Part shown: positions 1 through 64,000 of the stretch, in pieces
How positions within the stretch are numbered: the stretch's first letter is position 1
How the letters are laid out: each line of letters opens with the position of its first letter
Notes under the pieces: generated by a model
What the model saw: only the letters and a program-made list of their open reading frames with translations
What the model was told of the DNA's origin: nothing
Database searches by the model: none
Assembly (NCBI RefSeq): GCF_003967015.1
Contig: NZ_AP017560.1
Span: 496,001 to 560,000 of the forward strand
Origin: Pseudanabaena sp. ABRG5-3
GTDB taxonomy: Bacteria > Cyanobacteriota > Cyanobacteriia > Pseudanabaenales > Pseudanabaenaceae
Direction: 5' to 3'
DNA length: 64,000 nt
Made by a program: the position numbers and the translations under genes

Positions 1-75
1 TGCCGAAAACCCAGTGTCACTTTTTTTCAAGACGATGAGATATTGGTCAATCAAATCGCATACTTTTGTGGTCAT
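1..75 (-). CDS. 5' end of an unidentified gene, cut by the left edge
   Basis: Reading the minus strand from position 75, an ATG opens a frame of 25 codons that stays open to the window edge. It begins MTTKVCDLIDQYL. The start codon overlaps the TGA of the upstream gene in an ATGA arrangement (72-75), the usual sign of translational coupling, so it is probably the third gene of the operon 1858 to 1. Too little is visible to name a family. The overlap is seen directly; that it is a real gene is inference from it. Confidence 0.6.
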   Translation of the reverse strand, partial: MTTKVCDLIDQYLIVLKKSDTGFSA

Positions 76-479
76 AGAGTGAAATTGTTATTCTGAGTAT
101 TATTTTGACCTAACTGCTTAACATTAACTTGCTTACCAATGCTAATAGTGTCTCCTGATTTTGACTGCTTCTGCAAAGTCTCAACCTTAGCTGCTAGTTC
201 TTGATTACTTGCCAAAAGCGATCGCACCTGATCTAATAACTTCGTCACTTCAGGATCATCGGCGATCGCCTCCACATCGATTACTGCTTGTCTAGCATCA
301 AAATCTTCACCCGCACTAATCGCTTTTACCGTCTGCGTATTGGGAGCTTTACGGATCAGGACTGACCAAAGCGATCGCGCCAGTTTCAATGTTTCATCGG
401 TAATATTTTCGCCAACCTTGGTTAACGAACCTGTTCCCACAATCGCCAACAACCCCACAATCAAAGAAACTGGCTCCAT
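72..479 (-). CDS. Small hypothetical protein with hydrophobic N-terminus and Asn/Gln-rich tail
   Basis: A 135-residue protein of unknown function. Residues 4-16 are hydrophobic and glycine-rich (SLIVGLLAIVGTG), too short and soft for a confident signal peptide. Residues 80-105 are a likely short coiled coil (LLDQVRSLLASNQELAAKVETLQKQ). The tail (111-135) is a polar stretch with the pattern GKQVNVKQLGQNNTQNNN. Such Asn/Gly tails occur in cyanobacterial proteins associated with signalling or conflict operons, which is only a resemblance. The ATG is preceded after only 19 bases by the IS982 element at 499-1405, so its native leader and its link to the upstream DUF29-like gene are broken. The stop overlaps the next start (ATGA). 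Confidence 0.65.
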   Translation of the reverse strand: MEPVSLIVGLLAIVGTGSLTKVGENITDETLKLARSLWSVLIRKAPNTQTVKAISAGEDFDARQAVIDVEAIADDPEVTKLLDQVRSLLASNQELAAKVETLQKQSKSGDTISIGKQVNVKQLGQNNTQNNNFTL

Positions 480-490
480 ATTTGCACCAA

Positions 491-498
491 TAGATTTA
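491..498. repeat. Left 8-bp target-site duplication of the IS982-type element
   Basis: The octamer TAGATTTA stands immediately outside the left inverted repeat and again at 1406-1413 immediately outside the right one. A perfect 8-bp direct repeat at the edges of an intact element marks a true transposition event; IS982-family elements make duplications of roughly this length. Confidence 0.85.
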
Positions 499-1405
499 AC
501 CCAAGTTGCTACCTAAGGTAAGAAGAAAAAAAAGCTGCTACAAAGGACAAAAGCCGAGTAGCAGCAAGAAAAATGAATGATGAAATTGTAGCGATTTATT
601 GCCTGTGTGACGACATTCTCCGAGCAATGAACCATCAAGGTGACATACAGCAACAGATAAGTGATGCCGAAGTAATGACCACAGCCATAGTTGCAGTTCT
701 GTATTTTGGTGGAAATTTTGAGAAAGCCAGAAAAGAACTCTCAGAGCCACAATATATCCCCAAAATGGTGAGTCGGAGTCGGTTCAATCGTAGACTTCAC
801 AGGGTTGAACCGATGCTATTGATGTTGTTTGAGTGTCTGGGACAAGCATGGAAACAACTGAACACTGAATCGGTTTACAGCATTGATAGCTTTCCGATTC
901 CCGTCTGTGACAATATCCGCATACCAAGGTCAAAAATCTATGACGGTAATGAGGAGTATCGGGGCTATCAAGCCAGCAAGAAGCGATATTTTTACGGTAT
1001 TAAAATCCATTTGATGGTCACAGAATCGGGGGAACCTGTAGAGTTTTTTCTAACTAATGGTTCCTTTGCCGATGTTAAGGGGTTGAGGGTATTTCCATTT
1101 GCTTTACCTGAAGGCAGTGTAGTCTATGCAGACAAGGCTTACAACGATTATGAAATTGAGGATTTGTTGCTTGAAGCTGAGAATATCAAGCTCTCAGCAA
1201 TGCGAAAAAGCAATTCACAGCGACCTGTACCTGGCTATGTTCAGTTTCTTCAGCACCATAAGCGCAAAGTAATCGAAACTACGGGTAGTTTGATATCCCA
1301 GCTTTTACCTAAATCTATTCATGCTGTTACTGCAAAAGGTTTTGAGCTTAAAGTTATGCTCTTTGTCCTTGCTCTTAGCGTTAATTTATGGGTAGCAACT
1401 TAGGT
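499..1405 (+). mobile_element. Complete IS982-family insertion sequence, 907 bp
   Basis: The ends are ACCCAAGTTGCTACC (499-513) and its inverted partner at 1391-1405, matching at 14 of 15 positions. They are flanked by the direct repeat TAGATTTA on both sides. The single transposase gene fills the element. IS982-family ends typically begin AC, which fits. Removing the element and one target copy leaves 38 bases between the DUF29-like stop (1433) and the ATG at 479, so it interrupted what was probably an operon leader. The transposase reads opposite to the operon. The good match of ends and duplications suggests a recent insertion. Confidence 0.9.
573..1403 (+). CDS. IS982-family DDE transposase
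   Basis: This 276-residue transposase catalyses cut-and-insert movement of its own element. Three acidic positions that fit the DDE pattern are visible: Asp in YSIDSFPI (about residue 104), Asp in VVYADKAYND (about 189) and Glu in VIETTGSL (about 231). The N-terminus has the family's helical region with SRSRFNRRLHR. Length is close to that usual for IS982 transposases, and no frameshift is seen, so the element may be active. The stop lies two bases inside the right end of the element, as expected for these compact elements. Confidence 0.93.
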   Translation: MNDEIVAIYCLCDDILRAMNHQGDIQQQISDAEVMTTAIVAVLYFGGNFEKARKELSEPQYIPKMVSRSRFNRRLHRVEPMLLMLFECLGQAWKQLNTESVYSIDSFPIPVCDNIRIPRSKIYDGNEEYRGYQASKKRYFYGIKIHLMVTESGEPVEFFLTNGSFADVKGLRVFPFALPEGSVVYADKAYNDYEIEDLLLEAENIKLSAMRKSNSQRPVPGYVQFLQHHKRKVIETTGSLISQLLPKSIHAVTAKGFELKVMLFVLALSVNLWVAT

Positions 1406-1432
1406 TAGATTTACCAATATTTTGATTTTATC

Positions 1433-1858
1433 TTAGCTACCAGAAACTAAAGCGATCGCTTGATTGATAATTGCCTCGCGATCGACCATTGCCCCTAACT
1501 CATCCGCCTCATATCTACCCTCAAAAGCCTCACCCGCAGCAGCATCTAGCGCAATCTCATAGGCTTCTTCTATGGTCTCGCGTAGTTCTGATGGTTCGCA
1601 ATAATTTCCTTTAGACTTACGTCGTTGATTAGTACGCTGAATTTCTCGCACCGAGTTTTTAATTGAAAGATCCCATGAGCGCGTGGTGCGATTTTCGGCA
1701 CGTTGTTTAATCAAATGGAGCAGCAAGATTTTGGCAAAGCTATAAATCTTATTCAGCTTGTCATCCTTGCTCATCTCCGTCATCTCCTCCACCAACAGCA
1801 ACGCATCAGAGATGTTGCCACCTACCAGCAATTCCCTCAGTTCTAATAACTCTTCCAT
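1433..1858 (-). CDS. DUF29-like protein
   Basis: A 141-residue, charged, mostly helical protein. The core KILLLHLIKQRAENRTTRSWDL followed by a basic segment (NQRRKSKG) and ending in EAFEGRYEADEL resembles the cyanobacterial DUF29 family, in which a His-rich or Lys-rich LLxHLLKW-like helix is conserved. The function of the family is unknown. It is the first visible gene of a minus-strand operon now interrupted by the IS982 element 27 bases downstream. Family assignment is by eye and moderate in certainty. Confidence 0.7.
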   Translation of the reverse strand: MEELLELRELLVGGNISDALLLVEEMTEMSKDDKLNKIYSFAKILLLHLIKQRAENRTTRSWDLSIKNSVREIQRTNQRRKSKGNYCEPSELRETIEEAYEIALDAAAGEAFEGRYEADELGAMVDREAIINQAIALVSGS

Positions 1859-2074
1859 ACTTATTAGCCTCCAGCCGCAACGTCCCAGATTTGGTTTGCT
1901 TGATTTTTAAAACCTGCATTGCTAGGCACTACATCAATTAAGCCCTAGAATTCACAAACTTTAGAATTACCTGAATTTTGAAAGCCCGTCGAAGCTGCGC
2001 TTGCAAAAATTCCTCTGGATTTCAAACTCAGCATAAAGAGCTGTAGTTATCGGTAATAGTCGTAATTGCCCAAC

Positions 2075-2103
2075 TTGAGTACAAGCCATAATAACATTAT
2101 ATT
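2075..2103 (+). promoter_or_regulatory. Candidate sigma70-type promoter of cysH
   Basis: A -35 box TTGAGT (2075-2080) is separated by exactly 17 bases from a -10 box TATATT (2098-2103), which matches the consensus at five of six positions. Transcription would begin near 2110, giving a leader of about 20 bases to the cysH ATG at 2131. No strong Shine-Dalgarno sequence is visible in that leader. Confidence 0.55.
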
Positions 2104-2130
2104 TTGAAGACAAGATTCACCTAGCCAATA

Positions 2131-2868
2131 ATGACCCTACAAACAGACATTGACACCGCCGCCGCACAGCTCAAGGGCAAAACTCCTCAAGAAGTCCTCA
2201 CATGGGCGCTCGGCAACTACAACAATATCTCCCTTGCGTCTAGCTTTGGAGCCGAAGATGTGACCTTGATTGACATGATCGCCAAAATCAAGCCCGATGC
2301 CCATGTTTTCACCCTTGATACGGGTCGCCTCAATAGCGAAACCTACGACGTAATCGCTAAAGTCCAACAAAAATATCCCCAATTGCAACTTCGCATCATG
2401 TTCCCTCAAGCGGAAGCAGTGGAACAAATGGTCAGCGCCAAGGGCATTAATCTCTTTTATGACAGTGTGGAAAATCGCAAGCAATGTTGTTATATCCGCA
2501 AGGTAGAACCCCTTGGTCGGGCGACAAAGGGTCTAGATGCTTGGATTACAGGGCTACGTCGTGACCAAACTGCAAACCGTTCCACGATGGAAACCGTCGA
2601 GCTAGATGGCGATCGCAATATTGCCAAAATCAATCCATTGATCGATTGGACAAATGAACAGGTTTGGGAATATATCCGCGCCAATGACGTTCCCTACAAT
2701 GCCCTCCACGATCAGAACTTCCCAAGTATTGGCTGTGCGCCTTGTACCAGAGCCGTCCAAGCGGGTGAAGATCTGCGTGCTGGTCGTTGGTGGTGGGAAA
2801 TGAGCAATCAAGAATGTGGATTGCACGTTACCAGTGACGGTCGCCTAGTTCGTGCTAAGGATGCTTAA
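2131..2868 (+). CDS. cysH: Assimilatory adenylyl-sulfate (APS) reductase, CysH family
   Basis: Reduces activated sulfate to sulfite with thioredoxin as donor in cytoplasmic sulfate assimilation. The 245-residue protein has the nucleotide-binding SLASSFGAEDV (34-44) with the LDTGRL motif (62-67). The catalytic Cys lies in ECGLH (C229). It also carries C119-C120 (RKQCCYIRKVEPL) and C202/C205 (GCAPC), the four cysteines that bind a [4Fe-4S] cluster in APS reductases and are missing from the E. coli type PAPS reductases. The family knowledge therefore points to APS, not PAPS, as substrate. This matters for the CysC at 52 kb, which would not be needed for assimilation. Transcribed alone, with a promoter upstream and a terminator at 2875-2899. 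Confidence 0.93.
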   Translation: MTLQTDIDTAAAQLKGKTPQEVLTWALGNYNNISLASSFGAEDVTLIDMIAKIKPDAHVFTLDTGRLNSETYDVIAKVQQKYPQLQLRIMFPQAEAVEQMVSAKGINLFYDSVENRKQCCYIRKVEPLGRATKGLDAWITGLRRDQTANRSTMETVELDGDRNIAKINPLIDWTNEQVWEYIRANDVPYNALHDQNFPSIGCAPCTRAVQAGEDLRAGRWWWEMSNQECGLHVTSDGRLVRAKDA

Positions 2869-2874
2869 AACCCA

Positions 2875-2899
2875 TAAAGGCTCGCTTAGCGAGCCTTTA
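2875..2899 (+). terminator. Hairpin terminator after cysH
   Basis: The arms AAAGGCTCGC (2876-2885) and GCGAGCCTTT (2889-2898) are perfectly complementary across a three-base loop TTA. It lies seven bases past the stop. The GCTCGC-NNN-GCGAGC core resembles other hairpins in the window. Confidence 0.75.
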
Positions 2900-2930
2900 T
2901 TATGGATTTGATTAGGAATTATTGGTAATA

Positions 2931-3812
2931 ATGAATAGAACTATAGGGCTAGAATATGGCGATTGGGAATTTAGGGGATGGCGATCGCATTATGGCGTAA
3001 GGCGATCACAGAATGCTGATGCTAACAAGTCCCCAATTCTATTAATTCATGGATTTGGAGCAGCGATGGATCAATGGCGCGATAACATTCCTGCCCTCGC
3101 GGCAGAGCATACCGTCTATGCTATTGACCTATTGGGCTTTGGCGCATCCGAGAAACCACCGACGGACTATTCTATCTATTTGTGGGTAGAGCAGGTATTG
3201 AGCTTTTGGCAAAAATTTATAGGTGTACCCATGATCATTATTGGGAACTCTATCGGTGCTCTTGTTGCTGCAATTGCTGCTAGTCATCATCCCGAAATCG
3301 CCGCAGGAGTCGTCACCATCAGCCTGCCCGATATCGAAGCTTTTAATGCCCTAGTTCCAAAATGGCTACAGCCCTTAGAACGTGCAGTCAAAGCAATCGT
3401 GAATGCCATTTTTGTAAAACCACTCTTTTATCTATTTCGTCAACCTTGGATGATTCGCTTCGTGTTAAAAGGAATTGTCTATTGTGATCGCGATCGCGTT
3501 GATGATCAACTAGTAGAAATTATTGCCAAGCCAGCCCGCGATCGCCAAGCTGCCGAAGCCTTTGTGTGCCTCAATCGCAGTATTAACAAACCCAATTATT
3601 CACCGAGTTTAACTCAAGCTCTTAGCAAATTACAGGTTCCATTATTGATTTTGTGGGGCAGTCGTGATCGCCTCATCCCTCCATCTGAAGGTAAACGCTT
3701 AGTCCAATATGCCCCCGAGGCCTCTTTAGTTTATTTAGAAAATGCAGGGCATTGCGCCCATGATGACCGTCCTGAGCGCGTCAACCATGAAATCTTAACT
3801 TGGTTGGCTTGA
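2931..3812 (+). CDS. Alpha/beta-fold hydrolase
   Basis: An alpha/beta hydrolase with an apparently complete triad: the oxyanion-hole motif HGFGAAMDQW near residue 40, the nucleophile elbow GNSIGA (Ser at about 107 from this start), acid in GSRDRLIPP and His in NAGHCAHDD. The ~70-residue cap between strand 6 and the acid is hydrophobic and basic. The fold covers esterases, lyases and dehalogenases, so the substrate is not assignable; a role on a hydrophobic ester is a guess. A TTG three codons earlier (2922) sits closer to an AGGA at 2914-2917, so the start may be either; I prefer the ATG at 2931. Confidence 0.85.
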   Translation: MNRTIGLEYGDWEFRGWRSHYGVRRSQNADANKSPILLIHGFGAAMDQWRDNIPALAAEHTVYAIDLLGFGASEKPPTDYSIYLWVEQVLSFWQKFIGVPMIIIGNSIGALVAAIAASHHPEIAAGVVTISLPDIEAFNALVPKWLQPLERAVKAIVNAIFVKPLFYLFRQPWMIRFVLKGIVYCDRDRVDDQLVEIIAKPARDRQAAEAFVCLNRSINKPNYSPSLTQALSKLQVPLLILWGSRDRLIPPSEGKRLVQYAPEASLVYLENAGHCAHDDRPERVNHEILTWLA

Positions 3813-3818
3813 ACAGCC

Positions 3819-3861
3819 CAGATTTTTGTGTCGCCCGCTACGCAGGCGACACAAAAATCTG
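3819..3861. terminator. 17-bp perfect hairpin after the hydrolase gene
   Basis: Left arm 3819-3835 and right arm 3845-3861 match perfectly over 17 bp with a nine-base loop. The stem has an AT-rich base (CAGATTTTT) and a GC-rich tip (GTCGCC). It begins seven bases past the stop codon. It is probably a terminator and also one of the palindrome series discussed in the findings. Confidence 0.7.
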
Positions 3862-4014
3862 CAATCAGAAATATTTGCTAGCTACTGGGGAAGAATACAC
3901 CGAGAAGAGATCGCTAAGTATATATGCTGGCAACTTTTTAGAGGAGCAATAGGTCTTTGAGACAATCTGAGACATGACATACAGACCTAAAAATACGGCA
4001 CAGGGTTTATTTGC

Positions 4015-5028
4015 ATGATTCAAATCGTCATATCTCAAGCATCTCAGAATATTGATAAGCTATGGCAAAGATTACTGAGTATTCCTTCAGATATTGCGCT
4101 ATTTATTAGTAATTTAGAAATTATTGAGAAAGAGCTTCTTTATCCTCGCTATCAACAATTACTACAAGAGCATCAACCTTTACTCAGTAGCCTGACTCCT
4201 GAGGAAGCCCAAATTGTCCAAGAATTAGAACAGTATGGAATTGCAGTCACCCATCTCGATGATTTAGCAATTCCCCTGAGCGATCGCTTTTTTCTTGCAG
4301 CCCAACAAATATCTCAAGAACTAAGGGACAATGCGAAGCTTCCCCTCTACATGAGCAAACATACACTGACGGCAAGTGCAGAGCAGATCATGCGTTATCC
4401 TGAACTATTTTTGTGGGGCGCGGATGCCAAGCTTTTACGCATCATTGAAAACTATCTCCAGCTACCCGTTGCCTATGATGGACTGTCCTACTACTACAGC
4501 CCTGCTGATAGTAGAGAAGCCGGTCCCCGTAAATGGCATCGGGACAAAGAGGACTGGCAAATGATCAAAATTGGGGTCTATATCAATGATGTCGATGAGG
4601 ATGGAGGTCCCTTTGAGTGTGTTACGCCAGCCGCCAATGAATTTATCAATAGGGCTTTAAACTCTAAATCGATCCAAAAGTACAAAACTGCTTATCAGCG
4701 TGAACTTGAGGCGATCTTGCCCTCACAAATTCTGCATAACTGGCGCAAAACCTGTATTGGTAAAGCAGGAACGGTAATTTTTGTGGATACTGCTAAGTAT
4801 TACCATCGGGGGAAACCACCAACTAAAGCTGACCGTTCAGCAATATTTTTCGGTTATTGCAGTCGCCAACCCAGACATCCATTTTTTTGCGGACGATCAC
4901 CATTGTCTCAAGCACAACTACGCTATATGGCAAGCCTGTTACCCGCAGAAGTTCAGGATTGCGTGACTTGGCGCGATCGCTTAACAGGGCTGGGCAAATG
5001 GATTCCTAAAAATCGATTAAAGGTCTAG
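4015..5028 (+). CDS. 2-oxoglutarate/Fe(II) oxygenase, phytanoyl-CoA dioxygenase-like
   Basis: The iron-binding facial triad is visible: H175 and D177 in KWHRDKEDW and H264 in KYYHRGKPP, with R274 placed to bind 2-oxoglutarate. The surrounding GVYINDVDEDGGPFE is typical of PhyH-like double-stranded beta-helix enzymes. These hydroxylate small molecules or modify natural products; the substrate here is unknown. The first 110 residues are helical and carry no recognisable domain. Its TAG stop (5026-5028) overlaps the stop of the convergent fabH (5025-5027), leaving no room for a separate terminator. Confidence 0.8.
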   Translation: MIQIVISQASQNIDKLWQRLLSIPSDIALFISNLEIIEKELLYPRYQQLLQEHQPLLSSLTPEEAQIVQELEQYGIAVTHLDDLAIPLSDRFFLAAQQISQELRDNAKLPLYMSKHTLTASAEQIMRYPELFLWGADAKLLRIIENYLQLPVAYDGLSYYYSPADSREAGPRKWHRDKEDWQMIKIGVYINDVDEDGGPFECVTPAANEFINRALNSKSIQKYKTAYQRELEAILPSQILHNWRKTCIGKAGTVIFVDTAKYYHRGKPPTKADRSAIFFGYCSRQPRHPFFCGRSPLSQAQLRYMASLLPAEVQDCVTWRDRLTGLGKWIPKNRLKV

Positions 5029-6008
5029 CCCCAACGGAATACCGCCGAACCCCAACTTAAGCCTGCCCCAAAACCTGCGATCGCAATTAAGTGACCTTTT
5101 TGGATTTTGTCTGCCTTGACCCATTCATCTAGAGCGATCGGAATAGAAGCCGCCGAAGTATTGCCATATTTGCCCATATTACTCACCGCCTTAGCAGGAT
5201 CAATCCCAAAACGATTGACAACAGCATCGATAATGCGCTGATTAGCTTGATGCATGATTAACCAATCCAGATCGCTAACTTCCAAACTGGCATAGTGCAA
5301 AGCTTTTTCAATTACATCTGGCACGCGCCGCACCGCAAACCGATAAACCTCTTGCCCATTCATCGTAATCGGATGAAAGGTATTGCGTCCTAAATAATTG
5401 ATATTTAAGAATTCATTGCCTTTACCATCACTCCGCATCTCAAAGCCTAATAAATTGTTCTGGGGAGACTCTGGGCTATTAGCCTGCAAAACCACAGCCC
5501 CTGCCCCATCACCAAACAAAATACAAGTGCGCCGATCTTGCCAATCGACCCAACGCGAGAGGACATCTGCCCCTATCAGCAAAACATTTTTGTAAACCCC
5601 AGTACGAATATATTGGGAGGCAGTAACTAAACCAAACACAAATCCTGAACAGGCTGCCACAAGATCAAAAGCAACAGCACGCTCTGCCCCTAGGATTTTT
5701 TGTACTCGTCCTGCTGTCCCAAATAGATCGTCAGAGGTAGAGGTAGATAAAATAATTAGATCAATATCTTCGGGTTGCAAACCTGCGGCAGCGATCGCCT
5801 GTTGAGCCGCCAGAGCCGCCAGATTTGCTACTGAATCATTCTCACCATCGGCAATATGACGCTCTCTGATACCTGTGCGCGAGGAGATCCATTCATCATT
5901 GGTATCCACCATTTGGGCAAGGTCTTGATTGGTCAACACGCGATCGGGAACGGCGGAACCGCTACCAATAAAACGTACTCCAAGGAGAGAAGATTCAGTA
6001 TTAGTCAT
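5025..6008 (-). CDS. fabH: 3-oxoacyl-ACP synthase III (KASIII)
   Basis: Condenses acetyl-CoA with malonyl-ACP to start fatty-acid elongation. The full KASIII triad is present: C120 in VAACSGF, His in IMHQANQRI and Asn in GKYGNTSAAS. The length of 327 residues is normal. It is the second gene of the plsX-fabH pair: plsX ends 66 bases upstream on the same strand, the conserved order in many bacteria. It overlaps the convergent oxygenase gene by its stop codon. Confidence 0.96.
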   Translation of the reverse strand: MTNTESSLLGVRFIGSGSAVPDRVLTNQDLAQMVDTNDEWISSRTGIRERHIADGENDSVANLAALAAQQAIAAAGLQPEDIDLIILSTSTSDDLFGTAGRVQKILGAERAVAFDLVAACSGFVFGLVTASQYIRTGVYKNVLLIGADVLSRWVDWQDRRTCILFGDGAGAVVLQANSPESPQNNLLGFEMRSDGKGNEFLNINYLGRNTFHPITMNGQEVYRFAVRRVPDVIEKALHYASLEVSDLDWLIMHQANQRIIDAVVNRFGIDPAKAVSNMGKYGNTSAASIPIALDEWVKADKIQKGHLIAIAGFGAGLSWGSAVFRWG

Positions 6009-6074
6009 GGGCTGTATTTAAGCTGGATAAGTAAAAAGCTATATTGCTGACGCTATGCGACAACAATATAAATG

Positions 6075-7118
6075 TTAAGTTGGTGGATCGTCGGGGGTGT
6101 CATCCGCAGGGACAGCCACCTTGGGCTTGATTTGACCACGGATACGCTCTAGGACTTCGTTATCCACCGCATCCTTAGCCACACGGATGGCATTGCGAAT
6201 GCTAACAGCGTTAGAACTACCGTGACCAATTACACAAACACCTGCAACACCCAGCAATAAAGCGCCACCATACTCGTCGGCATCAATGCGTTCTTTGACC
6301 TTCTTGAGATTGGGCTTGAGCAGCAAGGCTCCAAGCTTACCGCGCCAACCTTTAGGCAGTTCTTCTTTGAGGATCTGCATGACGGCATTACCGACACCCT
6401 CGGCAAATTTGAGGACGATATTACCCGCAAAGCCATCACAAACAATTACGTCAAACTGACCTTTAAGGATGTCCCGACCTTCGGCATTACCCGCAAATAA
6501 AATTTGCTGATTATCTTGCAAAGACTGGTGTACACGAATTGCTAGTTCATTACCTTTACAGGCTTCTTCACCAATATTTAGCAACCCGACTTTAGGCTCT
6601 TGAATACCGATCGCATATTTGCTGTAAAGCGAACCCATAATCGCAAATTGTTCTAAAAATTTGGGGCGACAATCCACGTTTGCCCCAACATCAAGTAGCA
6701 ATACAGGCTTATGGGGAACCTGTGTGGGAAATAATGCGCCGATCGCGGGTCGATCTACACCGGGTAAACGCCCCAATCGGAGCAGGGCGGCTGCCATTGC
6801 TGCGCCAGAATGTCCAGCCGAAACCACAGCATCTGCTTGCTTGCGCTTGACTAAATTCATGGCAACGGCGATCGAGGAGTTGGGCTTGCGGCGTAGCCCT
6901 TCGAGGGGTTCATCATCCATTTCGATGATGCCTTCCGATGGCACGATCTCTAGGCGATCGCTTTCCTTATAGTTATGTTGCTTGAGGTAGTTCGCGAGAA
7001 TATCGCGATCGCCTACTAGCGCTATATCTACACCTAATTGAGTCTGAGCTAATATTGCTCCTTCAACCACTTCGCGTGGGGCAAAGTCCCCACCCATCGC
7101 ATCTACTGCAATTCTCAC
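6075..7118 (-). CDS. plsX: Phosphate acyltransferase PlsX
   Basis: Makes acyl-phosphate from acyl-ACP for phosphatidic acid synthesis. The N-terminus MRIAVDAMGGDFAP and the segments SAGHSGAAMAAAL, LLDVGANVDC and GFAGNIVLKFAEG are diagnostic. Translation starts at a GTG (7116-7118), chosen because the conserved N-terminal motif follows it immediately. The C-terminus has a short, acidic and proline-rich tail (ADDTPDDPPT) not needed for the fold. Forms an operon with fabH and is divergent from the lipoprotein gene at 7240. Confidence 0.96.
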   Translation of the reverse strand: MRIAVDAMGGDFAPREVVEGAILAQTQLGVDIALVGDRDILANYLKQHNYKESDRLEIVPSEGIIEMDDEPLEGLRRKPNSSIAVAMNLVKRKQADAVVSAGHSGAAMAAALLRLGRLPGVDRPAIGALFPTQVPHKPVLLLDVGANVDCRPKFLEQFAIMGSLYSKYAIGIQEPKVGLLNIGEEACKGNELAIRVHQSLQDNQQILFAGNAEGRDILKGQFDVIVCDGFAGNIVLKFAEGVGNAVMQILKEELPKGWRGKLGALLLKPNLKKVKERIDADEYGGALLLGVAGVCVIGHGSSNAVSIRNAIRVAKDAVDNEVLERIRGQIKPKVAVPADDTPDDPPT

Positions 7119-7239
7119 GTTTTGCGATCCTGTCTGCGTTTTATAACTAAAACTGTAAAGAATTTTATTAAACCTTACAAAAATTTTAACAGTTTGAGTA
7201 ACTTAACCTATCAGGATTGCTCAAAATATTTGAAATCAA

Positions 7240-8964
7240 ATGCGTGAACACAAAAAGATCAGCATTGTTAGATTGTTTAATCGTTGGTTGAAGTTTCTAG
7301 TAGTCTCCGCGATCTCCTTGATCATGATTTTGGTAGGATGTCAATCTAATCCTGCCATTCCCTCCACCAATAAGGGGGCAATCTCCTTAGACAAGACCAA
7401 AGCGACATCAGCTACCTCAAATGCTCTTACCGCAGATTTAGGTTTCCGCCCAGCCGCCAATGGATTCAGTTTTGAGAATTACGGCAAGGATAGTAGCATT
7501 AAAAATCTCTCGCCTGTAGAAATGCAAAGGATGTTTGGGAATCGGGTTTGTGCCACCAGTGGAGAAAACTGTATCCTGACCCCTCCCGCCCAGCAATGGA
7601 TGGAAGAAGTCAATAAATCCATGAATGGTGGACATTGCGAAGGAATGGCGGCTCTCAGTATGATTCTCTATGCTGATAAAGATAAGGTAAGTGGATTTGG
7701 GAATACCCCAGATCTATCCTTACAGGGGAATGAGAAGCTACAACGGGAAATTGCCTACTGGTTTGCTACTCAGTACGCTCGCCCTACAGCCACCAGCGAG
7801 ATTAAGGACAAAACTCCCTCTGAACTGCTAGACATCCTTTTGTCTACGATGAAACTGAACGCTCGTATTGATGAAACCTACACAATGGGGATTTATCAAG
7901 CTGGGTTTAAAGGTGGTCATGCGATTACTCCTTATGGGGTGGAAGACTTAAGCGATGGTAAATATGCGGTGATGGTCTATGACAATAACTATCCCAAAAT
8001 AGAGAGAAAACTCGAAATAGATCGCAATGCGAATACTTGGAAATATAATGCTTCCACTAATCCTGATGAGCCAGAATCAACTTATATCGGCGATGCTGAA
8101 ACCAAAACCCTCACTTTAACCCCCACCCCACCCCGTTATGAGCGTCAAGCCTGTAGTTTCTGCGATCAAGAAGATCAATCCAAGGAAAATGATTCTGATA
8201 AGACATCAGCCACTAAGGGTAATGCGATCGCATCAGAGCCATTTAATCAAATTTTTCTTGAAGGTGATGCCGATCTCCTGATTACTAATGGCAATCAAAA
8301 AATTGGCTATGAGAATGGAAAATTTGTAAATAACTTTTCTGGAGCAACGTTTGTGCCAATCAGGAGCAGTGATCTCTGGAAAGATGATGAAGAGCCGCTC
8401 TACAATATTCCCGTTGGTGTCCCTTTTACTATTAACTTACAAGGCAATAGTAAAAGTAATGAGAAAGAGCTAACGGATGTAGCAATGATTGGACCTGGTT
8501 ATGATCTTGCAGTAGAAGGTATTAAGGTGCTATCAGGTCAAAAAGACACAATTAAGTTTGATGCTAGTGGTCGCAGTCTATCTTATAAACCTAGCAATCC
8601 TGAAGCTCCTAATATTTTGTTTGGTCTATCTACGAAGAATGATGACTATGAGTTTGAACTAGATGGCGTAGAAATTGATGCTGGTGGCACAATCAGCGCA
8701 AATTTGGATACTGTTAAAGGTCGTCTCGGCATCAAGATTAGCGACAGTGTCAAGGAAGCAAAATTCAATTTAATGATTGGGAGGATCGACGACAAAATTG
8801 AGCAGAAATTTGAAGGAGAAGATTTAACTCTGGTTGCAGGGGATACATTGTACTTGGATTATGCTAAGTGGACAGGGAATGGAGCTAAGTTAACGATCGA
8901 ACTTGATAAAGGTAGTGATGGTACGATCGACGATACCGCCACCCTTGAAGATAAAAAGAAGTAA
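7240..8964 (+). CDS. Lipoprotein with a papain-like Cys-His-Asp/Asn module
   Basis: A 574-residue exported lipoprotein. Residues 1-33 form a signal peptide with basic N-terminus (MREHKKISIVRLFNRW), a hydrophobic core and lipobox LVGC (lipidated C34). Residues 129-139 read NGGHCEGMAAL (C133), then GGHAITPYGV (H227) and VYDNNYP (D248/N249). Cys, then His before a GVxD-like strand, then Asp/Asn in a strand is the order of papain-fold peptidases and transglutaminases. I infer such an enzyme, but no family was verified. Residues 340-570 look like beta-rich repeats of a binding region, including an acidic linker (QEDQSKENDSDK). Followed by a strong hairpin at 9016-9050. Confidence 0.7.
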   Translation: MREHKKISIVRLFNRWLKFLVVSAISLIMILVGCQSNPAIPSTNKGAISLDKTKATSATSNALTADLGFRPAANGFSFENYGKDSSIKNLSPVEMQRMFGNRVCATSGENCILTPPAQQWMEEVNKSMNGGHCEGMAALSMILYADKDKVSGFGNTPDLSLQGNEKLQREIAYWFATQYARPTATSEIKDKTPSELLDILLSTMKLNARIDETYTMGIYQAGFKGGHAITPYGVEDLSDGKYAVMVYDNNYPKIERKLEIDRNANTWKYNASTNPDEPESTYIGDAETKTLTLTPTPPRYERQACSFCDQEDQSKENDSDKTSATKGNAIASEPFNQIFLEGDADLLITNGNQKIGYENGKFVNNFSGATFVPIRSSDLWKDDEEPLYNIPVGVPFTINLQGNSKSNEKELTDVAMIGPGYDLAVEGIKVLSGQKDTIKFDASGRSLSYKPSNPEAPNILFGLSTKNDDYEFELDGVEIDAGGTISANLDTVKGRLGIKISDSVKEAKFNLMIGRIDDKIEQKFEGEDLTLVAGDTLYLDYAKWTGNGAKLTIELDKGSDGTIDDTATLEDKKK

Positions 8965-9015
8965 AAATTCCATCGTTTTTCCACGTACCAGTTACTATAG
9001 TTGTCACCAATAACG

Positions 9016-9053
9016 AAGATAATGGCGGCGCTCTGCGCCGCCATTATCTTTTT
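9016..9053. terminator. Hairpin terminator between the lipoprotein gene and proS
   Basis: Arms 9016-9030 and 9036-9050 pair perfectly over 15 bp, with one more C-G closing the loop TCT. The tip is GGCGGCGC-TCT-GCGCCGCC and the right arm runs into CTTTTT. Position 52 bases after the stop and the T-rich tail support termination. Confidence 0.7.
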
Positions 9054-9177
9054 GAGGCACTTGAAGACGATCGCTATAACTACTCTGATTTGTTAGATTG
9101 CCTGCTGCGGCAACACCAAGGCTACAAGTCCTGATATGATCGACAGGCAGAATTACTGTTAACCAATTAACGAAATT

Positions 9178-9223
9178 CTAGCGAATATCTCTAGCGAACA
9201 TCAGCGAATACCTCCAGCAATAT
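9178..9223 (+). repeat. Four degenerate copies of an AGCGAATA-like unit before proS
   Basis: The bases just upstream of the proS ATG read as consecutive variants of CTAGCGAATATCT: CTAGCGAATATCT, CTAGCGAACAT, CAGCGAATACCT and CCAGCAATAT. The last copy runs into the ATG. No Shine-Dalgarno sequence is evident. Purpose unknown; it could be slippage or a leader element. Confidence 0.4.
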
Positions 9224-11012
9224 GCGTCTATCTCAAATGCTCTGGGTCACTCTGCGTGAAGATCCCGCCGAAGCAGAACTCACAAGTCACAAACTCTTAC
9301 TCCGTGCGGGCTACATCAGGCGCGTAGGTTCAGGCTTGTATGTGTACTTGCCACTCATGTGGCGTGTTTTGCAAAAGATTTCGGCAATTGTGCGCGAAGA
9401 GATGAATGACACAGGGGCGCAGGAATGTCTGTTGACGCAACTGCAACCTGCGGAACTATGGCAGGAGTCAGGACGCTGGGATACCTACACCAAAGCCGAA
9501 GGGATCATGTTTGCCCTCACCGATCGCGCTAATCGTGAAGTCGGTTTGGGCCCAACCCATGAAGAAATTATTACCGCGATCGCTAGAGATACGATTCGCT
9601 CCTATCGCCAATTGCCACAGCATCTCTACCAAATCCAAACTAAGTTCCGTGATGAGATTCGTCCTCGCTTTGGGTTAATGCGTGGTCGTGAGTTCATCAT
9701 GAAGGATGGCTACTCCTTCCATGAAAATGAAGAGAGCCTCAAAGAAACCTATTACGAAATGGATCGCGCCTATCGGAAGATGTTTGATCGCTGTGGTCTG
9801 AAATTCAGGGCAGTAGAGGCAGACTCAGGGGCGATCGGTGGTTCGGGTTCGCAGGAGTTTATGGTATTAGCGGAAGCTGGTGAAGATGACATTCTCTTTA
9901 CCGAAGATAGCAGCTACGCCGCCAATGTCGAGAAAGCGGTATCACTTCCCCCTGATGCGATTCCTTCCCATTTCGATAAGTTTGAGAAAGTACATACGCC
10001 CAAGGCAGGCACGATCGAGACTGTCTGCAAGATGCTGAAGTGCGATCCCACCCAAGTCGTGAAACAGGTGCTTTATCAAGTTATCTATGACAATGGCACG
10101 ACGGTGTTGGTGTTAGTTAGTATTCGTGGCGATCGCGATGTCAATGAAGTGAAGTTGCAAAATGAACTGACCAAACTCGCTGATAGTTACGGTGGCAAGA
10201 CGATTATTAATCTCCAAGTTGCCGATGCGGAGTCACAGCAAAAATGGGCGCATTCCAAACTTCCCGTTGGCTTTATTGCTCCAGATTTAGCAGATACCTA
10301 TATTGATCAGGTCAAAGGCTTTGCGCCGAAATTCTTGCGTTTAGTTGATCGCACTGCGGCGGATTTGCAAAACTTTGTCACAGGTGCAAACGAAGCTGAT
10401 TATCACGTTGTCGGCGCAAATTGGGATAAAGATTTCACATTGCCGACAGTTGTAAATCTTGATAAGGCAAAAGCAGGCGATCGCGCAGTTCATGATCCTT
10501 CCCAAATCCTGCAAACCGCTAGAGGTATCGAAGTTGGTCACATTTTCCAATTGGGTACAAAATATTCCAAGGCGATGAAAGCGACCTTCACCAATGAGCA
10601 GGGTGAAGAGCTACCTCTAGTGATGGGTTGCTACGGCTTAGGAGTATCACGTCTTGCCCAAGCTGCTGTCGAGCAGTCCTACGACAAGGATGGCATCATC
10701 TGGAATAAAGCGATCGCTCCGTACCATGTGATCGTCACCGTACCGAATGTGGGCGATGCAAAGCAAATGGATGTCGGCGAAAGGCTCTATACTGCCCTCG
10801 ATGCTGTAGGGGTAGAGGTGTTGCTTGATGATCGCGATGAAAGGGCTGGTGTCAAGTTTAAGGATGCCGATCTTGTTGGTATTCCCTATCGTGTGGTTAC
10901 TGGCAAAGCGATCGCTGAGGGCAAGGTAGAAATCGTCAATCGGGCGACGAAGGTAGCGACGTTAGTAGAGATTGAGTCAGTAGTTGAATACTTACAAAAC
11001 GAACTCAAATAA
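9222..11012 (+). CDS. proS: Prolyl-tRNA synthetase
   Basis: Charges tRNA-Pro in the cytoplasm. The 596-residue protein has the bacterial-type order: class II motif 1 near the N-terminus ([16 protein letters not shown]), motif 2 ([28 protein letters not shown]), an editing-type INS domain (about 225-400), motif 3 ([22 protein letters not shown]) and a C-terminal anticodon-binding domain starting near [10 protein letters not shown]. Starts at ATG 9222. No operon partner is visible; a palindromic element follows. Confidence 0.97.
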
Positions 11013-11062
11013 AATAGCACTACCCAAGTAGCCCTGTACTTGAGGTTGTGATTTTTGTATTA

Positions 11063-11200
11063 ACTGATGTTACGTGGAAGTTTCTAAAGTAGGGGCGGGT
11101 TTTGCATATAGATCTTGCTTTAGCCCAGAATTATCAACTAAACCCGCCCCTACTGTGCACATGATTACCTTATGGAGTGATTGTTCCACGTAACATCAGT
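11063..11200. repeat. 138-bp nested inverted-repeat element, MITE-like
   Basis: Outer 17-bp repeats are perfect inverses: ACTGATGTTACGTGGAA (11063-11079) and TTCCACGTAACATCAGT (11184-11200). Inside them a second perfect pair of 14 bp flanks the centre: GTAGGGGCGGGTTT (11089-11102) and its complement (11140-11153). There is no open frame. The nested architecture without coding content resembles a non-autonomous miniature element, though no clear target duplication could be seen. Confidence 0.6.
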
Positions 11201-11201
11201 C

Positions 11202-11238
11202 TAAAAGAGAAACGGCGCATCGCGCCGTTTCTCTTTTA
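11202..11238 (-). terminator. 17-bp hairpin overlapping the stop of the double permease gene
   Basis: Arms 11202-11218 and 11222-11238 pair perfectly, loop ATC. The right arm contains the TAA stop codon of the permease gene (11236-11238), so its 3' end forms part of the stem. The tip is CGGCGC-ATC-GCGCCG. On the minus strand it acts plausibly as terminator of the ABC operon. Confidence 0.65.
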
Positions 11239-12972
11239 AACTAGCAATTGATACTTCACCTGTGCTAATCGATAAAGTGGTCGCCAAACCAAGCGATTGG
11301 TAGTAACAACCAGCAATGACATGACAATAGTAGAAGCTAAGAGAAGGGGGAAATCACCAATATCCGAAGCTTGGGTAATTGTTGAACCTAGCCCTGTAGC
11401 AGTCAGTACCTTTCCCTGAAATTTAATATATTCCCCTGCAATACTAGCGTTCCAAGCACCACCAACTGCGGTAATAATACCAGTTACCAAATAGGGGAAA
11501 ATTCCAGGCAAAATCAATGTCCGCCAATGTTCTAGCGGCGAAAGCTTGTAAACCCTAGCTGCTTCAAACAGCTCCGATGGAATCGCTTGCGCTCCTGCAA
11601 TCACATTAAAGAGAATGTACCACATACTTCCCAATGTCATCAGAATCACCGCACCAATATCTAGTCCTCCACCTATATTTGCCAATCCTAACAAAAGAAT
11701 TGGGAATAAAGCTGTAGCAGGAACAGAAGCAGCAATTTGCACAATTGGTTGGAGTATTTGTGCTAGTTTCGGACTGCGACCAATTGTTACGCCAATGGGA
11801 ACTGTGATTAGCAGCGACAAAATGAGAACAACTAAAACCCGAATTGAAGTAAACAATGCGCCTATAATTACCTTCTGCCAAGAACTCAGTGGCATCTGTC
11901 CAAGCAATAAAGCCGCTTCTAAGGTTCCGCCTAAAACAATAAACCCAACTAGCCCAATCAAGATCCAGTTGAGCCAATTAATCCATTTATAGGTTTTATG
12001 TGTATGGAGAGGAGAAGTCTCAGCTTTAGTCCGAAAGACATGATTGACGGATTCTGATAGGGGTGAAAATAGGCGATCGCCTATAATTCGCATCGTAGGC
12101 GATCGCCTTAAAAAGTCTAATACCCTTGATTCAGGTACTTGAGTTGCTTCTACAGTCTCATGTTTAAACTTCTCTGCCCAAGCAATCATTGGTCGCCAAA
12201 CAAAATAATCAATGACTGTAATGATGCCGATTAAAACAATAATGCCCCAGAGAATAGCGACATTATCTCCTTGGTCTGCGGCTGCCTTCAGAAATGAGCC
12301 TAAACCCGGAAGCGTAAAGTTACGATTAGAAAGGGTAAATGATTCTGTTTGCATTAAAAAGAACCATCCTCCTGCCACTGACATCACACTATTCCATACC
12401 AAGCCCACTACTCCTGAAGGTAGCTCTACAGTCCAGAATCTTTGCCATGCACTGAGGCGATAGACTTGACTAGCTTCGATCAATTCCTTCGGAATGCTAC
12501 TCAGGGACTGATAAAAGCTAAAGGTCATATTCCAAGTCATCCCTGTAAAAATCAGCAAGATCGAAGCTAATTCAATGCCTAATCTCTGTCCAGGGAATAA
12601 ACCTACTAGGGCTAATACCACCGCAGGTAAAAAGGAGAGAACAGGAATTGACTGAAGAATATCCAATAAAGGAATGAGAACCTTTGACCATGTGCTGGAA
12701 CGATAGGCGACATAAGCATAGGACAGGCTAAATAATAGCGATAGTCCATAGGCAGCAAGCATTCTTACCAGAGTTTGCAAGGCATAGTTTGGTAAAAAAC
12801 TCAGGGATAGATTAATTACATATTCACTATCGTAAGTGCCTGCAAATTTACTAGCAGTCTGAACAATGATAAAAATGAGAGAGACGATCGCTAGAGGCAA
12901 TAATACATCGCCAATGCTCCATCTAGTACGAAATTCGGACTTGGGATCGATAGTGGGCTGAAACATAAGCAA
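11236..12972 (-). CDS. ABC importer permease, two fused permease domains (NitT/TauT-like)
   Basis: A 578-residue inner-membrane protein made of two homologous permease halves. Each has an EAA-loop for docking the ATPase: ELIEASQVYRLSAWQRF (about 164-180) and ELFEAARVYKLSPLEHW (about 468-484). Each half has five to six membrane segments. The fusion plus a partner ATPase with an extra C-terminal domain is a known arrangement in the nitrate/sulfonate/bicarbonate class. The substrate cannot be read from sequence, and no binding protein is encoded nearby. It is second in the operon behind the ATPase gene, after a gap with a small hairpin. Confidence 0.85.
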   Translation of the reverse strand: MLMFQPTIDPKSEFRTRWSIGDVLLPLAIVSLIFIIVQTASKFAGTYDSEYVINLSLSFLPNYALQTLVRMLAAYGLSLLFSLSYAYVAYRSSTWSKVLIPLLDILQSIPVLSFLPAVVLALVGLFPGQRLGIELASILLIFTGMTWNMTFSFYQSLSSIPKELIEASQVYRLSAWQRFWTVELPSGVVGLVWNSVMSVAGGWFFLMQTESFTLSNRNFTLPGLGSFLKAAADQGDNVAILWGIIVLIGIITVIDYFVWRPMIAWAEKFKHETVEATQVPESRVLDFLRRSPTMRIIGDRLFSPLSESVNHVFRTKAETSPLHTHKTYKWINWLNWILIGLVGFIVLGGTLEAALLLGQMPLSSWQKVIIGALFTSIRVLVVLILSLLITVPIGVTIGRSPKLAQILQPIVQIAASVPATALFPILLLGLANIGGGLDIGAVILMTLGSMWYILFNVIAGAQAIPSELFEAARVYKLSPLEHWRTLILPGIFPYLVTGIITAVGGAWNASIAGEYIKFQGKVLTATGLGSTITQASDIGDFPLLLASTIVMSLLVVTTNRLVWRPLYRLAQVKYQLLV

Positions 12973-13031
12973 TCCATACTAAAAAACAAATTACATGGGA
13001 GTTAGATAGTTGATATATAGCTAGAAGAGAG

Positions 13032-13052
13032 TTGTGGCGCTTCGCGCCGCAA
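13032..13052. repeat. Short palindrome between the ABC ATPase and permease genes
   Basis: TTGTGGCGC and GCGCCGCAA flank the loop TTC with one G-T pair. It stands in the 213-base gap inside the ABC operon, where it may cause partial termination or mRNA processing, but it also has the same GGCGC-TTC-GCGCC core as other palindromes here. Confidence 0.55.
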
Positions 13053-13185
13053 GGTTTGGTCTTAACATAATTGGCTACGGCTATACATCGCAATTGAGAC
13101 ATCAGAAAGAATCAAGTAAATTTTTAAAAGTCTTGCTAAGCATGGCTTCTAAAAATTTATTTGATTGTTATACCAGCATCAAATT

Positions 13186-14535
13186 CTATTCAGAATCTTC
13201 TGCGTCAGTTGCACTTTCTTCAATAAAGATTTCGCCAGAAGGTTCATCATAGCTAAATAACTCCGCATAGCGACCCCAATCCATCGCTGTCCTGAGTTGA
13301 CGTTGAGCCTCTTTACTGGTGAAGTAATTCTCTAAAATATCGAGAACCAGTTCTTCTGAAATACGATGATTGCGTTTAGCTTGCAAAAGCTGACAAATCT
13401 GTTGTACTAGGCGAATATGTTGTTGTAATAGATCGCGAACAATTGCTTTTCGTTCGTCAATATTGCTATTGATAAACTTCTCACCGCTTGCTGATAGTTG
13501 AATATCACCTTCAGTCACGGCAACTAGTTCCATTAATTTACTAGCTTCAACAATCGGTAATAAATCGTCAACTTCTAGTAATAATTCTTGGGCAATGCGA
13601 TAAATATCTTTCTCTTGGCGACCTTCCAGCAGTTCCAGTAAACCAGCCACTGAACCAATGCGTACATGCGGTAAGGATTGATATTTAGGCTGCGAAGGTG
13701 GCTTGATTTCGGGAATAGATGTGGTGGTCGTCGGTTGCGGTGAAATATCAGGTAGATCAGGATTGGTGAGAATTTTATAAACTTGGTCAACTAAAGCTTG
13801 AAATTCAGGACTCTTGCGATCGCGATAATGGGGCAACGTGATCGGCAGATCGGCGCGAATACGTCCGGGGTTACGACCTAACACAATCACGCGATCGGCA
13901 AGTGTGACCGCTTCTTCGATCCCGTGGGTCACGATTAAAATAGATTTCGTCGGGATGCGCTTCTCCAGCCATAGGTCAAGTAATTCAAAACGCAAGTTTT
14001 CCGCAGTCAGTACATCTAGAGCAGAAAAAGGCTCGTCCATACATAAAAGCTCAGGCTCAACCGCTAAAGCTCTAGCAAAACCAACCCGTTGACGCATTCC
14101 GCCCGAAAGCTCTTTAGGATAAGCATTTTCAAAACCATCTAAACCAATGACATCGATCATGCGAAGTGCTTTCTGAACTCTTGTATCTTTCGGTTCTCCT
14201 TTAGCTTTTAAACCTAGTTCCACATTTTCTAGAACGGTTAACCAAGGATAAAGTGCAAAATTTTGAAAGACGATCGCTACTCCAGGATTCAGCCCCATTA
14301 GAGGACGGTTGTAATACAACACCCTGCCGCTAGAAGGTGGAATCAACCCTGCAATCATTCGCATTAGCGTTGATTTACCTGACCCCGAAGGACCAAGCAA
14401 AGCAATAATTTCACCTACTTGTAACTGGCAATTGATATTTTCAATAATTGAGATGGTCTGCCCATTTGGTTGTAAGTAAGACTTCCCAATATTCTCTAAA
14501 GCAATAAAGCTGGTTTTTGCGGCGTTTTGAACCAT
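13186..14535 (-). CDS. ABC importer ATPase with AAA-associated C-terminal domain
   Basis: Energises the double permease encoded next. It carries Walker A GPSGSGKST, the Q-loop IVFQNFALYPWL, signature LSGGMRQRVGFARAL, Walker B ELLCMDEPFSALD and H-loop VTHGIEEAV. About 150 further residues after a Pro-rich linker resemble the C-terminal domain (AAA_assoc_C) of nitrate/sulfonate-type ATPases; it contains a helical core and an acidic tail (FIEESATDAEDSE). The start is placed at ATG 14533-14535, giving MVQNAAKTSF; an in-frame TTG lies 19 codons upstream with no supporting motif. No binding protein is present. Confidence 0.85.
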   Translation of the reverse strand: MVQNAAKTSFIALENIGKSYLQPNGQTISIIENINCQLQVGEIIALLGPSGSGKSTLMRMIAGLIPPSSGRVLYYNRPLMGLNPGVAIVFQNFALYPWLTVLENVELGLKAKGEPKDTRVQKALRMIDVIGLDGFENAYPKELSGGMRQRVGFARALAVEPELLCMDEPFSALDVLTAENLRFELLDLWLEKRIPTKSILIVTHGIEEAVTLADRVIVLGRNPGRIRADLPITLPHYRDRKSPEFQALVDQVYKILTNPDLPDISPQPTTTTSIPEIKPPSQPKYQSLPHVRIGSVAGLLELLEGRQEKDIYRIAQELLLEVDDLLPIVEASKLMELVAVTEGDIQLSASGEKFINSNIDERKAIVRDLLQQHIRLVQQICQLLQAKRNHRISEELVLDILENYFTSKEAQRQLRTAMDWGRYAELFSYDEPSGEIFIEESATDAEDSE

Positions 14536-14691
14536 AATGTTATCTGTGCAGGTATTGTGAGCTACATAGATAGGGAAGTTTTCGCTACCCAACCCAATAC
14601 ATTATCAGCTAATAATGCTCAGAATTTGTACTACAACTGTTTTTTAGCTCTTTTATAATATTGCTCCTGTTGTCTAGAGCAAAACTAAATA

Positions 14692-14730
14692 GGTAAGGAT
14701 GGGCAGCGCTTCGCGCCACCCATCCTTACC
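14692..14730. repeat. Palindrome in the divergent ABC/GT2 promoter region
   Basis: GGTAAGGATGGG and CCCATCCTTACC (12 bp, perfect) enclose two mismatches and the tip GCGC-TTC-GCGC. The 318-base interval 14536-14853 separates genes that are transcribed away from each other, so no transcript ends here, and a simple terminator explanation does not work. Nothing else is recognised in this interval. Confidence 0.6.
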
Positions 14731-14853
14731 ACAATAAATCTTTTCCTTTTTAGGACTCCCCAAAAGAGAATAAAGTTTTGTCGAATCTGAGAGCTAGAAT
14801 TAATTTATATCTTTTGTGATCATCCCTACCTTAACTTGCCATCTTTGCCATCA

Positions 14854-16092
14854 ATGTCTTATTCTCTTGTCCCTGTTCCTTTAGGTTCCTTACAAATTAA
14901 TGAGCTTATCTCTTCTGAAGATATATTGGGGGCAAGTTCTCCACCAGCAGTAACCTTCTCTTTAGTTATCCCTACCTACAATGAGAGCAAAAATTTAGAG
15001 AAGTTGGTTGAAGTTCTAAGCGAACTTTTAAATAGCTATTGGAATGGAAGTTATGAGTTAATCGTTGTTGATGATGATAGCCCCGATTTAACATGGCAAG
15101 TGGGATTGGCGTTAATGTCCAAATATCCACAATTGCGAGTGATGCGTCGTCAAGGGGAGAAAGGACTTTCTACGGCAGTGATTCGGGGATGGCAAGCGGC
15201 TCAGGGAGAAATTTTAGGTGTGATCGATGGAGATTTACAACATCCACCTGAAACTCTAATTCACATGCTTGGTGAGATGCAAAAGGGAGCCGATTTAGCT
15301 GTTGCTAGTCGCCATGTGGAAGGTGGAGGTGTAAGTGATTGGGGATTTATCCGTCGTGTTCTCTCAAGGGGAGCGCAGATGCTCGGTTTGATTATTTTGC
15401 CAAATGTGATTGGGCGTGTGTCTGACCCCATGAGTGGGTACTTTATGGTCAGGCGTGAGGCGATCGCCAATTGTCTGATGAATCCATCAGGTTACAAGAT
15501 TTTGATAGAAGTCCTTGGGCGGGGCAATATTGGCACAGTTGCGGAGGTTGGCTATGTATTTCAGGAGCGGCAGGAAGGTGAGAGCAAGGTCACTTGGCGG
15601 CAATATGTAGACTATATTGTGCATCTATTGCGATTGCGATCGCGGGGAAGGATTACCAAATTACGCGAAAAATGGCGAGTTCCAATTAAACGCTTTGTCA
15701 AATTTGGACTTGTTGGTTTTAGTGGTGTATTTGTGGATATGGCAATCCTCTATTTACTCAGTGATGCCTCAACGTTAGGATGGGGACTGACACGCAGTAA
15801 GATTATTGGCTCTGAAGTTGCCATTATCAATAATTTTTTATGGAATGATCTCTGGACTTTTCGAGATTTTTCTAGTCAGCAAAATGGTTGGCGAAAGCGA
15901 ATTAAACGTTTTGTTAAGTTCAATTTAATTTGTTTATTGGGGATTGGACTAAATTTAATTATTCTCAATATTCTTTACAACTATTTTGGGGTTAATAAAT
16001 ATCTTGCTAATTTGATAGCGATCGCGATCGTCACCATTTGGAACTTCTGGTTTAATCTCAAACTTAGCTGGCGAGTTACCCAAACCAAATAA
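14854..16092 (+). CDS. GT2 polyprenyl-phosphate sugar transferase fused to a GtrA-like membrane domain
   Basis: About 410 residues in two parts. The N-terminal GT2 domain has VIPTYNESKNLEKL, VVDDDSP and VIDGDLQHPPE, the acid residues of dolichol-phosphate-mannose-synthase-like enzymes that load sugar onto a lipid carrier. The C-terminal ~130 residues are a GtrA-like domain of four membrane helices (KFGLVGFSGVFVDMAIL onward), often a flippase or anchor. The fusion makes a lipid-linked sugar donor at the membrane plausible. Start is ATG 14854; an in-frame TTG 18 bases earlier is less likely. Confidence 0.85.
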   Translation: MSYSLVPVPLGSLQINELISSEDILGASSPPAVTFSLVIPTYNESKNLEKLVEVLSELLNSYWNGSYELIVVDDDSPDLTWQVGLALMSKYPQLRVMRRQGEKGLSTAVIRGWQAAQGEILGVIDGDLQHPPETLIHMLGEMQKGADLAVASRHVEGGGVSDWGFIRRVLSRGAQMLGLIILPNVIGRVSDPMSGYFMVRREAIANCLMNPSGYKILIEVLGRGNIGTVAEVGYVFQERQEGESKVTWRQYVDYIVHLLRLRSRGRITKLREKWRVPIKRFVKFGLVGFSGVFVDMAILYLLSDASTLGWGLTRSKIIGSEVAIINNFLWNDLWTFRDFSSQQNGWRKRIKRFVKFNLICLLGIGLNLIILNILYNYFGVNKYLANLIAIAIVTIWNFWFNLKLSWRVTQTK

Positions 16093-16093
16093 C

Positions 16094-16124
16094 ATATAAA
16101 GTGGTGAGAAACGCCACTTTATAT
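16094..16124. terminator. Hairpin after the GT2-GtrA gene
   Basis: ATATAAAGTGG (16094-16104) and CCACTTTATAT (16114-16124) pair over 11 bp, extended by a G-T pair. It lies immediately after the stop codon. Confidence 0.55.
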
Positions 16125-16142
16125 AGCGCTTGTCAAGCAAGA

Positions 16143-16173
16143 GAGCTGTGTCCCCGCCGAAGGCGGGGACACA
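16143..16173. repeat. GC-rich 14-bp hairpin upstream of pgsA
   Basis: GCTGTGTCCCCGCC (16143-16156) and GGCGGGGACACAGC (16160-16173) pair perfectly with loop GAA. ATATAGCG before it (16121-16128) recurs in inverse near 16190, so it is nested in a further inverted repeat. Possibly a second terminator for the previous gene. Confidence 0.55.
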
Positions 16174-16222
16174 GCCCTAGATTGGTATACGCTATATATC
16201 CATATAATTACATTTAAGTTTT

Positions 16223-16759
16223 ATGACTTTCTCGACAATTACACTACCAACTTGGGTTACTTTATCGCGTTTAATTGCGATTCCAATTATCTTTGGACTC
16301 TTCATCTGGCAAGATAGTGAACTTACACGCCTCATTGCCCTGAGTGTATTTCTGATTGCGGCGATTACCGATTGGCTAGATGGATATTTAGCAAGAAAAC
16401 TTAATCAAATTACAGAACTTGGCAAATTTCTCGATCCCCTAGTTGATAAAGTTCTAACGATCGCCTTGTTTCTCTTATTTATCGAATTAGATCAAGTCCC
16501 CGCATGGGCAGTGTTTTTAATTATTACCCGCGAGTTACTAATTACCGCTTGGCGTGGTGCTCCTAGCAGTTCTGAAGATACAGGTAAATCCCCAATTATC
16601 GCCGCCAATTTGTGGGGAAAAGCGAAAACAGTGATGCAAATTGTGGCGATCACCGCTTTATTAGTGAAAATACCCTATGCGATCGCTTTTTTCTGGATTG
16701 CCGTTGCACTCACGTTGATTTCTGGCATTCTCTATGTTGTGCCAGCTTCTAAGAGCTAG
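16223..16759 (+). CDS. pgsA: CDP-diacylglycerol-glycerol-3-phosphate 3-phosphatidyltransferase
   Basis: Makes phosphatidylglycerol phosphate, the committed step to phosphatidylglycerol, which cyanobacteria need for photosystems. The CDP-alcohol phosphotransferase signature is complete: D50, D53, G54, A57, R58, G67, D71 and D75 (segment ITDWLDGYLARKLNQ and following). 178 residues with four to six membrane helices, normal length. Starts at ATG 16223. A TATAAT at 16203-16208 would place the start of transcription only a few bases before the ATG, so I do not annotate a promoter. Confidence 0.93.
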   Translation: MTFSTITLPTWVTLSRLIAIPIIFGLFIWQDSELTRLIALSVFLIAAITDWLDGYLARKLNQITELGKFLDPLVDKVLTIALFLLFIELDQVPAWAVFLIITRELLITAWRGAPSSSEDTGKSPIIAANLWGKAKTVMQIVAITALLVKIPYAIAFFWIAVALTLISGILYVVPASKS

Positions 16760-16809
16760 GTATACTTAATTAAGTGTTTCTTACGAGCAGCAAGAGAAAC
16801 TCATTGGAT

Positions 16810-16815
16810 TATAAT
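16810..16815 (+). promoter_or_regulatory. Possible -10 box of the kinase-WD40 gene
   Basis: A perfect TATAAT is found 37 bases before the ATG at 16847, but no good -35 box is found 17 bases further up. A weak or activator-dependent promoter is possible. Confidence 0.3.
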
Positions 16816-16846
16816 CATATAGAGTTGCGGTTGGAGTAAGGTTCTC

Positions 16847-18799
16847 ATGGCGACATCACAAACACTAGGCAAAGCGTTTGGCAATTTGTTAGGCGGACGC
16901 TTTCGAGTTGTGCAAACGATCGCTGATGATACCTATACGCAAACCTACTTGGTTGAAGATACAGTGGCGGCGGAGATGCCACGCTGGATTGCAAAAAGTT
17001 TCTGTCTAATTAATAAAACTAATCTACAACTCGACTGGGCGCGATCGCTATTTCGGAATGAAGTTCCTAAATTACAACAACTTAGCGATCGCAGTGCTGA
17101 CTTCCCCAAAATTACAACCTATTTTGAACAAGAGGAGGAATTTTATATCGTTGAAGAAGCCATTGATGGAACTCGACTCAGTGATGAAATTGCTACAGGC
17201 AGGCTATATAACGAGTCGGAAGTAATTAGTTTCTTGCAGCAACTGCTCGCAAGCTTGCATACAGCCCATCTTGCCAATATGGTGCATGGTGATATCAATC
17301 CTCGCAATCTCATCCGCCGTAAACATGATTCCACAGGTAATCATCACTTTGTTCTGACAAATTTTGCGGTTCTTAAAGGGATTTATGCTCCTGCGGCTCA
17401 AAATGGAGTAGTACTAGGAACACCCAGCTATATGCCCTTTGAACAAGCCCTTGGACATTTTACGCCTAGTTGCGATATCTATGCTCTTGGGTTAACAGCC
17501 ATTCAACTACTCACAGGACTCCATCCTAGTCAGCTAGTCCGTCGTGAAGATCTCAATCTTTTAAACTGGCAAATGGGATCGACGGTACGTTCTGAACTAG
17601 CGGCAATTCTCAATCGCATGGTAAAACATCATCCAGAAGATCGTTATCAAAGCGCTCAAGAAGTTCTCTACGATCTCGATAATTTGCCATCACCACAAAC
17701 CAATAACGATTTTCAGATGCCAGCTTTGGCAATTGGCGAAAATACTGGTCGCTGGGCAATTATCACAGTTTGTCTCCTCGGTATTGGCTGGGCAACTCTT
17801 AACTTCCAACAGATTCAACAACTTTTCCCCATCTCGACCTTACCGACTCCTAAGCCTACGGTTACTATTGCACCTACACAACCAGCTAATCCAGTAGTTA
17901 ATTATGAATTACGCCAAACACTAAGGGGGCATAATGGCTGGGTGAGAGCTGTCGCTTTCTTCCCAAATGGATTTAGTTTTGCTAGTGGCAGTTACGATCG
18001 CACATTACGACTATGGAATGTCCGCGACAATCAACCCTTTGAGACCCTATCTAAACACTTTGGTTCTATTTCAGGGATTAATGCGATCGCTGTACATCCC
18101 AATGGCAACACCTTTGCCACTGCTTGTATTGATAAATCGATTAAATTATGGAACTTCCGTAGTGGAGAGCCAGTTCGCAATCTCAATGGTCATGATGGAC
18201 AGGTTTACGGTGTTGCCTACAGTCCCGATGGCAAGACCTTAATTAGTGCTAGTGCTGATAAAACGATCAAGCTATGGAACTGGCGCAAGGGTAATCTCTT
18301 AGAAACCTTTGCAGGACATCAAGATAAAGTGGTATCTGTGGTGTTCCATCCCGATGGCAAAAAATTTGCGAGTGCCAGTTTTGACAAAACCATCAAAATT
18401 TGGGATATCAGTACGGGTACAGAAATTCTCACGATTAATGGACATACGGCTCCCGTTAATGCGATCGCCTTTAGTCCCAATGGCAAACTGCTCGCTAGTG
18501 GTAGTCAAGATCAAACTGTGAAAATTTGGGATGCTAACACAGGCAAATTACTGAAAACTCTCTCAGGTCACACAGGAGGAGTCTTAGCTGTAGCGATTAA
18601 TCGTGATGGTAGCGTGATTGCTTCTGGTGGTGCAGATAAAAACATTCGCCTGTGGAATGTGAAAACGGGGCAGTCGATGCAAGTCCTCAGCAATCATGAA
18701 GCCCAAATCTTTGCCCTCAGCTTTAGCCCCAAGGATGAAACTCTAGTTAGTGGCAGTGCCGATCGCACAGTCAAAGTATGGCAATTATTGGCTAAATAG
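16847..18799 (+). CDS. Degenerate Ser/Thr kinase domain, membrane helix and WD40 propeller
   Basis: Residues 16-290 have the shape of a Hanks-type kinase, including a possible Lys (K50, RWIAKSF) and GTPSYMPFEQ. Key catalytic features are altered: the glycine loop is absent (QTIADDTYTQTY), HRDLKPxN reads HGDINPRN (147-154), and the DFG Asp is Asn in TNFA (N172). I infer a pseudokinase or a strongly impaired enzyme. A membrane helix follows (about 303-322), then seven WD40 repeats (about 353-650) ending in xLWN or KIWD, enough for one propeller. It would anchor a scaffold at the membrane. A good Shine-Dalgarno (GGAG/AAGG at 16832-16841) precedes the ATG. Confidence 0.8.
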   Translation: MATSQTLGKAFGNLLGGRFRVVQTIADDTYTQTYLVEDTVAAEMPRWIAKSFCLINKTNLQLDWARSLFRNEVPKLQQLSDRSADFPKITTYFEQEEEFYIVEEAIDGTRLSDEIATGRLYNESEVISFLQQLLASLHTAHLANMVHGDINPRNLIRRKHDSTGNHHFVLTNFAVLKGIYAPAAQNGVVLGTPSYMPFEQALGHFTPSCDIYALGLTAIQLLTGLHPSQLVRREDLNLLNWQMGSTVRSELAAILNRMVKHHPEDRYQSAQEVLYDLDNLPSPQTNNDFQMPALAIGENTGRWAIITVCLLGIGWATLNFQQIQQLFPISTLPTPKPTVTIAPTQPANPVVNYELRQTLRGHNGWVRAVAFFPNGFSFASGSYDRTLRLWNVRDNQPFETLSKHFGSISGINAIAVHPNGNTFATACIDKSIKLWNFRSGEPVRNLNGHDGQVYGVAYSPDGKTLISASADKTIKLWNWRKGNLLETFAGHQDKVVSVVFHPDGKKFASASFDKTIKIWDISTGTEILTINGHTAPVNAIAFSPNGKLLASGSQDQTVKIWDANTGKLLKTLSGHTGGVLAVAINRDGSVIASGGADKNIRLWNVKTGQSMQVLSNHEAQIFALSFSPKDETLVSGSADRTVKVWQLLAK

Positions 18800-18802
18800 A
18801 TA

Positions 18803-19135
18803 CCGCATTGACAAATCAACCCTTTACAGATTTTTAGCTATCTATTGACAAATATATGCAATAAGGGTAACTTAGCAAATAAGTTCTGATGCGGTTTGAC
18901 TCAGCACCGTTTCATTATTCATAGTTCAAATGCGTTCATAGGATTGAGGGATGAGATGTTTTTTGTAGATTGCTGAATGAACTGGGATGAAGCTAGCACT
19001 CATCACTCGATCCTTTATTTTGTCTAGAACGGACTGAATTATTAAAGAGATAGCGATCAAGACAACAATATCTTTAATCAAGATTTTTATTAAAATTTTA
19101 TCTGATTCCTTATTAATAAATAGTTTCAATAAGTT
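18803..19135. other. 333-base interval with no gene identified
   Basis: Two near-identical strings ATTGACAAAT occur at about 18808 and 18844, and TTGACA at 18845-18850 is followed after 17 bases by a weak -10 (TAACTT). No convincing frame, terminator or palindrome was found. A small RNA or a long leader of the next gene cannot be excluded. Confidence 0.4.
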
Positions 19136-19900
19136 ATGGTATTCAAACAATCTGTATCACCCCAAGTCGTTAGTATCTGCACGAGTCCATCTTTACGTCG
19201 CTTTGATTTACCTTTACTTAGATCCCTATCACGGCAATATACCGTTGCCCAATGGGAATTTTGCCAAGAGCCTGATGAACCAATTGATCTCCATCTAGCA
19301 ATTACTTCTCTCCATGAATACTTACAAACTTGCAAAGGCGAAGTACATCTAGTGGGACATGGGATTGCAGGGTTAGTGGGGTGGCTCTATGCAAGGCAAT
19401 ATCCTGCAAAAGTGCGATCGCTCACTTTGTTATCCGTGGGAGTCAACTTAGCGACTAGTTGGCATAGTCACTATTACGAGCAGCGTCAATTAATGGGCTG
19501 TAGTCGCGAAACCATATTAGCTCGCACCGCCTTTTATTTATTTGGTTATCGAGATAAGGAGATGTTGTATTGGTTAGCTGACCTCCTAAAACAAGATCTT
19601 GATAATTCCTTAGTTCCCCATTCTTTGTATGCACCAACATATATCCCGCCTGCCCCAATTCCTGTGCCAATGTTGGTTTGTGGAGCAATGGATGATTATG
19701 TAATTGGTGGTGAAAATGCCTGTCACAAGTGGCAATCCTATTTGAAAGATTGCGATCGCCTATGGATCAGTCCACAGGGTAAGCATTTTTTTCACTATTT
19801 ACAAGCACAAGCCGTAAGTAAACAAATTCATTCCTTTTGGCAATCCTTGGTAAGGATCTCCAATAGCGTTGCACTCAAGCAAGAATCAAAGCACCTATAG
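19136..19900 (+). CDS. Alpha/beta-hydrolase-like protein lacking the nucleophile serine
   Basis: A 254-residue alpha/beta-hydrolase fold protein. Strand five ends with EVHLVGHGIAGL: the elbow reads G74-H-G76-I-A, so the nucleophile Ser of GxSxG is Gly. The acid (GAMDDYVIGG) and His (GKHFFHYL) remain. Loss of the nucleophile argues against ordinary ester hydrolysis; the protein may be a binding or regulatory relative. The codon at that place is GGG, a change from Ser that needs more than one base for TCN codons. Strong hairpin follows directly after the stop. Confidence 0.75.
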   Translation: MVFKQSVSPQVVSICTSPSLRRFDLPLLRSLSRQYTVAQWEFCQEPDEPIDLHLAITSLHEYLQTCKGEVHLVGHGIAGLVGWLYARQYPAKVRSLTLLSVGVNLATSWHSHYYEQRQLMGCSRETILARTAFYLFGYRDKEMLYWLADLLKQDLDNSLVPHSLYAPTYIPPAPIPVPMLVCGAMDDYVIGGENACHKWQSYLKDCDRLWISPQGKHFFHYLQAQAVSKQIHSFWQSLVRISNSVALKQESKHL

Positions 19901-19965
19901 AATATAAAATCTCAAAAGCTGTGGCGCACGTACAGCGTGCGCCACAGCTTTTGAGATTTTATATT
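19901..19965. terminator. 30-bp perfect palindrome after the hydrolase-like gene
   Basis: Arms 19901-19930 and 19936-19965 pair perfectly over 30 bp with a five-base loop. The tip is GTGGCGCACG. It begins at the base after the stop codon, and the sequence AGCACC before and GCACCCAG after it recur around the palindrome at 30965-31058. A terminator, but also a candidate copy of a repeated element. Confidence 0.7.
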
Positions 19966-20086
19966 TAATTGCACCCAGCTACTTAATTTTAGCGATCTCA
20001 CTCTGGATGATTTTGGGTAAGCTATTTAGATATGAAGTACAAAGCCCAGAGCTAAGTAACTTGTACGCATAATTTTGGAGAACTTC

Positions 20087-21295
20087 ATGAAATTGGCTGA
20101 ATTTCTTATGCAGGGGCAGCAATTGCGTCAACAGGATCGCACATCTGCGATCGCCTATTTTGAACAATGTCTTCACAATACAACTGACGAAAATTCTGAG
20201 GGGGCGCTTGGTACAACCGTAAGAGTTTTGCTTGACTTAGCAGTAGAACTAATTGCCACAAAACAATTAGCACAGTTGCAAAGAGCTAAAGTTCTGGTAC
20301 AACAGGCAGGGGAAGTTTTAAATCAAAGTCTAGAATCTAGCCATGAGCAACAGGCTTATTTGCTCTATGTGCGGGCAATTTTAGCGATGGAATTGGGGGA
20401 ATTACGAGATGTTTTGCCGCTCTTACAAAATGCCTATGATGTCTATGGCGATAATCTTGAGGGGCAATCACTCACAGACGATGCTATCGGTCACTACTAC
20501 ATCAAAATTGGTGATTACCAATCAGCCTTAATGAGTTTTGAACGATCGTTATCATTGCGTCTTGAATCTAGTGATGAATCGGCGATCGGTAAAAGCTATG
20601 CTTACTTAGGAAAATTGTATGTGTTATCGGGGGAGGTTAACCAAGCGGCTAGCCTTTTTCAAAATACTTTAGATATTGCGATCGCCAATTCTGATAATTT
20701 TTTACGATTACAAGCCTTAAAGGGACTAGTAAAAGTTGCGCTTGCTGAAGCTCAGTGGCAAACTGCGATCGAGTTGATTAAAGATGCGATTGATTTACTC
20801 AAGGAACCTGTAGATAGTATTGAAATCGGTTATTTATACTGTGATCTTGCGGAAGCATTGCTAGGCAATCGCCAAACTGAAGATAGCCTGATCTGCATCA
20901 GGATCAATGCCTTACCGCGTTTCCGTGATTTTCAATATCTTAGAGGAATCGCGATCGCCAAACATATCCGAGGACGAATTTATATACATCGCTTACTAGA
21001 AGGTTTAGACAGTCTAGATGAAGATTCAATTGAAACTGCCGAAGATTCTTTGGTAGATGCTTCAATGACTTTTGAGCAATTTGGCATGATGTATGACTAC
21101 GCCAAAGTCCTCTATGACTTAGCTTGTCTTTATCAGTTATGCAGTAATTCCCAATTGCAATATCAATATCAAGGTAAGTCATTGCGATCACTAGAATTAT
21201 CCCTCAGTACACTCGATCAACTGGGTATGAGCAATACACAACTTGCCTCACAGGTTGAATTAATGCTGAATCAAGTTATGCGAGGTAGTTTCTAG
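20087..21295 (+). CDS. TPR-repeat protein
   Basis: About 402 residues, almost all helical, with tetratricopeptide-like helix pairs; the clearest is DDAIGHYYIKIGDYQSALMSFERSL and the next SAIGKSYAYLGKLYVLSGEVNQAASLFQ. TPR proteins are binding scaffolds; the partner here is unknown. The start is ATG 20087, preceded by GGAG (20077-20080) at good spacing; a TTG four codons earlier is unlikely. It stands alone, followed by the hairpin at 21299-21331. Confidence 0.8.
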   Translation: MKLAEFLMQGQQLRQQDRTSAIAYFEQCLHNTTDENSEGALGTTVRVLLDLAVELIATKQLAQLQRAKVLVQQAGEVLNQSLESSHEQQAYLLYVRAILAMELGELRDVLPLLQNAYDVYGDNLEGQSLTDDAIGHYYIKIGDYQSALMSFERSLSLRLESSDESAIGKSYAYLGKLYVLSGEVNQAASLFQNTLDIAIANSDNFLRLQALKGLVKVALAEAQWQTAIELIKDAIDLLKEPVDSIEIGYLYCDLAEALLGNRQTEDSLICIRINALPRFRDFQYLRGIAIAKHIRGRIYIHRLLEGLDSLDEDSIETAEDSLVDASMTFEQFGMMYDYAKVLYDLACLYQLCSNSQLQYQYQGKSLRSLELSLSTLDQLGMSNTQLASQVELMLNQVMRGSF

Positions 21296-21298
21296 AAG

Positions 21299-21331
21299 CT
21301 ATAAAGGCGGCCCGATGTGCCGTCTTTATAG
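21299..21331 (+). terminator. Hairpin after the TPR gene
   Basis: CTATAAAGGCGG and CCGTCTTTATAG pair over 12 bp with one G-T pair. The right arm is shared with the end of the adjacent 91-bp element (TATAG at 21327-21331). Confidence 0.6.
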
Positions 21332-21417
21332 CAATCCTAAATGGTTTGTGGAAGCGCACCCCGAAGGGGTGCGCTTCCACAAACCTAAAAATCTACAAAT
21401 GATTTAGGACTGCTATA
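21327..21417. repeat. 91-bp MITE-like palindromic element, copy 1
   Basis: Ends TATAGCAATCCTAAAT (21327-21342) and ATTTAGGACTGCTATA (21402-21417) are imperfect inverses. A perfect 20-bp stem (21343-21362 with 21366-21385, loop GAA) fills the left side. Read on the minus strand, the whole 91 bp is nearly the same as the element at 23008-23098. It touches the stop of the epimerase gene (21419). Confidence 0.75.
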
Positions 21418-21418
21418 G

Positions 21419-22288
21419 TTAAAAGAAGTTAGCAGTAATTTTTACTACAGATGTATGGCTAGCATTTGGAGCTAAAACGGTTAAATATTCTTTAGTATTC
21501 AAAGAATTTCGAGTCGCAGTCCAAGGCTCTAGACAATAAAAATCCTTACCCTTGACTGTCCAAAATACCAGATAGGTATAGGAATCATCATAATCAATGG
21601 CGATCTTGAGTTGGCGATCGCTATCGACTACAGACGTGGAACGACTGGCAAGATTTCCAAATACAGAATCGATCTCATCTTGATCGAAGTTAAACTTACC
21701 ATCAAAGGCAAAGTTTTCCTTAGTGCGATTGTCCTCATAACTTGTAGAAGGAATATCAACCTTAAGCTGATTTTTATCACCACAGAGAAAGTAAGGATGG
21801 AAGCCAGAAGAGAATGGCATCGGTGTAGATGAGAGATTTTTGTACTCTTGGCGAATTTCGAGAGTATTCCCACGTAACTCATAGGTAAAAGCTAAATGAA
21901 AATCAAAGGGATAGACAACTTTGGTTTGCTCATTGCTACCTAACTCAACGGTCAGCCCTGCTTTACCATCAGTACTTTGTGCTGTCGCTGTCCAAGGCAA
22001 CTCACGGGCAAATCCATGTTGTTTAATTTTGTATTCCTTTCCATCTACAGCATAGGTGTCATTGGGCAAGTTGCCGCACAGAGGAAACAAAATTGGATTG
22101 CCGCCTCTAACACTCAAATCAGGATGAGTAAAACGCTCAGTATCAAGATAGAAGACTTCTTGACCATTAATTTGCCAACTTGTAACAATACCACCACGTT
22201 CTGGTACAACTTCTATTTGAGAGTTAGTGCTGTCATCAGACAGAGTATAGGTATTGTATTGCTGTTGCTGAGAGGAAACTTTATACAC
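21419..22288 (-). CDS. Aldose 1-epimerase family protein
   Basis: A galactose-mutarotase-fold protein of 289 residues. The motif RGGNPILFPLCGNL and the conserved His-Gly-Phe-Ala-Arg (KQHGFAREL) are typical of bacterial aldose and glucose-6-phosphate epimerases, as is the later FHPYFLCG. It would interconvert sugar anomers in the cytoplasm; which sugar is not clear. Its end abuts the 91-bp element. Confidence 0.85.
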   Translation of the reverse strand: MYKVSSQQQQYNTYTLSDDSTNSQIEVVPERGGIVTSWQINGQEVFYLDTERFTHPDLSVRGGNPILFPLCGNLPNDTYAVDGKEYKIKQHGFARELPWTATAQSTDGKAGLTVELGSNEQTKVVYPFDFHLAFTYELRGNTLEIRQEYKNLSSTPMPFSSGFHPYFLCGDKNQLKVDIPSTSYEDNRTKENFAFDGKFNFDQDEIDSVFGNLASRSTSVVDSDRQLKIAIDYDDSYTYLVFWTVKGKDFYCLEPWTATRNSLNTKEYLTVLAPNASHTSVVKITANFF

Positions 22289-22402
22289 AGATTTTGTCCT
22301 ACAAGAATCTATAAAATGTCGATTATCAATTGATTCATCACAAGTTTATAGCGTTTTGCGAGTGCATACTCATTTGCAAAATAAAAAACAATTACAGTAA
22401 AA

Positions 22403-22447
22403 GTTTTGAGTTTTCATTGGGTCTACGCCCCAATGAAAACTCAAAAC
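22403..22447 (-). terminator. 19-bp hairpin after the DCC gene
   Basis: GTTTTGAGTTTTCATTGGG (22403-22421) and its complement (22429-22447) pair perfectly, loop TCTACGC. It stands 27 bases past the minus-strand stop at 22475. Confidence 0.65.
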
Positions 22448-22474
22448 CGCAAAATAGAGCTTGTGTTGCCTCAG

Positions 22475-22885
22475 CTATTCTTCAGTCTTTACTGCACAAC
22501 CGATCGGATAAGCCGTATGGTAAGTGCGATCGCGTTTTCCAAATAATTGATAACGATGATCACGAATTTGTACATAAGCGGCATCGCCCACCTTTTTGAG
22601 AGGGGCCAGCGCACGATAGGCAGATATCAAAGGCGATCCCACAGGTAATAGCCGTACAATTTCTTCTGCCGCATCACTACCTTGCCACCTCTGAGTAGGA
22701 TCTTCACGATTAATTAAAATCATCCCCATTTCACAATCCTCAGATGTAACCTTAAATTGCTGCAAGGTCTGAACATCTTGCATTGGGATATAGCCAAACA
22801 GACATCCGCGATCGCACTTCTCTAAAATGCTGACAAAGTTGGCACAGAGATTACAATTCCCATCATAAATGACTGCGTAGGACAT
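22475..22885 (-). CDS. DCC-family (DUF393) thiol-disulfide oxidoreductase-like protein
   Basis: About 136 residues beginning MSYAVIYDGNCNLCANFV. The DGxCxLC motif defines the family, which has a thioredoxin-like fold. Residues PMQDVQTL and a C-terminal segment DAAEEIVRLLP...AYVQIRDHRYQLFG are also conserved. The physiological substrate is unknown. The start is placed at ATG 22883-22885 since the longer in-frame extension upstream would run into the palindrome at 22902-22960. Confidence 0.85.
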   Translation of the reverse strand: MSYAVIYDGNCNLCANFVSILEKCDRGCLFGYIPMQDVQTLQQFKVTSEDCEMGMILINREDPTQRWQGSDAAEEIVRLLPVGSPLISAYRALAPLKKVGDAAYVQIRDHRYQLFGKRDRTYHTAYPIGCAVKTEE

Positions 22886-22901
22886 AAGAATTCTGCGATT
22901 T

Positions 22902-22960
22902 AATAAAGAACCGATTTTAGTGGCGCGGCTTTGCTGCACCACTAAAATCGGTTCTTTATT
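22902..22960. terminator. 22-bp hairpin between the giant gene and the DCC gene
   Basis: AATAAAGAACCGATTTTAGTGG (minus the first two bases of a 22-mer arm, 22902-22923) pairs perfectly with 22939-22960. Both flanking genes are on the minus strand, so it may terminate the long upstream gene that ends at 23225. Confidence 0.6.
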
Positions 22961-23007
22961 TTACTGCGAGTCCCTAAATATTTCCAGAAGCTAAAGATAG
23001 TGTGTAC

Positions 23008-23098
23008 TATAGCAGTCCTAAATCATTTGTAAATTTTGGGATTTGTGGAAGCACACCCCTTTGGGGTGTGCTTCCACAAATCATTTAGGATTGTTATA
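23008..23098. repeat. 91-bp MITE-like palindromic element, copy 2
   Basis: Ends TATAGCAGTCCTAAAT (23008-23023) and ATTTAGGATTGTTATA (23083-23098) flank a perfect 20-bp stem (23040-23059 with 23063-23082, loop TTT). It matches copy 1 at 21327-21417 in opposite orientation. Two base-pair differences in the stem (near GATTT versus GGTTT and GCAC versus GCGC) are compensated in the opposite arm. Confidence 0.75.
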
Positions 23099-23193
23099 TC
23101 ATCTTTTAATCTCTTAGGGTAAATTCCCCGACGCTCTGCGGCGAAAGATAGAAATTGCAATGCTAAACAAGTGTGCAAGCAAAACATTTTCTA

Positions 23194-23218
23194 TACCCCG
23201 TCCGCTTGCGGCGGGGTA
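23194..23218 (-). terminator. Small hairpin at the end of the giant pentapeptide gene
   Basis: TACCCCG and CGGGGTA enclose an inner CCGC-TTG-CGG, with one bulged T. It lies six bases beyond the minus-strand stop at 23225. Confidence 0.45.
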
Positions 23219-23224
23219 GTTAAT

Positions 23225-26200
23225 TTAGAATTGACAGGGACCTTTTTTGCCATTAGGACAAATGGTTTCTTCATCGGTTTTAGGGAGCTTAGTTTTATCA
23301 AACACGACATTAGTGAGGTTGATACCTGCCAACTTTGCACCACTCCAATTAGCACCATTAACTTGACTACCAGTCAAATTAGCACCTCTCAAATCTGTGC
23401 TAGTCAAATCTGTATAGTTGAGCTTTGTATTGGAGAGATTAGCTCGCTTGAGACTAGTGAAGCTAAGATTTAGACCCGATAAGTCTTGGTCAGCTAAATT
23501 ACGACCTTCAAGAGGCTGGTTGACGATCTGCCAAGATAGTAGAGTTTTGGAATTAAACTTAGTTGCTTTGTCAGTACCCTGAGCGCCGATTTTCGCATCC
23601 TTTAAGTTCGTACCTTCCATTTTGGCGCTAGCAAAATTAGACAGGGTTAAATCTGCACCTGCAAGATCAACAAGATTCATTTGAGCATTGTTGAACTCTG
23701 CCCAAATAACGCTCGCTTTAATTAATCTTGCCCTATTCAAGTTCGCCTTAGTAAAGTTCACGCCATCAAGATTTGCCTCCTGAAAATTAGCACCAACAAG
23801 ACTTGCATCCTGCATCTTTGCACCTGTGAGAATCGCCTTACTAAAATCCACATTGTCTAGTTTGGCTCCTCTAAAGTCGGCATTGGTAAAGTCCTTACCA
23901 CTTGCATCCTTGAAGATTCCCCAGCGTAAACCAATATCGAAAATTGGTCGATTGAGAAAAACATAGAGTAGGAACACACTACCGATCGCACCTAAGCCAA
24001 TCACAGGGATTTTGAGATAATCTTGCCATAGTGATTCCAAGCTGACACTAGGCATGGTCATTTTGGTCTGTTTCTTAGGTGTAGCTGGCTCTGGTTGTGC
24101 TTGTGACTCATAGCCATAGGCATCATAGCTATCGTCAGTAAATCGATTGAAATCAATCTGATCGGGTGTAGCCGCCATCCGAGCTTGAGTCGAATCAAAC
24201 CCTGCTATTGTCTTACGGCGATCGCGTGGTATTTCTCTAGTCTCACTGATACCACTTATTTCAGAACGTGGTGATGCAGCAAGTGGTGCAGTTCTAATCC
24301 GAGAAGGAAGCTCACTACTACTGATAGAGGTAATACTATCCGAGAGATCCCCACTATCTAGTAAACCTGACCAATCAGTATTATCGTCATGAATTTCTAA
24401 ACCTAAATCATTAAAATCAGGCAAACCAGTGTCTCTCCGCTTAGGATTGCTAGAAGCATTTCTATCTCTACCTTGTGATGCTCGTCCTGCACTAGCTCCG
24501 ACATTGCCTCCAACCTTGGGTGGCAGCGTACCGCTAGGATCTGAGTAAGGCGATCCTGTTGGTGATTTCAATACACCAGATAGAACTGTATCGGCATCTA
24601 ATAACTCTGACCAACCTTCATCAATCGGATTAATTGGCTTACGACTTTTGTTGAGATTTGGTTGACTATGAAAGTTATCAAAATCATCATCTCTCATTTG
24701 GTTACTGGGTCTATTGCGAGACGGTGGCTGATGACCAAGACTTGAACTAGAAGATGATGAAGATGAAGCTTTCGGTTGAGTATGACTACGTTTTGGTGGT
24801 AGTGGGGGTAAAAAAGGTGGTGGTGGTGGTGGAGAAGTGGGGGGATTGCCGACAGATGGGAAAGTAATATCTTGGTTAATAGATGGAGCTATGGGTGAGG
24901 CTGGAGCGCTAGGAGGTGCTGGTGGCGTTAGCCCAGTAGAGATAGCAGCAGGTGAAACAGAATCAAAATCACTACCAGTAAGCTGTGTATCCATACTGTC
25001 TAGATCAAAATCATCTAGAAAATCGTGATCGATAGTGGACATGTCAAAAGAAGTAGGTGGTGATGATTGTAAGGGTGTATTTGCAAAACTTTCTCCTTGA
25101 GGAACAGGATTATCAAAAGCATCTGAGTCCGTATAACCATTCAGTAAGTCATTAGCTAAGGCTTCTTCACGTAAATCTACTTCCAAGTCATAGTCATCAT
25201 TGAGCAAGCCATCCGTTAAGGAATCTGGCAAGGGATTACTTGCTGGATTGTTAGGAGGAATGAAGTTGACAGGAGTAATTGAAGGCGGCGGCGTTACTCC
25301 TAAACTAGACGAATCTACAGGGGGCGGAACTGCTCCTCGACTTGGAGTCAAAGTCGTAGAAACATAATCATTCGGAATAGGTGGGCTTTCTGAGAATCCA
25401 CTTTCATCAAAAGATGCAAGATCGAAATCATCATCGATCATACTATCTAGGTCTGCAAAATATGCTGCATCTTCAGGGTTGTTCAAGTTCTGTGGGGGAG
25501 CAATTTGAACAGGTTCTACAGGCTTCACCACATAGTTAGCAAAGTCTCCATCAAAATCTGAATCAGTAATTTGTCCACTAAAAGCTTCACTAAAACTTTC
25601 CCATTCCGATGCTTGATCTATTAGGTTTTCAGGTGGTTGAAAATTTGTAGTACTTAGGTTTTGCGGTTGATAACTATCAGGATTGCTCAATTCAGCATCA
25701 TCGGTATTTTCAATCAAATTATTCGGGCTTATGTTATATGTACCGTTTGCGATCGCAAAATCGTCTTCATCAAGATTGTCGCTAAAGTCAAAGTTTTGAT
25801 TAGTTGGTTCTGCTATCAGACCTTCAGCCAGATCACTTTCATAGGAATCTAGTAGATCAACGTTGTGGTCGATATTATGGTCAATTCCTACTGATTCTAG
25901 TTCCGCATTCCAGCCCAGCTCGTTATAGACCTCGTCCTCGGTACGAAGCTCGGTTAATGCTTCTTCAACATATACCTCATCCTCGGTACGAAGCTCAGTG
26001 AGTAGTTCTTCATTCCACTCTTCATGCGAATTAGCATTTTCAACTTCTAGCTCAGAGTGCCAAACTGTATCTTGATTGACAGCAATATCAGGATCAATAG
26101 TTGGTGTTTCCAGATCTACATTCCATTGCAAATCATTAGCAATCTCCGAATCTAGGTCTGCATCAGGACTACTAACCTCTACCTCTGGCGCTAAGTCCCA

Positions 26201-27814
26201 ATTTGAGTTGTTTTCAGTTTCTGCATCGATTACAGCTTCTAGCTCTGCACTCCAATCTGCATCATTATCACTAGGTAAATCAAAACCTACATTTTCTTCT
26301 AAACCAATATCTAACCCAGACTGGTCTGTTGGCGGCGCGATCGCAACATCATCGAATGTACCAAAGGCATTATCGATAGAAGTAGACGAGACTTCCTCTA
26401 CGACAATACTGGCAGCACTATCCCAAATAGAATCATCTATATTATTCTCAGTATCTGTAGTGAGAGGTTGCCAATCGCTAGCAAACACGTCCTCATTATT
26501 GTCATTAACAGGTTCAGCATCAAGGTTAGTGACATTTGCCTCTCCCCAGAAACTTTCGTCTTCCACCGTATTCACCTCTGATGCGGCGATGGGCTGAAAG
26601 TCGCCAAATCCATTGTCTAAAGAAGCGCCTAAATCCTCGTCAAATCCATCCTCTAGAGAAGTACCTAAATCCTCGCCGAATCCATCCTCTAGAGAAATAC
26701 CTAAATCTTCTACTAGGTCATTAATTGCCTCGACTTCTTTATGTACAGATATATCTTGAGGTTCTTCAAGGATATCTTGAAATTGATCGTCAGCAAAAGA
26801 TTCAATCGCAACTTCTTCAACACTTTCTGCAAGGAAATCTTCAACTAATAGTTCGTCAGAAATTTCTAAATCATTAGCCAATGGCTCTTCTTGGATATCT
26901 TCATTAGATATAAATTCAGATAGTTGATCAGAGCTTAGATCTACATTCTCGTCATAGTTTAAATCTAGACTTTGATCATTGCTGACAAAACCTGTGATTT
27001 GAGTTGGTACTTCAAAGGAGTCTTCAATCATCCCTAAGTTAGGAGGGGGACTAAATTGCCTATCGTTATTTTCTGTTACCTCTAAAATCTCATCCCAGTT
27101 ATTATTTACTGAGTTATCTGCCTCAAGACTATCATCGAGAAATTCAGACAAACCAAGGATCTTACCCTCTGTAATATCTAGTTCATCCTGTAGCTCATTA
27201 CTAGTTAGGCTTTCTGAAGTTCCAAATCCTAAATCATCTAAAGAATCTAGTTCTGAGAAATCAGAGTCCCCTGTAAATTCCAATCCATCTAGCCCTAGAT
27301 CGTCATCAAGGAGACTATCTAAACCATCTAAACCATCTAGATCCATGGCTTGAGGCGTTACATTAGAGGAGAATGTATTCTGATATCCAGAGTTAATGCT
27401 ATCTACCTCTGGACTATCCATTCTTGTCTTCAGATCGCTAACAATTAGCCAATCGATATCACTAACAGGATTACTATTTTGGGCATTACTATCCAGACTG
27501 TCTGATCCAGTATTTTTTTGGTTAGTAGAGCGTTCAATTGGCTCATCTAAACCTAGCGATCGCAGCCATTCTACATCTTCTAAATCATCATCACCTAACT
27601 GATTATTAAATGCTTGAGGAGTGGGGGATGATGGTAAATTTTTGGCATCTTGCTGAGGTTGCTGCTTTGACTGAGAAGATCCGCCAATTCGCGTACTAAG
27701 ATCGGACATAATCATCCAATCAACACTCGCCGCATCAGCATCTACTGATTGCCGATTATGTTCTGGCTCATTAGCGCCTTGACCTTTTTGGGGGATATTT
27801 CTATTAGAAGCCAT
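23225..27814 (-). CDS. Giant acidic low-complexity protein with membrane helix and C-terminal pentapeptide repeats
   Basis: 1529 residues. The first ~1260 are Asp/Glu/Ser/Asn-rich and likely disordered. Two nearly identical linear motifs, DWMIMSDLSTRI (32-43) and DWLIVSDLKTRM (121-132), frame a third related one, DVEWLRSLGL (80-89); later DxxWSxLLD motifs recur. Degenerate tandem units EDLG(I/T/A)SLEDGF occur near 366-398, and LTELRTEDEVY twice near 603-630. Poly-Ser and poly-Pro runs lie near 975-1020. A membrane helix lies at about 1266-1290 (VIGLGAIGSVFLLYVF), then pentapeptide repeats of the A(N/D)LxG type at about 1306-1518, a right-handed beta helix. No catalytic domain is seen. Pentapeptide proteins act as scaffolds or DNA mimics; here I infer a membrane scaffold. 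Neighbour hairpins bound it. Confidence 0.85.
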   Translation of the reverse strand: MASNRNIPQKGQGANEPEHNRQSVDADAASVDWMIMSDLSTRIGGSSQSKQQPQQDAKNLPSSPTPQAFNNQLGDDDLEDVEWLRSLGLDEPIERSTNQKNTGSDSLDSNAQNSNPVSDIDWLIVSDLKTRMDSPEVDSINSGYQNTFSSNVTPQAMDLDGLDGLDSLLDDDLGLDGLEFTGDSDFSELDSLDDLGFGTSESLTSNELQDELDITEGKILGLSEFLDDSLEADNSVNNNWDEILEVTENNDRQFSPPPNLGMIEDSFEVPTQITGFVSNDQSLDLNYDENVDLSSDQLSEFISNEDIQEEPLANDLEISDELLVEDFLAESVEEVAIESFADDQFQDILEEPQDISVHKEVEAINDLVEDLGISLEDGFGEDLGTSLEDGFDEDLGASLDNGFGDFQPIAASEVNTVEDESFWGEANVTNLDAEPVNDNNEDVFASDWQPLTTDTENNIDDSIWDSAASIVVEEVSSTSIDNAFGTFDDVAIAPPTDQSGLDIGLEENVGFDLPSDNDADWSAELEAVIDAETENNSNWDLAPEVEVSSPDADLDSEIANDLQWNVDLETPTIDPDIAVNQDTVWHSELEVENANSHEEWNEELLTELRTEDEVYVEEALTELRTEDEVYNELGWNAELESVGIDHNIDHNVDLLDSYESDLAEGLIAEPTNQNFDFSDNLDEDDFAIANGTYNISPNNLIENTDDAELSNPDSYQPQNLSTTNFQPPENLIDQASEWESFSEAFSGQITDSDFDGDFANYVVKPVEPVQIAPPQNLNNPEDAAYFADLDSMIDDDFDLASFDESGFSESPPIPNDYVSTTLTPSRGAVPPPVDSSSLGVTPPPSITPVNFIPPNNPASNPLPDSLTDGLLNDDYDLEVDLREEALANDLLNGYTDSDAFDNPVPQGESFANTPLQSSPPTSFDMSTIDHDFLDDFDLDSMDTQLTGSDFDSVSPAAISTGLTPPAPPSAPASPIAPSINQDITFPSVGNPPTSPPPPPPFLPPLPPKRSHTQPKASSSSSSSSSLGHQPPSRNRPSNQMRDDDFDNFHSQPNLNKSRKPINPIDEGWSELLDADTVLSGVLKSPTGSPYSDPSGTLPPKVGGNVGASAGRASQGRDRNASSNPKRRDTGLPDFNDLGLEIHDDNTDWSGLLDSGDLSDSITSISSSELPSRIRTAPLAASPRSEISGISETREIPRDRRKTIAGFDSTQARMAATPDQIDFNRFTDDSYDAYGYESQAQPEPATPKKQTKMTMPSVSLESLWQDYLKIPVIGLGAIGSVFLLYVFLNRPIFDIGLRWGIFKDASGKDFTNADFRGAKLDNVDFSKAILTGAKMQDASLVGANFQEANLDGVNFTKANLNRARLIKASVIWAEFNNAQMNLVDLAGADLTLSNFASAKMEGTNLKDAKIGAQGTDKATKFNSKTLLSWQIVNQPLEGRNLADQDLSGLNLSFTSLKRANLSNTKLNYTDLTSTDLRGANLTGSQVNGANWSGAKLAGINLTNVVFDKTKLPKTDEETICPNGKKGPCQF

Positions 27815-27862
27815 GAATCAATCCTCAGCATTATTTTCAGACTTGCACCGCTAGGTACTTTT

Positions 27863-27890
27863 AGTTTTAGCTCACAAGTTTTAGCTCACA
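27863..27890. repeat. Perfect tandem 14-bp repeat upstream of the giant gene
   Basis: AGTTTTAGCTCACA occurs twice in a row (27863-27876 and 27877-27890), starting 48 bases before the ATG of the 1529-residue protein. Two adjacent sites on the same face every 14 bp could be activator or repressor sites, or slippage. Confidence 0.5.
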
Positions 27891-28040
27891 AATTGCTAGC
27901 TATTATTTTTATTGCATCAAACTATAGCTTATCAATAACATTAATGTGATTTCAAGAAACTTAATATGTTTCCTCTGCCTAAATAGTTATACAAAAGTTA
28001 GACATCAGTTAACTATAGATTTGTCGATGTAAATGATTTA

Positions 28041-29207
28041 TTAGCGAATAAACTGACCAATTTTAGTAGCAGCTTCTCGTAAAACTTCAGGGGAATGGAC
28101 TAAAGCAAATCGCACATAGCCTTCACCATGTTTGCCAAAACCTGCTCCAGGGGAGAGTGCAACTCCAGTTTTAGCAATCAAATCAAGACAGAAGTTGACG
28201 GAATCATGGGCATAGCGATCTGGTAATTTCGCCCAGAGGTACATGGTGGCAGTCGGTGTGGGGACTGTCCAGCCGATCTCTTTGAGGGCATCGATCATGA
28301 CATCACGGCGCTCTTGAAATGTTGTGACTACGCGATCAATTGGTGCGCGATCGCCTGCTAGAGCTTTGATGGCTCCCCTCATGATTCCTTGGTATTGATT
28401 GAAATCGACCACAGCTTTGATTTGGCGTAGAGCCTTGATCAGTTCGCGATTACCAACAGCAAAACCAACACGGAACCCCCCCATGTTATAGGACTTAGAC
28501 ATAGTGAAAAATTCGATAGAGACTTGGCGATCGCGATCAGCTTGCAAGATTGAAGGCTGGGCTGAGCGATCAAATACGAGATCGACATAGGGGAAATCAT
28601 GAACTAGTGCGAGATTATGCTGTTGGCAAAAGTTAACCGCCGACTGGAAAAACTCTAAAGAAGCGGTTGCTGTTGTGGGATTGTGGGGATAGCTCAATAC
28701 CATCATTTTCGACTGGGCTAATACTGCCGATGGAATATCAGCAAATATTGGCAAAAAGTTATTTTCGGCAAGTAAGGGCATTCCATATACTTGACCGCTT
28801 GCCATGTGAATCCCGCCATAGTGGGAGGGATAGCCGGGGTCTTGCAAGATGGCAAAATCATTAGGGTTTAGTAAGGCTAATGGTAAATGGGCTGTTCCTT
28901 CCTGTGAGCCAATAAGTGGCAATACTTCTGTTTCAGGATCGACAGTTACTCCAAATCGTTGTTGGATCCATCCTGCTGCGGCTTCCCGAAAGCCTAATGT
29001 ACTGCCAAACAGAGAATAGCCGTGAGTACTAGTATCGTTTAATGCTTCAGCGATCGCCTCTAAAATAAATTTATCAGTGGGTAAGTCCGATGAACCCAAC
29101 GATAGATCAATTACTTGTTTACCTGATGCTTTGACGCGACTTTTGGCGTTGTCCATATCGGCAAACACATTGGACTGGAGAGGCTGAAGGCGATCTGCAA
29201 ATTGCAT
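28041..29207 (-). CDS. Class I/II aminotransferase (LL-diaminopimelate aminotransferase-like)
   Basis: A PLP-dependent aminotransferase of about 388 residues beginning MQFADRLQPL. The PLP-lysine motif is SKSYNMGGFRVGF, and the phosphate-binding SYPHNPTTA and the N-terminal DLSLGSSDLPT are conserved. It resembles DapL and aspartate aminotransferase-like enzymes, which share these motifs; the exact substrate cannot be told from sequence. An in-frame ATG eight codons earlier exists, but the shorter start agrees better with relatives. Confidence 0.85.
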   Translation of the reverse strand: MQFADRLQPLQSNVFADMDNAKSRVKASGKQVIDLSLGSSDLPTDKFILEAIAEALNDTSTHGYSLFGSTLGFREAAAGWIQQRFGVTVDPETEVLPLIGSQEGTAHLPLALLNPNDFAILQDPGYPSHYGGIHMASGQVYGMPLLAENNFLPIFADIPSAVLAQSKMMVLSYPHNPTTATASLEFFQSAVNFCQQHNLALVHDFPYVDLVFDRSAQPSILQADRDRQVSIEFFTMSKSYNMGGFRVGFAVGNRELIKALRQIKAVVDFNQYQGIMRGAIKALAGDRAPIDRVVTTFQERRDVMIDALKEIGWTVPTPTATMYLWAKLPDRYAHDSVNFCLDLIAKTGVALSPGAGFGKHGEGYVRFALVHSPEVLREAATKIGQFIR

Positions 29208-29340
29208 AGTATAGAAAAAATTATGATACAAACAATTTTACGCCAACTCCCCGATAAGAAAGGCTGCAACTGGACACACCACACTTTCAGGGGATTGCGA
29301 TAACATAGAGACAGTTGTCGAAATTATCTGGAGCAAAGCA

Positions 29341-29553
29341 ATGGTTTGTTGTAGCGCAAAAGCCAAACTGGCTAAGGCGGTAAAGTTACACCGCAATTTT
29401 CATTTCAAAACAGGACTACTGCTCGATCAAGGCGTACGTCTATTTGGCGTGCATAAATTTCCTCTGACCAAACCCCTATATAAAGCAGTCAAAGTAGCTG
29501 GTTACACTAACGTTTCCCTTGCGAGTATTGCGCTTGTCTTGCTAGAAGACTAA
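29341..29553 (+). CDS. Small basic protein of unknown function
   Basis: Seventy residues rich in Lys and Ala near the N-terminus (MVCCSAKAKLAKAVKLHRNFHF) and hydrophobic at the C-terminus. A GGAG at 29330-29333 lies seven bases before the ATG, and it ends 39 bases before the SufA-type gene, which supports cotranscription. I do not recognise a family. It may be a real small protein or a chance frame. Confidence 0.5.
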   Translation: MVCCSAKAKLAKAVKLHRNFHFKTGLLLDQGVRLFGVHKFPLTKPLYKAVKVAGYTNVSLASIALVLLED

Positions 29554-29592
29554 TATTGCCCTTAGCACGTTTCTTATATAGGAATTTTTCAC

Positions 29593-29946
29593 ATGATTAC
29601 ATTGACTGATGCCGCGATCGCGCGTGTAAAAAATCTTCAGAGCCAGCGTGCCACCACTGCACCACTACGTTTAGGTATTAAGCAGGGTGGTTGTTCGGGT
29701 TTGTCTTATTTAATGGACTTTGTTGATCAACTCGAAGCCGATGACAATCAATACGAATACAATGGCGTAAAAATTGTGATCAACAACAGCAATTTACCCC
29801 AGTTGCAAGGGCTAGAACTTGACTATACCGAAGACCTCTTAGGCGGCGGGTTCCGTTTCCGCAATCCTAATGCTAGCAAGTCTTGCAGTTGTGGAACTTC
29901 CTTTGCCACTCCCAAAGAACTTGGCGCACCTGTAGCTTGTAGCTAA
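29593..29946 (+). CDS. A-type iron-sulfur carrier (SufA/IscA/ErpA family)
   Basis: Carries Fe-S clusters to apo-proteins. The three conserved cysteines are present: C34 in GGCSGLSY, and C98 and C100 in SCSCGTSF. A further C116 lies near the end. Length 117 is typical. The N-terminus MITLTDAAIARVKNLQ is also typical. The exact subgroup (SufA versus ErpA) is not clear from sequence. Confidence 0.93.
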   Translation: MITLTDAAIARVKNLQSQRATTAPLRLGIKQGGCSGLSYLMDFVDQLEADDNQYEYNGVKIVINNSNLPQLQGLELDYTEDLLGGGFRFRNPNASKSCSCGTSFATPKELGAPVACS

Positions 29947-29956
29947 TTCCCTCTCA

Positions 29957-29989
29957 AAAAAGAAGCCTCGCAATGCGAGGTTTCTTTTC
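29957..29989 (+). terminator. Hairpin terminator shared by the SufA-type and GFA genes
   Basis: AAAAGAAGCCTCGC and GCGAGGTTTCTTTT pair over 14 bp with one G-T, loop AAT. The tip GCCTCGC-AAT-GCGAGG is the same as in the palindrome at 32971-33027. The convergent gene at 29989 ends at its right arm, so it may terminate both. Confidence 0.75.
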
Positions 29990-30384
29990 TAAGTAATTTG
30001 TTGAATATTTTCTTCCCAATGTCTGCCATTAAAAGGCACGATTTCAAAGAGAGACATTGCATCACCATCTAGACAGCGTACATTTACATCGTAATCGTTA
30101 GGATGCGATCGCGGACGGTAAAAAGGATGAATGCCACAGGTTTTACAAAAATGATGCTTCGCAATTCCTGTGTTAAAGGTGTAAGTCGATAAATGATCGT
30201 TACCCTGCAATAGCTCAAAGTCTTCAGGGGGAACAATCAAATGTAGGATTCCCTTTTTCTGACAAATTGAACAATTGCAATCGAGAGCTTTGTAGTTGCT
30301 CACGCTCACTTGAAAGCGAATCGCTCCACAGTGACAGCCACCTAACATTTTGACTTTTGATGCTGAAGGATGGGATAAGGACAT
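29989..30384 (-). CDS. GFA-family zinc protein (glutathione-dependent formaldehyde-activating-like)
   Basis: 131 residues with the family's zinc-binding cysteines: GGCHCGAIRF, DCNCSIC and CKTCGIHPFYR. The family includes formaldehyde-activating enzymes and many of unknown substrate, so the enzyme activity is not certain. Two bases separate it from the next upstream gene (ends 30387), which suggests a shared transcript. Confidence 0.88.
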   Translation of the reverse strand: MSLSHPSASKVKMLGGCHCGAIRFQVSVSNYKALDCNCSICQKKGILHLIVPPEDFELLQGNDHLSTYTFNTGIAKHHFCKTCGIHPFYRPRSHPNDYDVNVRCLDGDAMSLFEIVPFNGRHWEENIQQIT

Positions 30385-30386
30385 AG

Positions 30387-30899
30387 TTACTTGATTAGAT
30401 TGGATGGGATTTCGATCTTGCCTGAATTATAATCATCCCAAGCTCGATACAGTAATTTTGCTCTCTTCTCTCCAGTCTCCTCATAAGCCTGAATCTGAAA
30501 ACGAAGTAGCTTTTTCAGTAATGGGCGTTTAGATAACTCCAGCAATTCCTGTAATTCTGCTTCTGAAAAATTGGCTTCTAAACGTGACACATACTGAGAT
30601 TCTACATATTTCCATCCCGCCACTCTTGCAAGAGTATTTTGTAGCCATTCACTAAACTTAGTTCTTGTTCCTGTTCCATAGGCAATATCGACACTGTTCC
30701 AAAAATATAGGTCATATTGTTTCCCAATGCCCAGTTCCACCAAAACTTCTCTTGCTAGCTGTCTCTTTGACTTGATCGGAGTGGTAATTTGGGTAGACGA
30801 TCGCTTATCTTGATTATTGTCAGCATAGGTTGCGATCGCAGGAAATGCCATCCAAGAGATACAAGCTATTAATATCAGAGACGATTTAAAGTTCTTCAT
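30387..30899 (-). CDS. Secreted hypothetical protein, DUF2059-like C-terminus
   Basis: About 170 residues with signal peptide (MKNFKSSLILIACISWMAFPAIATYA). The mature part is helical, with a core KRQLAREVLVELGIG and LLELSKRPLLKKLLRFQIQ that resembles DUF2059-type proteins. Function unknown. The start was chosen at the ATG at 30897-30899, just before the signal peptide, rather than the upstream in-frame start six codons earlier. Confidence 0.65.
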   Translation of the reverse strand: MKNFKSSLILIACISWMAFPAIATYADNNQDKRSSTQITTPIKSKRQLAREVLVELGIGKQYDLYFWNSVDIAYGTGTRTKFSEWLQNTLARVAGWKYVESQYVSRLEANFSEAELQELLELSKRPLLKKLLRFQIQAYEETGEKRAKLLYRAWDDYNSGKIEIPSNLIK

Positions 30900-30964
30900 A
30901 ATTGCTCTTAAATTCAAGAATTTAGTTAAGACTTTATGTTGATGAAGTGTAGCCTAAGTAGCTA

Positions 30965-31058
30965 AGCACCATTAAATATAAAATTAAGATCTAAAACCCT
31001 GCAATGTACTTGTAGTGTCTGCCATAGGTTTTTGGGTTTTATATTTAACTGCACCCAG
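30965..31058. repeat. Second palindromic repeat type, interval with GCACC ends
   Basis: Left TAAATATAAAA and right TTTTATATTTA are complementary around 30973-31047, flanked by AGCACC (30965) and TGCACCCAG (31050-31058). The right side matches the sequence after the palindrome at 19901-19965 (TTTTATATTTAATTGCACCCAG). It stands in a 347-base divergent interval (30900-31246) between genes. Confidence 0.5.
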
Positions 31059-31093
31059 ATATTTACTCACAACTTATTTAGTTTTTCTGTGGT

Positions 31094-31146
31094 ACAGATA
31101 AATTTTCAAACAGCTTGCTTCGCAAGCTGTTTGAAAATTTATCTGT
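31094..31146. repeat. 25-bp perfect palindrome in a divergent promoter region
   Basis: Arms 31094-31118 and 31122-31146 pair perfectly over 25 bp with loop TTC, tip CAGCTTGC. It stands 100 bases before the binding-protein start and 194 bases from the divergent gene at 30899. No gene ends here, so an ordinary terminator role is unlikely. A second small hairpin ACAGCGC-AAA-GCGCTGT follows at 31155-31171. Confidence 0.65.
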
Positions 31147-31246
31147 TTTTTAAGACAGCGCAAAGCGCTGTAGTTACGACATTGTGAGAAGATTGAGCAG
31201 TATTAAGTACAGTTATGTTTTGGCTAATAAATCAATCAAGGGATCA

Positions 31247-32905
31247 ATGAGATATTTGCTGCGCCGCTTTTGGGCTTGGTTGGCGATCGCCTTACTCATA
31301 GCAATTGCCATGTTTGGTTGTACCAATGGCAAAAATATCAATAACGGGAATAAATTAGGGATAAGCGATCGCACAGAGGAGCGCATCGTTTTAGGTACGA
31401 CCAGCAAAATCCGTACCCTTGATCCTGCCGATGCTAATGAATTTTTTATAAGTAATGTTTTTTACAATACTCTCGAACGCCTTTACACCTACAAAGAAGG
31501 CTCTAATGAGATAGTGCCACAACTAGCGACAGATATGCCCAAAGTTAGTGATGATGGCTTAACTTACACCGTACCCGTGCGGACAGGTATCAAATTTCAC
31601 GATCGCACCAACTTTAATGCCTATACGATGAAATTCGCCTTAGAGCGATTTATCAATTCCAAGGGGACACCAGCCTATATTTTGGGCGATGTGATCGAAT
31701 CAATTTCTGCTCCTAACGACACTGAGCTAATTTTCAAACTCAAACAACCTTTACAGTTTTTTCCTAAGTTTTTAGCCTTTACAGGTGCAGCCGCAATTTC
31801 GCCTCAGGTCTACAAACATATTAAGAATGAAAAGACAGGTGCGCTGTTATTCCTACCCGACAAATTAGTAGGTACGGGGCCCTATCAAGTCACCCAGTTT
31901 GTAGAAGGTAGTTATTTACGTCTTGATGCTTTCCCTGACTACTGGGGAAAAAAGCCGATTAACAAGGGTATTGATATCCAGTTTTTCTCATCTAATGCCA
32001 ACTTGCTCAATGCCTTTAAAACGGGGGCAGTAGATGTCGCCTTTCAGACACTTACGCCCACTCAAGTCAAGAATGTTGAAGCCAATGCCAAGCAAAATGG
32101 CTGGACGATCGCATCAGGACAGGGGGCAACGATTCTCTATATGGTCTTGAATACACAGCAATCACCACTCAATGATGTGCGTGTACGTCAAGCACTTGCT
32201 GCTGCGATCAATCGCCCATTACTCGAATCACGGATATTTTTTAATCAACGCGCCCCACTCTATAGTTTGGTTCCTAGTGCTTTTGCAGAATCTAAGCCTG
32301 TATTTGAGCAAAAATATGGCGGCGAAGGTAACGGCAAACTCGCAAGGCAAATGCTCCAAGATGCAGGATATTCTGACGATAAACCTGCTCAAGTAACGAT
32401 CTGGTATTCGCCGAAATATGGTGGCAATGGCGACCTTGTGGCAAGTACGCTCCGCGCCTCCATTCAGAAAAATGTCGGTAAAATTCTCCAAGTCAAAACT
32501 GAACGGGTGGAAAATACAGTTGGATACGCATTCATCGACAAAGGTGTGTATCCCAGCTACTTGCTAGATTGGACTCCCGATATTCTCGATCCTGACAATT
32601 ACATTAAGCCTTTTCTCGACTGTGAAGAGGCGGAAGGCAATCGCTGTAAAAAAGGTGGTAGTCAGTTCCAAGGCTCGTTTTATAACAATCCGAAAATGAA
32701 TGAATTGATCGCCAATCAGCGTAAAGAGCGTGATGTAGCTAAGAGATCGCAATTACTGCAACAGATTCAAGAACTCCTAGCCCAAGATGTTCCCTTCATT
32801 CCTCTCTGGCAAAACAAGGAATATGCCTTTGCCCAAAAAGGAGTAGATGGAGTCAAAATCGAGCCGAATCAACAGCTTCCCTATTGGAATATTTCCAAGT
32901 CATGA
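31247..32905 (+). CDS. Family 5 extracellular solute-binding lipoprotein (peptide/nickel/opine type)
   Basis: A periplasmic binding protein of about 552 residues. The N-terminus MRYLLRRFWAWLAIALLIAIAMFGC is a signal peptide with a Cys lipobox. The body contains SRLYTYKEG and typical SBP_bac_5 segments: DNVFYNTLERLY, LPLWQNKEYAF and WTPDILDPDNYIKPF. It would bind peptides or metal chelates. No partner permease or ATPase is encoded here. Start ATG 31247 is preceded by AGGG; a GTG 21 codons upstream also fits the frame. A strong hairpin follows at 32913-32949. Confidence 0.9.
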   Translation: MRYLLRRFWAWLAIALLIAIAMFGCTNGKNINNGNKLGISDRTEERIVLGTTSKIRTLDPADANEFFISNVFYNTLERLYTYKEGSNEIVPQLATDMPKVSDDGLTYTVPVRTGIKFHDRTNFNAYTMKFALERFINSKGTPAYILGDVIESISAPNDTELIFKLKQPLQFFPKFLAFTGAAAISPQVYKHIKNEKTGALLFLPDKLVGTGPYQVTQFVEGSYLRLDAFPDYWGKKPINKGIDIQFFSSNANLLNAFKTGAVDVAFQTLTPTQVKNVEANAKQNGWTIASGQGATILYMVLNTQQSPLNDVRVRQALAAAINRPLLESRIFFNQRAPLYSLVPSAFAESKPVFEQKYGGEGNGKLARQMLQDAGYSDDKPAQVTIWYSPKYGGNGDLVASTLRASIQKNVGKILQVKTERVENTVGYAFIDKGVYPSYLLDWTPDILDPDNYIKPFLDCEEAEGNRCKKGGSQFQGSFYNNPKMNELIANQRKERDVAKRSQLLQQIQELLAQDVPFIPLWQNKEYAFAQKGVDGVKIEPNQQLPYWNISKS

Positions 32906-32912
32906 TGTATAG

Positions 32913-32949
32913 ATAGTGTAAGGCGGCGCAAAGTGCCGCCTTACACTAT
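32913..32949 (+). terminator. Hairpin terminator after the binding-lipoprotein gene
   Basis: Arms 32913-32929 and 32933-32949 pair over 17 bp with one G-T pair, tip GGCGGCGC-AAA-GTGCCGCC. It begins eight bases beyond the stop. Confidence 0.75.
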
Positions 32950-32970
32950 TTGACAACAGCTATAATTCAC

Positions 32971-33027
32971 GAAACTAGTCCATAAAAAAAGCCTCGCAAT
33001 GCGAGGCTTTTTTTATGGACTAGTTTC
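32971..33027. terminator. 27-bp perfect palindrome that includes the end of the secreted-protein gene
   Basis: Arms 32971-32997 and 33001-33027 pair perfectly over 27 bp with loop AAT. The right arm includes the last four sense codons (Glu-Thr-Ser-Pro) and stop of the minus-strand gene at 33013. Tip GCCTCGC-AAT-GCGAGGC is shared with 29957-29989. Terminator for both convergent genes is plausible. Confidence 0.8.
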
Positions 33028-33465
33028 GCTAACTGATAATTGATAATTGGCGCGATCACCATTTGTTGTACCAACCCAAATTTCATATTGTCCCGATACC
33101 CAAGCACCTGACAATTCAGGACTTTTACCACTGCGACAATAAATCCCATCAGGACCTTTGACTAATAAAGACAAGTTGCGATCGCCCGATACACTCAAGC
33201 TTAAAAAACCAAAATTTTTCAAGATTGTTAAAGTGTGGTTGGGTGATTGATCAGCTAATCCTTGACATGAACCATTAGCTTTACTGGTAGCGATCGCTTG
33301 CAAAGGCACATCTCCTCCTGCTTTACCAGAATAAACTTGAGGATCGGGAGTAAATCTGGGTGAAAGTGGCTTAAGTGTTTCTTGGCTCATAGCTGGAGCG
33401 ACAGATAACAAAATCGGGACTAAAGCAACTCCTAGTAAAGTAATTGGCTGTTTCAAGAATTTCAT
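33013..33465 (-). CDS. Secreted protein, tandem paralogue 2
   Basis: 150 residues with signal peptide (FLKQPITLLGVALVPILLSVAPAMS). The mature part shares a plan with its upstream neighbour: SPRFTPDPQVYSGKAGG, NHTLTILKNFGFLSLSV, SLLVKGPDGIYC and a final GQYEIWVGT. This resembles pre-peptidase-C-like beta-sandwich domains that bind or stabilise secreted proteins. Function unknown. Its start overlaps the upstream gene by an ATGA. Confidence 0.7.
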   Translation of the reverse strand: MKFLKQPITLLGVALVPILLSVAPAMSQETLKPLSPRFTPDPQVYSGKAGGDVPLQAIATSKANGSCQGLADQSPNHTLTILKNFGFLSLSVSGDRNLSLLVKGPDGIYCRSGKSPELSGAWVSGQYEIWVGTTNGDRANYQLSVSETSP

Positions 33466-33968
33466 TTTTGAACTATTTCACTCAAAGACAACGTATAAGG
33501 AAAAGATTGATTAACACTTTTAGATCCAACCCAAACTTGATAAGTACCCTTAGGCAAGCGTCGATTGGTTTGGGGATAACGCCCACTCGACTCATCATCG
33601 GCACAAATTACAATGCCATTAGGACCTTTGACCAACAGGGTTGGGTCATCATTAACATTACTGTTATAAACCAATAGATCTAGCAAAGGAAAAGTTTCAT
33701 TCAAAGTAATCGTGTGATTTGGTGTAGTATTTGCGAAACCACGACAATTATCCGCAATTCCCGCAAGACTCGCAAGACTAACATTCCCCCCTCCATTTCC
33801 TTGCAACGTTGCAGGATCTGGTCGAAAATTGCGACCTAACGCGATCGCGCTTTGAGCAAAACTAGGAGATGCGATCGCCAAAGTTGCGGCAATTCCTACC
33901 AAGGCTCCCCAGCCTAGATTAGCCATATTCACTTGGCAATTCTTATAAATGTCCATACTTGACTCCAT
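33462..33968 (-). CDS. Secreted protein, tandem paralogue 1
   Basis: 168 residues with a longer N-terminal signal segment (GWGALVGIAATLAIASPSFAQS). The mature part aligns by eye with its downstream partner: GRNFRPDPATLQGNGGGNVSL, NHTITLNETFPLLDLLVY, TLLVKGPNGIVICAD and KGTYQVWVGSKS. The two probably arose by local duplication. The end overlaps the paralogue start by four bases. No catalytic residues are recognisable. Confidence 0.72.
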   Translation of the reverse strand: MESSMDIYKNCQVNMANLGWGALVGIAATLAIASPSFAQSAIALGRNFRPDPATLQGNGGGNVSLASLAGIADNCRGFANTTPNHTITLNETFPLLDLLVYNSNVNDDPTLLVKGPNGIVICADDESSGRYPQTNRRLPKGTYQVWVGSKSVNQSFPYTLSLSEIVQK

Positions 33969-34114
33969 TTAGGTCTAGTTACATTAACTTAAATGCACTA
34001 ATTTGGTACTTGCTGTACTTTCAGGCTTTATCTTCGAGGATGCACTGTACTAAACATCAGGACAAAATAGCAGTAATTTTGTTCCCACTCTCATTCTTTT
34101 AACAATTGCAATCC

Positions 34115-34167
34115 AAAACCAGAGGATGAATTGCGGCGCTTTGCGCCGCAACTCATCCTCTGGTTTT
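34115..34167. repeat. 25-bp hairpin palindrome in a divergent promoter region
   Basis: Arms 34115-34139 and 34143-34167 pair over 25 bp with one mismatch, tip GCGGCGC-TTT-GCGCCGC. Genes on both sides are read away from it, so a terminator role is unlikely. Confidence 0.65.
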
Positions 34168-34247
34168 ATGTCCTGAGCAAAACTTGCTTTGCAATAGATT
34201 TGTTGTAACAGAATGTTAAGTTATTGCTGTCATAGCGGCATGACTCC

Positions 34248-34276
34248 TTGACAGCATCAAATTCTCCCTGTACCTT
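34248..34276 (+). promoter_or_regulatory. Candidate sigma70-type promoter of the RHH-ycf46 operon
   Basis: A consensus -35 TTGACA (34248-34253) is 17 bases from a weak -10 TACCTT (34271-34276). It lies 36 bases upstream of the ATG at 34313. Confidence 0.45.
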
Positions 34277-34282
34277 AGTTGC

Positions 34283-34294
34283 ATACCCGGGTAT
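34283..34294. promoter_or_regulatory. 12-bp palindrome, possible RHH operator
   Basis: ATACCCGGGTAT is a perfect palindrome and lies at the expected transcription start, 19 bases before the ATG of the ribbon-helix-helix gene. RHH repressors often bind such sites upstream of their own genes; binding here is inference. Confidence 0.45.
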
Positions 34295-34312
34295 TCACTG
34301 TTCTTAACCACT

Positions 34313-34630
34313 ATGCAAGACAAGCAAAAGGTAACTTTTTATCTCCCCGAACGACTACATCAGCAGCTTAAGATTCGCTCTGCTATTGATGGTGATTCGA
34401 TGTCAGACTTGGCAGAAAAGGCTATCAGCTTTTACCTATCCCACGCTGATATTGTGGAGTCCGCAGGTATCGGGCATACTCATCAAACTTATAACTGTCC
34501 AAGCTGTTCTCAGACAGTTGTAATCCGCAATGGTGATTTGCTAGCGATCGGGGGCAATCGTACTCAGACTTTACCTGTAACTGTTAGCAAAGCTGATGGC
34601 GCAGGCGAAGAGCTAGTATCCGTTAACTGA
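34313..34630 (+). CDS. RHH (CopG-like) DNA-binding protein with a C-terminal CPSC knuckle
   Basis: 105 residues. The N-terminus KVTFYLPERLHQQLKIRSAIDGDSMSDLAEKAIS is a ribbon-helix-helix fold: beta-strand then two helices, which dimerises to bind DNA. After a His-rich hinge (GHTHQTY) comes CPSC (C62, C65), half of a possible zinc ribbon. The tail is flexible. It is the first gene before ycf46 and may regulate the operon. The palindrome at 34283-34294 is a candidate site. Confidence 0.75.
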   Translation: MQDKQKVTFYLPERLHQQLKIRSAIDGDSMSDLAEKAISFYLSHADIVESAGIGHTHQTYNCPSCSQTVVIRNGDLLAIGGNRTQTLPVTVSKADGAGEELVSVN

Positions 34631-34702
34631 ATTTCTAGACCCTAGACGTTAATTTATCTGTAGACAAGGTGAGGATGGAGGCGTAAACCTCTGTATTACT
34701 AT

Positions 34703-36226
34703 ATGCAAGAACAACTTAGCATTTTAATTCAAGCCCAATATCCCTTGATCTACCTCAACACCCCAGAGGAAGAAAGAGCAGAACGGGCGATCGCTAACAT
34801 TTCTCAACTTAAGCCAATCCGTCGAGTGTTCGTATGGACTTCGACCCGTGGAATTGTTGAGTATGGTCAGGCAACAGGAGCAGCCCAACACAATACTGAG
34901 TCGATCCAAGCGGCTTTGCAATGGGTGATTCGCTCTGATCAAAAAGATCCTGCTATCTATATATTTAAAGACGCGCATCCTTTCTTTGATCATCCAGTAA
35001 CCGTCCGTTGTCTACGTGATGCAGTTGCTAACTTTAAAGGCACTCAAAAAACGATCATTTTGATGTCGCCCATCCAAGTGATTCCTGTTGAACTAGAGAA
35101 AGACATCGTTGTACTTGATTTTCCTCTGCCAGATATTAAAGCGATCGAAGAGGTTCTCGACCAGCAACTCGGACAGGTTCGTACGAAGAAGATATCTGCG
35201 GAAACCCGTGAGAAGTTAGTCAGAGCTACCCTAGGCCTAACTCAAGATGAAGCTGAAAAGGTTTATCGCAAAGCTCAAGTTACTAATGGCAAATTGACCG
35301 AAGAAGAAGTTGATATTGTTCTCTCAGAGAAGCAACAGTTAATTCGGCGCAATGGCATCCTCGAATATATCGAAGATGAGGAAGATTTGGATGCAGTTGG
35401 GGGACTTGAAGAGTTAAAGCATTGGTTGCAACAGCGATCAAATGCCTTTAGCCAAAGAGCGAGAAATTATGGATTGCCTCAGCCTAAGGGAATGCTGATT
35501 CTCGGTGTCCCCGGCTGTGGTAAGTCCTTAATCGCCAAGACCACTGCAAGGCTCTGGTCATTGCCCTTAATTCGTCTCGATATGGGTCGCGTTTATGATG
35601 GCTCCACCGTAGGCAAGTCAGAGGCAAATTTACGCAATGCCCTCAAAGTTGCCGAATCGATTTCACCAATGATTCTATTTATTGATGAGCTTGATAAAGC
35701 TTTTGCGGGGGGAGCAGGTTCAGCAGATTCCGATGGTGGTACATCATCACGAATCTTTGGTACGTTCCTAACATGGATGCAGGAAAAGAAATCACCTGTA
35801 TTTGTGATGGCAACCGCCAACCGTATCGAAAAGTTACCGGGGGAATTTCTCCGCAAGGGGCGTTTTGATGAGCTATTCTTTGTGGATTTACCTAATGGTG
35901 AAGAACGCAGAGATATCTTTAAAATTCATCTGTGCAAGCGTCGTCCAGATGTTGAAAAATTAGACAGGTTCGATTTTGAGCAACTATCGAAAGTAAGCGA
36001 TGGTTTTTCGGGGGCGGAAATCGAGCAGGCAGTAATTGCTGCCATGTATGAAGCTTTTGCCCAAGATCGGGAGTTTACACAGCTAGACATCATTTCGGCT
36101 GTGAAATCGACAACTCCTCTCTCGCGCACGATGACTGAGCAGGTTGCTGCTCTGCGTGACTGGGCAAGGATGCGGGCTAGACCCGCCGCAACTTCTGTCG
36201 CTGAATATCAGCGTATGGAGTTTTAA
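34703..36226 (+). CDS. ycf46: Ycf46-like AAA+ ATPase
   Basis: A 507-residue AAA+ ATPase known from red-algal plastids and cyanobacteria. Walker A GVPGCGKSL, Walker B MILFIDELDKAFAGG, sensor-1 ATANR and an Arg finger region RKGRFDELFF are present. The N-terminal ~200 residues are a Ycf46-type regulatory domain (MQEQLSILIQAQYPLIYLNT). Proposed roles in cyanobacteria include CO2 acclimation, from published work on Ycf46; sequence alone does not show this. Followed within 190 bases by ycf35. Confidence 0.9.
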   Translation: MQEQLSILIQAQYPLIYLNTPEEERAERAIANISQLKPIRRVFVWTSTRGIVEYGQATGAAQHNTESIQAALQWVIRSDQKDPAIYIFKDAHPFFDHPVTVRCLRDAVANFKGTQKTIILMSPIQVIPVELEKDIVVLDFPLPDIKAIEEVLDQQLGQVRTKKISAETREKLVRATLGLTQDEAEKVYRKAQVTNGKLTEEEVDIVLSEKQQLIRRNGILEYIEDEEDLDAVGGLEELKHWLQQRSNAFSQRARNYGLPQPKGMLILGVPGCGKSLIAKTTARLWSLPLIRLDMGRVYDGSTVGKSEANLRNALKVAESISPMILFIDELDKAFAGGAGSADSDGGTSSRIFGTFLTWMQEKKSPVFVMATANRIEKLPGEFLRKGRFDELFFVDLPNGEERRDIFKIHLCKRRPDVEKLDRFDFEQLSKVSDGFSGAEIEQAVIAAMYEAFAQDREFTQLDIISAVKSTTPLSRTMTEQVAALRDWARMRARPAATSVAEYQRMEF

Positions 36227-36414
36227 AAAGCTTATTCTGCTGTTTTTGCAGGCAGCAGAGTTAAGGCTAGATTCTAAAGAATCTCTTATCAAAAGATCTT
36301 TAGGCTAGCAGCTAACATAAGAGTTAAGAACCACCAAATCTCTTATGTCTCCCGTTTGAGTTAACAGTTGAGTTCACACTTGAATTAACAATTATTTACA
36401 GGAGCTACACTATT

Positions 36415-36765
36415 ATGTCTCATTTCAGCACTCTTCGCACAAAAATTACTGATGCCGAAGTCCTCAAGTCGTCTTTGCGCGATCTGGGTATTACCGTTAA
36501 TACTGAAGCTGATGTTCGTGGCTATAACAGCCAGCGCATCCGTGCCGACATTGTAGCGACTCTTGAAGGTGACTATGATCTAGGCTGGTCTCGTAATGCT
36601 GATGGTTCTTTTGACCTGATCGCTGATCTCTGGGGTGTTGCCAAAAAGCACAATCAGACTGAGCTGATCAACTCGATCAACCAAAAGTATGCTGTTAACA
36701 AGGCTCTGACTGAAGTGAAGCGTCCTGGTCTCAGCAATGCCAATGTCAAACTCGTCTTGCAGTAA
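36415..36765 (+). CDS. ycf35: Ycf35-like protein (DUF1257)
   Basis: A 116-residue protein of the plastid/cyanobacterial Ycf35 family (MSHFSTLRTKITDAEVLKSSL onward). The function is unknown. AGGAG at 36400-36404 lies 11 bases before the ATG and the terminator at 36801-36832 follows. It is separated from ycf46 by 188 bases, so it may have its own promoter. Confidence 0.88.
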   Translation: MSHFSTLRTKITDAEVLKSSLRDLGITVNTEADVRGYNSQRIRADIVATLEGDYDLGWSRNADGSFDLIADLWGVAKKHNQTELINSINQKYAVNKALTEVKRPGLSNANVKLVLQ

Positions 36766-36800
36766 GGTGCCTAATCTTGCGAGTTAACTATGCAAATTAA

Positions 36801-36832
36801 CAGGTTAGTCATCGTTGACTAGCCTGTTTTTT
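36801..36832 (+). terminator. Intrinsic terminator after ycf35
   Basis: CAGGTTAGTCA and TGACTAGCCTG form an 11-bp stem with one G-T pair, followed by TTTTTT. This is the most classical intrinsic terminator in the window. Confidence 0.85.
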
Positions 36833-36983
36833 ATAGAAGGCAAATTACAAGAAATAATACTAAAAACAATACGGAAGCTACAATCTGCGTTTCTTTGTAA
36901 ATCTAAGATTTAAATCATACTCTTCCAATTTCTTGATTTTAAATGTAAGATTATGATACAAAATTTGAGCTAACGTCGCCCCA

Positions 36984-37649
36984 ATGGAAATTGCGATCGC
37001 CCTCTTGCAACATTACAGCTTTGATCTTGGTGGATATACCATCAATGATTTGACTCGTGCATGGAGCAAGTTTAAGCCTGAGTGGGTGCGTCAAGCCGTT
37101 ATCGAATCATTGTTTCAAGGCAGATACAAAGCAATTTCTGTAAGTCAAATTTTGCAGCTATGGGAACGCAAAGGGGAACCAAACTGTCGCTATAACCGTG
37201 AATTTGAGCGATTGGTATGTGGTGATGTAGCTGTGATTTATGAAGATCGAATTTACTATACGCCCCCACGCACCTCTACTCGCGAAGTGCCGATTACCGA
37301 AATAGCTCCCTTTGCGCCAGCCGAAAAGATTTCTTCACCGATTCCATTTCCCCGTCGTTCCAAGCTTGCAGGTATTCCCATCTCTCCATCACCTCAACCT
37401 AAATCCCAAAAATATCCTAGTCGTTTAGCTTCTTTACCTTCAGGCACAACCAAATCTACTCAAGACTCATCTACAAATTTAAAAGCAGAATATTCAGAAG
37501 CCTATCGTTCTGCCTATGAAAATATGACTTTGTTAGCAGAGACCTCAATATTTGTAGATAAGCTGCGGTCAATGTGTAGCGATCGCCTAGTCTTACCCGC
37601 TCCAGAATTCATAACTGAACAAGAGCAAGTAGAGATTGCCTCCGAGTAA
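36984..37649 (+). CDS. Conserved cyanobacterial hypothetical protein
   Basis: 221 residues. The first ~80 resemble a winged-helix-like region (LGGYTINDLTRAWSKFKPEWVRQAVIESL then SVSQILQLWERKG) that looks like a helix-turn-helix and is the only ordered part. Residues 105-170 are low-complexity, rich in Ser, Pro and Lys. I do not recognise a named family. A DNA-binding or RNA-binding role is a guess. Ends in the hairpin shared with rlmN. Confidence 0.65.
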   Translation: MEIAIALLQHYSFDLGGYTINDLTRAWSKFKPEWVRQAVIESLFQGRYKAISVSQILQLWERKGEPNCRYNREFERLVCGDVAVIYEDRIYYTPPRTSTREVPITEIAPFAPAEKISSPIPFPRRSKLAGIPISPSPQPKSQKYPSRLASLPSGTTKSTQDSSTNLKAEYSEAYRSAYENMTLLAETSIFVDKLRSMCSDRLVLPAPEFITEQEQVEIASE

Positions 37650-37682
37650 AGAAGTGAGGCGCAAAGCGCCTTATTTCTTTTA
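37648..37682. terminator. Bidirectional hairpin between the hypothetical gene and rlmN
   Basis: AAAGAAGTGAGGCGC and GCGCCTTATTTCTTT pair with two G-T pairs, loop AAA. Both arms include parts of the stop codons of the convergent genes ending at 37649 and 37680. Confidence 0.7.
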
Positions 37683-38750
37683 TTTGGCTAAAGCCTTTTC
37701 ATGTTGTCCTCGTAACTGTCCACAGGCAGCATCTGACTCTAGTCCCCTAGTGCGGCGTACACTCACCGCGATTTTATAATCTTCTAACACCTGTACAAAG
37801 GTTTGAATTGCCTTCTCGCTGGGGCGTTTGTAATCGGCATCAGTGACAGGATTATAGGGGATCAAATTTACATGACTTTGGAAGCCACGAATTAAATGTG
37901 CTAGTTCCTGTGCCTGTTCAGCAGAATCATTTACTCCAGATAGAAGCGTATACTCAAAACTAATTCTTCTACCAGTAATTTCCACATACTCGCGACAATC
38001 ATCCATTAGGGATTCTAGCGGATAGCGATCGGCGGAGGGAATCACTTGAGCACGAACCTGTTGATTAGGAGCATGGAGACTGACTGCAAGCGTTACTTGG
38101 AGATGTTCCTTGGCAAATCTGGGGATTTGATTGGGAATGCCAACGGTGGAAACGGTAATATTGCGTTGACCGATACCGATATCTTTATTAATGACATGAA
38201 TTGCCCCAACAAGATTCTCAAAATTCAGTAATGGCTCGCCCATGCCCATGAAGACGATATGGCTGACGCGCTGCTGCATCACCTCTTGTACCGTCAGCAC
38301 TTGGTCAATAATTTCATGCTTGGCTAAGTTGCGCCGAAATCCCCCTTTGCCTGTGGCACAAAAATCACATGCCATCGGACAACCAACCTGAGTCGAGACA
38401 CAAACTGTTAAACGCTTGCTGGTGGGAATGCCAACGGTTTCGACAATTTCACCATCGGCTAATTGCAGAAGAAATTTCTCTGTGCCATCGCGACTTTGCT
38501 TATGGAGATGAATTTGTGATCGCCCCATCTCAACAGTTGGATTCGCCGCAAACTGCTCGCGCCATGCCTTCGGAAAAACCGTAATATCTTCTAAACTTCT
38601 TGCCCCCCTTGCATAGAGCCATTCATGAAGTTGTTTGCCACGATAGCTAGGCTGCCCTTGAGATACTACCCATTCGGTGAGTTCGGATTGCGATCGCCCC
38701 AATAGAGGCAGGGCTTTAGTCGAAGGGGTTGGCAAGGTATTGGCAGTCAT
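37680..38750 (-). CDS. rlmN: 23S rRNA A2503 / tRNA A37 methyltransferase, radical SAM
   Basis: Makes 2-methyladenosine in 23S rRNA. The radical-SAM motif CPMACDFC has C124, C128 and C131 (CxxxCxxC). Partner catalytic Cys lies in DAACGQLRG near the C-terminus. [11 protein letters not shown] and the AVSLHAPN motif are also conserved. 356 residues, normal. The start ATG is at 38748-38750. It probably has its own promoter. Confidence 0.96.
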
Positions 38751-38996
38751 GGTGGCGTAGGCAAATGGGCGAATATCTTAAGTTTACTCAAAAATTAGAA
38801 TGATTGCTGTAACCGAAGGAAGATACAAAAAATCTATAGAGTAAAATCTTAAGATTTCCACGCTTTTTGACTAGTATTAAAGAATCTTAAGGCTAGTCTC
38901 TTGAGATAAAAAATTGTGTATTTAATTATCAATTTTAATGCTAAAAATTTTAAATTTTACCATAAGAATTATGTATAAAAATCAAAATTCATTATA

Positions 38997-39485
38997 TTAT
39001 TTTTGTATGTCATTAATATCCTCTTGAATAAATTCATCAATCTCTTTGGAACCAAGGAGTGGATGAAAATCCATATTTTTATAATACCAACGACCAACAT
39101 TCACTGCAAATAATTTAGTTTGATTGCTAGATTTATGAGTAACTATTAAAGCTAAAGACTCTGTATAAAACTTATAACTACTCTGATCAGGGATATTAAG
39201 CTCTGAAACATTTAATTCTTCAAGTATCTTATTTGCAATGGTTTCATCGAATTGAAATTTTAATTCATTAAATAATTGCTCTACTCTATTTTTTAAAATA
39301 TCAATTTTAATGTTAATTGCTGTAGCTCTCAATTTCTCATCTTCTCTATTTTGTCTTTCAATTTCTACAAATTCTTTATCCGCTTCTCTTTTTTGAATAA
39401 GTTGTCTTTTCTCAGAATCTTCTGCAATGGCTAAAATTAGCCATAACACTAAAGCAAGTACAAGAATATAAATTACAGTAACCAT
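38997..39485 (-). CDS. Membrane-anchored coiled-coil hypothetical protein
   Basis: 162 residues. A single N-terminal membrane helix (VIYILVLALVLWLILAIA, residues 4-21) is followed by a charged coiled coil (24-80) and a small mixed C-terminal domain (KFYTESLALIVTHKSSNQTKLFAVNVGRWYYK). No family is recognised. The region is AT-rich compared with its neighbours, and there are no close operon partners. Confidence 0.6.
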   Translation of the reverse strand: MVTVIYILVLALVLWLILAIAEDSEKRQLIQKREADKEFVEIERQNREDEKLRATAINIKIDILKNRVEQLFNELKFQFDETIANKILEELNVSELNIPDQSSYKFYTESLALIVTHKSSNQTKLFAVNVGRWYYKNMDFHPLLGSKEIDEFIQEDINDIQK

Positions 39486-39592
39486 TTTATATAAGCTTAT
39501 TAAGCAACATATTATATCTACTCATTTGTAAGTATAAACACTTGAAAATGTATATGAGATAATTGAAAAAAGTAGGAATTTGACTAAAATTT

Positions 39593-40576
39593 ATGAAACG
39601 CCGTCAGCTTTTATTCGCATTAGGTGGAGCATTGATTGGAGTTCCTGTGATTGGGGCTTTGATTTATGATGCGATCGCGAAATCGAAAAATCAAACCATA
39701 TACGAACCTGCCGCCGCCCAGTCGCCGCCAGCAACTTCTGCAAATAATCTTGCTGATGCCAATAATGAAGTCATTTTGGAGACTACGGAAGAGCCATTAT
39801 TGCGTTTTGCAGCGATCGCCGATAATGGCTTTGGTAGCCCCGACCAGTTTGCTGTTGCTAAGTCCATGTGGGACACCTATCAGCAAAAGCCCTATGGCTT
39901 CGTACTAATGGCAGGCGATAACATTTATTCCTACGGTGAAATTAAATTAGCAAGAGCCTATTTTGAAGAACCCTATGCCCCATTGCTCAAAGAGAATGTG
40001 AAATTTTATGCAGTGCTGGGCAACCATGACATTATTAAATCTAACAATGGTCTTGACCAGATTAATTACAAGCCTTTTAACATGAGCGATCGCTACTACT
40101 CCTTTACCAAAGGTGATGTTAACGAAGGAACCGTAGAATTCTTTGCGATTGATACAAATAGTAATGCTCCTTGGGATGCACAACTGGCATGGCTCGATCA
40201 GCAACTCGCCAAAAGCACTGCCCCTTGGAAAATTGTCTATGGACATCATCCCCTGTACTCATCAGGTAGACATGGTAGCAATCCCGAATTAGCGGCTAAG
40301 CTTGCGCCCATATTTGCTAAACACAAAGTCCCCCTATACCTCTGCGGTCACGATCATGGCTATGAGCGATTTAATCCTATTAATGGTACGGCTTATATTG
40401 TCAATGGTGGCGGCGGTGCACCTTTATATAAATTCGGGCGATCACCACAAACCGCCTTTGTGAGTTCGCAGTTTAGCTTCATGACTTTTGATGTCTATCA
40501 AGATAAAATCATCACCAAAGCGATCGCTACCGATGGCAAAGTATTTGATCGCGCCATAATTACGAAAACCATTTGA
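39593..40576 (+). CDS. Exported metallophosphoesterase (purple acid phosphatase-like)
   Basis: 327 residues. The N-terminus MKRRQLLFALGGALIGVPVIGAL has twin Arg and could be a Tat signal or a membrane anchor. Metal-binding motifs are in order: AIADNGFG, AGDNIYS, LGNHD, YGHHPLYS and CGHDHGYE. They give the two-metal phosphoesterase fold with purple-acid-phosphatase-like spacing. It probably hydrolyses phosphate esters outside the cytoplasm, perhaps in phosphate scavenging; substrate unknown. Confidence 0.9.
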   Translation: MKRRQLLFALGGALIGVPVIGALIYDAIAKSKNQTIYEPAAAQSPPATSANNLADANNEVILETTEEPLLRFAAIADNGFGSPDQFAVAKSMWDTYQQKPYGFVLMAGDNIYSYGEIKLARAYFEEPYAPLLKENVKFYAVLGNHDIIKSNNGLDQINYKPFNMSDRYYSFTKGDVNEGTVEFFAIDTNSNAPWDAQLAWLDQQLAKSTAPWKIVYGHHPLYSSGRHGSNPELAAKLAPIFAKHKVPLYLCGHDHGYERFNPINGTAYIVNGGGGAPLYKFGRSPQTAFVSSQFSFMTFDVYQDKIITKAIATDGKVFDRAIITKTI

Positions 40577-40629
40577 TATCAGTGTCCCAAAGTGTCACTT
40601 GCATCAATCTAACTAAACTACTAATTCCT

Positions 40630-41382
40630 ATGAGCTTATACCTGTACGCGATTTTACAAGCTGAAAGTCTGGATCTGATTAAAAATCTTGATCTCAAAGG
40701 TATGAATACTCAGCCAGTTCAGTTTCACTCATTGCCACCTTTCGCGATCGTTTACAGTGAATCTCAACAGGATCGTTATCTCGCTAGCCGTGCCAACCTC
40801 ATTGCCCATGAAACTGTTTTAGAATCGCTCATGAAAGCGATCGATCCTCATCAAGCAGTTCCCTTACCACTCCAATTTGGACTAGTAGTTGATGAATGGG
40901 AAGAAGTTCAACGCGATTTACTCATTCCCTATGAATCTAAACTAAAGGATCTCATTAATAACCTGATTGGCAAGCGAGAAGTTAGCGTCAAGCTATTTTG
41001 GAATCAAACCGAAGAGTTAAATCTTGCAGTTGCGGAAAATGAAGGACTGCGCCAACGACGAGAAGCACTAGTCGGCAAAATTTTGAGTATGGATGAAGCG
41101 ATCGCGATCGGGCAAGAACTAGAAGCTGCGATCGAGCAACGTCAACAAATCATTGTTGAAGCATTTATCAACACACTCAAGCCTTTATCCCATGACTACG
41201 CAGAAGGTGAACTACTCACCGAAAGTATGATCTATAACGGATCTTTTCTAATTGATTGGGATAAAGAACCTGAATTTGCTGCATCTGTTGAAGATCTAGA
41301 TAAACAATTTGAAAATCGCCTCAGAATTCGCTACAACGACTTCACATCACCCTACAACTTTGTTAAATTTGAGCGCGAGTAG
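40630..41382 (+). CDS. Gas-vesicle protein GvpL/GvpF family, orphan
   Basis: About 250 residues starting MSLYLYAILQAESLDL. The segments RYLASRANLIAHETVLESLM, VPLPLQFGLVVD and FENRLRIRYNDFTSPYNFV are characteristic of GvpF/L, minor gas-vesicle assembly proteins. No gvpA, gvpN, gvpK or gvpJ is in the window. The start is ATG 40630; an in-frame TTG at 40573 overlapping the previous stop is unlikely. It may have been recruited for another function or belong to a dispersed gvp set. Confidence 0.85.
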   Translation: MSLYLYAILQAESLDLIKNLDLKGMNTQPVQFHSLPPFAIVYSESQQDRYLASRANLIAHETVLESLMKAIDPHQAVPLPLQFGLVVDEWEEVQRDLLIPYESKLKDLINNLIGKREVSVKLFWNQTEELNLAVAENEGLRQRREALVGKILSMDEAIAIGQELEAAIEQRQQIIVEAFINTLKPLSHDYAEGELLTESMIYNGSFLIDWDKEPEFAASVEDLDKQFENRLRIRYNDFTSPYNFVKFERE

Positions 41383-41496
41383 AATCTAAAGACAACTCCA
41401 AATAACTAATTAAAAAGTTAATCTTTAGATAGATAATGCGATGAATAGCAAAATTAGGGATAATGTCTACAGATCAATTTTACAAATATATATAGT

Positions 41497-42681
41497 ATGT
41501 ATGACTTCATTGTTATTGGTAGTGGAATCGTTGGACTTGCAACAGGACGGTCTTTGCTCCAGAGTTATCCTAAAGCAAAACTGTTAATTCTAGATAAAGA
41601 GAGTCAATGGGCATTCCACCAAACCAGTAATAATAGTGGTGTGATCCATTCTGGTATTTATTACAAGCCAGGTAGCTTTAAAGCAAAATTTTGCCGTGAG
41701 GGAAATATTTCCATGACAGAATTTTGTAATAAACATAATATTAGTCACGAAATATGCGGGAAAGTAATTGTTGCAACACAGCCACAAGAGTTATCTCTCC
41801 TTGAAAATCTTTATCAGCGTGGCTTAGCTAATGGACTTAAAGTAGAGAAAATTAGTGCTGAAGAAGTCAAAGAGGTTGAACCCCATGTAAGTTGTATCGC
41901 TGGATTACGCGTATTTTCCACAGGAATTGTCAGCTATCGCCAAGTTTGCCAAAAGTTAGTGGATATGATTAGAGATGACGGTGGCGAACTTTTGCTTAAT
42001 GCCAATGTGACTCAGATTAAAGATATTTCTGAAGGCAAAGAAATAGATACAAGTCAAGGGATTTTCGCAACTCGAATGCTAATTAATTGCGGTGGTCTTC
42101 AAAGCGATCGCCTTGCAAGATTAGGCAATGTTGACCCACAGATACAGATTATTCCCTTTCGTGGAGAATACTATGAGTTAAAGCCTGAAAAAAGGTATTT
42201 AGTAAAGACTCTCATTTATCCTGTTCCTAATCCTAATTTCCCATTTTTGGGGGTTCACTTTACCAAAATGATTGATGGCACTGTTCATGCTGGTCCAAAT
42301 GCTGTTCTGAGTCTTAAGCGTGAGGGATATCGCAAAACAGATTTTGATCTACGAGATGCTGCTGAAATTTTTTCCTATCCTGGTTTTTGGAAATTAGCCT
42401 CTAAGTATTCTAAAGATGGTATTCAAGAAATCATTCGTTCTTTTAGTAAAGCAGCATTTGTGCGTAGCCTTCAGCATCTGATTCCTGAGGTAACAGCAGA
42501 TGATTTAGTGCCAACACATGCAGGAGTTCGTGCTCAAGCACTTAAATCTGATGGACAACTAGTTGATGATTTTTTAATTATTAAAGATCAAAAATCTATC
42601 AATGTCTGTAATGCACCGTCTCCAGCGGCTACTTCTTCTCTGGAAATTGGAAAAGCGATCGTTAAAGAATTAAGTAATTAA
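41497..42681 (+). CDS. lhgO: L-2-hydroxyglutarate oxidase
   Basis: An FAD enzyme that oxidises L-2-hydroxyglutarate to 2-oxoglutarate. The dinucleotide-binding GSGIVGLATGRSLL is at residues 8-21, followed by the family motif SNNSGVIHSGIYYKPGSFKAKFC. The conserved ITPFRGEYYEL-like and HAGVRAQAL motifs appear as IIPFRGEYYELK and PTHAGVRAQAL. Length 394 is normal. Followed by a bidirectional hairpin. Confidence 0.92.
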   Translation: MYDFIVIGSGIVGLATGRSLLQSYPKAKLLILDKESQWAFHQTSNNSGVIHSGIYYKPGSFKAKFCREGNISMTEFCNKHNISHEICGKVIVATQPQELSLLENLYQRGLANGLKVEKISAEEVKEVEPHVSCIAGLRVFSTGIVSYRQVCQKLVDMIRDDGGELLLNANVTQIKDISEGKEIDTSQGIFATRMLINCGGLQSDRLARLGNVDPQIQIIPFRGEYYELKPEKRYLVKTLIYPVPNPNFPFLGVHFTKMIDGTVHAGPNAVLSLKREGYRKTDFDLRDAAEIFSYPGFWKLASKYSKDGIQEIIRSFSKAAFVRSLQHLIPEVTADDLVPTHAGVRAQALKSDGQLVDDFLIIKDQKSINVCNAPSPAATSSLEIGKAIVKELSN

Positions 42682-42727
42682 CATAAAGCTTGTACCGCCC
42701 ACTGCGTGAGCGGCACAAGCTTTATGT
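42681..42727. terminator. Bidirectional hairpin at the edge of the glycan locus
   Basis: ACATAAAGCTTGTACCGC and GCGGCACAAGCTTTATGT pair over 18 bp with one mismatch, loop CCACTGCGTGA. It separates lhgO (plus) from the glycan locus (minus) and closes both. It is the last hairpin of the palindrome series; none is seen in the locus itself. Confidence 0.75.
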
Positions 42728-42735
42728 TTGTGTAG

Positions 42736-43818
42736 CTACTTAGATGAATATGATTCGTATTTTTCTTTTGTTAGACTAGCAACATATTGAGGATGATGCC
42801 ACTTGCGAGCATATTCAATAGAAGCGTTAGCATGGTTTTGGAGTAGTTTACGATCTTCAATACACTGCTTTAAAACTGTCAAGATAGAGATAGGATCGGC
42901 ATTAATAACTGCTTCTTGGACTTCCTTAGCCATTTGTAGTGGTAAAAAATGTAGATCTTCAGGGGCTATTCTTGCAATTACAGGTTTACCCATTGCCATT
43001 ACTTCTACAGCAAATCCACCATACCAACCAATTAAGATCTGATCTATAACTAAATCTGCATCTTGATAAAGTTGTAAAGCTTGCGCGTGAGGAATATTTT
43101 CAATCACGCTAAAATCAAAGTATTCAGCATGGGTTTTTTCTAACTTTGCGATCGCCTTAAATATATAGTCACTCCCTTTTGCAGCACGATTAGTTGGAGC
43201 ATGAATAATTTTTATTTTTTTACGTTCAAGTTTTGGAAGATTTACAGCTACTCCATCTAGACTAATAGAATAGGGAAGAAAAGAAGACATATGAGGCGGT
43301 AAGAAATACAGTAAGTCTGGATTTACTGCCCAAATATGCTGTACATACTTTTGCATCTTTATAATGCCTTTAAGCCGTAACTCATCTAACTTGCCAGAAT
43401 TACATTGCCCATTGTAGCAAGTAGAATTATGACAGGCTGCTATTGCAGTACGTTGCATCGTGATATATTTCTGGCGAATATCACAGCCATTATAAGTTGC
43501 AAAAAGCTTAGCTTGTTTAGGATAAAATGGTAGCTCCAAATGATTAAGATGGTTCTGAGGCGAATGAAATAAAGATGAGCCAAAGTTGAAATGGAATATA
43601 TCGTATTTATTTCTAATTTGAAAAAAGGTCTTTGTTAGCTTAGTAAACTTGGCGAATGGAGAAGAAATTTTATCTAGTCCTAAGTCAATATCACAAGCAT
43701 ATCCCAGCCATTCACTATTTCTTACTAAAACTTTGCTATCTAATCCGAGAGATCTTTCCCCTTGTGCGAGTCCCCAAGCCTGTCCACCTGTATATGTAGG
43801 TAAATGAAGAACTTTCAT
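42736..43818 (-). CDS. GT-B glycosyltransferase, GT4-like, with a Cys-rich insertion
   Basis: 360 residues with Rossmann-like donor domain: IKIIHAPTNRAAKGSDYI, then ADLVIDQILIGWYGGFAVEVMAMGKPVI. Classical GT4 motif EPFGxxxxE is altered to a D-Q-x-x-x-G form. A Cys-rich segment at C112, C129, C134 and C139 (GCDIRQK...CHNSTCYNGQC) may bind metal. It is the last gene of the glycan operon and is probably a sugar transferase in glycan assembly; the sugar is unknown. Confidence 0.82.
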   Translation of the reverse strand: MKVLHLPTYTGGQAWGLAQGERSLGLDSKVLVRNSEWLGYACDIDLGLDKISSPFAKFTKLTKTFFQIRNKYDIFHFNFGSSLFHSPQNHLNHLELPFYPKQAKLFATYNGCDIRQKYITMQRTAIAACHNSTCYNGQCNSGKLDELRLKGIIKMQKYVQHIWAVNPDLLYFLPPHMSSFLPYSISLDGVAVNLPKLERKKIKIIHAPTNRAAKGSDYIFKAIAKLEKTHAEYFDFSVIENIPHAQALQLYQDADLVIDQILIGWYGGFAVEVMAMGKPVIARIAPEDLHFLPLQMAKEVQEAVINADPISILTVLKQCIEDRKLLQNHANASIEYARKWHHPQYVASLTKEKYESYSSK

Positions 43819-43832
43819 TGTTTTTATTAATC

Positions 43833-44714
43833 TTACTTTAGCACTTTATATTGAACAGCCATATTTTGGATTCCTTTCTCTATAGGCGTAAAAACTGGAT
43901 TAAAAGTTGCTTGTAATAACTGAATATTTGCTATTAAACTAGATTGTCGATATTTGTCACTAATCTCTATATCAACTGGAAGATCGAGAGCTTGACTAAT
44001 TAATTTTGTGATATGACGAATACTAACTACTTCATGACTACTAATATTTAGTAAATAGCTTTTTAAGTTTGAAGAAGTTATACATTGCAGAAAAATTTTG
44101 ACAAGATCTACTACATTAATTAGTGATATTCTCAGTCCATCTATATCGTTTGCATCAATAGAATTACGATCAACAAAAACCTTTCTTCTTTGTAAGACAG
44201 CATTGAATAAATTGGGAATTAATTTGTCAGTTTGCCCTGTCCCATATACACCAAACAATCGCATAATTGTTACGTCAAAGTCATTGCGAAATAAGGATAA
44301 TGATTCCTCCGCATGTATTTTGCTCAATGCATACCAGTTATTCCGATTAATTGGGGCATCTTCACTGAGTGGTTCAAAACTTGGAGCATAAACATTGCCT
44401 GTAGATGTGTAAATGAAATGCTTAACATTTGCTCTACGGGCTATCTCAGCAACTTTAACTGCACTAACTACATTTACATTTAGTAAATGCTCTGCCATTT
44501 CTGGGACTTGTCGATAGTATGGTGATTGAGAAAGATAAATGACTGTATGCGTATCTGGTGGAATAGAAAATTGACTAGATAGCAAACCTGTATCTGCACA
44601 TATACCATGATGTTCAGCAGAACTACATCCTATAACGTCGATATTTTGGTCTAGTAGATAATTGAACAGATTTTTTCCTAAAAAGCCACCTGAGCCGATG
44701 ATTAAGACTTTCAT
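43833..44714 (-). CDS. NAD-dependent nucleotide-sugar epimerase/dehydratase
   Basis: 293 residues with the Rossmann GSGGFLGKNL motif at the N-terminus and the catalytic YxxxK (WYALSKIHAEE). It belongs to the extended SDR group that changes nucleotide sugars. Which sugar is not evident. Stop and start codons of adjacent genes are close (4-base overlap upstream, 14-base gap downstream), so it is within the operon. Confidence 0.88.
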   Translation of the reverse strand: MKVLIIGSGGFLGKNLFNYLLDQNIDVIGCSSAEHHGICADTGLLSSQFSIPPDTHTVIYLSQSPYYRQVPEMAEHLLNVNVVSAVKVAEIARRANVKHFIYTSTGNVYAPSFEPLSEDAPINRNNWYALSKIHAEESLSLFRNDFDVTIMRLFGVYGTGQTDKLIPNLFNAVLQRRKVFVDRNSIDANDIDGLRISLINVVDLVKIFLQCITSSNLKSYLLNISSHEVVSIRHITKLISQALDLPVDIEISDKYRQSSLIANIQLLQATFNPVFTPIEKGIQNMAVQYKVLK

Positions 44715-45916
44715 ATAGTAACTCCTAAATCTTGGTAAGCATTTTTTAGCCTATCGGCAAATGCTTCCAATGTGAAATATTTTTCAATATATTGGCGGCT
44801 TTTAATTCCAATCTCTCTTAAACGATCTCGATCATTTACAAGTTCTTCAATATCCTGCACTAGTGTATCAATATGAGTATTTATAATTGGACATTCTTCA
44901 GGGCTCAACAGATATTCTTGCGGCTTTCGGATGTAACACATCACAGGTTTTCCCATTGCCATACCTTCAATAGCAAAGTAGCCATGAAATCCTATTAAGC
45001 ATTGGTCAAATATGATATCAGCAGATCTATACATCTCAAGAGCCTTTTCATTAGCAACTTTTTCGACTAGAACTAGTTCTATCTGTGTACCTTTGGCAAT
45101 TAGTCTTTCTACGGCTTCGATTAGGTAATGTGTTCCTTTGAAGGCTCGATGGTTAGGAGCGTGGACAATGCGTACAGGTTTTGTGTGATCGCTAGTTGGA
45201 TATACAGCCTTATACTTTGCAGCCTTAGCACCATAGAGATCTAATGGCCAAAAAAATAGATCGTTACGACTTCCTATTGTGTACTCCATCATATCGCCCA
45301 TGGCAAACACACCTGTTGAATAGTGTGTGAGTTTATTTATACGCATTTTACGGCTATACTCGTCACAAATACAGGCTTTTCCAATGGCAGGACATTCTGT
45401 ACAACAATTGGGATGTCCTAATTTTTCTGTGGTTTGACGACTCCGTACATCTGCACCATAAGTCCAGAAAAAAACCGAGATACCTAATTTTTTGTAAACC
45501 AATAATTCCTTAAAACTTGACTGTAAAGGTTTACGCCCAAGTAAAACACCTCGATCCATGTACATATGGATACGGTCAGCCCATAGGCAAACCCAAATAA
45601 AAACAAATAAAGAGGTTAGTTTACCTACCAAAGGGATAGTTGTCCAAGCACTCAAATTATAGTCAAAGTCACTAGTAATAAAATAAGTATCATAGACCAA
45701 TGATTTTGCATTAACTCCTAAAAGAGCTTCTGCTTTTGCTTTAACTGCTAATGTAATAATTGGTGTGCCTGTCCAGAGGCTATTTAATCTTAGATTAGTA
45801 GGCTGAGTTCTTATAGAAATAAACTTAACTAGCCACCTCACTGGAAATAGTAATAAGCCTATACCTAAAAAAACATAAGACAAAAGATCATAACCAAACC
45901 AAAATAATCTTTTCAC
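44711..45916 (-). CDS. GT-B glycosyltransferase with N-terminal membrane helix and Cys-rich knuckle
   Basis: 401 residues. An N-terminal membrane segment (about 7-27) anchors it. C-terminal domain: RIVHAPNHRAFKGTHYLIEA and ADIIFDQCLIGFHGYFAIEGMAMGKPVM. The cysteine cluster C171, C172, C175, C182 and C184 (NCCTECPAIGKACIC) follows the GADVRSR segment, as in the paralogue at 42736 where GCDIRQK precedes another cluster. Overlaps the epimerase gene by four bases. A sugar transfer role is inferred. Confidence 0.82.
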   Translation of the reverse strand: MKRLFWFGYDLLSYVFLGIGLLLFPVRWLVKFISIRTQPTNLRLNSLWTGTPIITLAVKAKAEALLGVNAKSLVYDTYFITSDFDYNLSAWTTIPLVGKLTSLFVFIWVCLWADRIHMYMDRGVLLGRKPLQSSFKELLVYKKLGISVFFWTYGADVRSRQTTEKLGHPNCCTECPAIGKACICDEYSRKMRINKLTHYSTGVFAMGDMMEYTIGSRNDLFFWPLDLYGAKAAKYKAVYPTSDHTKPVRIVHAPNHRAFKGTHYLIEAVERLIAKGTQIELVLVEKVANEKALEMYRSADIIFDQCLIGFHGYFAIEGMAMGKPVMCYIRKPQEYLLSPEECPIINTHIDTLVQDIEELVNDRDRLREIGIKSRQYIEKYFTLEAFADRLKNAYQDLGVTI

Positions 45917-47040
45917 AGCGAGGGTTTAGTTAGGAGGACAGAGATACCATTCGGATTTGCATCATTAAACTTGTAATCGCTTACACCTAACTCTTGTAAC
46001 CAACCCGCTACTTCTGTTTCTGTATGTTGCCAAGCATTATGGGGATGATACCAATCAAAGTTAACCATATTATTCGTTTCAAAATCGAAAGCATCATTCC
46101 AAAAACATTTAACAAAATTGTAGTAGAAAAGACGTTGGACATCATGGGTTCCTGCTGGTATACCCAATACTGGAATATCTTTCTCAAGGGTAATTTTGGC
46201 ATTGAGATGACTAAGTTCTCTGCCTAATTCGGTAAGTCCCTCACAGGCTTTGTAGCATTCATCTGGCTCTAGATGTGTAAAATGCTCACGAATGTAGCGA
46301 TCGCAGAACTGCCTTGCTGCACCCATCTGCTTATAAACATAGAAGAACATCTGTCCATTGGGTTTGAGTTTTTTATAAACTGCAAACAAAGCTTTTTTCG
46401 TATCGGGTGTATGATGTAAAACTCCATCAGCAATAATGAAATCAAAGGAGCAGTCAGCAAATGGCATAGACATTAGATCTGCTTGGACAACATGGCAATT
46501 TGCAAGATGTTTCGTATTCTCAAAAGTGGTATAAGCAGCATCTGAAACATCTACTGAAAAGACCTCTCCTTGAGTATTTTCAGCCATGAATTTCGTGTTA
46601 AAGCCAGAACCTGGTCCAACTTCCAAAATACCACTAAACTGTTGATAAAAAGACTTAAGTTCTTCTAATGTGGAAAGCCCTAGTTTTTTGCAGTACCACC
46701 CATAAAGAAATTCTTGATGATTTGATTCCAAGCCATAGTTCTTAAATCGATTCCACTTATCAGAAAAAGTTTCATTAGTTCTTAACTGATCTTCTTGATG
46801 ATTTTGTATAAAATGTCCATTGATGGAAGGTAAATTATATTTTTTTTGGAACCAAGTAAAGTCAGGCTTCAATAAACCAGATAAGAAACATGGAACTCCT
46901 TTAATTATTGGATACCAGCATTGGTGACTATCCCAAATTACCCCTTCAATAATCTGAGTATCTTTCTCCACAAATGATATTAATGAGAAACGATTTAGAT
47001 ATAGATTTTGACTTATGCAATTGACTAGTTCCTTTTTCAT
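45913..47040 (-). CDS. SAM-dependent methyltransferase with Trm112-like N-terminal part
   Basis: 375 residues. Motif I is ILEVGPGSGFNTKFMA, with acidic residue in VFSVDVSDAAY and the FIIADGVLHHTPD segment. The N-terminal part (CISQNLYLNRFSL...CWYPIIKGVPCFLSG) resembles the small Trm112-like lead domain of several glycan methyltransferases. It probably methylates a sugar or glycan. It overlaps the next gene by four bases. Confidence 0.82.
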   Translation of the reverse strand: MKKELVNCISQNLYLNRFSLISFVEKDTQIIEGVIWDSHQCWYPIIKGVPCFLSGLLKPDFTWFQKKYNLPSINGHFIQNHQEDQLRTNETFSDKWNRFKNYGLESNHQEFLYGWYCKKLGLSTLEELKSFYQQFSGILEVGPGSGFNTKFMAENTQGEVFSVDVSDAAYTTFENTKHLANCHVVQADLMSMPFADCSFDFIIADGVLHHTPDTKKALFAVYKKLKPNGQMFFYVYKQMGAARQFCDRYIREHFTHLEPDECYKACEGLTELGRELSHLNAKITLEKDIPVLGIPAGTHDVQRLFYYNFVKCFWNDAFDFETNNMVNFDWYHPHNAWQHTETEVAGWLQELGVSDYKFNDANPNGISVLLTKPSL

Positions 47041-47240
47041 GATTTATATCCTTATAATAAATAAACTGCTAAACACTTAATGGGGATCATCTCATCTGTG
47101 CAACGATACATTTAGAATTAGAAGTCTCTAACAGTAGGCTTTTCGGGAAACTGCTTATCTATAAAAACAAAATACCAAAATTTAATATTTTAGAATCTTA
47201 GGGCTGATGATGTTATTTTGATTCTGAGTATTTCTACTAA

Positions 47241-47975
47241 TTATGTATGTAATTGTGATGCGTTAATATGACTTTCAAATTCCTTTAAGGCTTCTAGGCA
47301 AGTTAAACTAGGTTTACCACAATCTAACATAGCTTGACAAAGTTCTAAAAAGAAGGTTCTTGTTCCTCTTCCATCGAAACTATAATTAAAAGGAGAATTG
47401 CCTTTCTCAACAATCTCATCTCTTACCAAAGAATAATCCTCGTAAGTTCTTGTATTTAAGATGATATGCAAAGGATGAAAGTCAAACACATATAAAGAAT
47501 CACCTTGAATTGCCCTGTTGATAATATTTACATCGAAAGCGATATGGTCTAAATCTATCCAATTTTGATTCATACAAAAATCCATGTTGTCCATATAATA
47601 AATTGGCAATTCCCAAATCCCCCAAGGATGACGATAAGGACAAAGATTATTTTGTAGAAGTGGAGTTGTCATGCTTGTATAGACATAACCGTGTTTTTTT
47701 AAGTAGACTCCAAAAACATGAGAATACACACAAGAGTGTGATCGCATTCCTTGTGGCTTGATATTTAGTTTTTTCACTAATTCCTCGGTATCATATGACC
47801 AATCCCTAGTTTGCGAAAGATAAGGATGTGGCTCCAGTTCATGATTTCCCCAAGTTACACCTGAAAATGGTTTCCACAAAAAAAAAGTTGCCTGACCAAA
47901 TATCGGGAATCTTCTAAGAAATTTCTCCATGTCAGATTCAAGCATATAATCAGTGTCAAATGTCAAACAAATCAT
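47241..47975 (-). CDS. Polysaccharide-deacetylase-like protein, WbmS-like
   Basis: 244 residues with the NodB-like N-terminal acidic pair (CLTFDTDYMLE) and NHELEPHPYL in place of the usual HxxxH. GMRSHSCVYSHVFGVYLKKHGY and LYVFDFHPLHIILNT are conserved features that recall WbmS-type deacetylases from O-antigen loci. It may remove N-acetyl groups from a sugar. A 200-base, AT-rich, gene-free gap (47041-47240) separates it from the methyltransferase, which may hold a promoter. Confidence 0.78.
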   Translation of the reverse strand: MICLTFDTDYMLESDMEKFLRRFPIFGQATFFLWKPFSGVTWGNHELEPHPYLSQTRDWSYDTEELVKKLNIKPQGMRSHSCVYSHVFGVYLKKHGYVYTSMTTPLLQNNLCPYRHPWGIWELPIYYMDNMDFCMNQNWIDLDHIAFDVNIINRAIQGDSLYVFDFHPLHIILNTRTYEDYSLVRDEIVEKGNSPFNYSFDGRGTRTFFLELCQAMLDCGKPSLTCLEALKEFESHINASQLHT

Positions 47976-48016
47976 ATATTAAATCAACTTCAAACTATAT
48001 AATATTAAATTTATAT

Positions 48017-48937
48017 TTACGTATAATTAGAATATCTTCTCATTATTTTAGTAAGACTCAAAAACTTTTTATGATCTATAGCAAAATTTCCAGTAACACG
48101 AGTTAGAGAAGGAACATTCTGCACTACAACTGATCCAATAGTTATTTCGGCTCCATCACCTACTGTGATTTCATTAGAAATGCAAGAATTAGGACCTATC
48201 CAGACATCATCTCCTATAATAGAGCTTCCTGAAATTGTTGCAGATGCAGCAATAAGACATCTAGAACCTATCTTGACATTATGAGCTACATGAACAAGAT
48301 TGTCTAACTTTGTATCTTTACCAATCTCAGTAAAACCACCAAAAATAGCTTTAGAAATAGCACAGTTAGCTTGTATTTCTACTCTGTCACAAATTTTTAC
48401 GCCACCTGCGTGAGCAATAGACATAATTTCGTTTTTGATGCGTTTAAATTCAAATCCTTGAGAACCTATCGTTGAGCCTGAACGAATAATCACATTCTCT
48501 CCTATTATTACATTGTCTAAAATATTAACGTTGGCTTCTATTATACTGCCATCACCAATAACAACATTTTTACTGGCGACATAAGCTGTTGGATGTATAC
48601 TTACATTCTTAGAAATTCTAGACTCAAAATCTTGCCAATAAAAATCTGTTTCCAACGCTAAATAATTATGAATACTAAAAAAATCATATCTAGGGTTGTC
48701 TGAAATAGCAATTCCATAGATATTTGGAAGTTTTTCGGCTATTTCGCTATTTGTTAAAATACATGATATCTCAGGATTCCTCAAAGCTTTACTGATGAAC
48801 TTACTAGACTCCAAAAAAACTAGCATATTCTTTTCGCTATGAGAGATACTACCCAAAGAAGAAAAGGAAGAATTGCTCTTAATCAATACAGGAACTATAC
48901 GGATTAATGCATCTAAATTGATACTGTTAATACTCAT
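48017..48937 (-). CDS. LpxD-like acyltransferase (hexapeptide left-handed beta helix)
   Basis: 306 residues. The central part has hexapeptide repeats (VVIGDGSIIEANVNILDNVIIGENVIIRSGS) and the LpxD catalytic region NLVHVAHNVKIGSRCLIA with the active His. Length and N-terminal domain resemble LpxD, which adds an acyl chain to UDP-sugar, though the first ~90 residues differ from it. In this locus, N-acylation of an amino sugar is the likely role, not lipid A synthesis. Confidence 0.78.
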   Translation of the reverse strand: MSINSINLDALIRIVPVLIKSNSSFSSLGSISHSEKNMLVFLESSKFISKALRNPEISCILTNSEIAEKLPNIYGIAISDNPRYDFFSIHNYLALETDFYWQDFESRISKNVSIHPTAYVASKNVVIGDGSIIEANVNILDNVIIGENVIIRSGSTIGSQGFEFKRIKNEIMSIAHAGGVKICDRVEIQANCAISKAIFGGFTEIGKDTKLDNLVHVAHNVKIGSRCLIAASATISGSSIIGDDVWIGPNSCISNEITVGDGAEITIGSVVVQNVPSLTRVTGNFAIDHKKFLSLTKIMRRYSNYT

Positions 48938-48996
48938 ACATTAAACTATTTGTTTGGGCTGATTTGCCTATAATTATACTTTTTATCTCTATTATT

Positions 48997-50601
48997 TCAA
49001 GGTAGCAATATATTTTTGTAAGTGTTTTGAATCGTATTTATTATGACTGATGAACTGTGATACTTGAGATACCATGACTTACCTTGACTTTCAACTTCTG
49101 AGCGGTAAGATTTATCAGTATAAACTTTTTGAAGACTTTCGAATACGTTTTGTGGTGTTTCAGCATTAATAAATGGGGGCATCTCCTCAAAACACCATTC
49201 ATGAATAGAAAGATCTATATATATAAGCGTTATCTTATGAGACATTAATGCTTTTGGAGGTATGCCACCAAAACCGCCAAAGCAAAATTTATCTGCTACT
49301 ATATCACTACCTTCTATAAACTTCATCATATTTTGATGGTTTTGAGGCTTTATCCAAACAATAGAGCTTTCTATCCCAAGCTCTTTTATGAGGTTTTTAC
49401 TTTCATTTAGAGTAATTCCCCACTCTACAAAGATAGCTTTTGCCGACGGATTAACAGTTTGAACGAATTTAGCAAACCCTTTTATGAAAATATCATTACC
49501 TTTGTCCATACTGGGATTTCTTTGAGTTTCCCAATGTTGCCTTGGTGGATGAAATACTATAAAGTCACTTTTTAAAGTCTTGTGTATTTCCTTATAAAAG
49601 TTACTTTCCCCACTATTCAAGGTTACAGCTAAAGAAGATTCATTTATAGGATGAGGGACAAAATTATAGGCTGATAAATTTAGCTTTTTGGCAGCTACTA
49701 TATTATCAGCATTAGTTATCAAAACTTGATTGGCAAGCTTATATGTTAATGCACATAAACGACCTGTTGTTGAATTATTAAAAGGCAAGTCTCTAATAGT
49801 ACCATGCTCATATGCAACATAAGGTTTATTTGCAAGAAGTGGGAAAATACCATCAGTTGCATAGGCATGAACTAAGTCATAGTGAGTAAACAAGTTGATC
49901 CAAGAATTTATGACTGTACTGTACTGTACTAGCTCTTCATATTTAAGTTTGTCATGACGTTCAGGAAATTCTGTGTTGAAAATATCAACTAGTTGCTGAC
50001 ATCGTTCTTCAAAACTATATTTTCTTGTTTTTTCTTCTTGAGACTCTGACTTATAAATATTTTTCGATAAATGCAATTCAGCTATTAGTCTCATGGAAAT
50101 AGAAATAATTTTTGAGAATATATTTTTAATTCTTTGCTGAAAAGAAGAGATTTTTGAAAACACATCTATTGCTAACTTACCGAATTGTTTACTACTTTTT
50201 AAATGGCAAGTAAAAAAGTTTGCAATTCTTAGTAACATCCACCAAAAAGAACTTTGAAATTTCTTACCTTTTCTTTTTGAGATCAAATACAAAATACAAT
50301 ATTTTAGTTTGCCTTGGGCAAACCACCTTGGTCTTTTAAAGGATCCAGTATCTATTAATAGCCAGTTTGGGAAGAATTGATCCTTAATTTTTCTTGCATC
50401 AAAGTTTGCATCTTCCCATTCTGGGCATCCAGCTATGTGATAGTAATCATAACAAATTACATCACAATCAAACCCTACTTCATTTAGTAATTTAACGTTG
50501 TTGTATGCATTATTTGCAATATTTCCAATGTGAAGAATTCGTGGTGCCCGACCATACTTATTCTTAAATTCCTTAAGCCATATTATATTTTCTTCTAGCA
50601 T
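48997..50601 (-). CDS. GT-B glycosyltransferase-like protein, divergent
   Basis: 534 residues. C-terminal half: VFHPPRQHWETQRN, SSIVWIKPQNHQNMMKFIEGSDIVADKFCFGGFGGIPPKALMS. The motif D-K-x-x-x-G is a variant of D-Q-x-x-x-G in its three relatives. The middle has a helical linker rich in Lys/Glu (SQEEKTRKYSFEERCQQ). A glycosyltransferase is the best guess. Gap of 209 bases to the next gene includes only a small palindrome. Confidence 0.72.
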   Translation of the reverse strand: MLEENIIWLKEFKNKYGRAPRILHIGNIANNAYNNVKLLNEVGFDCDVICYDYYHIAGCPEWEDANFDARKIKDQFFPNWLLIDTGSFKRPRWFAQGKLKYCILYLISKRKGKKFQSSFWWMLLRIANFFTCHLKSSKQFGKLAIDVFSKISSFQQRIKNIFSKIISISMRLIAELHLSKNIYKSESQEEKTRKYSFEERCQQLVDIFNTEFPERHDKLKYEELVQYSTVINSWINLFTHYDLVHAYATDGIFPLLANKPYVAYEHGTIRDLPFNNSTTGRLCALTYKLANQVLITNADNIVAAKKLNLSAYNFVPHPINESSLAVTLNSGESNFYKEIHKTLKSDFIVFHPPRQHWETQRNPSMDKGNDIFIKGFAKFVQTVNPSAKAIFVEWGITLNESKNLIKELGIESSIVWIKPQNHQNMMKFIEGSDIVADKFCFGGFGGIPPKALMSHKITLIYIDLSIHEWCFEEMPPFINAETPQNVFESLQKVYTDKSYRSEVESQGKSWYLKYHSSSVIINTIQNTYKNILLP

Positions 50602-50715
50602 TTAGATAGATACCCTTTCAAAAAACTTTGTTTCCCTTAAATATTTACAAATAATATACATTATCTAAATTTAGACTATGTTTCAGGAATGATTCATGAA
50701 TCTATTTTGAGGTTG

Positions 50716-50743
50716 GCTAAGCTCAACATTAGTTGAGCTTAGC
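50716..50743. repeat. 12-bp hairpin after the DegT aminotransferase gene
   Basis: GCTAAGCTCAAC and GTTGAGCTTAGC pair perfectly, loop ATTA. It is downstream of the minus-strand stop at 50811 but is not followed by a T run on that strand. Possible terminator. Confidence 0.45.
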
Positions 50744-50810
50744 ATAACTTAAGTAAGACTTAATATATATGTTTTAGGTATTAAAAATACTTGTTGAGCC
50801 TTATTGTTTA

Positions 50811-51947
50811 CTAAGTGGATAGAGCTGCTTTTAAAATATTTACAACTTTCTGCTGATCTAGGTCAGTCATGCCTGGGAAAATTGGTAGAGTAATTGATAA
50901 ATCCTCTGATTTGGATGCGTAGGGATAAGATGTTGAGTTAATACCGTATTTGTTTTTGTAATAGCCCAAACGGTGAACAGCATGTGTTCCAGGACGACTT
51001 TGAATACCCTCTGTAGCTAAGGCTTCCATCAAAAGATTACGGCGATCAATCCCTCCTACCAGTAGGCACACAACATATGATTGATAGGAATGCCCACATT
51101 GAGAAGGCATTTGTGGAATTGTAAGTTCGGATACTGAAGATAACAATAAATCATATTGACGAGCGCAAGCAAGTCTATCTGCTAAAAGTTTGTCAAGTTT
51201 TGCCATTTGAGCGACTCCGATCGCAGCCTGAATGTCACTAAAACGCAGATTAAAACCTAAATGATCAAAGTTGCCCATATAGTAGGGCTTAGAAGTATCA
51301 ATATTAGGATTTGCTGTTGCGCCATGGTTACGGAGGATTTTAATACGTTCTGCTAGTTTTGGGTTATTGGTCGTAACCATGCCCCCCTCACCTGTAGTTA
51401 TCACTTTGCGTGGGTGAAATGAAAAACAGCCTATGTCTCCAATCCCTCCAACTGGTTTACCATCGTAATTTGTACCTGTAGCACAAGCCGCATCTTCTAC
51501 TACAGCAAGGTTATACTTTTTAGCTATCTCCATGATTTCCTGCATTTTTGCGGCTAAGCCAAATAAATGCACAACAACAATAGCCTTGGTCTTAGGTGTA
51601 ATTGCTGCTTCTAAAGCCGCAGGGTCAATATTAAATGTATCTGGTTCAATATCGACAAAAACAACTTTTGCCCCAACGTATTCTACGCAGTGGGCGGATG
51701 TAACCCATGTAAATGCAGGTACGATCACCTCATCATCAGGTTTTATCTCTAACGCGACCATCGCCATATGCAGCGCGGCTGTACAGGATGTAGTCGCAAA
51801 TGCATACTGCACATCGTGCCGTTGCTTAAAAAGGCTTTCAAACTGTTGAGTAAATTCACCCTGTGTAACCCATTTAGAATCTAGACACTGTTTTAAAAGT
51901 AGTAATTCTTGTTCGTCGAAAGATGGAGACGTAATGTTTATTTTCAT
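50811..51947 (-). CDS. DegT/DnrJ/EryC1/StrS sugar aminotransferase
   Basis: PLP-dependent transfer of an amino group to a keto sugar nucleotide. 378 residues. The PLP-lysine is in CFSFHPRKVITTGEGG, and VIVPAFTWVTSA and VVEDAACATG are conserved. The product would be an amino-deoxysugar for the glycan. It is next to the CysC gene, with a 47-base gap. Confidence 0.9.
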   Translation of the reverse strand: MKINITSPSFDEQELLLLKQCLDSKWVTQGEFTQQFESLFKQRHDVQYAFATTSCTAALHMAMVALEIKPDDEVIVPAFTWVTSAHCVEYVGAKVVFVDIEPDTFNIDPAALEAAITPKTKAIVVVHLFGLAAKMQEIMEIAKKYNLAVVEDAACATGTNYDGKPVGGIGDIGCFSFHPRKVITTGEGGMVTTNNPKLAERIKILRNHGATANPNIDTSKPYYMGNFDHLGFNLRFSDIQAAIGVAQMAKLDKLLADRLACARQYDLLLSSVSELTIPQMPSQCGHSYQSYVVCLLVGGIDRRNLLMEALATEGIQSRPGTHAVHRLGYYKNKYGINSTSYPYASKSEDLSITLPIFPGMTDLDQQKVVNILKAALST

Positions 51948-51994
51948 TCAGTGTGCTAAAAACTTCAGAGTTTTAATCTCTCTAGATTGTACCT

Positions 51995-52594
51995 TTAGTC
52001 GTTCACGTTTTGAAAGTCCCAAAACTTTTGCAGCACTTTTTGAACACTTTCATCAATGCTTTCTCGATCTGTCCAGCATTCAACATCAGGATTTAAGGGA
52101 GGCTCATATGGATCGGTCACCCCAGTAAAACTAGTTATTTCTCCTGCTCGTGCTTTCTTGTACAAACCCTTAACGTCCCTTTGCTCACAAGTATCAAGAG
52201 AAGCATTAATATAAACTTCCATAAAATTGCCGATCAACTGACGTACTTCTTGTCGAACTTCCAGATAGGGAGAAATAGCTGCCACTACTACAATTACATC
52301 ATGTTTAGTCAAAAGGTGAGAGACAAACCCGATTCTGCGGATATTTTCATCGCGATCAGCTTTGCTAAAGCCTAAACCTTTAGTTAACTTCGTCCGAACG
52401 ATATCTCCATCAAGAAACTCGACTTTATAGCCTTGCGTTGTCAATCTATTGACAACCTCACTCCCAATTGTAGTTTTGCCTGCACCACTTAAACCTGTAA
52501 GCCAAATCGTCATTCCTACTTGTTTCATTAGAATATTTTCCAATCTATCTCCATGCGAAACACCCCAAAATAATATATTAGGATGATGATACAT
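51995..52594 (-). CDS. cysC: Adenylylsulfate (APS) kinase
   Basis: Makes PAPS from APS and ATP. 199 residues with P-loop GLSGAGKTTI and the family motifs LDGDIVRTKL, NIRRIGFVSHLL and AISPYLEVRQEVR. The start is at ATG 52592-52594 (MYHHPNILFWG); an in-frame TTG seven codons before it is less likely. It sits directly beside a sulfotransferase, which needs PAPS. Since the cysH in this window has the APS-type cluster, this CysC may serve sulfation only. Confidence 0.93.
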   Translation of the reverse strand: MYHHPNILFWGVSHGDRLENILMKQVGMTIWLTGLSGAGKTTIGSEVVNRLTTQGYKVEFLDGDIVRTKLTKGLGFSKADRDENIRRIGFVSHLLTKHDVIVVVAAISPYLEVRQEVRQLIGNFMEVYINASLDTCEQRDVKGLYKKARAGEITSFTGVTDPYEPPLNPDVECWTDRESIDESVQKVLQKFWDFQNVND

Positions 52595-52632
52595 TCTGGA
52601 ATGTTTTTTATCCAATCGAATATTTTAATCTC

Positions 52633-53652
52633 CTAAAACTTTAACATTTGATCTAATGCTTGAGATAATTTCCATCTAACTTCTTTATTCAATGTATCAC
52701 TAGACATTTGACGAATTTTGGGAAGAGAAACAGGTATACCTACCTTTGGCAATGAGCATCCGAAAGACTCTAAAGAATCAACAAGCATATCAAGAGTAGT
52801 TTCAGGATCTTCAATCAGATCTTCATACTTAATTGTAAATTTTCTTTGCTCTGGAATTAATGCCCAAGACTTATCTATTGCTCTACGAATAGATAAGATC
52901 TGAGATGCAATTTGTACTTCAGGAGTTTGAAGGCAAAGCGATTCATAATTTTGTGGTCTTATTGACCACCATTCTGTAGTTGAACCAAATCTGTTTTGAC
53001 GAACATTCCAAAACGACTCAGCAACATCAAGCGTATTGCGTTGTAAATCTATGAAGAAGATATTACTGATATTCTGGAGTGGTAAAACAAAATAGCTGCC
53101 GAGAATACACTTGAAAATAACAGGTTTATCAAAAATATTTATAATAGAATCTAATTCCTGTTGTAACTTATCAATGTCAACATTAAGCAATTCCAAAGCG
53201 GAAGGCTCGTGAACATCTTTACAAATCCCTAGATGTCGAGTCCAGAAATAGCCAAATTCATGAGGTTCTTCAATTAAAGCTGTAGCACCATGGGTACTTT
53301 GATAATCTCGTAAGTTATGAAGTCTGTTCCCAATCAACATTTTCTGCAAAAATGCTCCTACTGCTGGAGTCTCATGAAATCTTGCCATCAGGTTAGACGG
53401 ATAAGCAATATCAAGCCTTGATGAGATAATTTGCATAAGAAGTGTCGAACCAGACCGAGGAGTCCCAAGAATTATCAATACAGGATGCGCTGAAGTCTTC
53501 CTATTTTCCAATTGTCTCTGAAGAGGTAGCAGAGAATTATTTATCAATTCAATCAAAGCTTCTTCTTCTTCATTTTTTAAGAACTGGGGCAGTCTTTTTT
53601 TAGCATCAAATGAAGAGCGTTGTATATAATTATTGGAAGAGTTGTCAGACAT
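52633..53652 (-). CDS. PAPS-dependent sulfotransferase
   Basis: 339 residues. The 5'-phosphosulfate-binding loop is ILGTPRSGSTLLMQII and the 3'-phosphate-binding stretch is IFFIDLQRNTLDVAES. It transfers sulfate to an acceptor, probably a sugar hydroxyl or amine in the glycan. It is adjacent to cysC (39-base gap), which supplies the donor. Acceptor cannot be inferred. Confidence 0.88.
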   Translation of the reverse strand: MSDNSSNNYIQRSSFDAKKRLPQFLKNEEEEALIELINNSLLPLQRQLENRKTSAHPVLIILGTPRSGSTLLMQIISSRLDIAYPSNLMARFHETPAVGAFLQKMLIGNRLHNLRDYQSTHGATALIEEPHEFGYFWTRHLGICKDVHEPSALELLNVDIDKLQQELDSIINIFDKPVIFKCILGSYFVLPLQNISNIFFIDLQRNTLDVAESFWNVRQNRFGSTTEWWSIRPQNYESLCLQTPEVQIASQILSIRRAIDKSWALIPEQRKFTIKYEDLIEDPETTLDMLVDSLESFGCSLPKVGIPVSLPKIRQMSSDTLNKEVRWKLSQALDQMLKF

Positions 53653-53672
53653 AAATAGTAGTTCACTTTTAG

Positions 53673-54752
53673 TTACTGATGTAGTGCAGAAAAAGGTAAA
53701 ACGTAGAAGTAAGGATATTCACGAAGTAAATCTTCTTTAGACAGATTTAAAATACTATTGTCTATTAGGTTAGTATAATAATTATATTTTAGATCGTGCG
53801 TTCCCCATCTTTTTTTAAATTGATAAACTCCAGTTTGAGATAACCATGTTCCTCCCCAATTCCAATACTTACATTTTCTTTTGGTTGCATCTTTCATTGC
53901 TGAATGAATCAAGAGGCTCATCGGTTGATCAATTCTAAATTCAGCCTTAGTAACTGGAGTATAATATTCGGCAGTTTGATTGTAGAAAAACACGAGAAGA
54001 GCAGCAACTATAATATCATTTTTATGAGCTGTATAAACTCGGTAATGCTTATCGTACTCAAAAGTTTTATATATTGATTGAAATATCTCCAATGGCTTAT
54101 GCATTCCTCCCACAGCCATAATATTCTCATGATGTATATCAAACAAAAACTGCATTACTTCTAAGGAACCAGAATGATCGATTTTTATTCCAGCCTTTTC
54201 CGCTTTTCTCACACAATTTCGGGTTTTTTGATGATAAAGCCCTTTAAGATGATCATCTAGATCTTCCTCTATCAAATTCCAGCTAGGAAGATAAACAATC
54301 TGACCAATACGTTCATCTTGAAAACTGAATTTTAGGTTTTCGGAGTAAAAATTTAGTTGTTCTTCCTGATCTAATGGACTAGATATTAAAGTATGTGCAA
54401 TAACAGATTCTGCATTAACAATTGAGTTAAACGCTTGTATCAATTCAATTCTGACTTTATCTAAACTAATAACTTGCTCAGAAATCAACAATCCACCATT
54501 GCTCCCATAAAAAGGCAATGAATTTGCAATATTACCAAATTGTGTGTTGTACTTAATAAAGAAAGGTAATACCCCAACTAATTGGCTATTTTCATATGCT
54601 AAAAGATAATAGTCTTTCGTATTATCTAGTATGCCCCTCAAAAAATTCCGATAAACTAGCGAAGAATAAATCAAAGTTTTGTCCATCGAATAGAGAAATG
54701 ACTCATAGATTTCCTCTTGCTCTGTTGATAAAAGCTGTATTTGGATTGCCAT
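53673..54752 (-). CDS. FemAB/BioF2-like GNAT-fold transferase
   Basis: 359 residues of the acetyltransferase-6 type: LKGLYHQKTRNCVRKAEKAGIKI, GGMHKPLEIFQSIYKTF and KYWNWGGTWLSQTGVYQFKKRWG. FemAB-like enzymes add amino acids from aminoacyl-tRNA, or acyl groups, to amino groups in cell wall sugars. The substrate is unknown. It stands 20 bases from the sulfotransferase gene in the operon. Confidence 0.8.
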   Translation of the reverse strand: MAIQIQLLSTEQEEIYESFLYSMDKTLIYSSLVYRNFLRGILDNTKDYYLLAYENSQLVGVLPFFIKYNTQFGNIANSLPFYGSNGGLLISEQVISLDKVRIELIQAFNSIVNAESVIAHTLISSPLDQEEQLNFYSENLKFSFQDERIGQIVYLPSWNLIEEDLDDHLKGLYHQKTRNCVRKAEKAGIKIDHSGSLEVMQFLFDIHHENIMAVGGMHKPLEIFQSIYKTFEYDKHYRVYTAHKNDIIVAALLVFFYNQTAEYYTPVTKAEFRIDQPMSLLIHSAMKDATKRKCKYWNWGGTWLSQTGVYQFKKRWGTHDLKYNYYTNLIDNSILNLSKEDLLREYPYFYVLPFSALHQ

Positions 54753-54790
54753 AAGATTTAATAACGATCAGAATATTAAGTAATAACGAT

Positions 54791-55828
54791 TCAAAAAGAT
54801 TGTTGACAAGCCTCTATAACAGATCTCATTTGACCATTATTGAGTGCTGGATATATTGGAATTGAGATTGTTTCTTCAAATAATCTTTCAGCGGAGGGAA
54901 ATTGGTTGCTGTCAGATTTATACATCCTATGTAACAAAACGTCAACGCCGCGTCTAACTTGAATTCCTTTTTGAGATAACTCTTGCTGAACCATCTCAAA
55001 ATCACGGCTAGATCTGACGGGAAACCGAAAAAAGATACTCTTGTTTCTTATTTCATAAGGTAGAAGAATATCCAAAGCAGCTAATTCCTCAAAATAATAT
55101 GCCGCAATTTCTCTTCGTCGTTGTAAAAAATCTTTGTAACGAAGTAGTTGATTTAGCCCTAATGATGCTTGCATATCAGACATAGGAGACATAAAACGGT
55201 GAAGAGTTGTCAGTTTTTCTCCTTGTCGAATTGCAAGGATTTTGGCAATAAGGTTTGAGTCTTTACAACCAACTACCCCTCCTTCCGCTGTGGTTAAGCA
55301 TTTGGTAGCTTGGAATGAAAAAACAGCTAAATCACCAAAAGTCCCTACTTTTTGGTGATTTAGCTCTGCTCCAAGAGACTGGCAGCAATCCTCAATAATT
55401 GGAATCTGTAAGTTTTTCAATTGCGCTACATCAACGGGTATGCCAAACACATGTACTGCAATAATTGCACCTGTATGCTTTGTGATTTTTGCAGTGACAG
55501 TTTCCGCTGTCATAACCCAATTCGGACCAATATCACATAAAACTGGTGTTGCACCTACTAATATTACTGCTTCTAGAACTTGAGGACAAACGTAAGTTGG
55601 AAGAATCACCTCATCTTTGAACCGAATCTCTAAAGCTAGAAGTGCTAAGACTAATGCTGCCGTTCCACTAGAAGTTGCCACGCAATAAGGAAGAGTAGTG
55701 TAAAGCGATATTTGTTCCTCAAACTCAGACACTTTAGAGCCTTGAGCAATCATTCCAGTTGATATAGTTACATTAACTGCTTCTAGATCTTTATCAATAA
55801 TCCATGGTTTTGAGTGTGGAATATTCAT
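54791..55828 (-). CDS. DegT/DnrJ/EryC1/StrS sugar aminotransferase, second copy
   Basis: 345 residues. PLP-lysine is in LAVFSFQATKCLTTAEGGVVG, with VILPTYVCPQVL and PIIEDCCQSLG conserved. The locus thus encodes two distinct aminotransferases of this family, which suggests two amino sugars or two steps. 38 bases separate it from the FemAB-like gene. The following gap of 176 bases (55829-56004) is AT-rich with no feature. Confidence 0.9.
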   Translation of the reverse strand: MNIPHSKPWIIDKDLEAVNVTISTGMIAQGSKVSEFEEQISLYTTLPYCVATSSGTAALVLALLALEIRFKDEVILPTYVCPQVLEAVILVGATPVLCDIGPNWVMTAETVTAKITKHTGAIIAVHVFGIPVDVAQLKNLQIPIIEDCCQSLGAELNHQKVGTFGDLAVFSFQATKCLTTAEGGVVGCKDSNLIAKILAIRQGEKLTTLHRFMSPMSDMQASLGLNQLLRYKDFLQRRREIAAYYFEELAALDILLPYEIRNKSIFFRFPVRSSRDFEMVQQELSQKGIQVRRGVDVLLHRMYKSDSNQFPSAERLFEETISIPIYPALNNGQMRSVIEACQQSF

Positions 55829-56004
55829 GTAGGAATGGTTGTTTTGAGTGTAAAAATTCTTGCTTCGAACCGAAATGCAAACAGTTTTTTATTTTTTGAT
55901 TTTTTTTATTTTTTGATTAATGATATTTTGGAATCAAGTTAATCTTACTGATTCATAACTGGCATCACTTTTCTTAGGACTCATATGTGTTGATAAGCTA
56001 TTTC

Positions 56005-57630
56005 TCATGGATCGAAATCTCTATACAAAGGGTTAATCAAATCTTTAGGTAGAGGAACTTGATCGGCTGCAAGCCGCAACAATCCTAACAGTAAAGGCAT
56101 GGTTTTCTCTTCGCCATGATTTCTTAATAACCATGCTCTTACATCTTTACCAATCTGAACACGTAGAACTGGATTATCTACTAGCCTAAGCAAAGCCGCA
56201 AATACCTCATGGGGCTGACTGACATTAATCATTGGTGCAACATCTCCAGCATAGAGAGGAGTATATTGTTCTTCTCTTAACTTGATTAAGATTGGCTTCC
56301 CGATAGATGCTGCTTCTAGACCTGTTGCTCCGTAATAACCATAGACGAATTGATCTAGCACAATATCACAAGAACGGTAGTAATCAATTAAACGCTTTTT
56401 TCCAACAGGTGGTAGCAAAATAAATTGATTTTTCATGTCTAAATCTGCAATCTTTTTTTGAAAATCTGGAAGACTATTACCCCATGCCAAAAAAATAAAG
56501 CGCAGTTCTGGGCGCATTTTTGCTGCATTCACTAAAGCTTGAAAAAGTTCATCACTCTGCCCTTTAACTTTTGTATCCAGTCTTGAAGTTGCCAGCACAA
56601 AGATCCCTTCTCCATAAGTTGTTTCCCATGTTTTACGAGCTTGTCCCTCCCCTGGTGAGTAAATGGAGGCATCCATCGGATAAGGCAAATAAATGCCATT
56701 GGTCAACCCCAAACGACGACAATGCCCAATAGCGTGGGGATTACTGATCATCAGAAATCTAGCCGCATTAAATGAGAGACTCATCAGCTTTCCTAAATCA
56801 TCAGGTTTACCGCAATCATACTGAAGGTCTCCGCCAACGGAGAAAGCACAATAGGGTTTTCCGCTGGCATAAGCAGGTAATGGATTACTCGCCGCATAGA
56901 TGACATCATAATCAGACAGAGCTTTGGCAGTAGCAAAGTATGGGTAAAAGCCATCATAAGCCAGTAAGATTTCATGTCGAAGAGTTCTAGATTTAGACAT
57001 CAAGTGGAGCAACGGGATTCGAGATCCCAAACAAAAATCTCTAAATGCACTATACAACTCAGATCCTTCCATCGGCACAGAAAAACTAGGCACTTGAACT
57101 TGAATATCTGGATATGTTTTAAGGAAGTTATCCCCATCCATCAAATCAGGGAATTCTCCATTAAACTCCTCCCACTCAGGCAAGTTTACGGCGCTAGTGT
57201 CCATCGGATTAGGAAACAAACCAACTGATGCGCCATACTTCTGTGCGAGCTTTGCCCATTTGTATGTGTTTTGCGCCATATTTACGGCAAAAGCACATTT
57301 AAGAGGCTCAGGATGAGTATCTAAATAGTCAAGGGTAAATCTCCAAACATCGGTGGAATAAGTCCGAAACTTACTGATATTCTCATGCGTGAGATAGGGG
57401 TTATCCCATGGATGATGATCAATGTTAGGCGTAAAATTTTTAGAGTTTTGGAAAGGCTCAAAAAATCCCTTAAATCTAAGAAGATTAGTTTCTAACTCTA
57501 TTCTTTTAGTTTCCAATTCTCGTCTTTCAGCCTCTATAGTTTTTTGTTTTTGCTCTAGCTCAATCCAGTATTTTAGTTTGTTTCCAATAAATGGAAGTGA
57601 TGGAGCTAATTTTTTGATAAAAATTTTCAT
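56005..57630 (-). CDS. GT-B glycosyltransferase with N-terminal coiled coil
   Basis: 541 residues. Residues 23-53 form a charged coiled coil (LEQKQKTIEAERRELETKR). The C-terminal domain has FVLATSRLDTKVKGQSDELFQA, then CDIVLDQFVYGYYGATGLEAASIGKPIL. This has the same D-Q-x-x-x-G-x-x-G signature as the two GTs downstream. It is likely a sugar transferase acting on the lipid-linked chain. Sits 23 bases from the deacetylase fusion gene. Confidence 0.82.
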   Translation of the reverse strand: MKIFIKKLAPSLPFIGNKLKYWIELEQKQKTIEAERRELETKRIELETNLLRFKGFFEPFQNSKNFTPNIDHHPWDNPYLTHENISKFRTYSTDVWRFTLDYLDTHPEPLKCAFAVNMAQNTYKWAKLAQKYGASVGLFPNPMDTSAVNLPEWEEFNGEFPDLMDGDNFLKTYPDIQVQVPSFSVPMEGSELYSAFRDFCLGSRIPLLHLMSKSRTLRHEILLAYDGFYPYFATAKALSDYDVIYAASNPLPAYASGKPYCAFSVGGDLQYDCGKPDDLGKLMSLSFNAARFLMISNPHAIGHCRRLGLTNGIYLPYPMDASIYSPGEGQARKTWETTYGEGIFVLATSRLDTKVKGQSDELFQALVNAAKMRPELRFIFLAWGNSLPDFQKKIADLDMKNQFILLPPVGKKRLIDYYRSCDIVLDQFVYGYYGATGLEAASIGKPILIKLREEQYTPLYAGDVAPMINVSQPHEVFAALLRLVDNPVLRVQIGKDVRAWLLRNHGEEKTMPLLLGLLRLAADQVPLPKDLINPLYRDFDP

Positions 57631-57653
57631 TCTTACAATTTCCCGTTGAGGCT

Positions 57654-60278
57654 TTATTTAGTGAGATTGTGTATAGAGGTATCTAAATGAATCTGCTTAG
57701 ACCATGAAGGTAATATTTTCGTTTGCCACCCATCCTTTGTAAGATAGCGAATTGCCAAATTTTGGACTAATTGATTTGACTTCAGTAAAAATCCTTGATC
57801 TGTAGATTCAAGATGTATACTATCCAACATATATAACCAGTCAAGATAGCTATCTAAACCAAGAGCAATCCAACCAGCGCGTTGAGAAAGCAATATAACT
57901 GCTTTGTGTAGATCGCCAGTACTATCTACATTTTGAGGATGTAAATTGAATACTAAGACACCCGACACAGAAGATTCGATTTGGCGTGCCAATTGATTTA
58001 TTCTCTTTGCCGCCTGTTTTTCTGTCCAGTTAAGCGCAAAAATTATACCGTCTCCAAATGCTGTGAGGAGACTATAGTGATTCGACCATCTTCCATCAGG
58101 GCTTTTTATTCTCATTGGCAAAAGAGAACCATTCATTACCGTCCCATCTGCTTTGGAGTAGTTAACACTTAAGCCAATATCGTTTTCTTCCCATGCTTTT
58201 AGATGTCCGATATAGCCTTTGTGAAGATATCCATGATTACGCAGAGTCCGTATTGGCTTGCCTGATAACTGGCGAATAAAATTTGCTTGTTCAGTACATA
58301 GCTGATCATATTGTTCAGGATGCTCTAAAGCATCAGGATGCAAGCCAATTTCTACATTACTTGGCATTTTGGTTAGAGTCTCTTGGGTATGTCTTGTCTG
58401 CGGAACCAATAAATAAGTGATTGGGCAATTACCGATCATCTTTAACTGTTGATCATATTTCTCTAAAAAAGCTTGATCGTCATCTCCAGTGAGAATAACA
58501 GTACCCTTAGCGCCATTGGGCAAGATTTCAATGAGGGGGCAACCACTCAGTTTAGAGAAGGTTTCGGCCAAGAAAAAACCTAGATAATCAGCCCAAGGAT
58601 AAGTAGAATATTTGGGATGTATCTGATCTTCAAACAAGTAGTTAGCTCGTTCATGAGCAAACCCAAAACCGCCTTTTGTCGCAGTCTCAATAACTTTGCT
58701 AGGATCTCCTTGTCGATGCCGAATAATCTCTTCTTCTACATTTAAACCAATCAAAAGAATTTTTTTGTTTTCGTGCTTTAACCATGCGATCACAGCCTGT
58801 CCTTTCTCATTTACCCAAACAGGCTCTATGTTCTCTCCCACAAAAGTAATATGCGGTAATAGAGCATGATAGATAGGCTTAATAGACTTAAACGGATTCC
58901 AAGCTTTTTTTACTTGAGATAGATAGAATATCTCTTTCTCTAAATTCAATGAAATTTGCACCCCAAAATCTGACAAATCTGACTTCTCAGACACAAAAAC
59001 TACATCTGTTTGAATACCAAGTAGAAAATCATTAGTACTGATTTGAAAAGGAAGAGTGATCAGCCCATAGGAACGAAGAATTATTTTAATACTTGTTTCG
59101 TTCTGATTGCCAAGAAATATGGTTTTCTCCGAATGTTTTTTTTCTGTTTTATTTAATTCGTTTATCACTGTCTCTTTAGGTTTACACAACAATTCGATTT
59201 CTTTTATGCCATTTTGTATATATTTTTCTGGTTTACAGAAATAACTACCCTCAATAATTGTAGTGTTACGTCCACCAAACTTTTTTTTAAATCGAGAAAC
59301 TTTTTCTGCGGGACTGTCTTTAGGGATTTCTGGAAAATAAGGGCCAAGCCTATAAGTGTGATGACCTTCTGAATTTGCCCATTTAATTACTGACCAGTGC
59401 ATGAAATCATTGACACGCAAAGAAAGAAAAGAAGGATCGGATACCCCAGCGATGAAGCTGATAGAACCTTTATCTATCAGTAGCAATAATGCCCCAATTC
59501 GCTGACCTTGATATAATGCGAAAAGCATTACACATTGTCCTTTTGGATAAAATTGATCAAAGATGGTTTTGAAATAATCAATTGAAGGTAATACTTCTCC
59601 AGTACGTTCAGACGATAGTTGGGCGATTTTGTAGTAGGAGTCTATGTGACTAGGAGCATCAGCAAACTCGATTTCTAGTCCATTTTTGATCGCTTTTTTA
59701 ACTGCTCTTTGACAAGAATCCTGTAAGCCTTGAAATAATTCTTCTGTACTAGCATTTTTTAGATGAACTATCTGATCTGCACTGCAACTTCTCATCCCTG
59801 GCACAGGGATGAAACCAGTTTCCGTAAAATGCAACCCCAAATAAAAACCATCTTCATACACCCAAAAGGGGATTTCTTCTCGTTGAGCAGACAGATTTCT
59901 TGGTGCTAAATTATGAGAATTTAATTGAATGCGATCGACATCAATTTGAGAAGCTAATCGTTTAATATGATCCATGGCTAGTTTACGAGCTAACTTAACC
60001 TGCTTTGGAGAGAGATTATTTAAAAGTGCGAGTCCCGTATGCCTATGAATACCACTATCAAGCAACCGTTCAAACCCCAAATCATGGAAATATAATGGCT
60101 GGATTCCGATCAGTTCGCCACAATCAGAAAGAATCGCAAATGAGTAATTAGATTGAATAAAGAAATTCTCTTCAATCTTTATCCACTCATACCTGTGAAA
60201 TAACCAAGCGTCATCAGATAGATCGCAAATATTATTCCATTCAACTTGTGAGACTTCAATGTAGCTTACGATCTTCAT
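57654..60278 (-). CDS. Fusion of FemAB-like transferase and NodB-like deacetylase
   Basis: 874 residues, three parts. The N-terminal ~360 is a FemAB/GNAT-like fold (GLQDSCQRAVKKAIKNGLEIEF; YRLGPYFPEIPKDSP; VSRFKKKFGG). The middle (about 395-560) resembles a small class-I amidotransferase-like domain (FVGENIEPVWVNEKGQ then KKILLIGLNVEEEIIRHRQGD). The C-terminal part from ~590 begins VILTGDDDQAF and includes IEIGLHPDALEHPE-like EIGLHPDALEHP and RTLRNHGYLHKGY, a NodB-type deacetylase. Such a protein could deacetylate and then aminoacylate or acylate the exposed amine. That sequence of events is inference. Confidence 0.75.
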   Translation of the reverse strand: MKIVSYIEVSQVEWNNICDLSDDAWLFHRYEWIKIEENFFIQSNYSFAILSDCGELIGIQPLYFHDLGFERLLDSGIHRHTGLALLNNLSPKQVKLARKLAMDHIKRLASQIDVDRIQLNSHNLAPRNLSAQREEIPFWVYEDGFYLGLHFTETGFIPVPGMRSCSADQIVHLKNASTEELFQGLQDSCQRAVKKAIKNGLEIEFADAPSHIDSYYKIAQLSSERTGEVLPSIDYFKTIFDQFYPKGQCVMLFALYQGQRIGALLLLIDKGSISFIAGVSDPSFLSLRVNDFMHWSVIKWANSEGHHTYRLGPYFPEIPKDSPAEKVSRFKKKFGGRNTTIIEGSYFCKPEKYIQNGIKEIELLCKPKETVINELNKTEKKHSEKTIFLGNQNETSIKIILRSYGLITLPFQISTNDFLLGIQTDVVFVSEKSDLSDFGVQISLNLEKEIFYLSQVKKAWNPFKSIKPIYHALLPHITFVGENIEPVWVNEKGQAVIAWLKHENKKILLIGLNVEEEIIRHRQGDPSKVIETATKGGFGFAHERANYLFEDQIHPKYSTYPWADYLGFFLAETFSKLSGCPLIEILPNGAKGTVILTGDDDQAFLEKYDQQLKMIGNCPITYLLVPQTRHTQETLTKMPSNVEIGLHPDALEHPEQYDQLCTEQANFIRQLSGKPIRTLRNHGYLHKGYIGHLKAWEENDIGLSVNYSKADGTVMNGSLLPMRIKSPDGRWSNHYSLLTAFGDGIIFALNWTEKQAAKRINQLARQIESSVSGVLVFNLHPQNVDSTGDLHKAVILLSQRAGWIALGLDSYLDWLYMLDSIHLESTDQGFLLKSNQLVQNLAIRYLTKDGWQTKILPSWSKQIHLDTSIHNLTK

Positions 60279-60298
60279 AAATAATTAGGTAAAAAGGC

Positions 60299-61099
60299 TT
60301 AGATTGATTTAGTGTAAATTACATTGAAACGATAACCAAAATAGGGATTTAAAGGATGAATATCTAGTATTTCTGTTGATGCACCTAACTTATTGCCAAA
60401 ATCCTGAAAATCCGATTTCTGAAAAGTGTAGCAAATAATCTGAGGCTCAATTTTTTTGATTCTCTTGTAGTACCAAAGTTGTGATTTTGTTAAAAAATTC
60501 TCCTGTTTCTGTCGAGGGGCAAGCGTTCCAAATTGACTGTCTAATTTCTTTTGTAGATCTTGATGAATCTTTGCTTGTATATCTGTATCTCCCACTGATT
60601 CAGGAACAGAACCAATCATTATTTGTCCATTGGGCTTAAGCACTCGCCACATTTGCCTAAGCATATTAGATGCATAGTCTACACTTGGAAAATTATTAAA
60701 CACGTCATAACAAATTACGCGATCAAAAGAATCTGAAGCAAAGAGCAACTTTTCACCATCAGCATACTGAAAAGTTGCATTTGTCAATTGAAGACGCTTT
60801 GCTACGGAGATTGCAACTTCAGAAATATCGACTCCCGTGTATTTATCAACTTTCTCAGCCAGTCCATTAGCAAGAAACCCAGCAGCACAACCTACTTCTA
60901 ATAAAGATTGACTAGGTGAAAGTTGAAGCTGAGTTGTTATACAAGAAATAAGATCATCATATATAAGAGGGTTAGTCCACAAACGAGGCTCTTTTGCACT
61001 TACATAACATAAATCTTCTAATGTTGGTATGCCTTCGATAGTTGAAGCTCTTTGAGAAAAGAATAAGCTCGCAGCTTTCTTAAAGTTAATAGTAATCAT
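60299..61099 (-). CDS. SAM-dependent methyltransferase
   Basis: 266 residues. Motif I is LLEVGCAAGFLANGLAEKVDKYTGVDIS. It is of the methyltransferase-11 type with YADGEKLLFASDSFDRVICYDVFNNF. It probably methylates a sugar or a chain end; in ABC-exported glycans methylation can cap the chain. Gap to the fusion gene is 20 bases. Confidence 0.85.
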   Translation of the reverse strand: MITINFKKAASLFFSQRASTIEGIPTLEDLCYVSAKEPRLWTNPLIYDDLISCITTQLQLSPSQSLLEVGCAAGFLANGLAEKVDKYTGVDISEVAISVAKRLQLTNATFQYADGEKLLFASDSFDRVICYDVFNNFPSVDYASNMLRQMWRVLKPNGQIMIGSVPESVGDTDIQAKIHQDLQKKLDSQFGTLAPRQKQENFLTKSQLWYYKRIKKIEPQIICYTFQKSDFQDFGNKLGASTEILDIHPLNPYFGYRFNVIYTKSI

Positions 61100-61108
61100 G
61101 AATATTAT

Positions 61109-62392
61109 TTATTTACAATAGGTATAATTAAGCTCAGCAAATTTGATGTCTGGTTCGTACGTATACATATGCCCAGCTTTATTTTTTTGCTTCACGGAGA
61201 ATCGTACAACTTTTTCTACATAAAATAATATGTCTTCTTTAATAACAATAGGATTTTTCTTAGTGATTAAAGAGCAGCTAATAAAGTAGTCTCCCTGCCC
61301 TAATTTCAAGTTGGGAATTGTGAATTCAAACTCACCACTCCCAGACAATGGATTGCCATTGTTTAAGAAAATATCATCATACCAAGTTGCGTAACCTGTA
61401 ATACCATTACTAACTGTACTATCAACTCTAAACGTTGCGGCGATTTTGCTTTCAGAGCAATCTCCTTCCCATTTAAAACGAATCTTTAGTGTTTCTCCAT
61501 TCTCAAACAAGTAAGTTTCTAATCCAAAATCATTAAGTAAATCTACTCTCGTAATCCTTAAATTACTATTTTCAAGTACATATTTGCCAGTTTCTAGGAC
61601 TAACAAGTTTGTATTGTTAGACTCACACTCTATACGATTATTATCTTCAACCAGCTTCCATACACTGTATTCATATGCTTTTGTAACGTTCTGAGCATCT
61701 CCGATCGCTTGAATTTTCGCCTTGTCCAGCCATATAGCTTGATTACATAACTCAGCAATTAGCCCTGCTGAATGGCTGACAAAGAAAACCGTAGCACCAC
61801 TTTCACAAATATCACGAATTTTCTGCATACATTTTCTGACAAAGTATGCGTCACCAGCAGCTAGAGCCTCATCTACGATAAAAATATCTGGCTCAATGCT
61901 TATTGCTGTTGAAAAGGTTAAGCGTGCTTGCATTCCACTAGAGTATGTTTTAAAAGGCTGATCAATAACATTACTCAGCTCGCTAAATTCAATTATCGAA
62001 TCAATCCTTTTATCAATATCAACGTCAGTCATCCCCAAACATATTAAGCCCATACGAATGTTTTCACGCCCTGTATAATCTGGCTGAAAGCCTGTACCAA
62101 GCTCAAGAATTGCCGACACCTTACCATTGATCTCAATTTCACCAGAGGTCTTGTCTAGAGTGCCTGCCAAAATCTTAAGAATCGTGCTTTTCCCTGCTCC
62201 ATTTGGACCAATAATACCAACAACTTCCCCTCTCTTTATTTCAAATGAGATATTCTTCAAAGCCCAAAATTCTTGATGTCGCTGCTTTCCAGTTATAAGC
62301 TCTAATAACATGTCAGAGGGCTTAGAATAAACTTTGTACATCTTTGAAAGATTAGTCACCTTAATGGCAACTTCTGATGATGCATTCGTCAT
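61109..62392 (-). CDS. wzt: ABC exporter ATPase of the Wzt type with C-terminal domain
   Basis: 427 residues. Walker [10 protein letters not shown], signature [12 protein letters not shown], Walker [15 protein letters not shown] and the H-loop FFVSHSAG. The last ~190 residues, with beta strands such as [17 protein letters not shown] and [14 protein letters not shown], correspond to the carbohydrate-binding domain of Wzt in O-antigen exporters that recognises the chain end. It pairs with the permease at 62389 (start and stop overlap by four bases). Confidence 0.93.
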
Positions 62393-63225
62393 AGTACATT
62401 TCCAAACATGACTTTTAAACGATTAAATAGTCTATAGCCCAGCGCAAAAACAAGGTGGCTGATTACAATATATACGACCCATGACCATGGATGCACAAAC
62501 CTACCAAAATAGAGAGCATCTTGATAGCACCAAGTCATGTAACTAAATGGATTAAAATACAAAAACACTCTAAATAGTTCAGGAACCTGTTCGGGAAGAT
62601 AAAAAATTGGCATGATGTAAATCCCCACAACAGTAAATACTTGCACAATATCTTTGATGTCGCGGAAATAAGTACCGATCGCAGCCAAAATATAAGACAC
62701 ACCTGCCATGCCAATCATTTGCACAAATACTAGCAAGGGCAAAAGTGCATAGGTAATAGGTAAGGTGGTATGCGTTGCCAAGACATATACAATCAAAATC
62801 GCAAAAAATATCCCTTGGGTAATCATCGATGCCAATACACTCTTTATTGGCAAAATCTCAATCGGGAAAACGACTTGTTTGACTAGGCTGGCATTACTTG
62901 TAATTACTGTGCTTGCTTTAGACATGCTCTCTTGCACAGCCATCCAAGGTATTAATCCTGAAAGTAAATAGGTTGTGTAATCAAGTGGCATTTCTCTTGT
63001 ACCGCCGATTTTGATTTTGAACACAATGACGAAAACAAAAATGTAAACGCCAATTAAAACTAGTGGATGTATTACTGCCCAAAATAATCCAAAAAATTGC
63101 CCCTGATAGCGATCAGTAATTTCTCGCTTTGCCATCTCCCATGTCAAAGTCTTATAAGTAGTCAGAAGCCTAAAAACTTCCCGAAATGGTTGGAGATTTC
63201 CTGTAAATAGCGATCGCATAATCAT
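62389..63225 (-). CDS. wzm: ABC exporter permease of the Wzm type
   Basis: 278 residues with six membrane helices, of the ABC-2 permease family. Conserved [22 protein letters not shown] near the N-terminus, and [30 protein letters not shown]. It works with Wzt to move the lipid-linked glycan across the inner membrane. Its end overlaps the wzt start, and its start overlaps the asnB stop by four bases. Confidence 0.93.
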
Positions 63226-64000
63226 CCTAAAAATTGCTCACACCAACTTTCTAAATTTAGTAAAGACCAAATCAAGAGACGGCGGTTTTGCTTGCCATCA
63301 AGATGCTGATCGATTAATGATTGTACAGACTTGTGATCTAAAAAATTATAAATCTCGGCTTTAGGATTACACAATCTCCGTCTGACATAATCTATGCTAT
63401 CTCCTTTAAACCAACTAGCATCAGGTGCAGAAAAGCCTTGCTTTTCTCTATCTGTAACGCTATTAGGTATATATTTTGATATTACTTTTCTTAGCAATAA
63501 CTTTCCATCTTTAGTTCTTTGAAAATATTTAGCAGTTTTATTACCAAGATCATTTTCATTAAGTTGAACTACTTCTGTAAGATTACCAAGTTTCAAATTA
63601 ACAGGCATTCTCATAGCAAAATCAACCAAATCATTATCTAAAAAAGGCACCCTAGTTTCAAGTGAGTGCGCCATGCTTAGTTTATCTTCTATTGTTAGCA
63701 AGCCATGGAGAAAAGTTTTGGCTTCAAAATAGAGAGAACAGTTGACATAGTCTTCGGGACGAGTAAGCTGTTCTCTAGGTTGGCAAAAAACACCCTTGAA
63801 AATATCTTTAGTAGAAATATGCTTAACATTATCCCAAATTGGAGCAAGAACTGATTGGGTTTCACCATTCACTAAAAGACGTTGCCAAAACCCGTAGTAT
63901 TTATCGATGTAATGTTCAAAATCATCATTAACTACTGCCCGATAGTAACGCCAAGGATAGCCAGCAAATAATTCATCACCGCCTGTACCAGCAAGGACAA
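63222..64000 (-). CDS. Asparagine-synthase-like amidotransferase, cut by the right edge
   Basis: The frame is open from 63222 to the right edge. The edge-proximal part encodes AGTGGDELFAGYPWRYYR, the ATP-pyrophosphatase motif SGGxDE type of AsnB. The C-terminal part has the KLSMAHSLETRVPFLDNDLVDFAMRMP signature and KVISKYIPNSVTDREKQGFSAP. AsnB-like enzymes in glycan loci amidate uronic acids or make Asn. It is complete to its normal C-terminus; only the N-terminal glutaminase part is outside. Not a fragment. Confidence 0.88.
   Translation of the reverse strand, partial: VLAGTGGDELFAGYPWRYYRAVVNDDFEHYIDKYYGFWQRLLVNGETQSVLAPIWDNVKHISTKDIFKGVFCQPREQLTRPEDYVNCSLYFEAKTFLHGLLTIEDKLSMAHSLETRVPFLDNDLVDFAMRMPVNLKLGNLTEVVQLNENDLGNKTAKYFQRTKDGKLLLRKVISKYIPNSVTDREKQGFSAPDASWFKGDSIDYVRRRLCNPKAEIYNFLDHKSVQSLIDQHLDGKQNRRLLIWSLLNLESWCEQFLG

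What the first reader, a model, noticed from the sequence alone, without database searches (positions are those of the whole stretch)
57654..60278. Three-part fusion: FemAB-like transferase, amidotransferase-like middle, NodB-like deacetylase
Deacetylation exposes an amine, and FemAB-like enzymes can acylate amines; having both in one chain suggests exchange of an acetyl for another group on the same sugar. The deacetylase uses EIGLHP in place of the usual HxxxH, as does the separate deacetylase at 47241 (ELEPHP).
Basis: partly seen in the sequence, partly recalled or inferred. Interest (0 to 1): 0.6.

Follow-up and report, generated by a model that had tools for sequence, protein, structure and literature searches.

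The report
Fused sugar deacetylase and acyl transferase
In one cyanobacterial sugar-coat gene cluster, an enzyme part that probably strips acetyl groups from amino sugars is joined in one protein to a part of the kind that attaches amino acids or other acyl groups to amines, which suggests a one-protein group swap but does not prove it.

Summary
The 874-aa ORF at 57654-60278 (minus strand) is real and uninterrupted. Its N-terminal third is FemAB-type (PF02388/PF13480 over cut-off; the second GNAT domain matches FemX and the Sba18 transferase in fold). Its C-terminal half is a deacetylase of the WbmS branch of the NodB/CE4 superfamily. In the syntenic cluster of Anabaena sp. 4-3 the C-terminal half is a complete stand-alone 470-aa protein (61% identity), so the FemAB part was probably added. 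The full fusion was found in 1 of 26 genus genomes and in no other of 292 sampled phylum genomes. EIGLHP is not a loss: 8 of 8 WbmS-like proteins examined, and the crystal sequence 3HFT, lack the second His of HxxxH but carry a His two residues after the motif-3 Arg, where 14 of 15 HxxxH controls have Pro; it may complete the metal site. Deacetylate-then-reacylate is the likeliest function, already proposed in print for the separate Caulobacter proteins HfsH and HfsK. Activity, same-sugar action, donor and substrate are untested.

The parts
57654..60278 (-). Fusion ORF, 874 aa: FemAB-type transferase / unassigned region / WbmS-like deacetylase / short C-terminal tail
59229..60278 (-). FemAB-type domain, residues about 1-350
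   Evidence: PF02388 and PF13480 over cut-off; Foldseek FemX 6snr E 1.2e-11
59340..59780 (-). Second GNAT domain, residues 167-313, the better-modelled part
   Evidence: 10-residue block means of pLDDT 61-94 for residues 171-310; VIA Z 17.2 to FemX 6snr (145 aligned, 2.6 A), 16.7 to Sba18 9wqy (140 aligned, 2.8 A)
59286..59291 (-). F330-K331, aligned with the Phe-Lys of FemX-type transferases
   Evidence: K331 invariant in 7 FemAB-like proteins; FK aligned in 6snr and 9wqy; FemX catalytic Lys305 and DhpH-C Phe328/Lys329 in PMC12945691. Lies outside the good part of the model
59079..59228 (-). Linker, residues about 351-400; the Anabaena protein begins in this register
   Evidence: lowest GC segment (0.30 for residues 351-410); A1 alignment
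58524..59078 (-).
   Evidence: no Pfam/NCBIfam/PHROG match; no conserved Cys; present in the Anabaena protein; model mostly below pLDDT 50
57879..58511 (-). WbmS-like deacetylase domain, residues about 590-800
   Evidence: weak fold support
58476..58484 (-). Motif 1, D599-x-D601 (predicted base and metal ligand)
   Evidence: invariant in A4 and A5
58335..58352 (-). Motif 2, EIGLHP, H647 (predicted metal ligand); no second His
   Evidence: E, H, P invariant in A4; ELGVHP in 3HFT; the distant L029 has HI for HP
58233..58241 (-). Motif 3, R680-N-H682; H682 is the predicted third metal ligand
   Evidence: R-x-H in 8 of 8 WbmS-like proteins and in 3HFT
57936..57941 (-). Motif 5, H780-P781 (predicted catalytic acid)
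   Evidence: invariant in A4 and A5
57657..57878 (-). C-terminal tail, residues 801-874, partly beta in the weak model; kept in Anabaena
47241..47975 (-). Separate 244-aa WbmS-like deacetylase of the same cluster
   Evidence: PF22537 59.3 bits; not seen in the Anabaena stretch L008
53673..54752 (-). Separate 359-aa FemAB-like gene, kept in Anabaena; 16% identical to the fused FemAB domain
42736..63225 (-). Glycan gene cluster: epimerase, glycosyltransferases, methyltransferases, two DegT aminotransferases, LpxD-like acyltransferase, APS kinase, sulfotransferase, FemAB, fusion, Wzt-like and Wzm-like ABC exporter; asparagine synthase from 63222
   Evidence: genes 42736-43818 and 44711-45916 have no Pfam match at E 1e-5

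Best explanation
The protein is a cytosolic two-activity enzyme of glycan assembly in an ABC-export (Wzm/Wzt-like) polysaccharide cluster. The WbmS-like domain removes an N-acetyl (or similar N-acyl) group from an amino sugar by the metal-dependent CE4-type mechanism: D599 as base, a metal held by D601, H647 and probably H682, and H780 as acid. The FemAB-type domain then forms a new amide on an amine of the same glycan, most likely the amine just freed, using an aminoacyl-tRNA or another activated acyl donor. The region before the deacetylase and the tail belong to the deacetylase unit. Shown here: the open fusion, the family relations of both ends, the conserved residues, the stand-alone deacetylase in the syntenic cluster. 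Inferred: metal binding, activity of either domain, cytosolic location, same-sugar action, donor and substrate.
For: FemAB families over cut-off. Fold of residues 167-313 matches FemX (Z 17.2) and Sba18 solved with streptothrisamine (Z 16.7); the 13 best rows are FemX/FemA, Sba18/Sbb17 or MprF/A-PGS enzymes, which use aminoacyl-tRNA (recalled; for FemX and Orf11 also PMC12945691 passages). WbmS relation by ortholog and profile; motif residues kept in all six sequences of A4. No signal peptide by eye and no clear membrane span (best 19-residue hydropathy 1.77, inside the GNAT core; Wzm control 2.77), next to Wzm/Wzt-like genes. [quoted passage not shown] Gly-tRNA-dependent Orf11 converts streptothrisamine to glycylthricin (PMC12945691). 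Context of five other WbmS-like loci: formyltransferase genes (PF00551/PF02911) directly beside it in 2 of 5 (L016, L029), a FemAB gene (PF02388 31.7 bits) under 1 kb away in 1 of 5 (viral contig L028), neither in 2 of 5 (L015, L017; these loci are only about 3.5 kb long). The window cluster carries a second DegT aminotransferase and an LpxD-like acyltransferase not seen in the Anabaena stretch.
Against: The Anabaena cluster uses the same deacetylase with no FemAB part. Both clusters have a separate FemAB gene that could serve the freed amine. FemAB (PF13480) and ordinary deacetylase (PF01522) genes are not generally neighbours: 1 of 68 FemAB hits in 59 class genomes lies within 10 kb of a PF01522 hit (read by eye), about what chance gives; PF01522 does not report the WbmS-like genes of the window. 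The fusion is a single occurrence, so no conservation supports it. The fusion's own deacetylase domain is under the Pfam cut-off. Models too weak for active-site geometry. I found no assay of WbmS (the ten wbm-locus papers listed were not opened).
Confidence: 0.5

Rival explanations
1. Both domains are active in the same glycan pathway but on different residues or steps; the fusion only couples expression and location.
For: The deacetylase stands alone in the syntenic Anabaena cluster. The window cluster has two DegT aminotransferases, two deacetylases, two FemAB units and an LpxD-like acyltransferase, so several amino sugars and acylations are likely.
Against: Deacetylation makes exactly the acceptor group that FemAB-type enzymes use, and the fusion joins these two enzymes rather than other pairs of the cluster.
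Confidence: 0.3
2. The fused FemAB domain has lost activity or acts only as a glycan-binding or docking module, and the protein is functionally a WbmS-type deacetylase.
For: No close relative of the FemAB domain: highest identity outside this protein 31%, over part of the domain, among 292 phylum genomes. First GNAT domain poorly modelled.
Against: Pfam scores well over cut-off; F330-K331 kept; reading frame intact over about 350 codons with composition like the rest.
Confidence: 0.15
3. Accidental recent read-through of two neighbouring genes, with no functional coupling.
For: Found once only: 1 of 26 genus genomes, no other of 292 phylum genomes, none in the genome-contig scans (narrow patterns). 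Low-GC linker.
Against: Nothing broken is seen in either part; in the Anabaena cluster the gene upstream of the deacetylase is a methyltransferase, not a FemAB gene.
Confidence: 0.05

Closest known systems
WbmS (O-antigen biosynthesis, PDB 3HFT; Pfam PF22537; Bordetella as source is recalled)
   Same: Deacetylase domain: D-x-D, E-x-G-x-H-P, R-x-H and HP motifs in register; glycan biosynthesis
   Different: The crystal chain has 257 residues, with no FemAB part; the fusion's domain is 20-21% identical to the four other WbmS-like proteins aligned with it and 70% to Anabaena's
Anabaena sp. 4-3 470-aa deacetylase (NZ_LUHJ01000047.1; L003/L014)
   Same: 61% identical over residues 422-870 of the fusion, same place in a syntenic cluster
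   Different: No FemAB domain
FemABX transferases (FemX, FemA) and Sba18/Sbb17/Orf11-type aminoacyl transferases
   Same: PF02388, second GNAT domain, F-K motif; Sba18 was solved with streptothrisamine
   Different: Stand-alone enzymes acting on peptidoglycan precursors or small antibiotics; identity 16-22% in the structural alignments with FemX, FemA and Sba18/Sbb17
HfsH + HfsK of the Caulobacter holdfast
   Same: A deacetylase and a FemX-like N-acyltransferase proposed to act in one pathway, HfsK perhaps on amines exposed by HfsH (PMC5362036 passages)
   Different: Two separate proteins; whether HfsH is of the HxxxH or the WbmS branch was not tested here
PelA (CE21) and PelADA de-N-acetylases
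   Same: The order alpha/beta domain, CE domain, beta-rich domain resembles the Anabaena protein and the C-terminal 500 residues here (PMC12022489 section 4 part 1 and PMC13254593 section 4); PelA 9cgy Z 7.5, 150 aligned, over the CE part
   Different: PelA/PelADA have HxxxH and act in the periplasm or outside; homology of the middle part is not shown

Membership tests
WbmS-like deacetylase (PF22537) | Pfam gathering score (27 bits) | tested here: not met
   Fusion domain 13.1 bits. Its 61% ortholog meets it with 30.5, the neighbour gene 47241-47975 with 59.3. So I call the domain WbmS-related through its ortholog, not a formal member by score
WbmS-like deacetylase (PF22537) | Family motifs D-x-D, E-x-x-x-H-P, R-x-H, HP | tested here: met
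   Invariant in six sequences; aligned in register to 3HFT, E 1.6e-23 for the profile of A5. The distant L029 has HI for HP
NodB / CE4 with canonical metal motif | H-x-x-x-H in motif 2 | tested here: not met
   HPDAL. Of 20 PF01522 controls that I picked among the high scorers, 15 had H[ST]xxH, 2 lacked it by this pattern and 3 had no TFDDG frame and were not scored
NodB / CE4 superfamily (fold) | CE4-type barrel | tested here: inconclusive
   Model poor (mean pLDDT 42); Foldseek best is CE4 5lfz E 0.014; the top VIA rows are mostly CE4-type, best Z 7.5, under the 8 that the tool's note asks for
FemABX (PF02388) / Acetyltransf_6 (PF13480) | Pfam gathering scores | tested here: met
   41.9 over 24 and 48.6 over 22 bits
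FemABX (PF02388) / Acetyltransf_6 (PF13480) | Two GNAT domains | tested here: inconclusive
   Second domain clear, first domain low confidence
FemABX (PF02388) / Acetyltransf_6 (PF13480) | Phe-Lys at the transfer site | tested here: met
   Sequence alignment only; role of the Lys from PMC12945691 passages
FemABX (PF02388) / Acetyltransf_6 (PF13480) | Aminoacyl-tRNA donor | not testable with these tools
   needs an assay
XrtA/PEP-CTERM FemAB (TIGR03019) | Curated score 260.35 bits | tested here: not met
   47.1 bits
   The only Cys of the region sits in SGCPLIE and is Tyr in the ortholog
PelA CE21 | Metal triad D-H-H with HxxxH | tested here: not met
   EIGLHPDAL against the PelA description in PMC12022489

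The most novel reading that the evidence does not exclude
A self-contained acyl-exchange enzyme that deacetylates an amino sugar of a surface polysaccharide and re-acylates the same nitrogen with an amino acid from aminoacyl-tRNA, so that a polysaccharide is decorated directly from the tRNA pool. Coupled to it, a branch of the CE4 superfamily in which the third metal ligand has moved from motif 2 (second His of HxxxH) to motif 3 (R-x-H).
Probability: 0.25. Interest if true: 0.65.

Novelty: new variant of a known kind. Interest (0 to 1): 0.42.

Why it matters
What FemAB-like proteins in polysaccharide clusters do is unsettled: the HfsK paper says its exact role remains unclear (PMC5362036). A natural fusion with a deacetylase points to the acceptor, the amine the deacetylase frees, and offers one predicted soluble protein on which the deacetylate-and-reacylate idea can be tested. 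The R-x-H observation would also explain how the WbmS branch can lack HxxxH and still be a metal enzyme, which can be checked in an already solved structure.

Tried and rejected
Rejected: that EIGLHP means a lost metal site. 8 of 8 WbmS-like proteins at hand have R-x-H in motif 3, as does 3HFT. Controls: 20 PF01522 hits picked by me among the high scorers; 15 showed H[ST]xxH, and 14 of those 15 have R-x-P as the first motif-3 candidate, none R-x-H (one had no candidate; L050 has an RPH further on, after its RPP); 2 lacked HxxxH by my pattern and 3 had no TFDDG frame and were dropped.

Rejected: amidotransferase activity of the middle.

Rejected as support: general neighbourhood of FemAB and deacetylase genes in the class. 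1 of 68 PF13480 hits lies within 10 kb of a PF01522 hit on the same contig (G298:C189, L039), a second at about 20 kb in G313 (both tables read by eye). My rough chance expectation of 0.5-0.7 pairs was not computed by a script. Two of the 68 are the fusion and its neighbour in the window, whose WbmS-like deacetylases PF01522 does not report. Fragmented assemblies lower such counts.

Led nowhere: scans of genome contigs and viral contigs with the whole protein; a plasmid search that found only distant FemAB proteins, 5 records; AlphaFold models with 5 and 4 sequences were poor, so metal-site and acceptor-site geometry could not be checked. 3HFT is not among the fold matches listed; that says nothing about the fold.

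Literature: WbmS with deacetylase gave 1 unrelated listing; FemAB with polysaccharide deacetylase and exopolysaccharide gave 3 papers, of which I read passages of PMC5362036 only and saw the other two as listings; wbm locus gave 10 listings, none opened; PEP-CTERM with FemAB and exosortase gave none; FemAB with deacetylase and cyanobacteria gave 1 listing. No title or abstract start shown told of such a fusion. That FemAB and deacetylase genes sit together in PEP-CTERM loci is recalled and is not used as evidence.

Full report
Observation. One uninterrupted ORF of 874 codons lies at 57654-60278 on the minus strand, on a 4.8 Mb contig of a 5.66 Mb genome in 8 contigs. The ORF sits in an AT-rich stretch (GC 0.33-0.39 from 42 kb on, against 0.39-0.46 before) that holds a glycan gene cluster: epimerase, glycosyltransferases, methyltransferases, two DegT aminotransferases, LpxD-like acyltransferase, APS kinase, sulfotransferase, a separate FemAB gene, a separate WbmS-like deacetylase and a Wzt/Wzm-like exporter, then an asparagine synthase.

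N-terminal part. Residues 1-372 score over the Pfam cut-offs for Acetyltransf_6 and FemAB. In the PDB the nearest sequences are a Lipid II:glycine glycyltransferase (6snr, E 1.5e-6) and the aminoacyl-tRNA-dependent peptide synthases 9wqy and 9wqw (E 4.3e-4 and 1.3e-3). The model is weak overall (mean pLDDT 51), but residues 171-310 are better (block means 61-94). Residues 167-313 match FemX (Z 17.2, 145 aligned, 2.6 A) and Sba18 (Z 16.7, 140 aligned, 2.8 A); 9wqy is Sba18 with streptothrisamine bound. The F-K pair at 330-331 aligns with F-K in both, and K331 is invariant in seven FemAB-like proteins. The review PMC12945691 (passages) names Lys305 of FemX as catalytic, and Lys329 with Phe328 in DhpH-C. 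The same review tells that Orf11, a relative of FemX, uses Gly-tRNA to turn streptothrisamine into glycylthricin (passages); the primary paper it cites has 'amino sugar intermediate' in its title and was not held. No close relative of this domain was found: highest identity 31%, over part, among 292 phylum genomes; it is 16% identical to the cluster's other FemAB gene.

C-terminal part. Anabaena sp. 4-3 has a complete 470-aa protein, 61% identical to residues 422-870, without any FemAB part. The clusters are syntenic around it. Shared order: Wzm, Wzt, methyltransferase, deacetylase, glycosyltransferase, FemAB, sulfotransferase, DegT, glycosyltransferase, methyltransferase, glycosyltransferase. 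The window has in addition an APS kinase, a second DegT, an LpxD-like gene and the separate WbmS-like deacetylase (genes of 120 aa or more in the 20 kb read). The Anabaena protein scores over the PF22537 cut-off (30.5 against 27); the fusion's own domain does not (13.1). With five sequences the profile finds 3HFT, the WbmS crystal sequence, at E 1.6e-23, motifs in register. Invariant in six aligned sequences: both Asp of motif 1, Glu, His and Pro of motif 2, Arg and His of motif 3, an Asp in the motif 4 region, His and Pro of motif 5.

The HP motif. Ordinary CE4-type enzymes bind metal with an Asp and the two His of HxxxH (PMC12022489 and PMC13254593, passages). All 8 WbmS-like proteins at hand lack the second His, and all 8 have R-x-H in motif 3 (L029 has HI for HP); 3HFT has ELGVHP and VRSHS. 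Of 20 PF01522 controls, picked among the high scorers, 15 showed HxxxH, and 14 of these have R-x-P there, none R-x-H as first candidate (one without candidate, 2 without HxxxH by my pattern, 3 not scored). I infer that the motif-3 His replaces the missing ligand. This rests on sequence only; the model is too weak to check distances.

Middle and tail. The region between about 401 and 585 has no family match, and its only Cys is Tyr in the ortholog. PelA and PelADA carry an alpha/beta domain before and a beta-rich domain after their deacetylase, and the PelA alpha/beta domain resembles ThuA-like proteins and a region of PhzE (PMC12022489 section 4 part 1, PMC13254593 section 4). The same order is plausible here, but homology is not shown.

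Rarity. The fusion is in 1 of 26 genus genomes (10 others match the FemAB part only, weakly) and no other of 292 phylum genomes. The deacetylase unit is in 2 of 388 class genomes. PF22537 is in 5 of 292 phylum genomes. Two scans of genome contigs found only Anabaena, but these use narrow peptide patterns.

Context for mechanism. Five other WbmS-like loci were read: L016 and L029 have formyltransferase genes (PF00551 and PF02911 over cut-off) directly beside it, viral contig L028 has a FemAB gene under 1 kb before it with an epimerase between, L015 and L017 have neither within their 3.5 kb. These fit deacetylation followed by new N-acylation in 3 of 5. Against this, FemAB genes and ordinary PF01522 deacetylases are not neighbours in general (1 of 68 within 10 kb, by eye). 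No signal peptide is seen at the N-terminus (by eye) and no clear membrane span (best 19-residue mean 1.77, in the GNAT core; Wzm 2.77), which fits work in the cytosol before ABC export; most CE4 deacetylases work outside (recalled).

Conclusion. The likeliest reading is a bifunctional enzyme that frees an amine on an amino sugar and re-acylates it (0.5). Action on different residues of the same glycan is the main rival (0.3). The idea itself is in print for the separate HfsH and HfsK (PMC5362036, passages). What I add is the fusion, the stand-alone ortholog that suggests which half was added, and the R-x-H observation. My searches for a published FemAB-deacetylase fusion showed none in titles or abstract starts, in an open-licence library only.

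Noticed in passing
L028:6-2600: A viral contig carries a FemAB-like gene, an epimerase and a WbmS-like deacetylase in a row (Pfam confirmed), followed by genes that look phage-structural by eye.
   Followed up: partly
L016:404-3098 and L029:4944-6673: WbmS-like deacetylase genes directly beside formyltransferase genes, suggesting acetyl-to-formyl exchange on amino sugars.
   Followed up: partly
51995-53652: APS kinase and sulfotransferase side by side in the glycan cluster, so the product may be sulfated; the Anabaena stretch L008 has the sulfotransferase but I saw no APS kinase there.
   Followed up: no
42000-64000: The glycan cluster is poorer in GC than the first 42 kb of the window, which may mean horizontal gain.
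   Followed up: no
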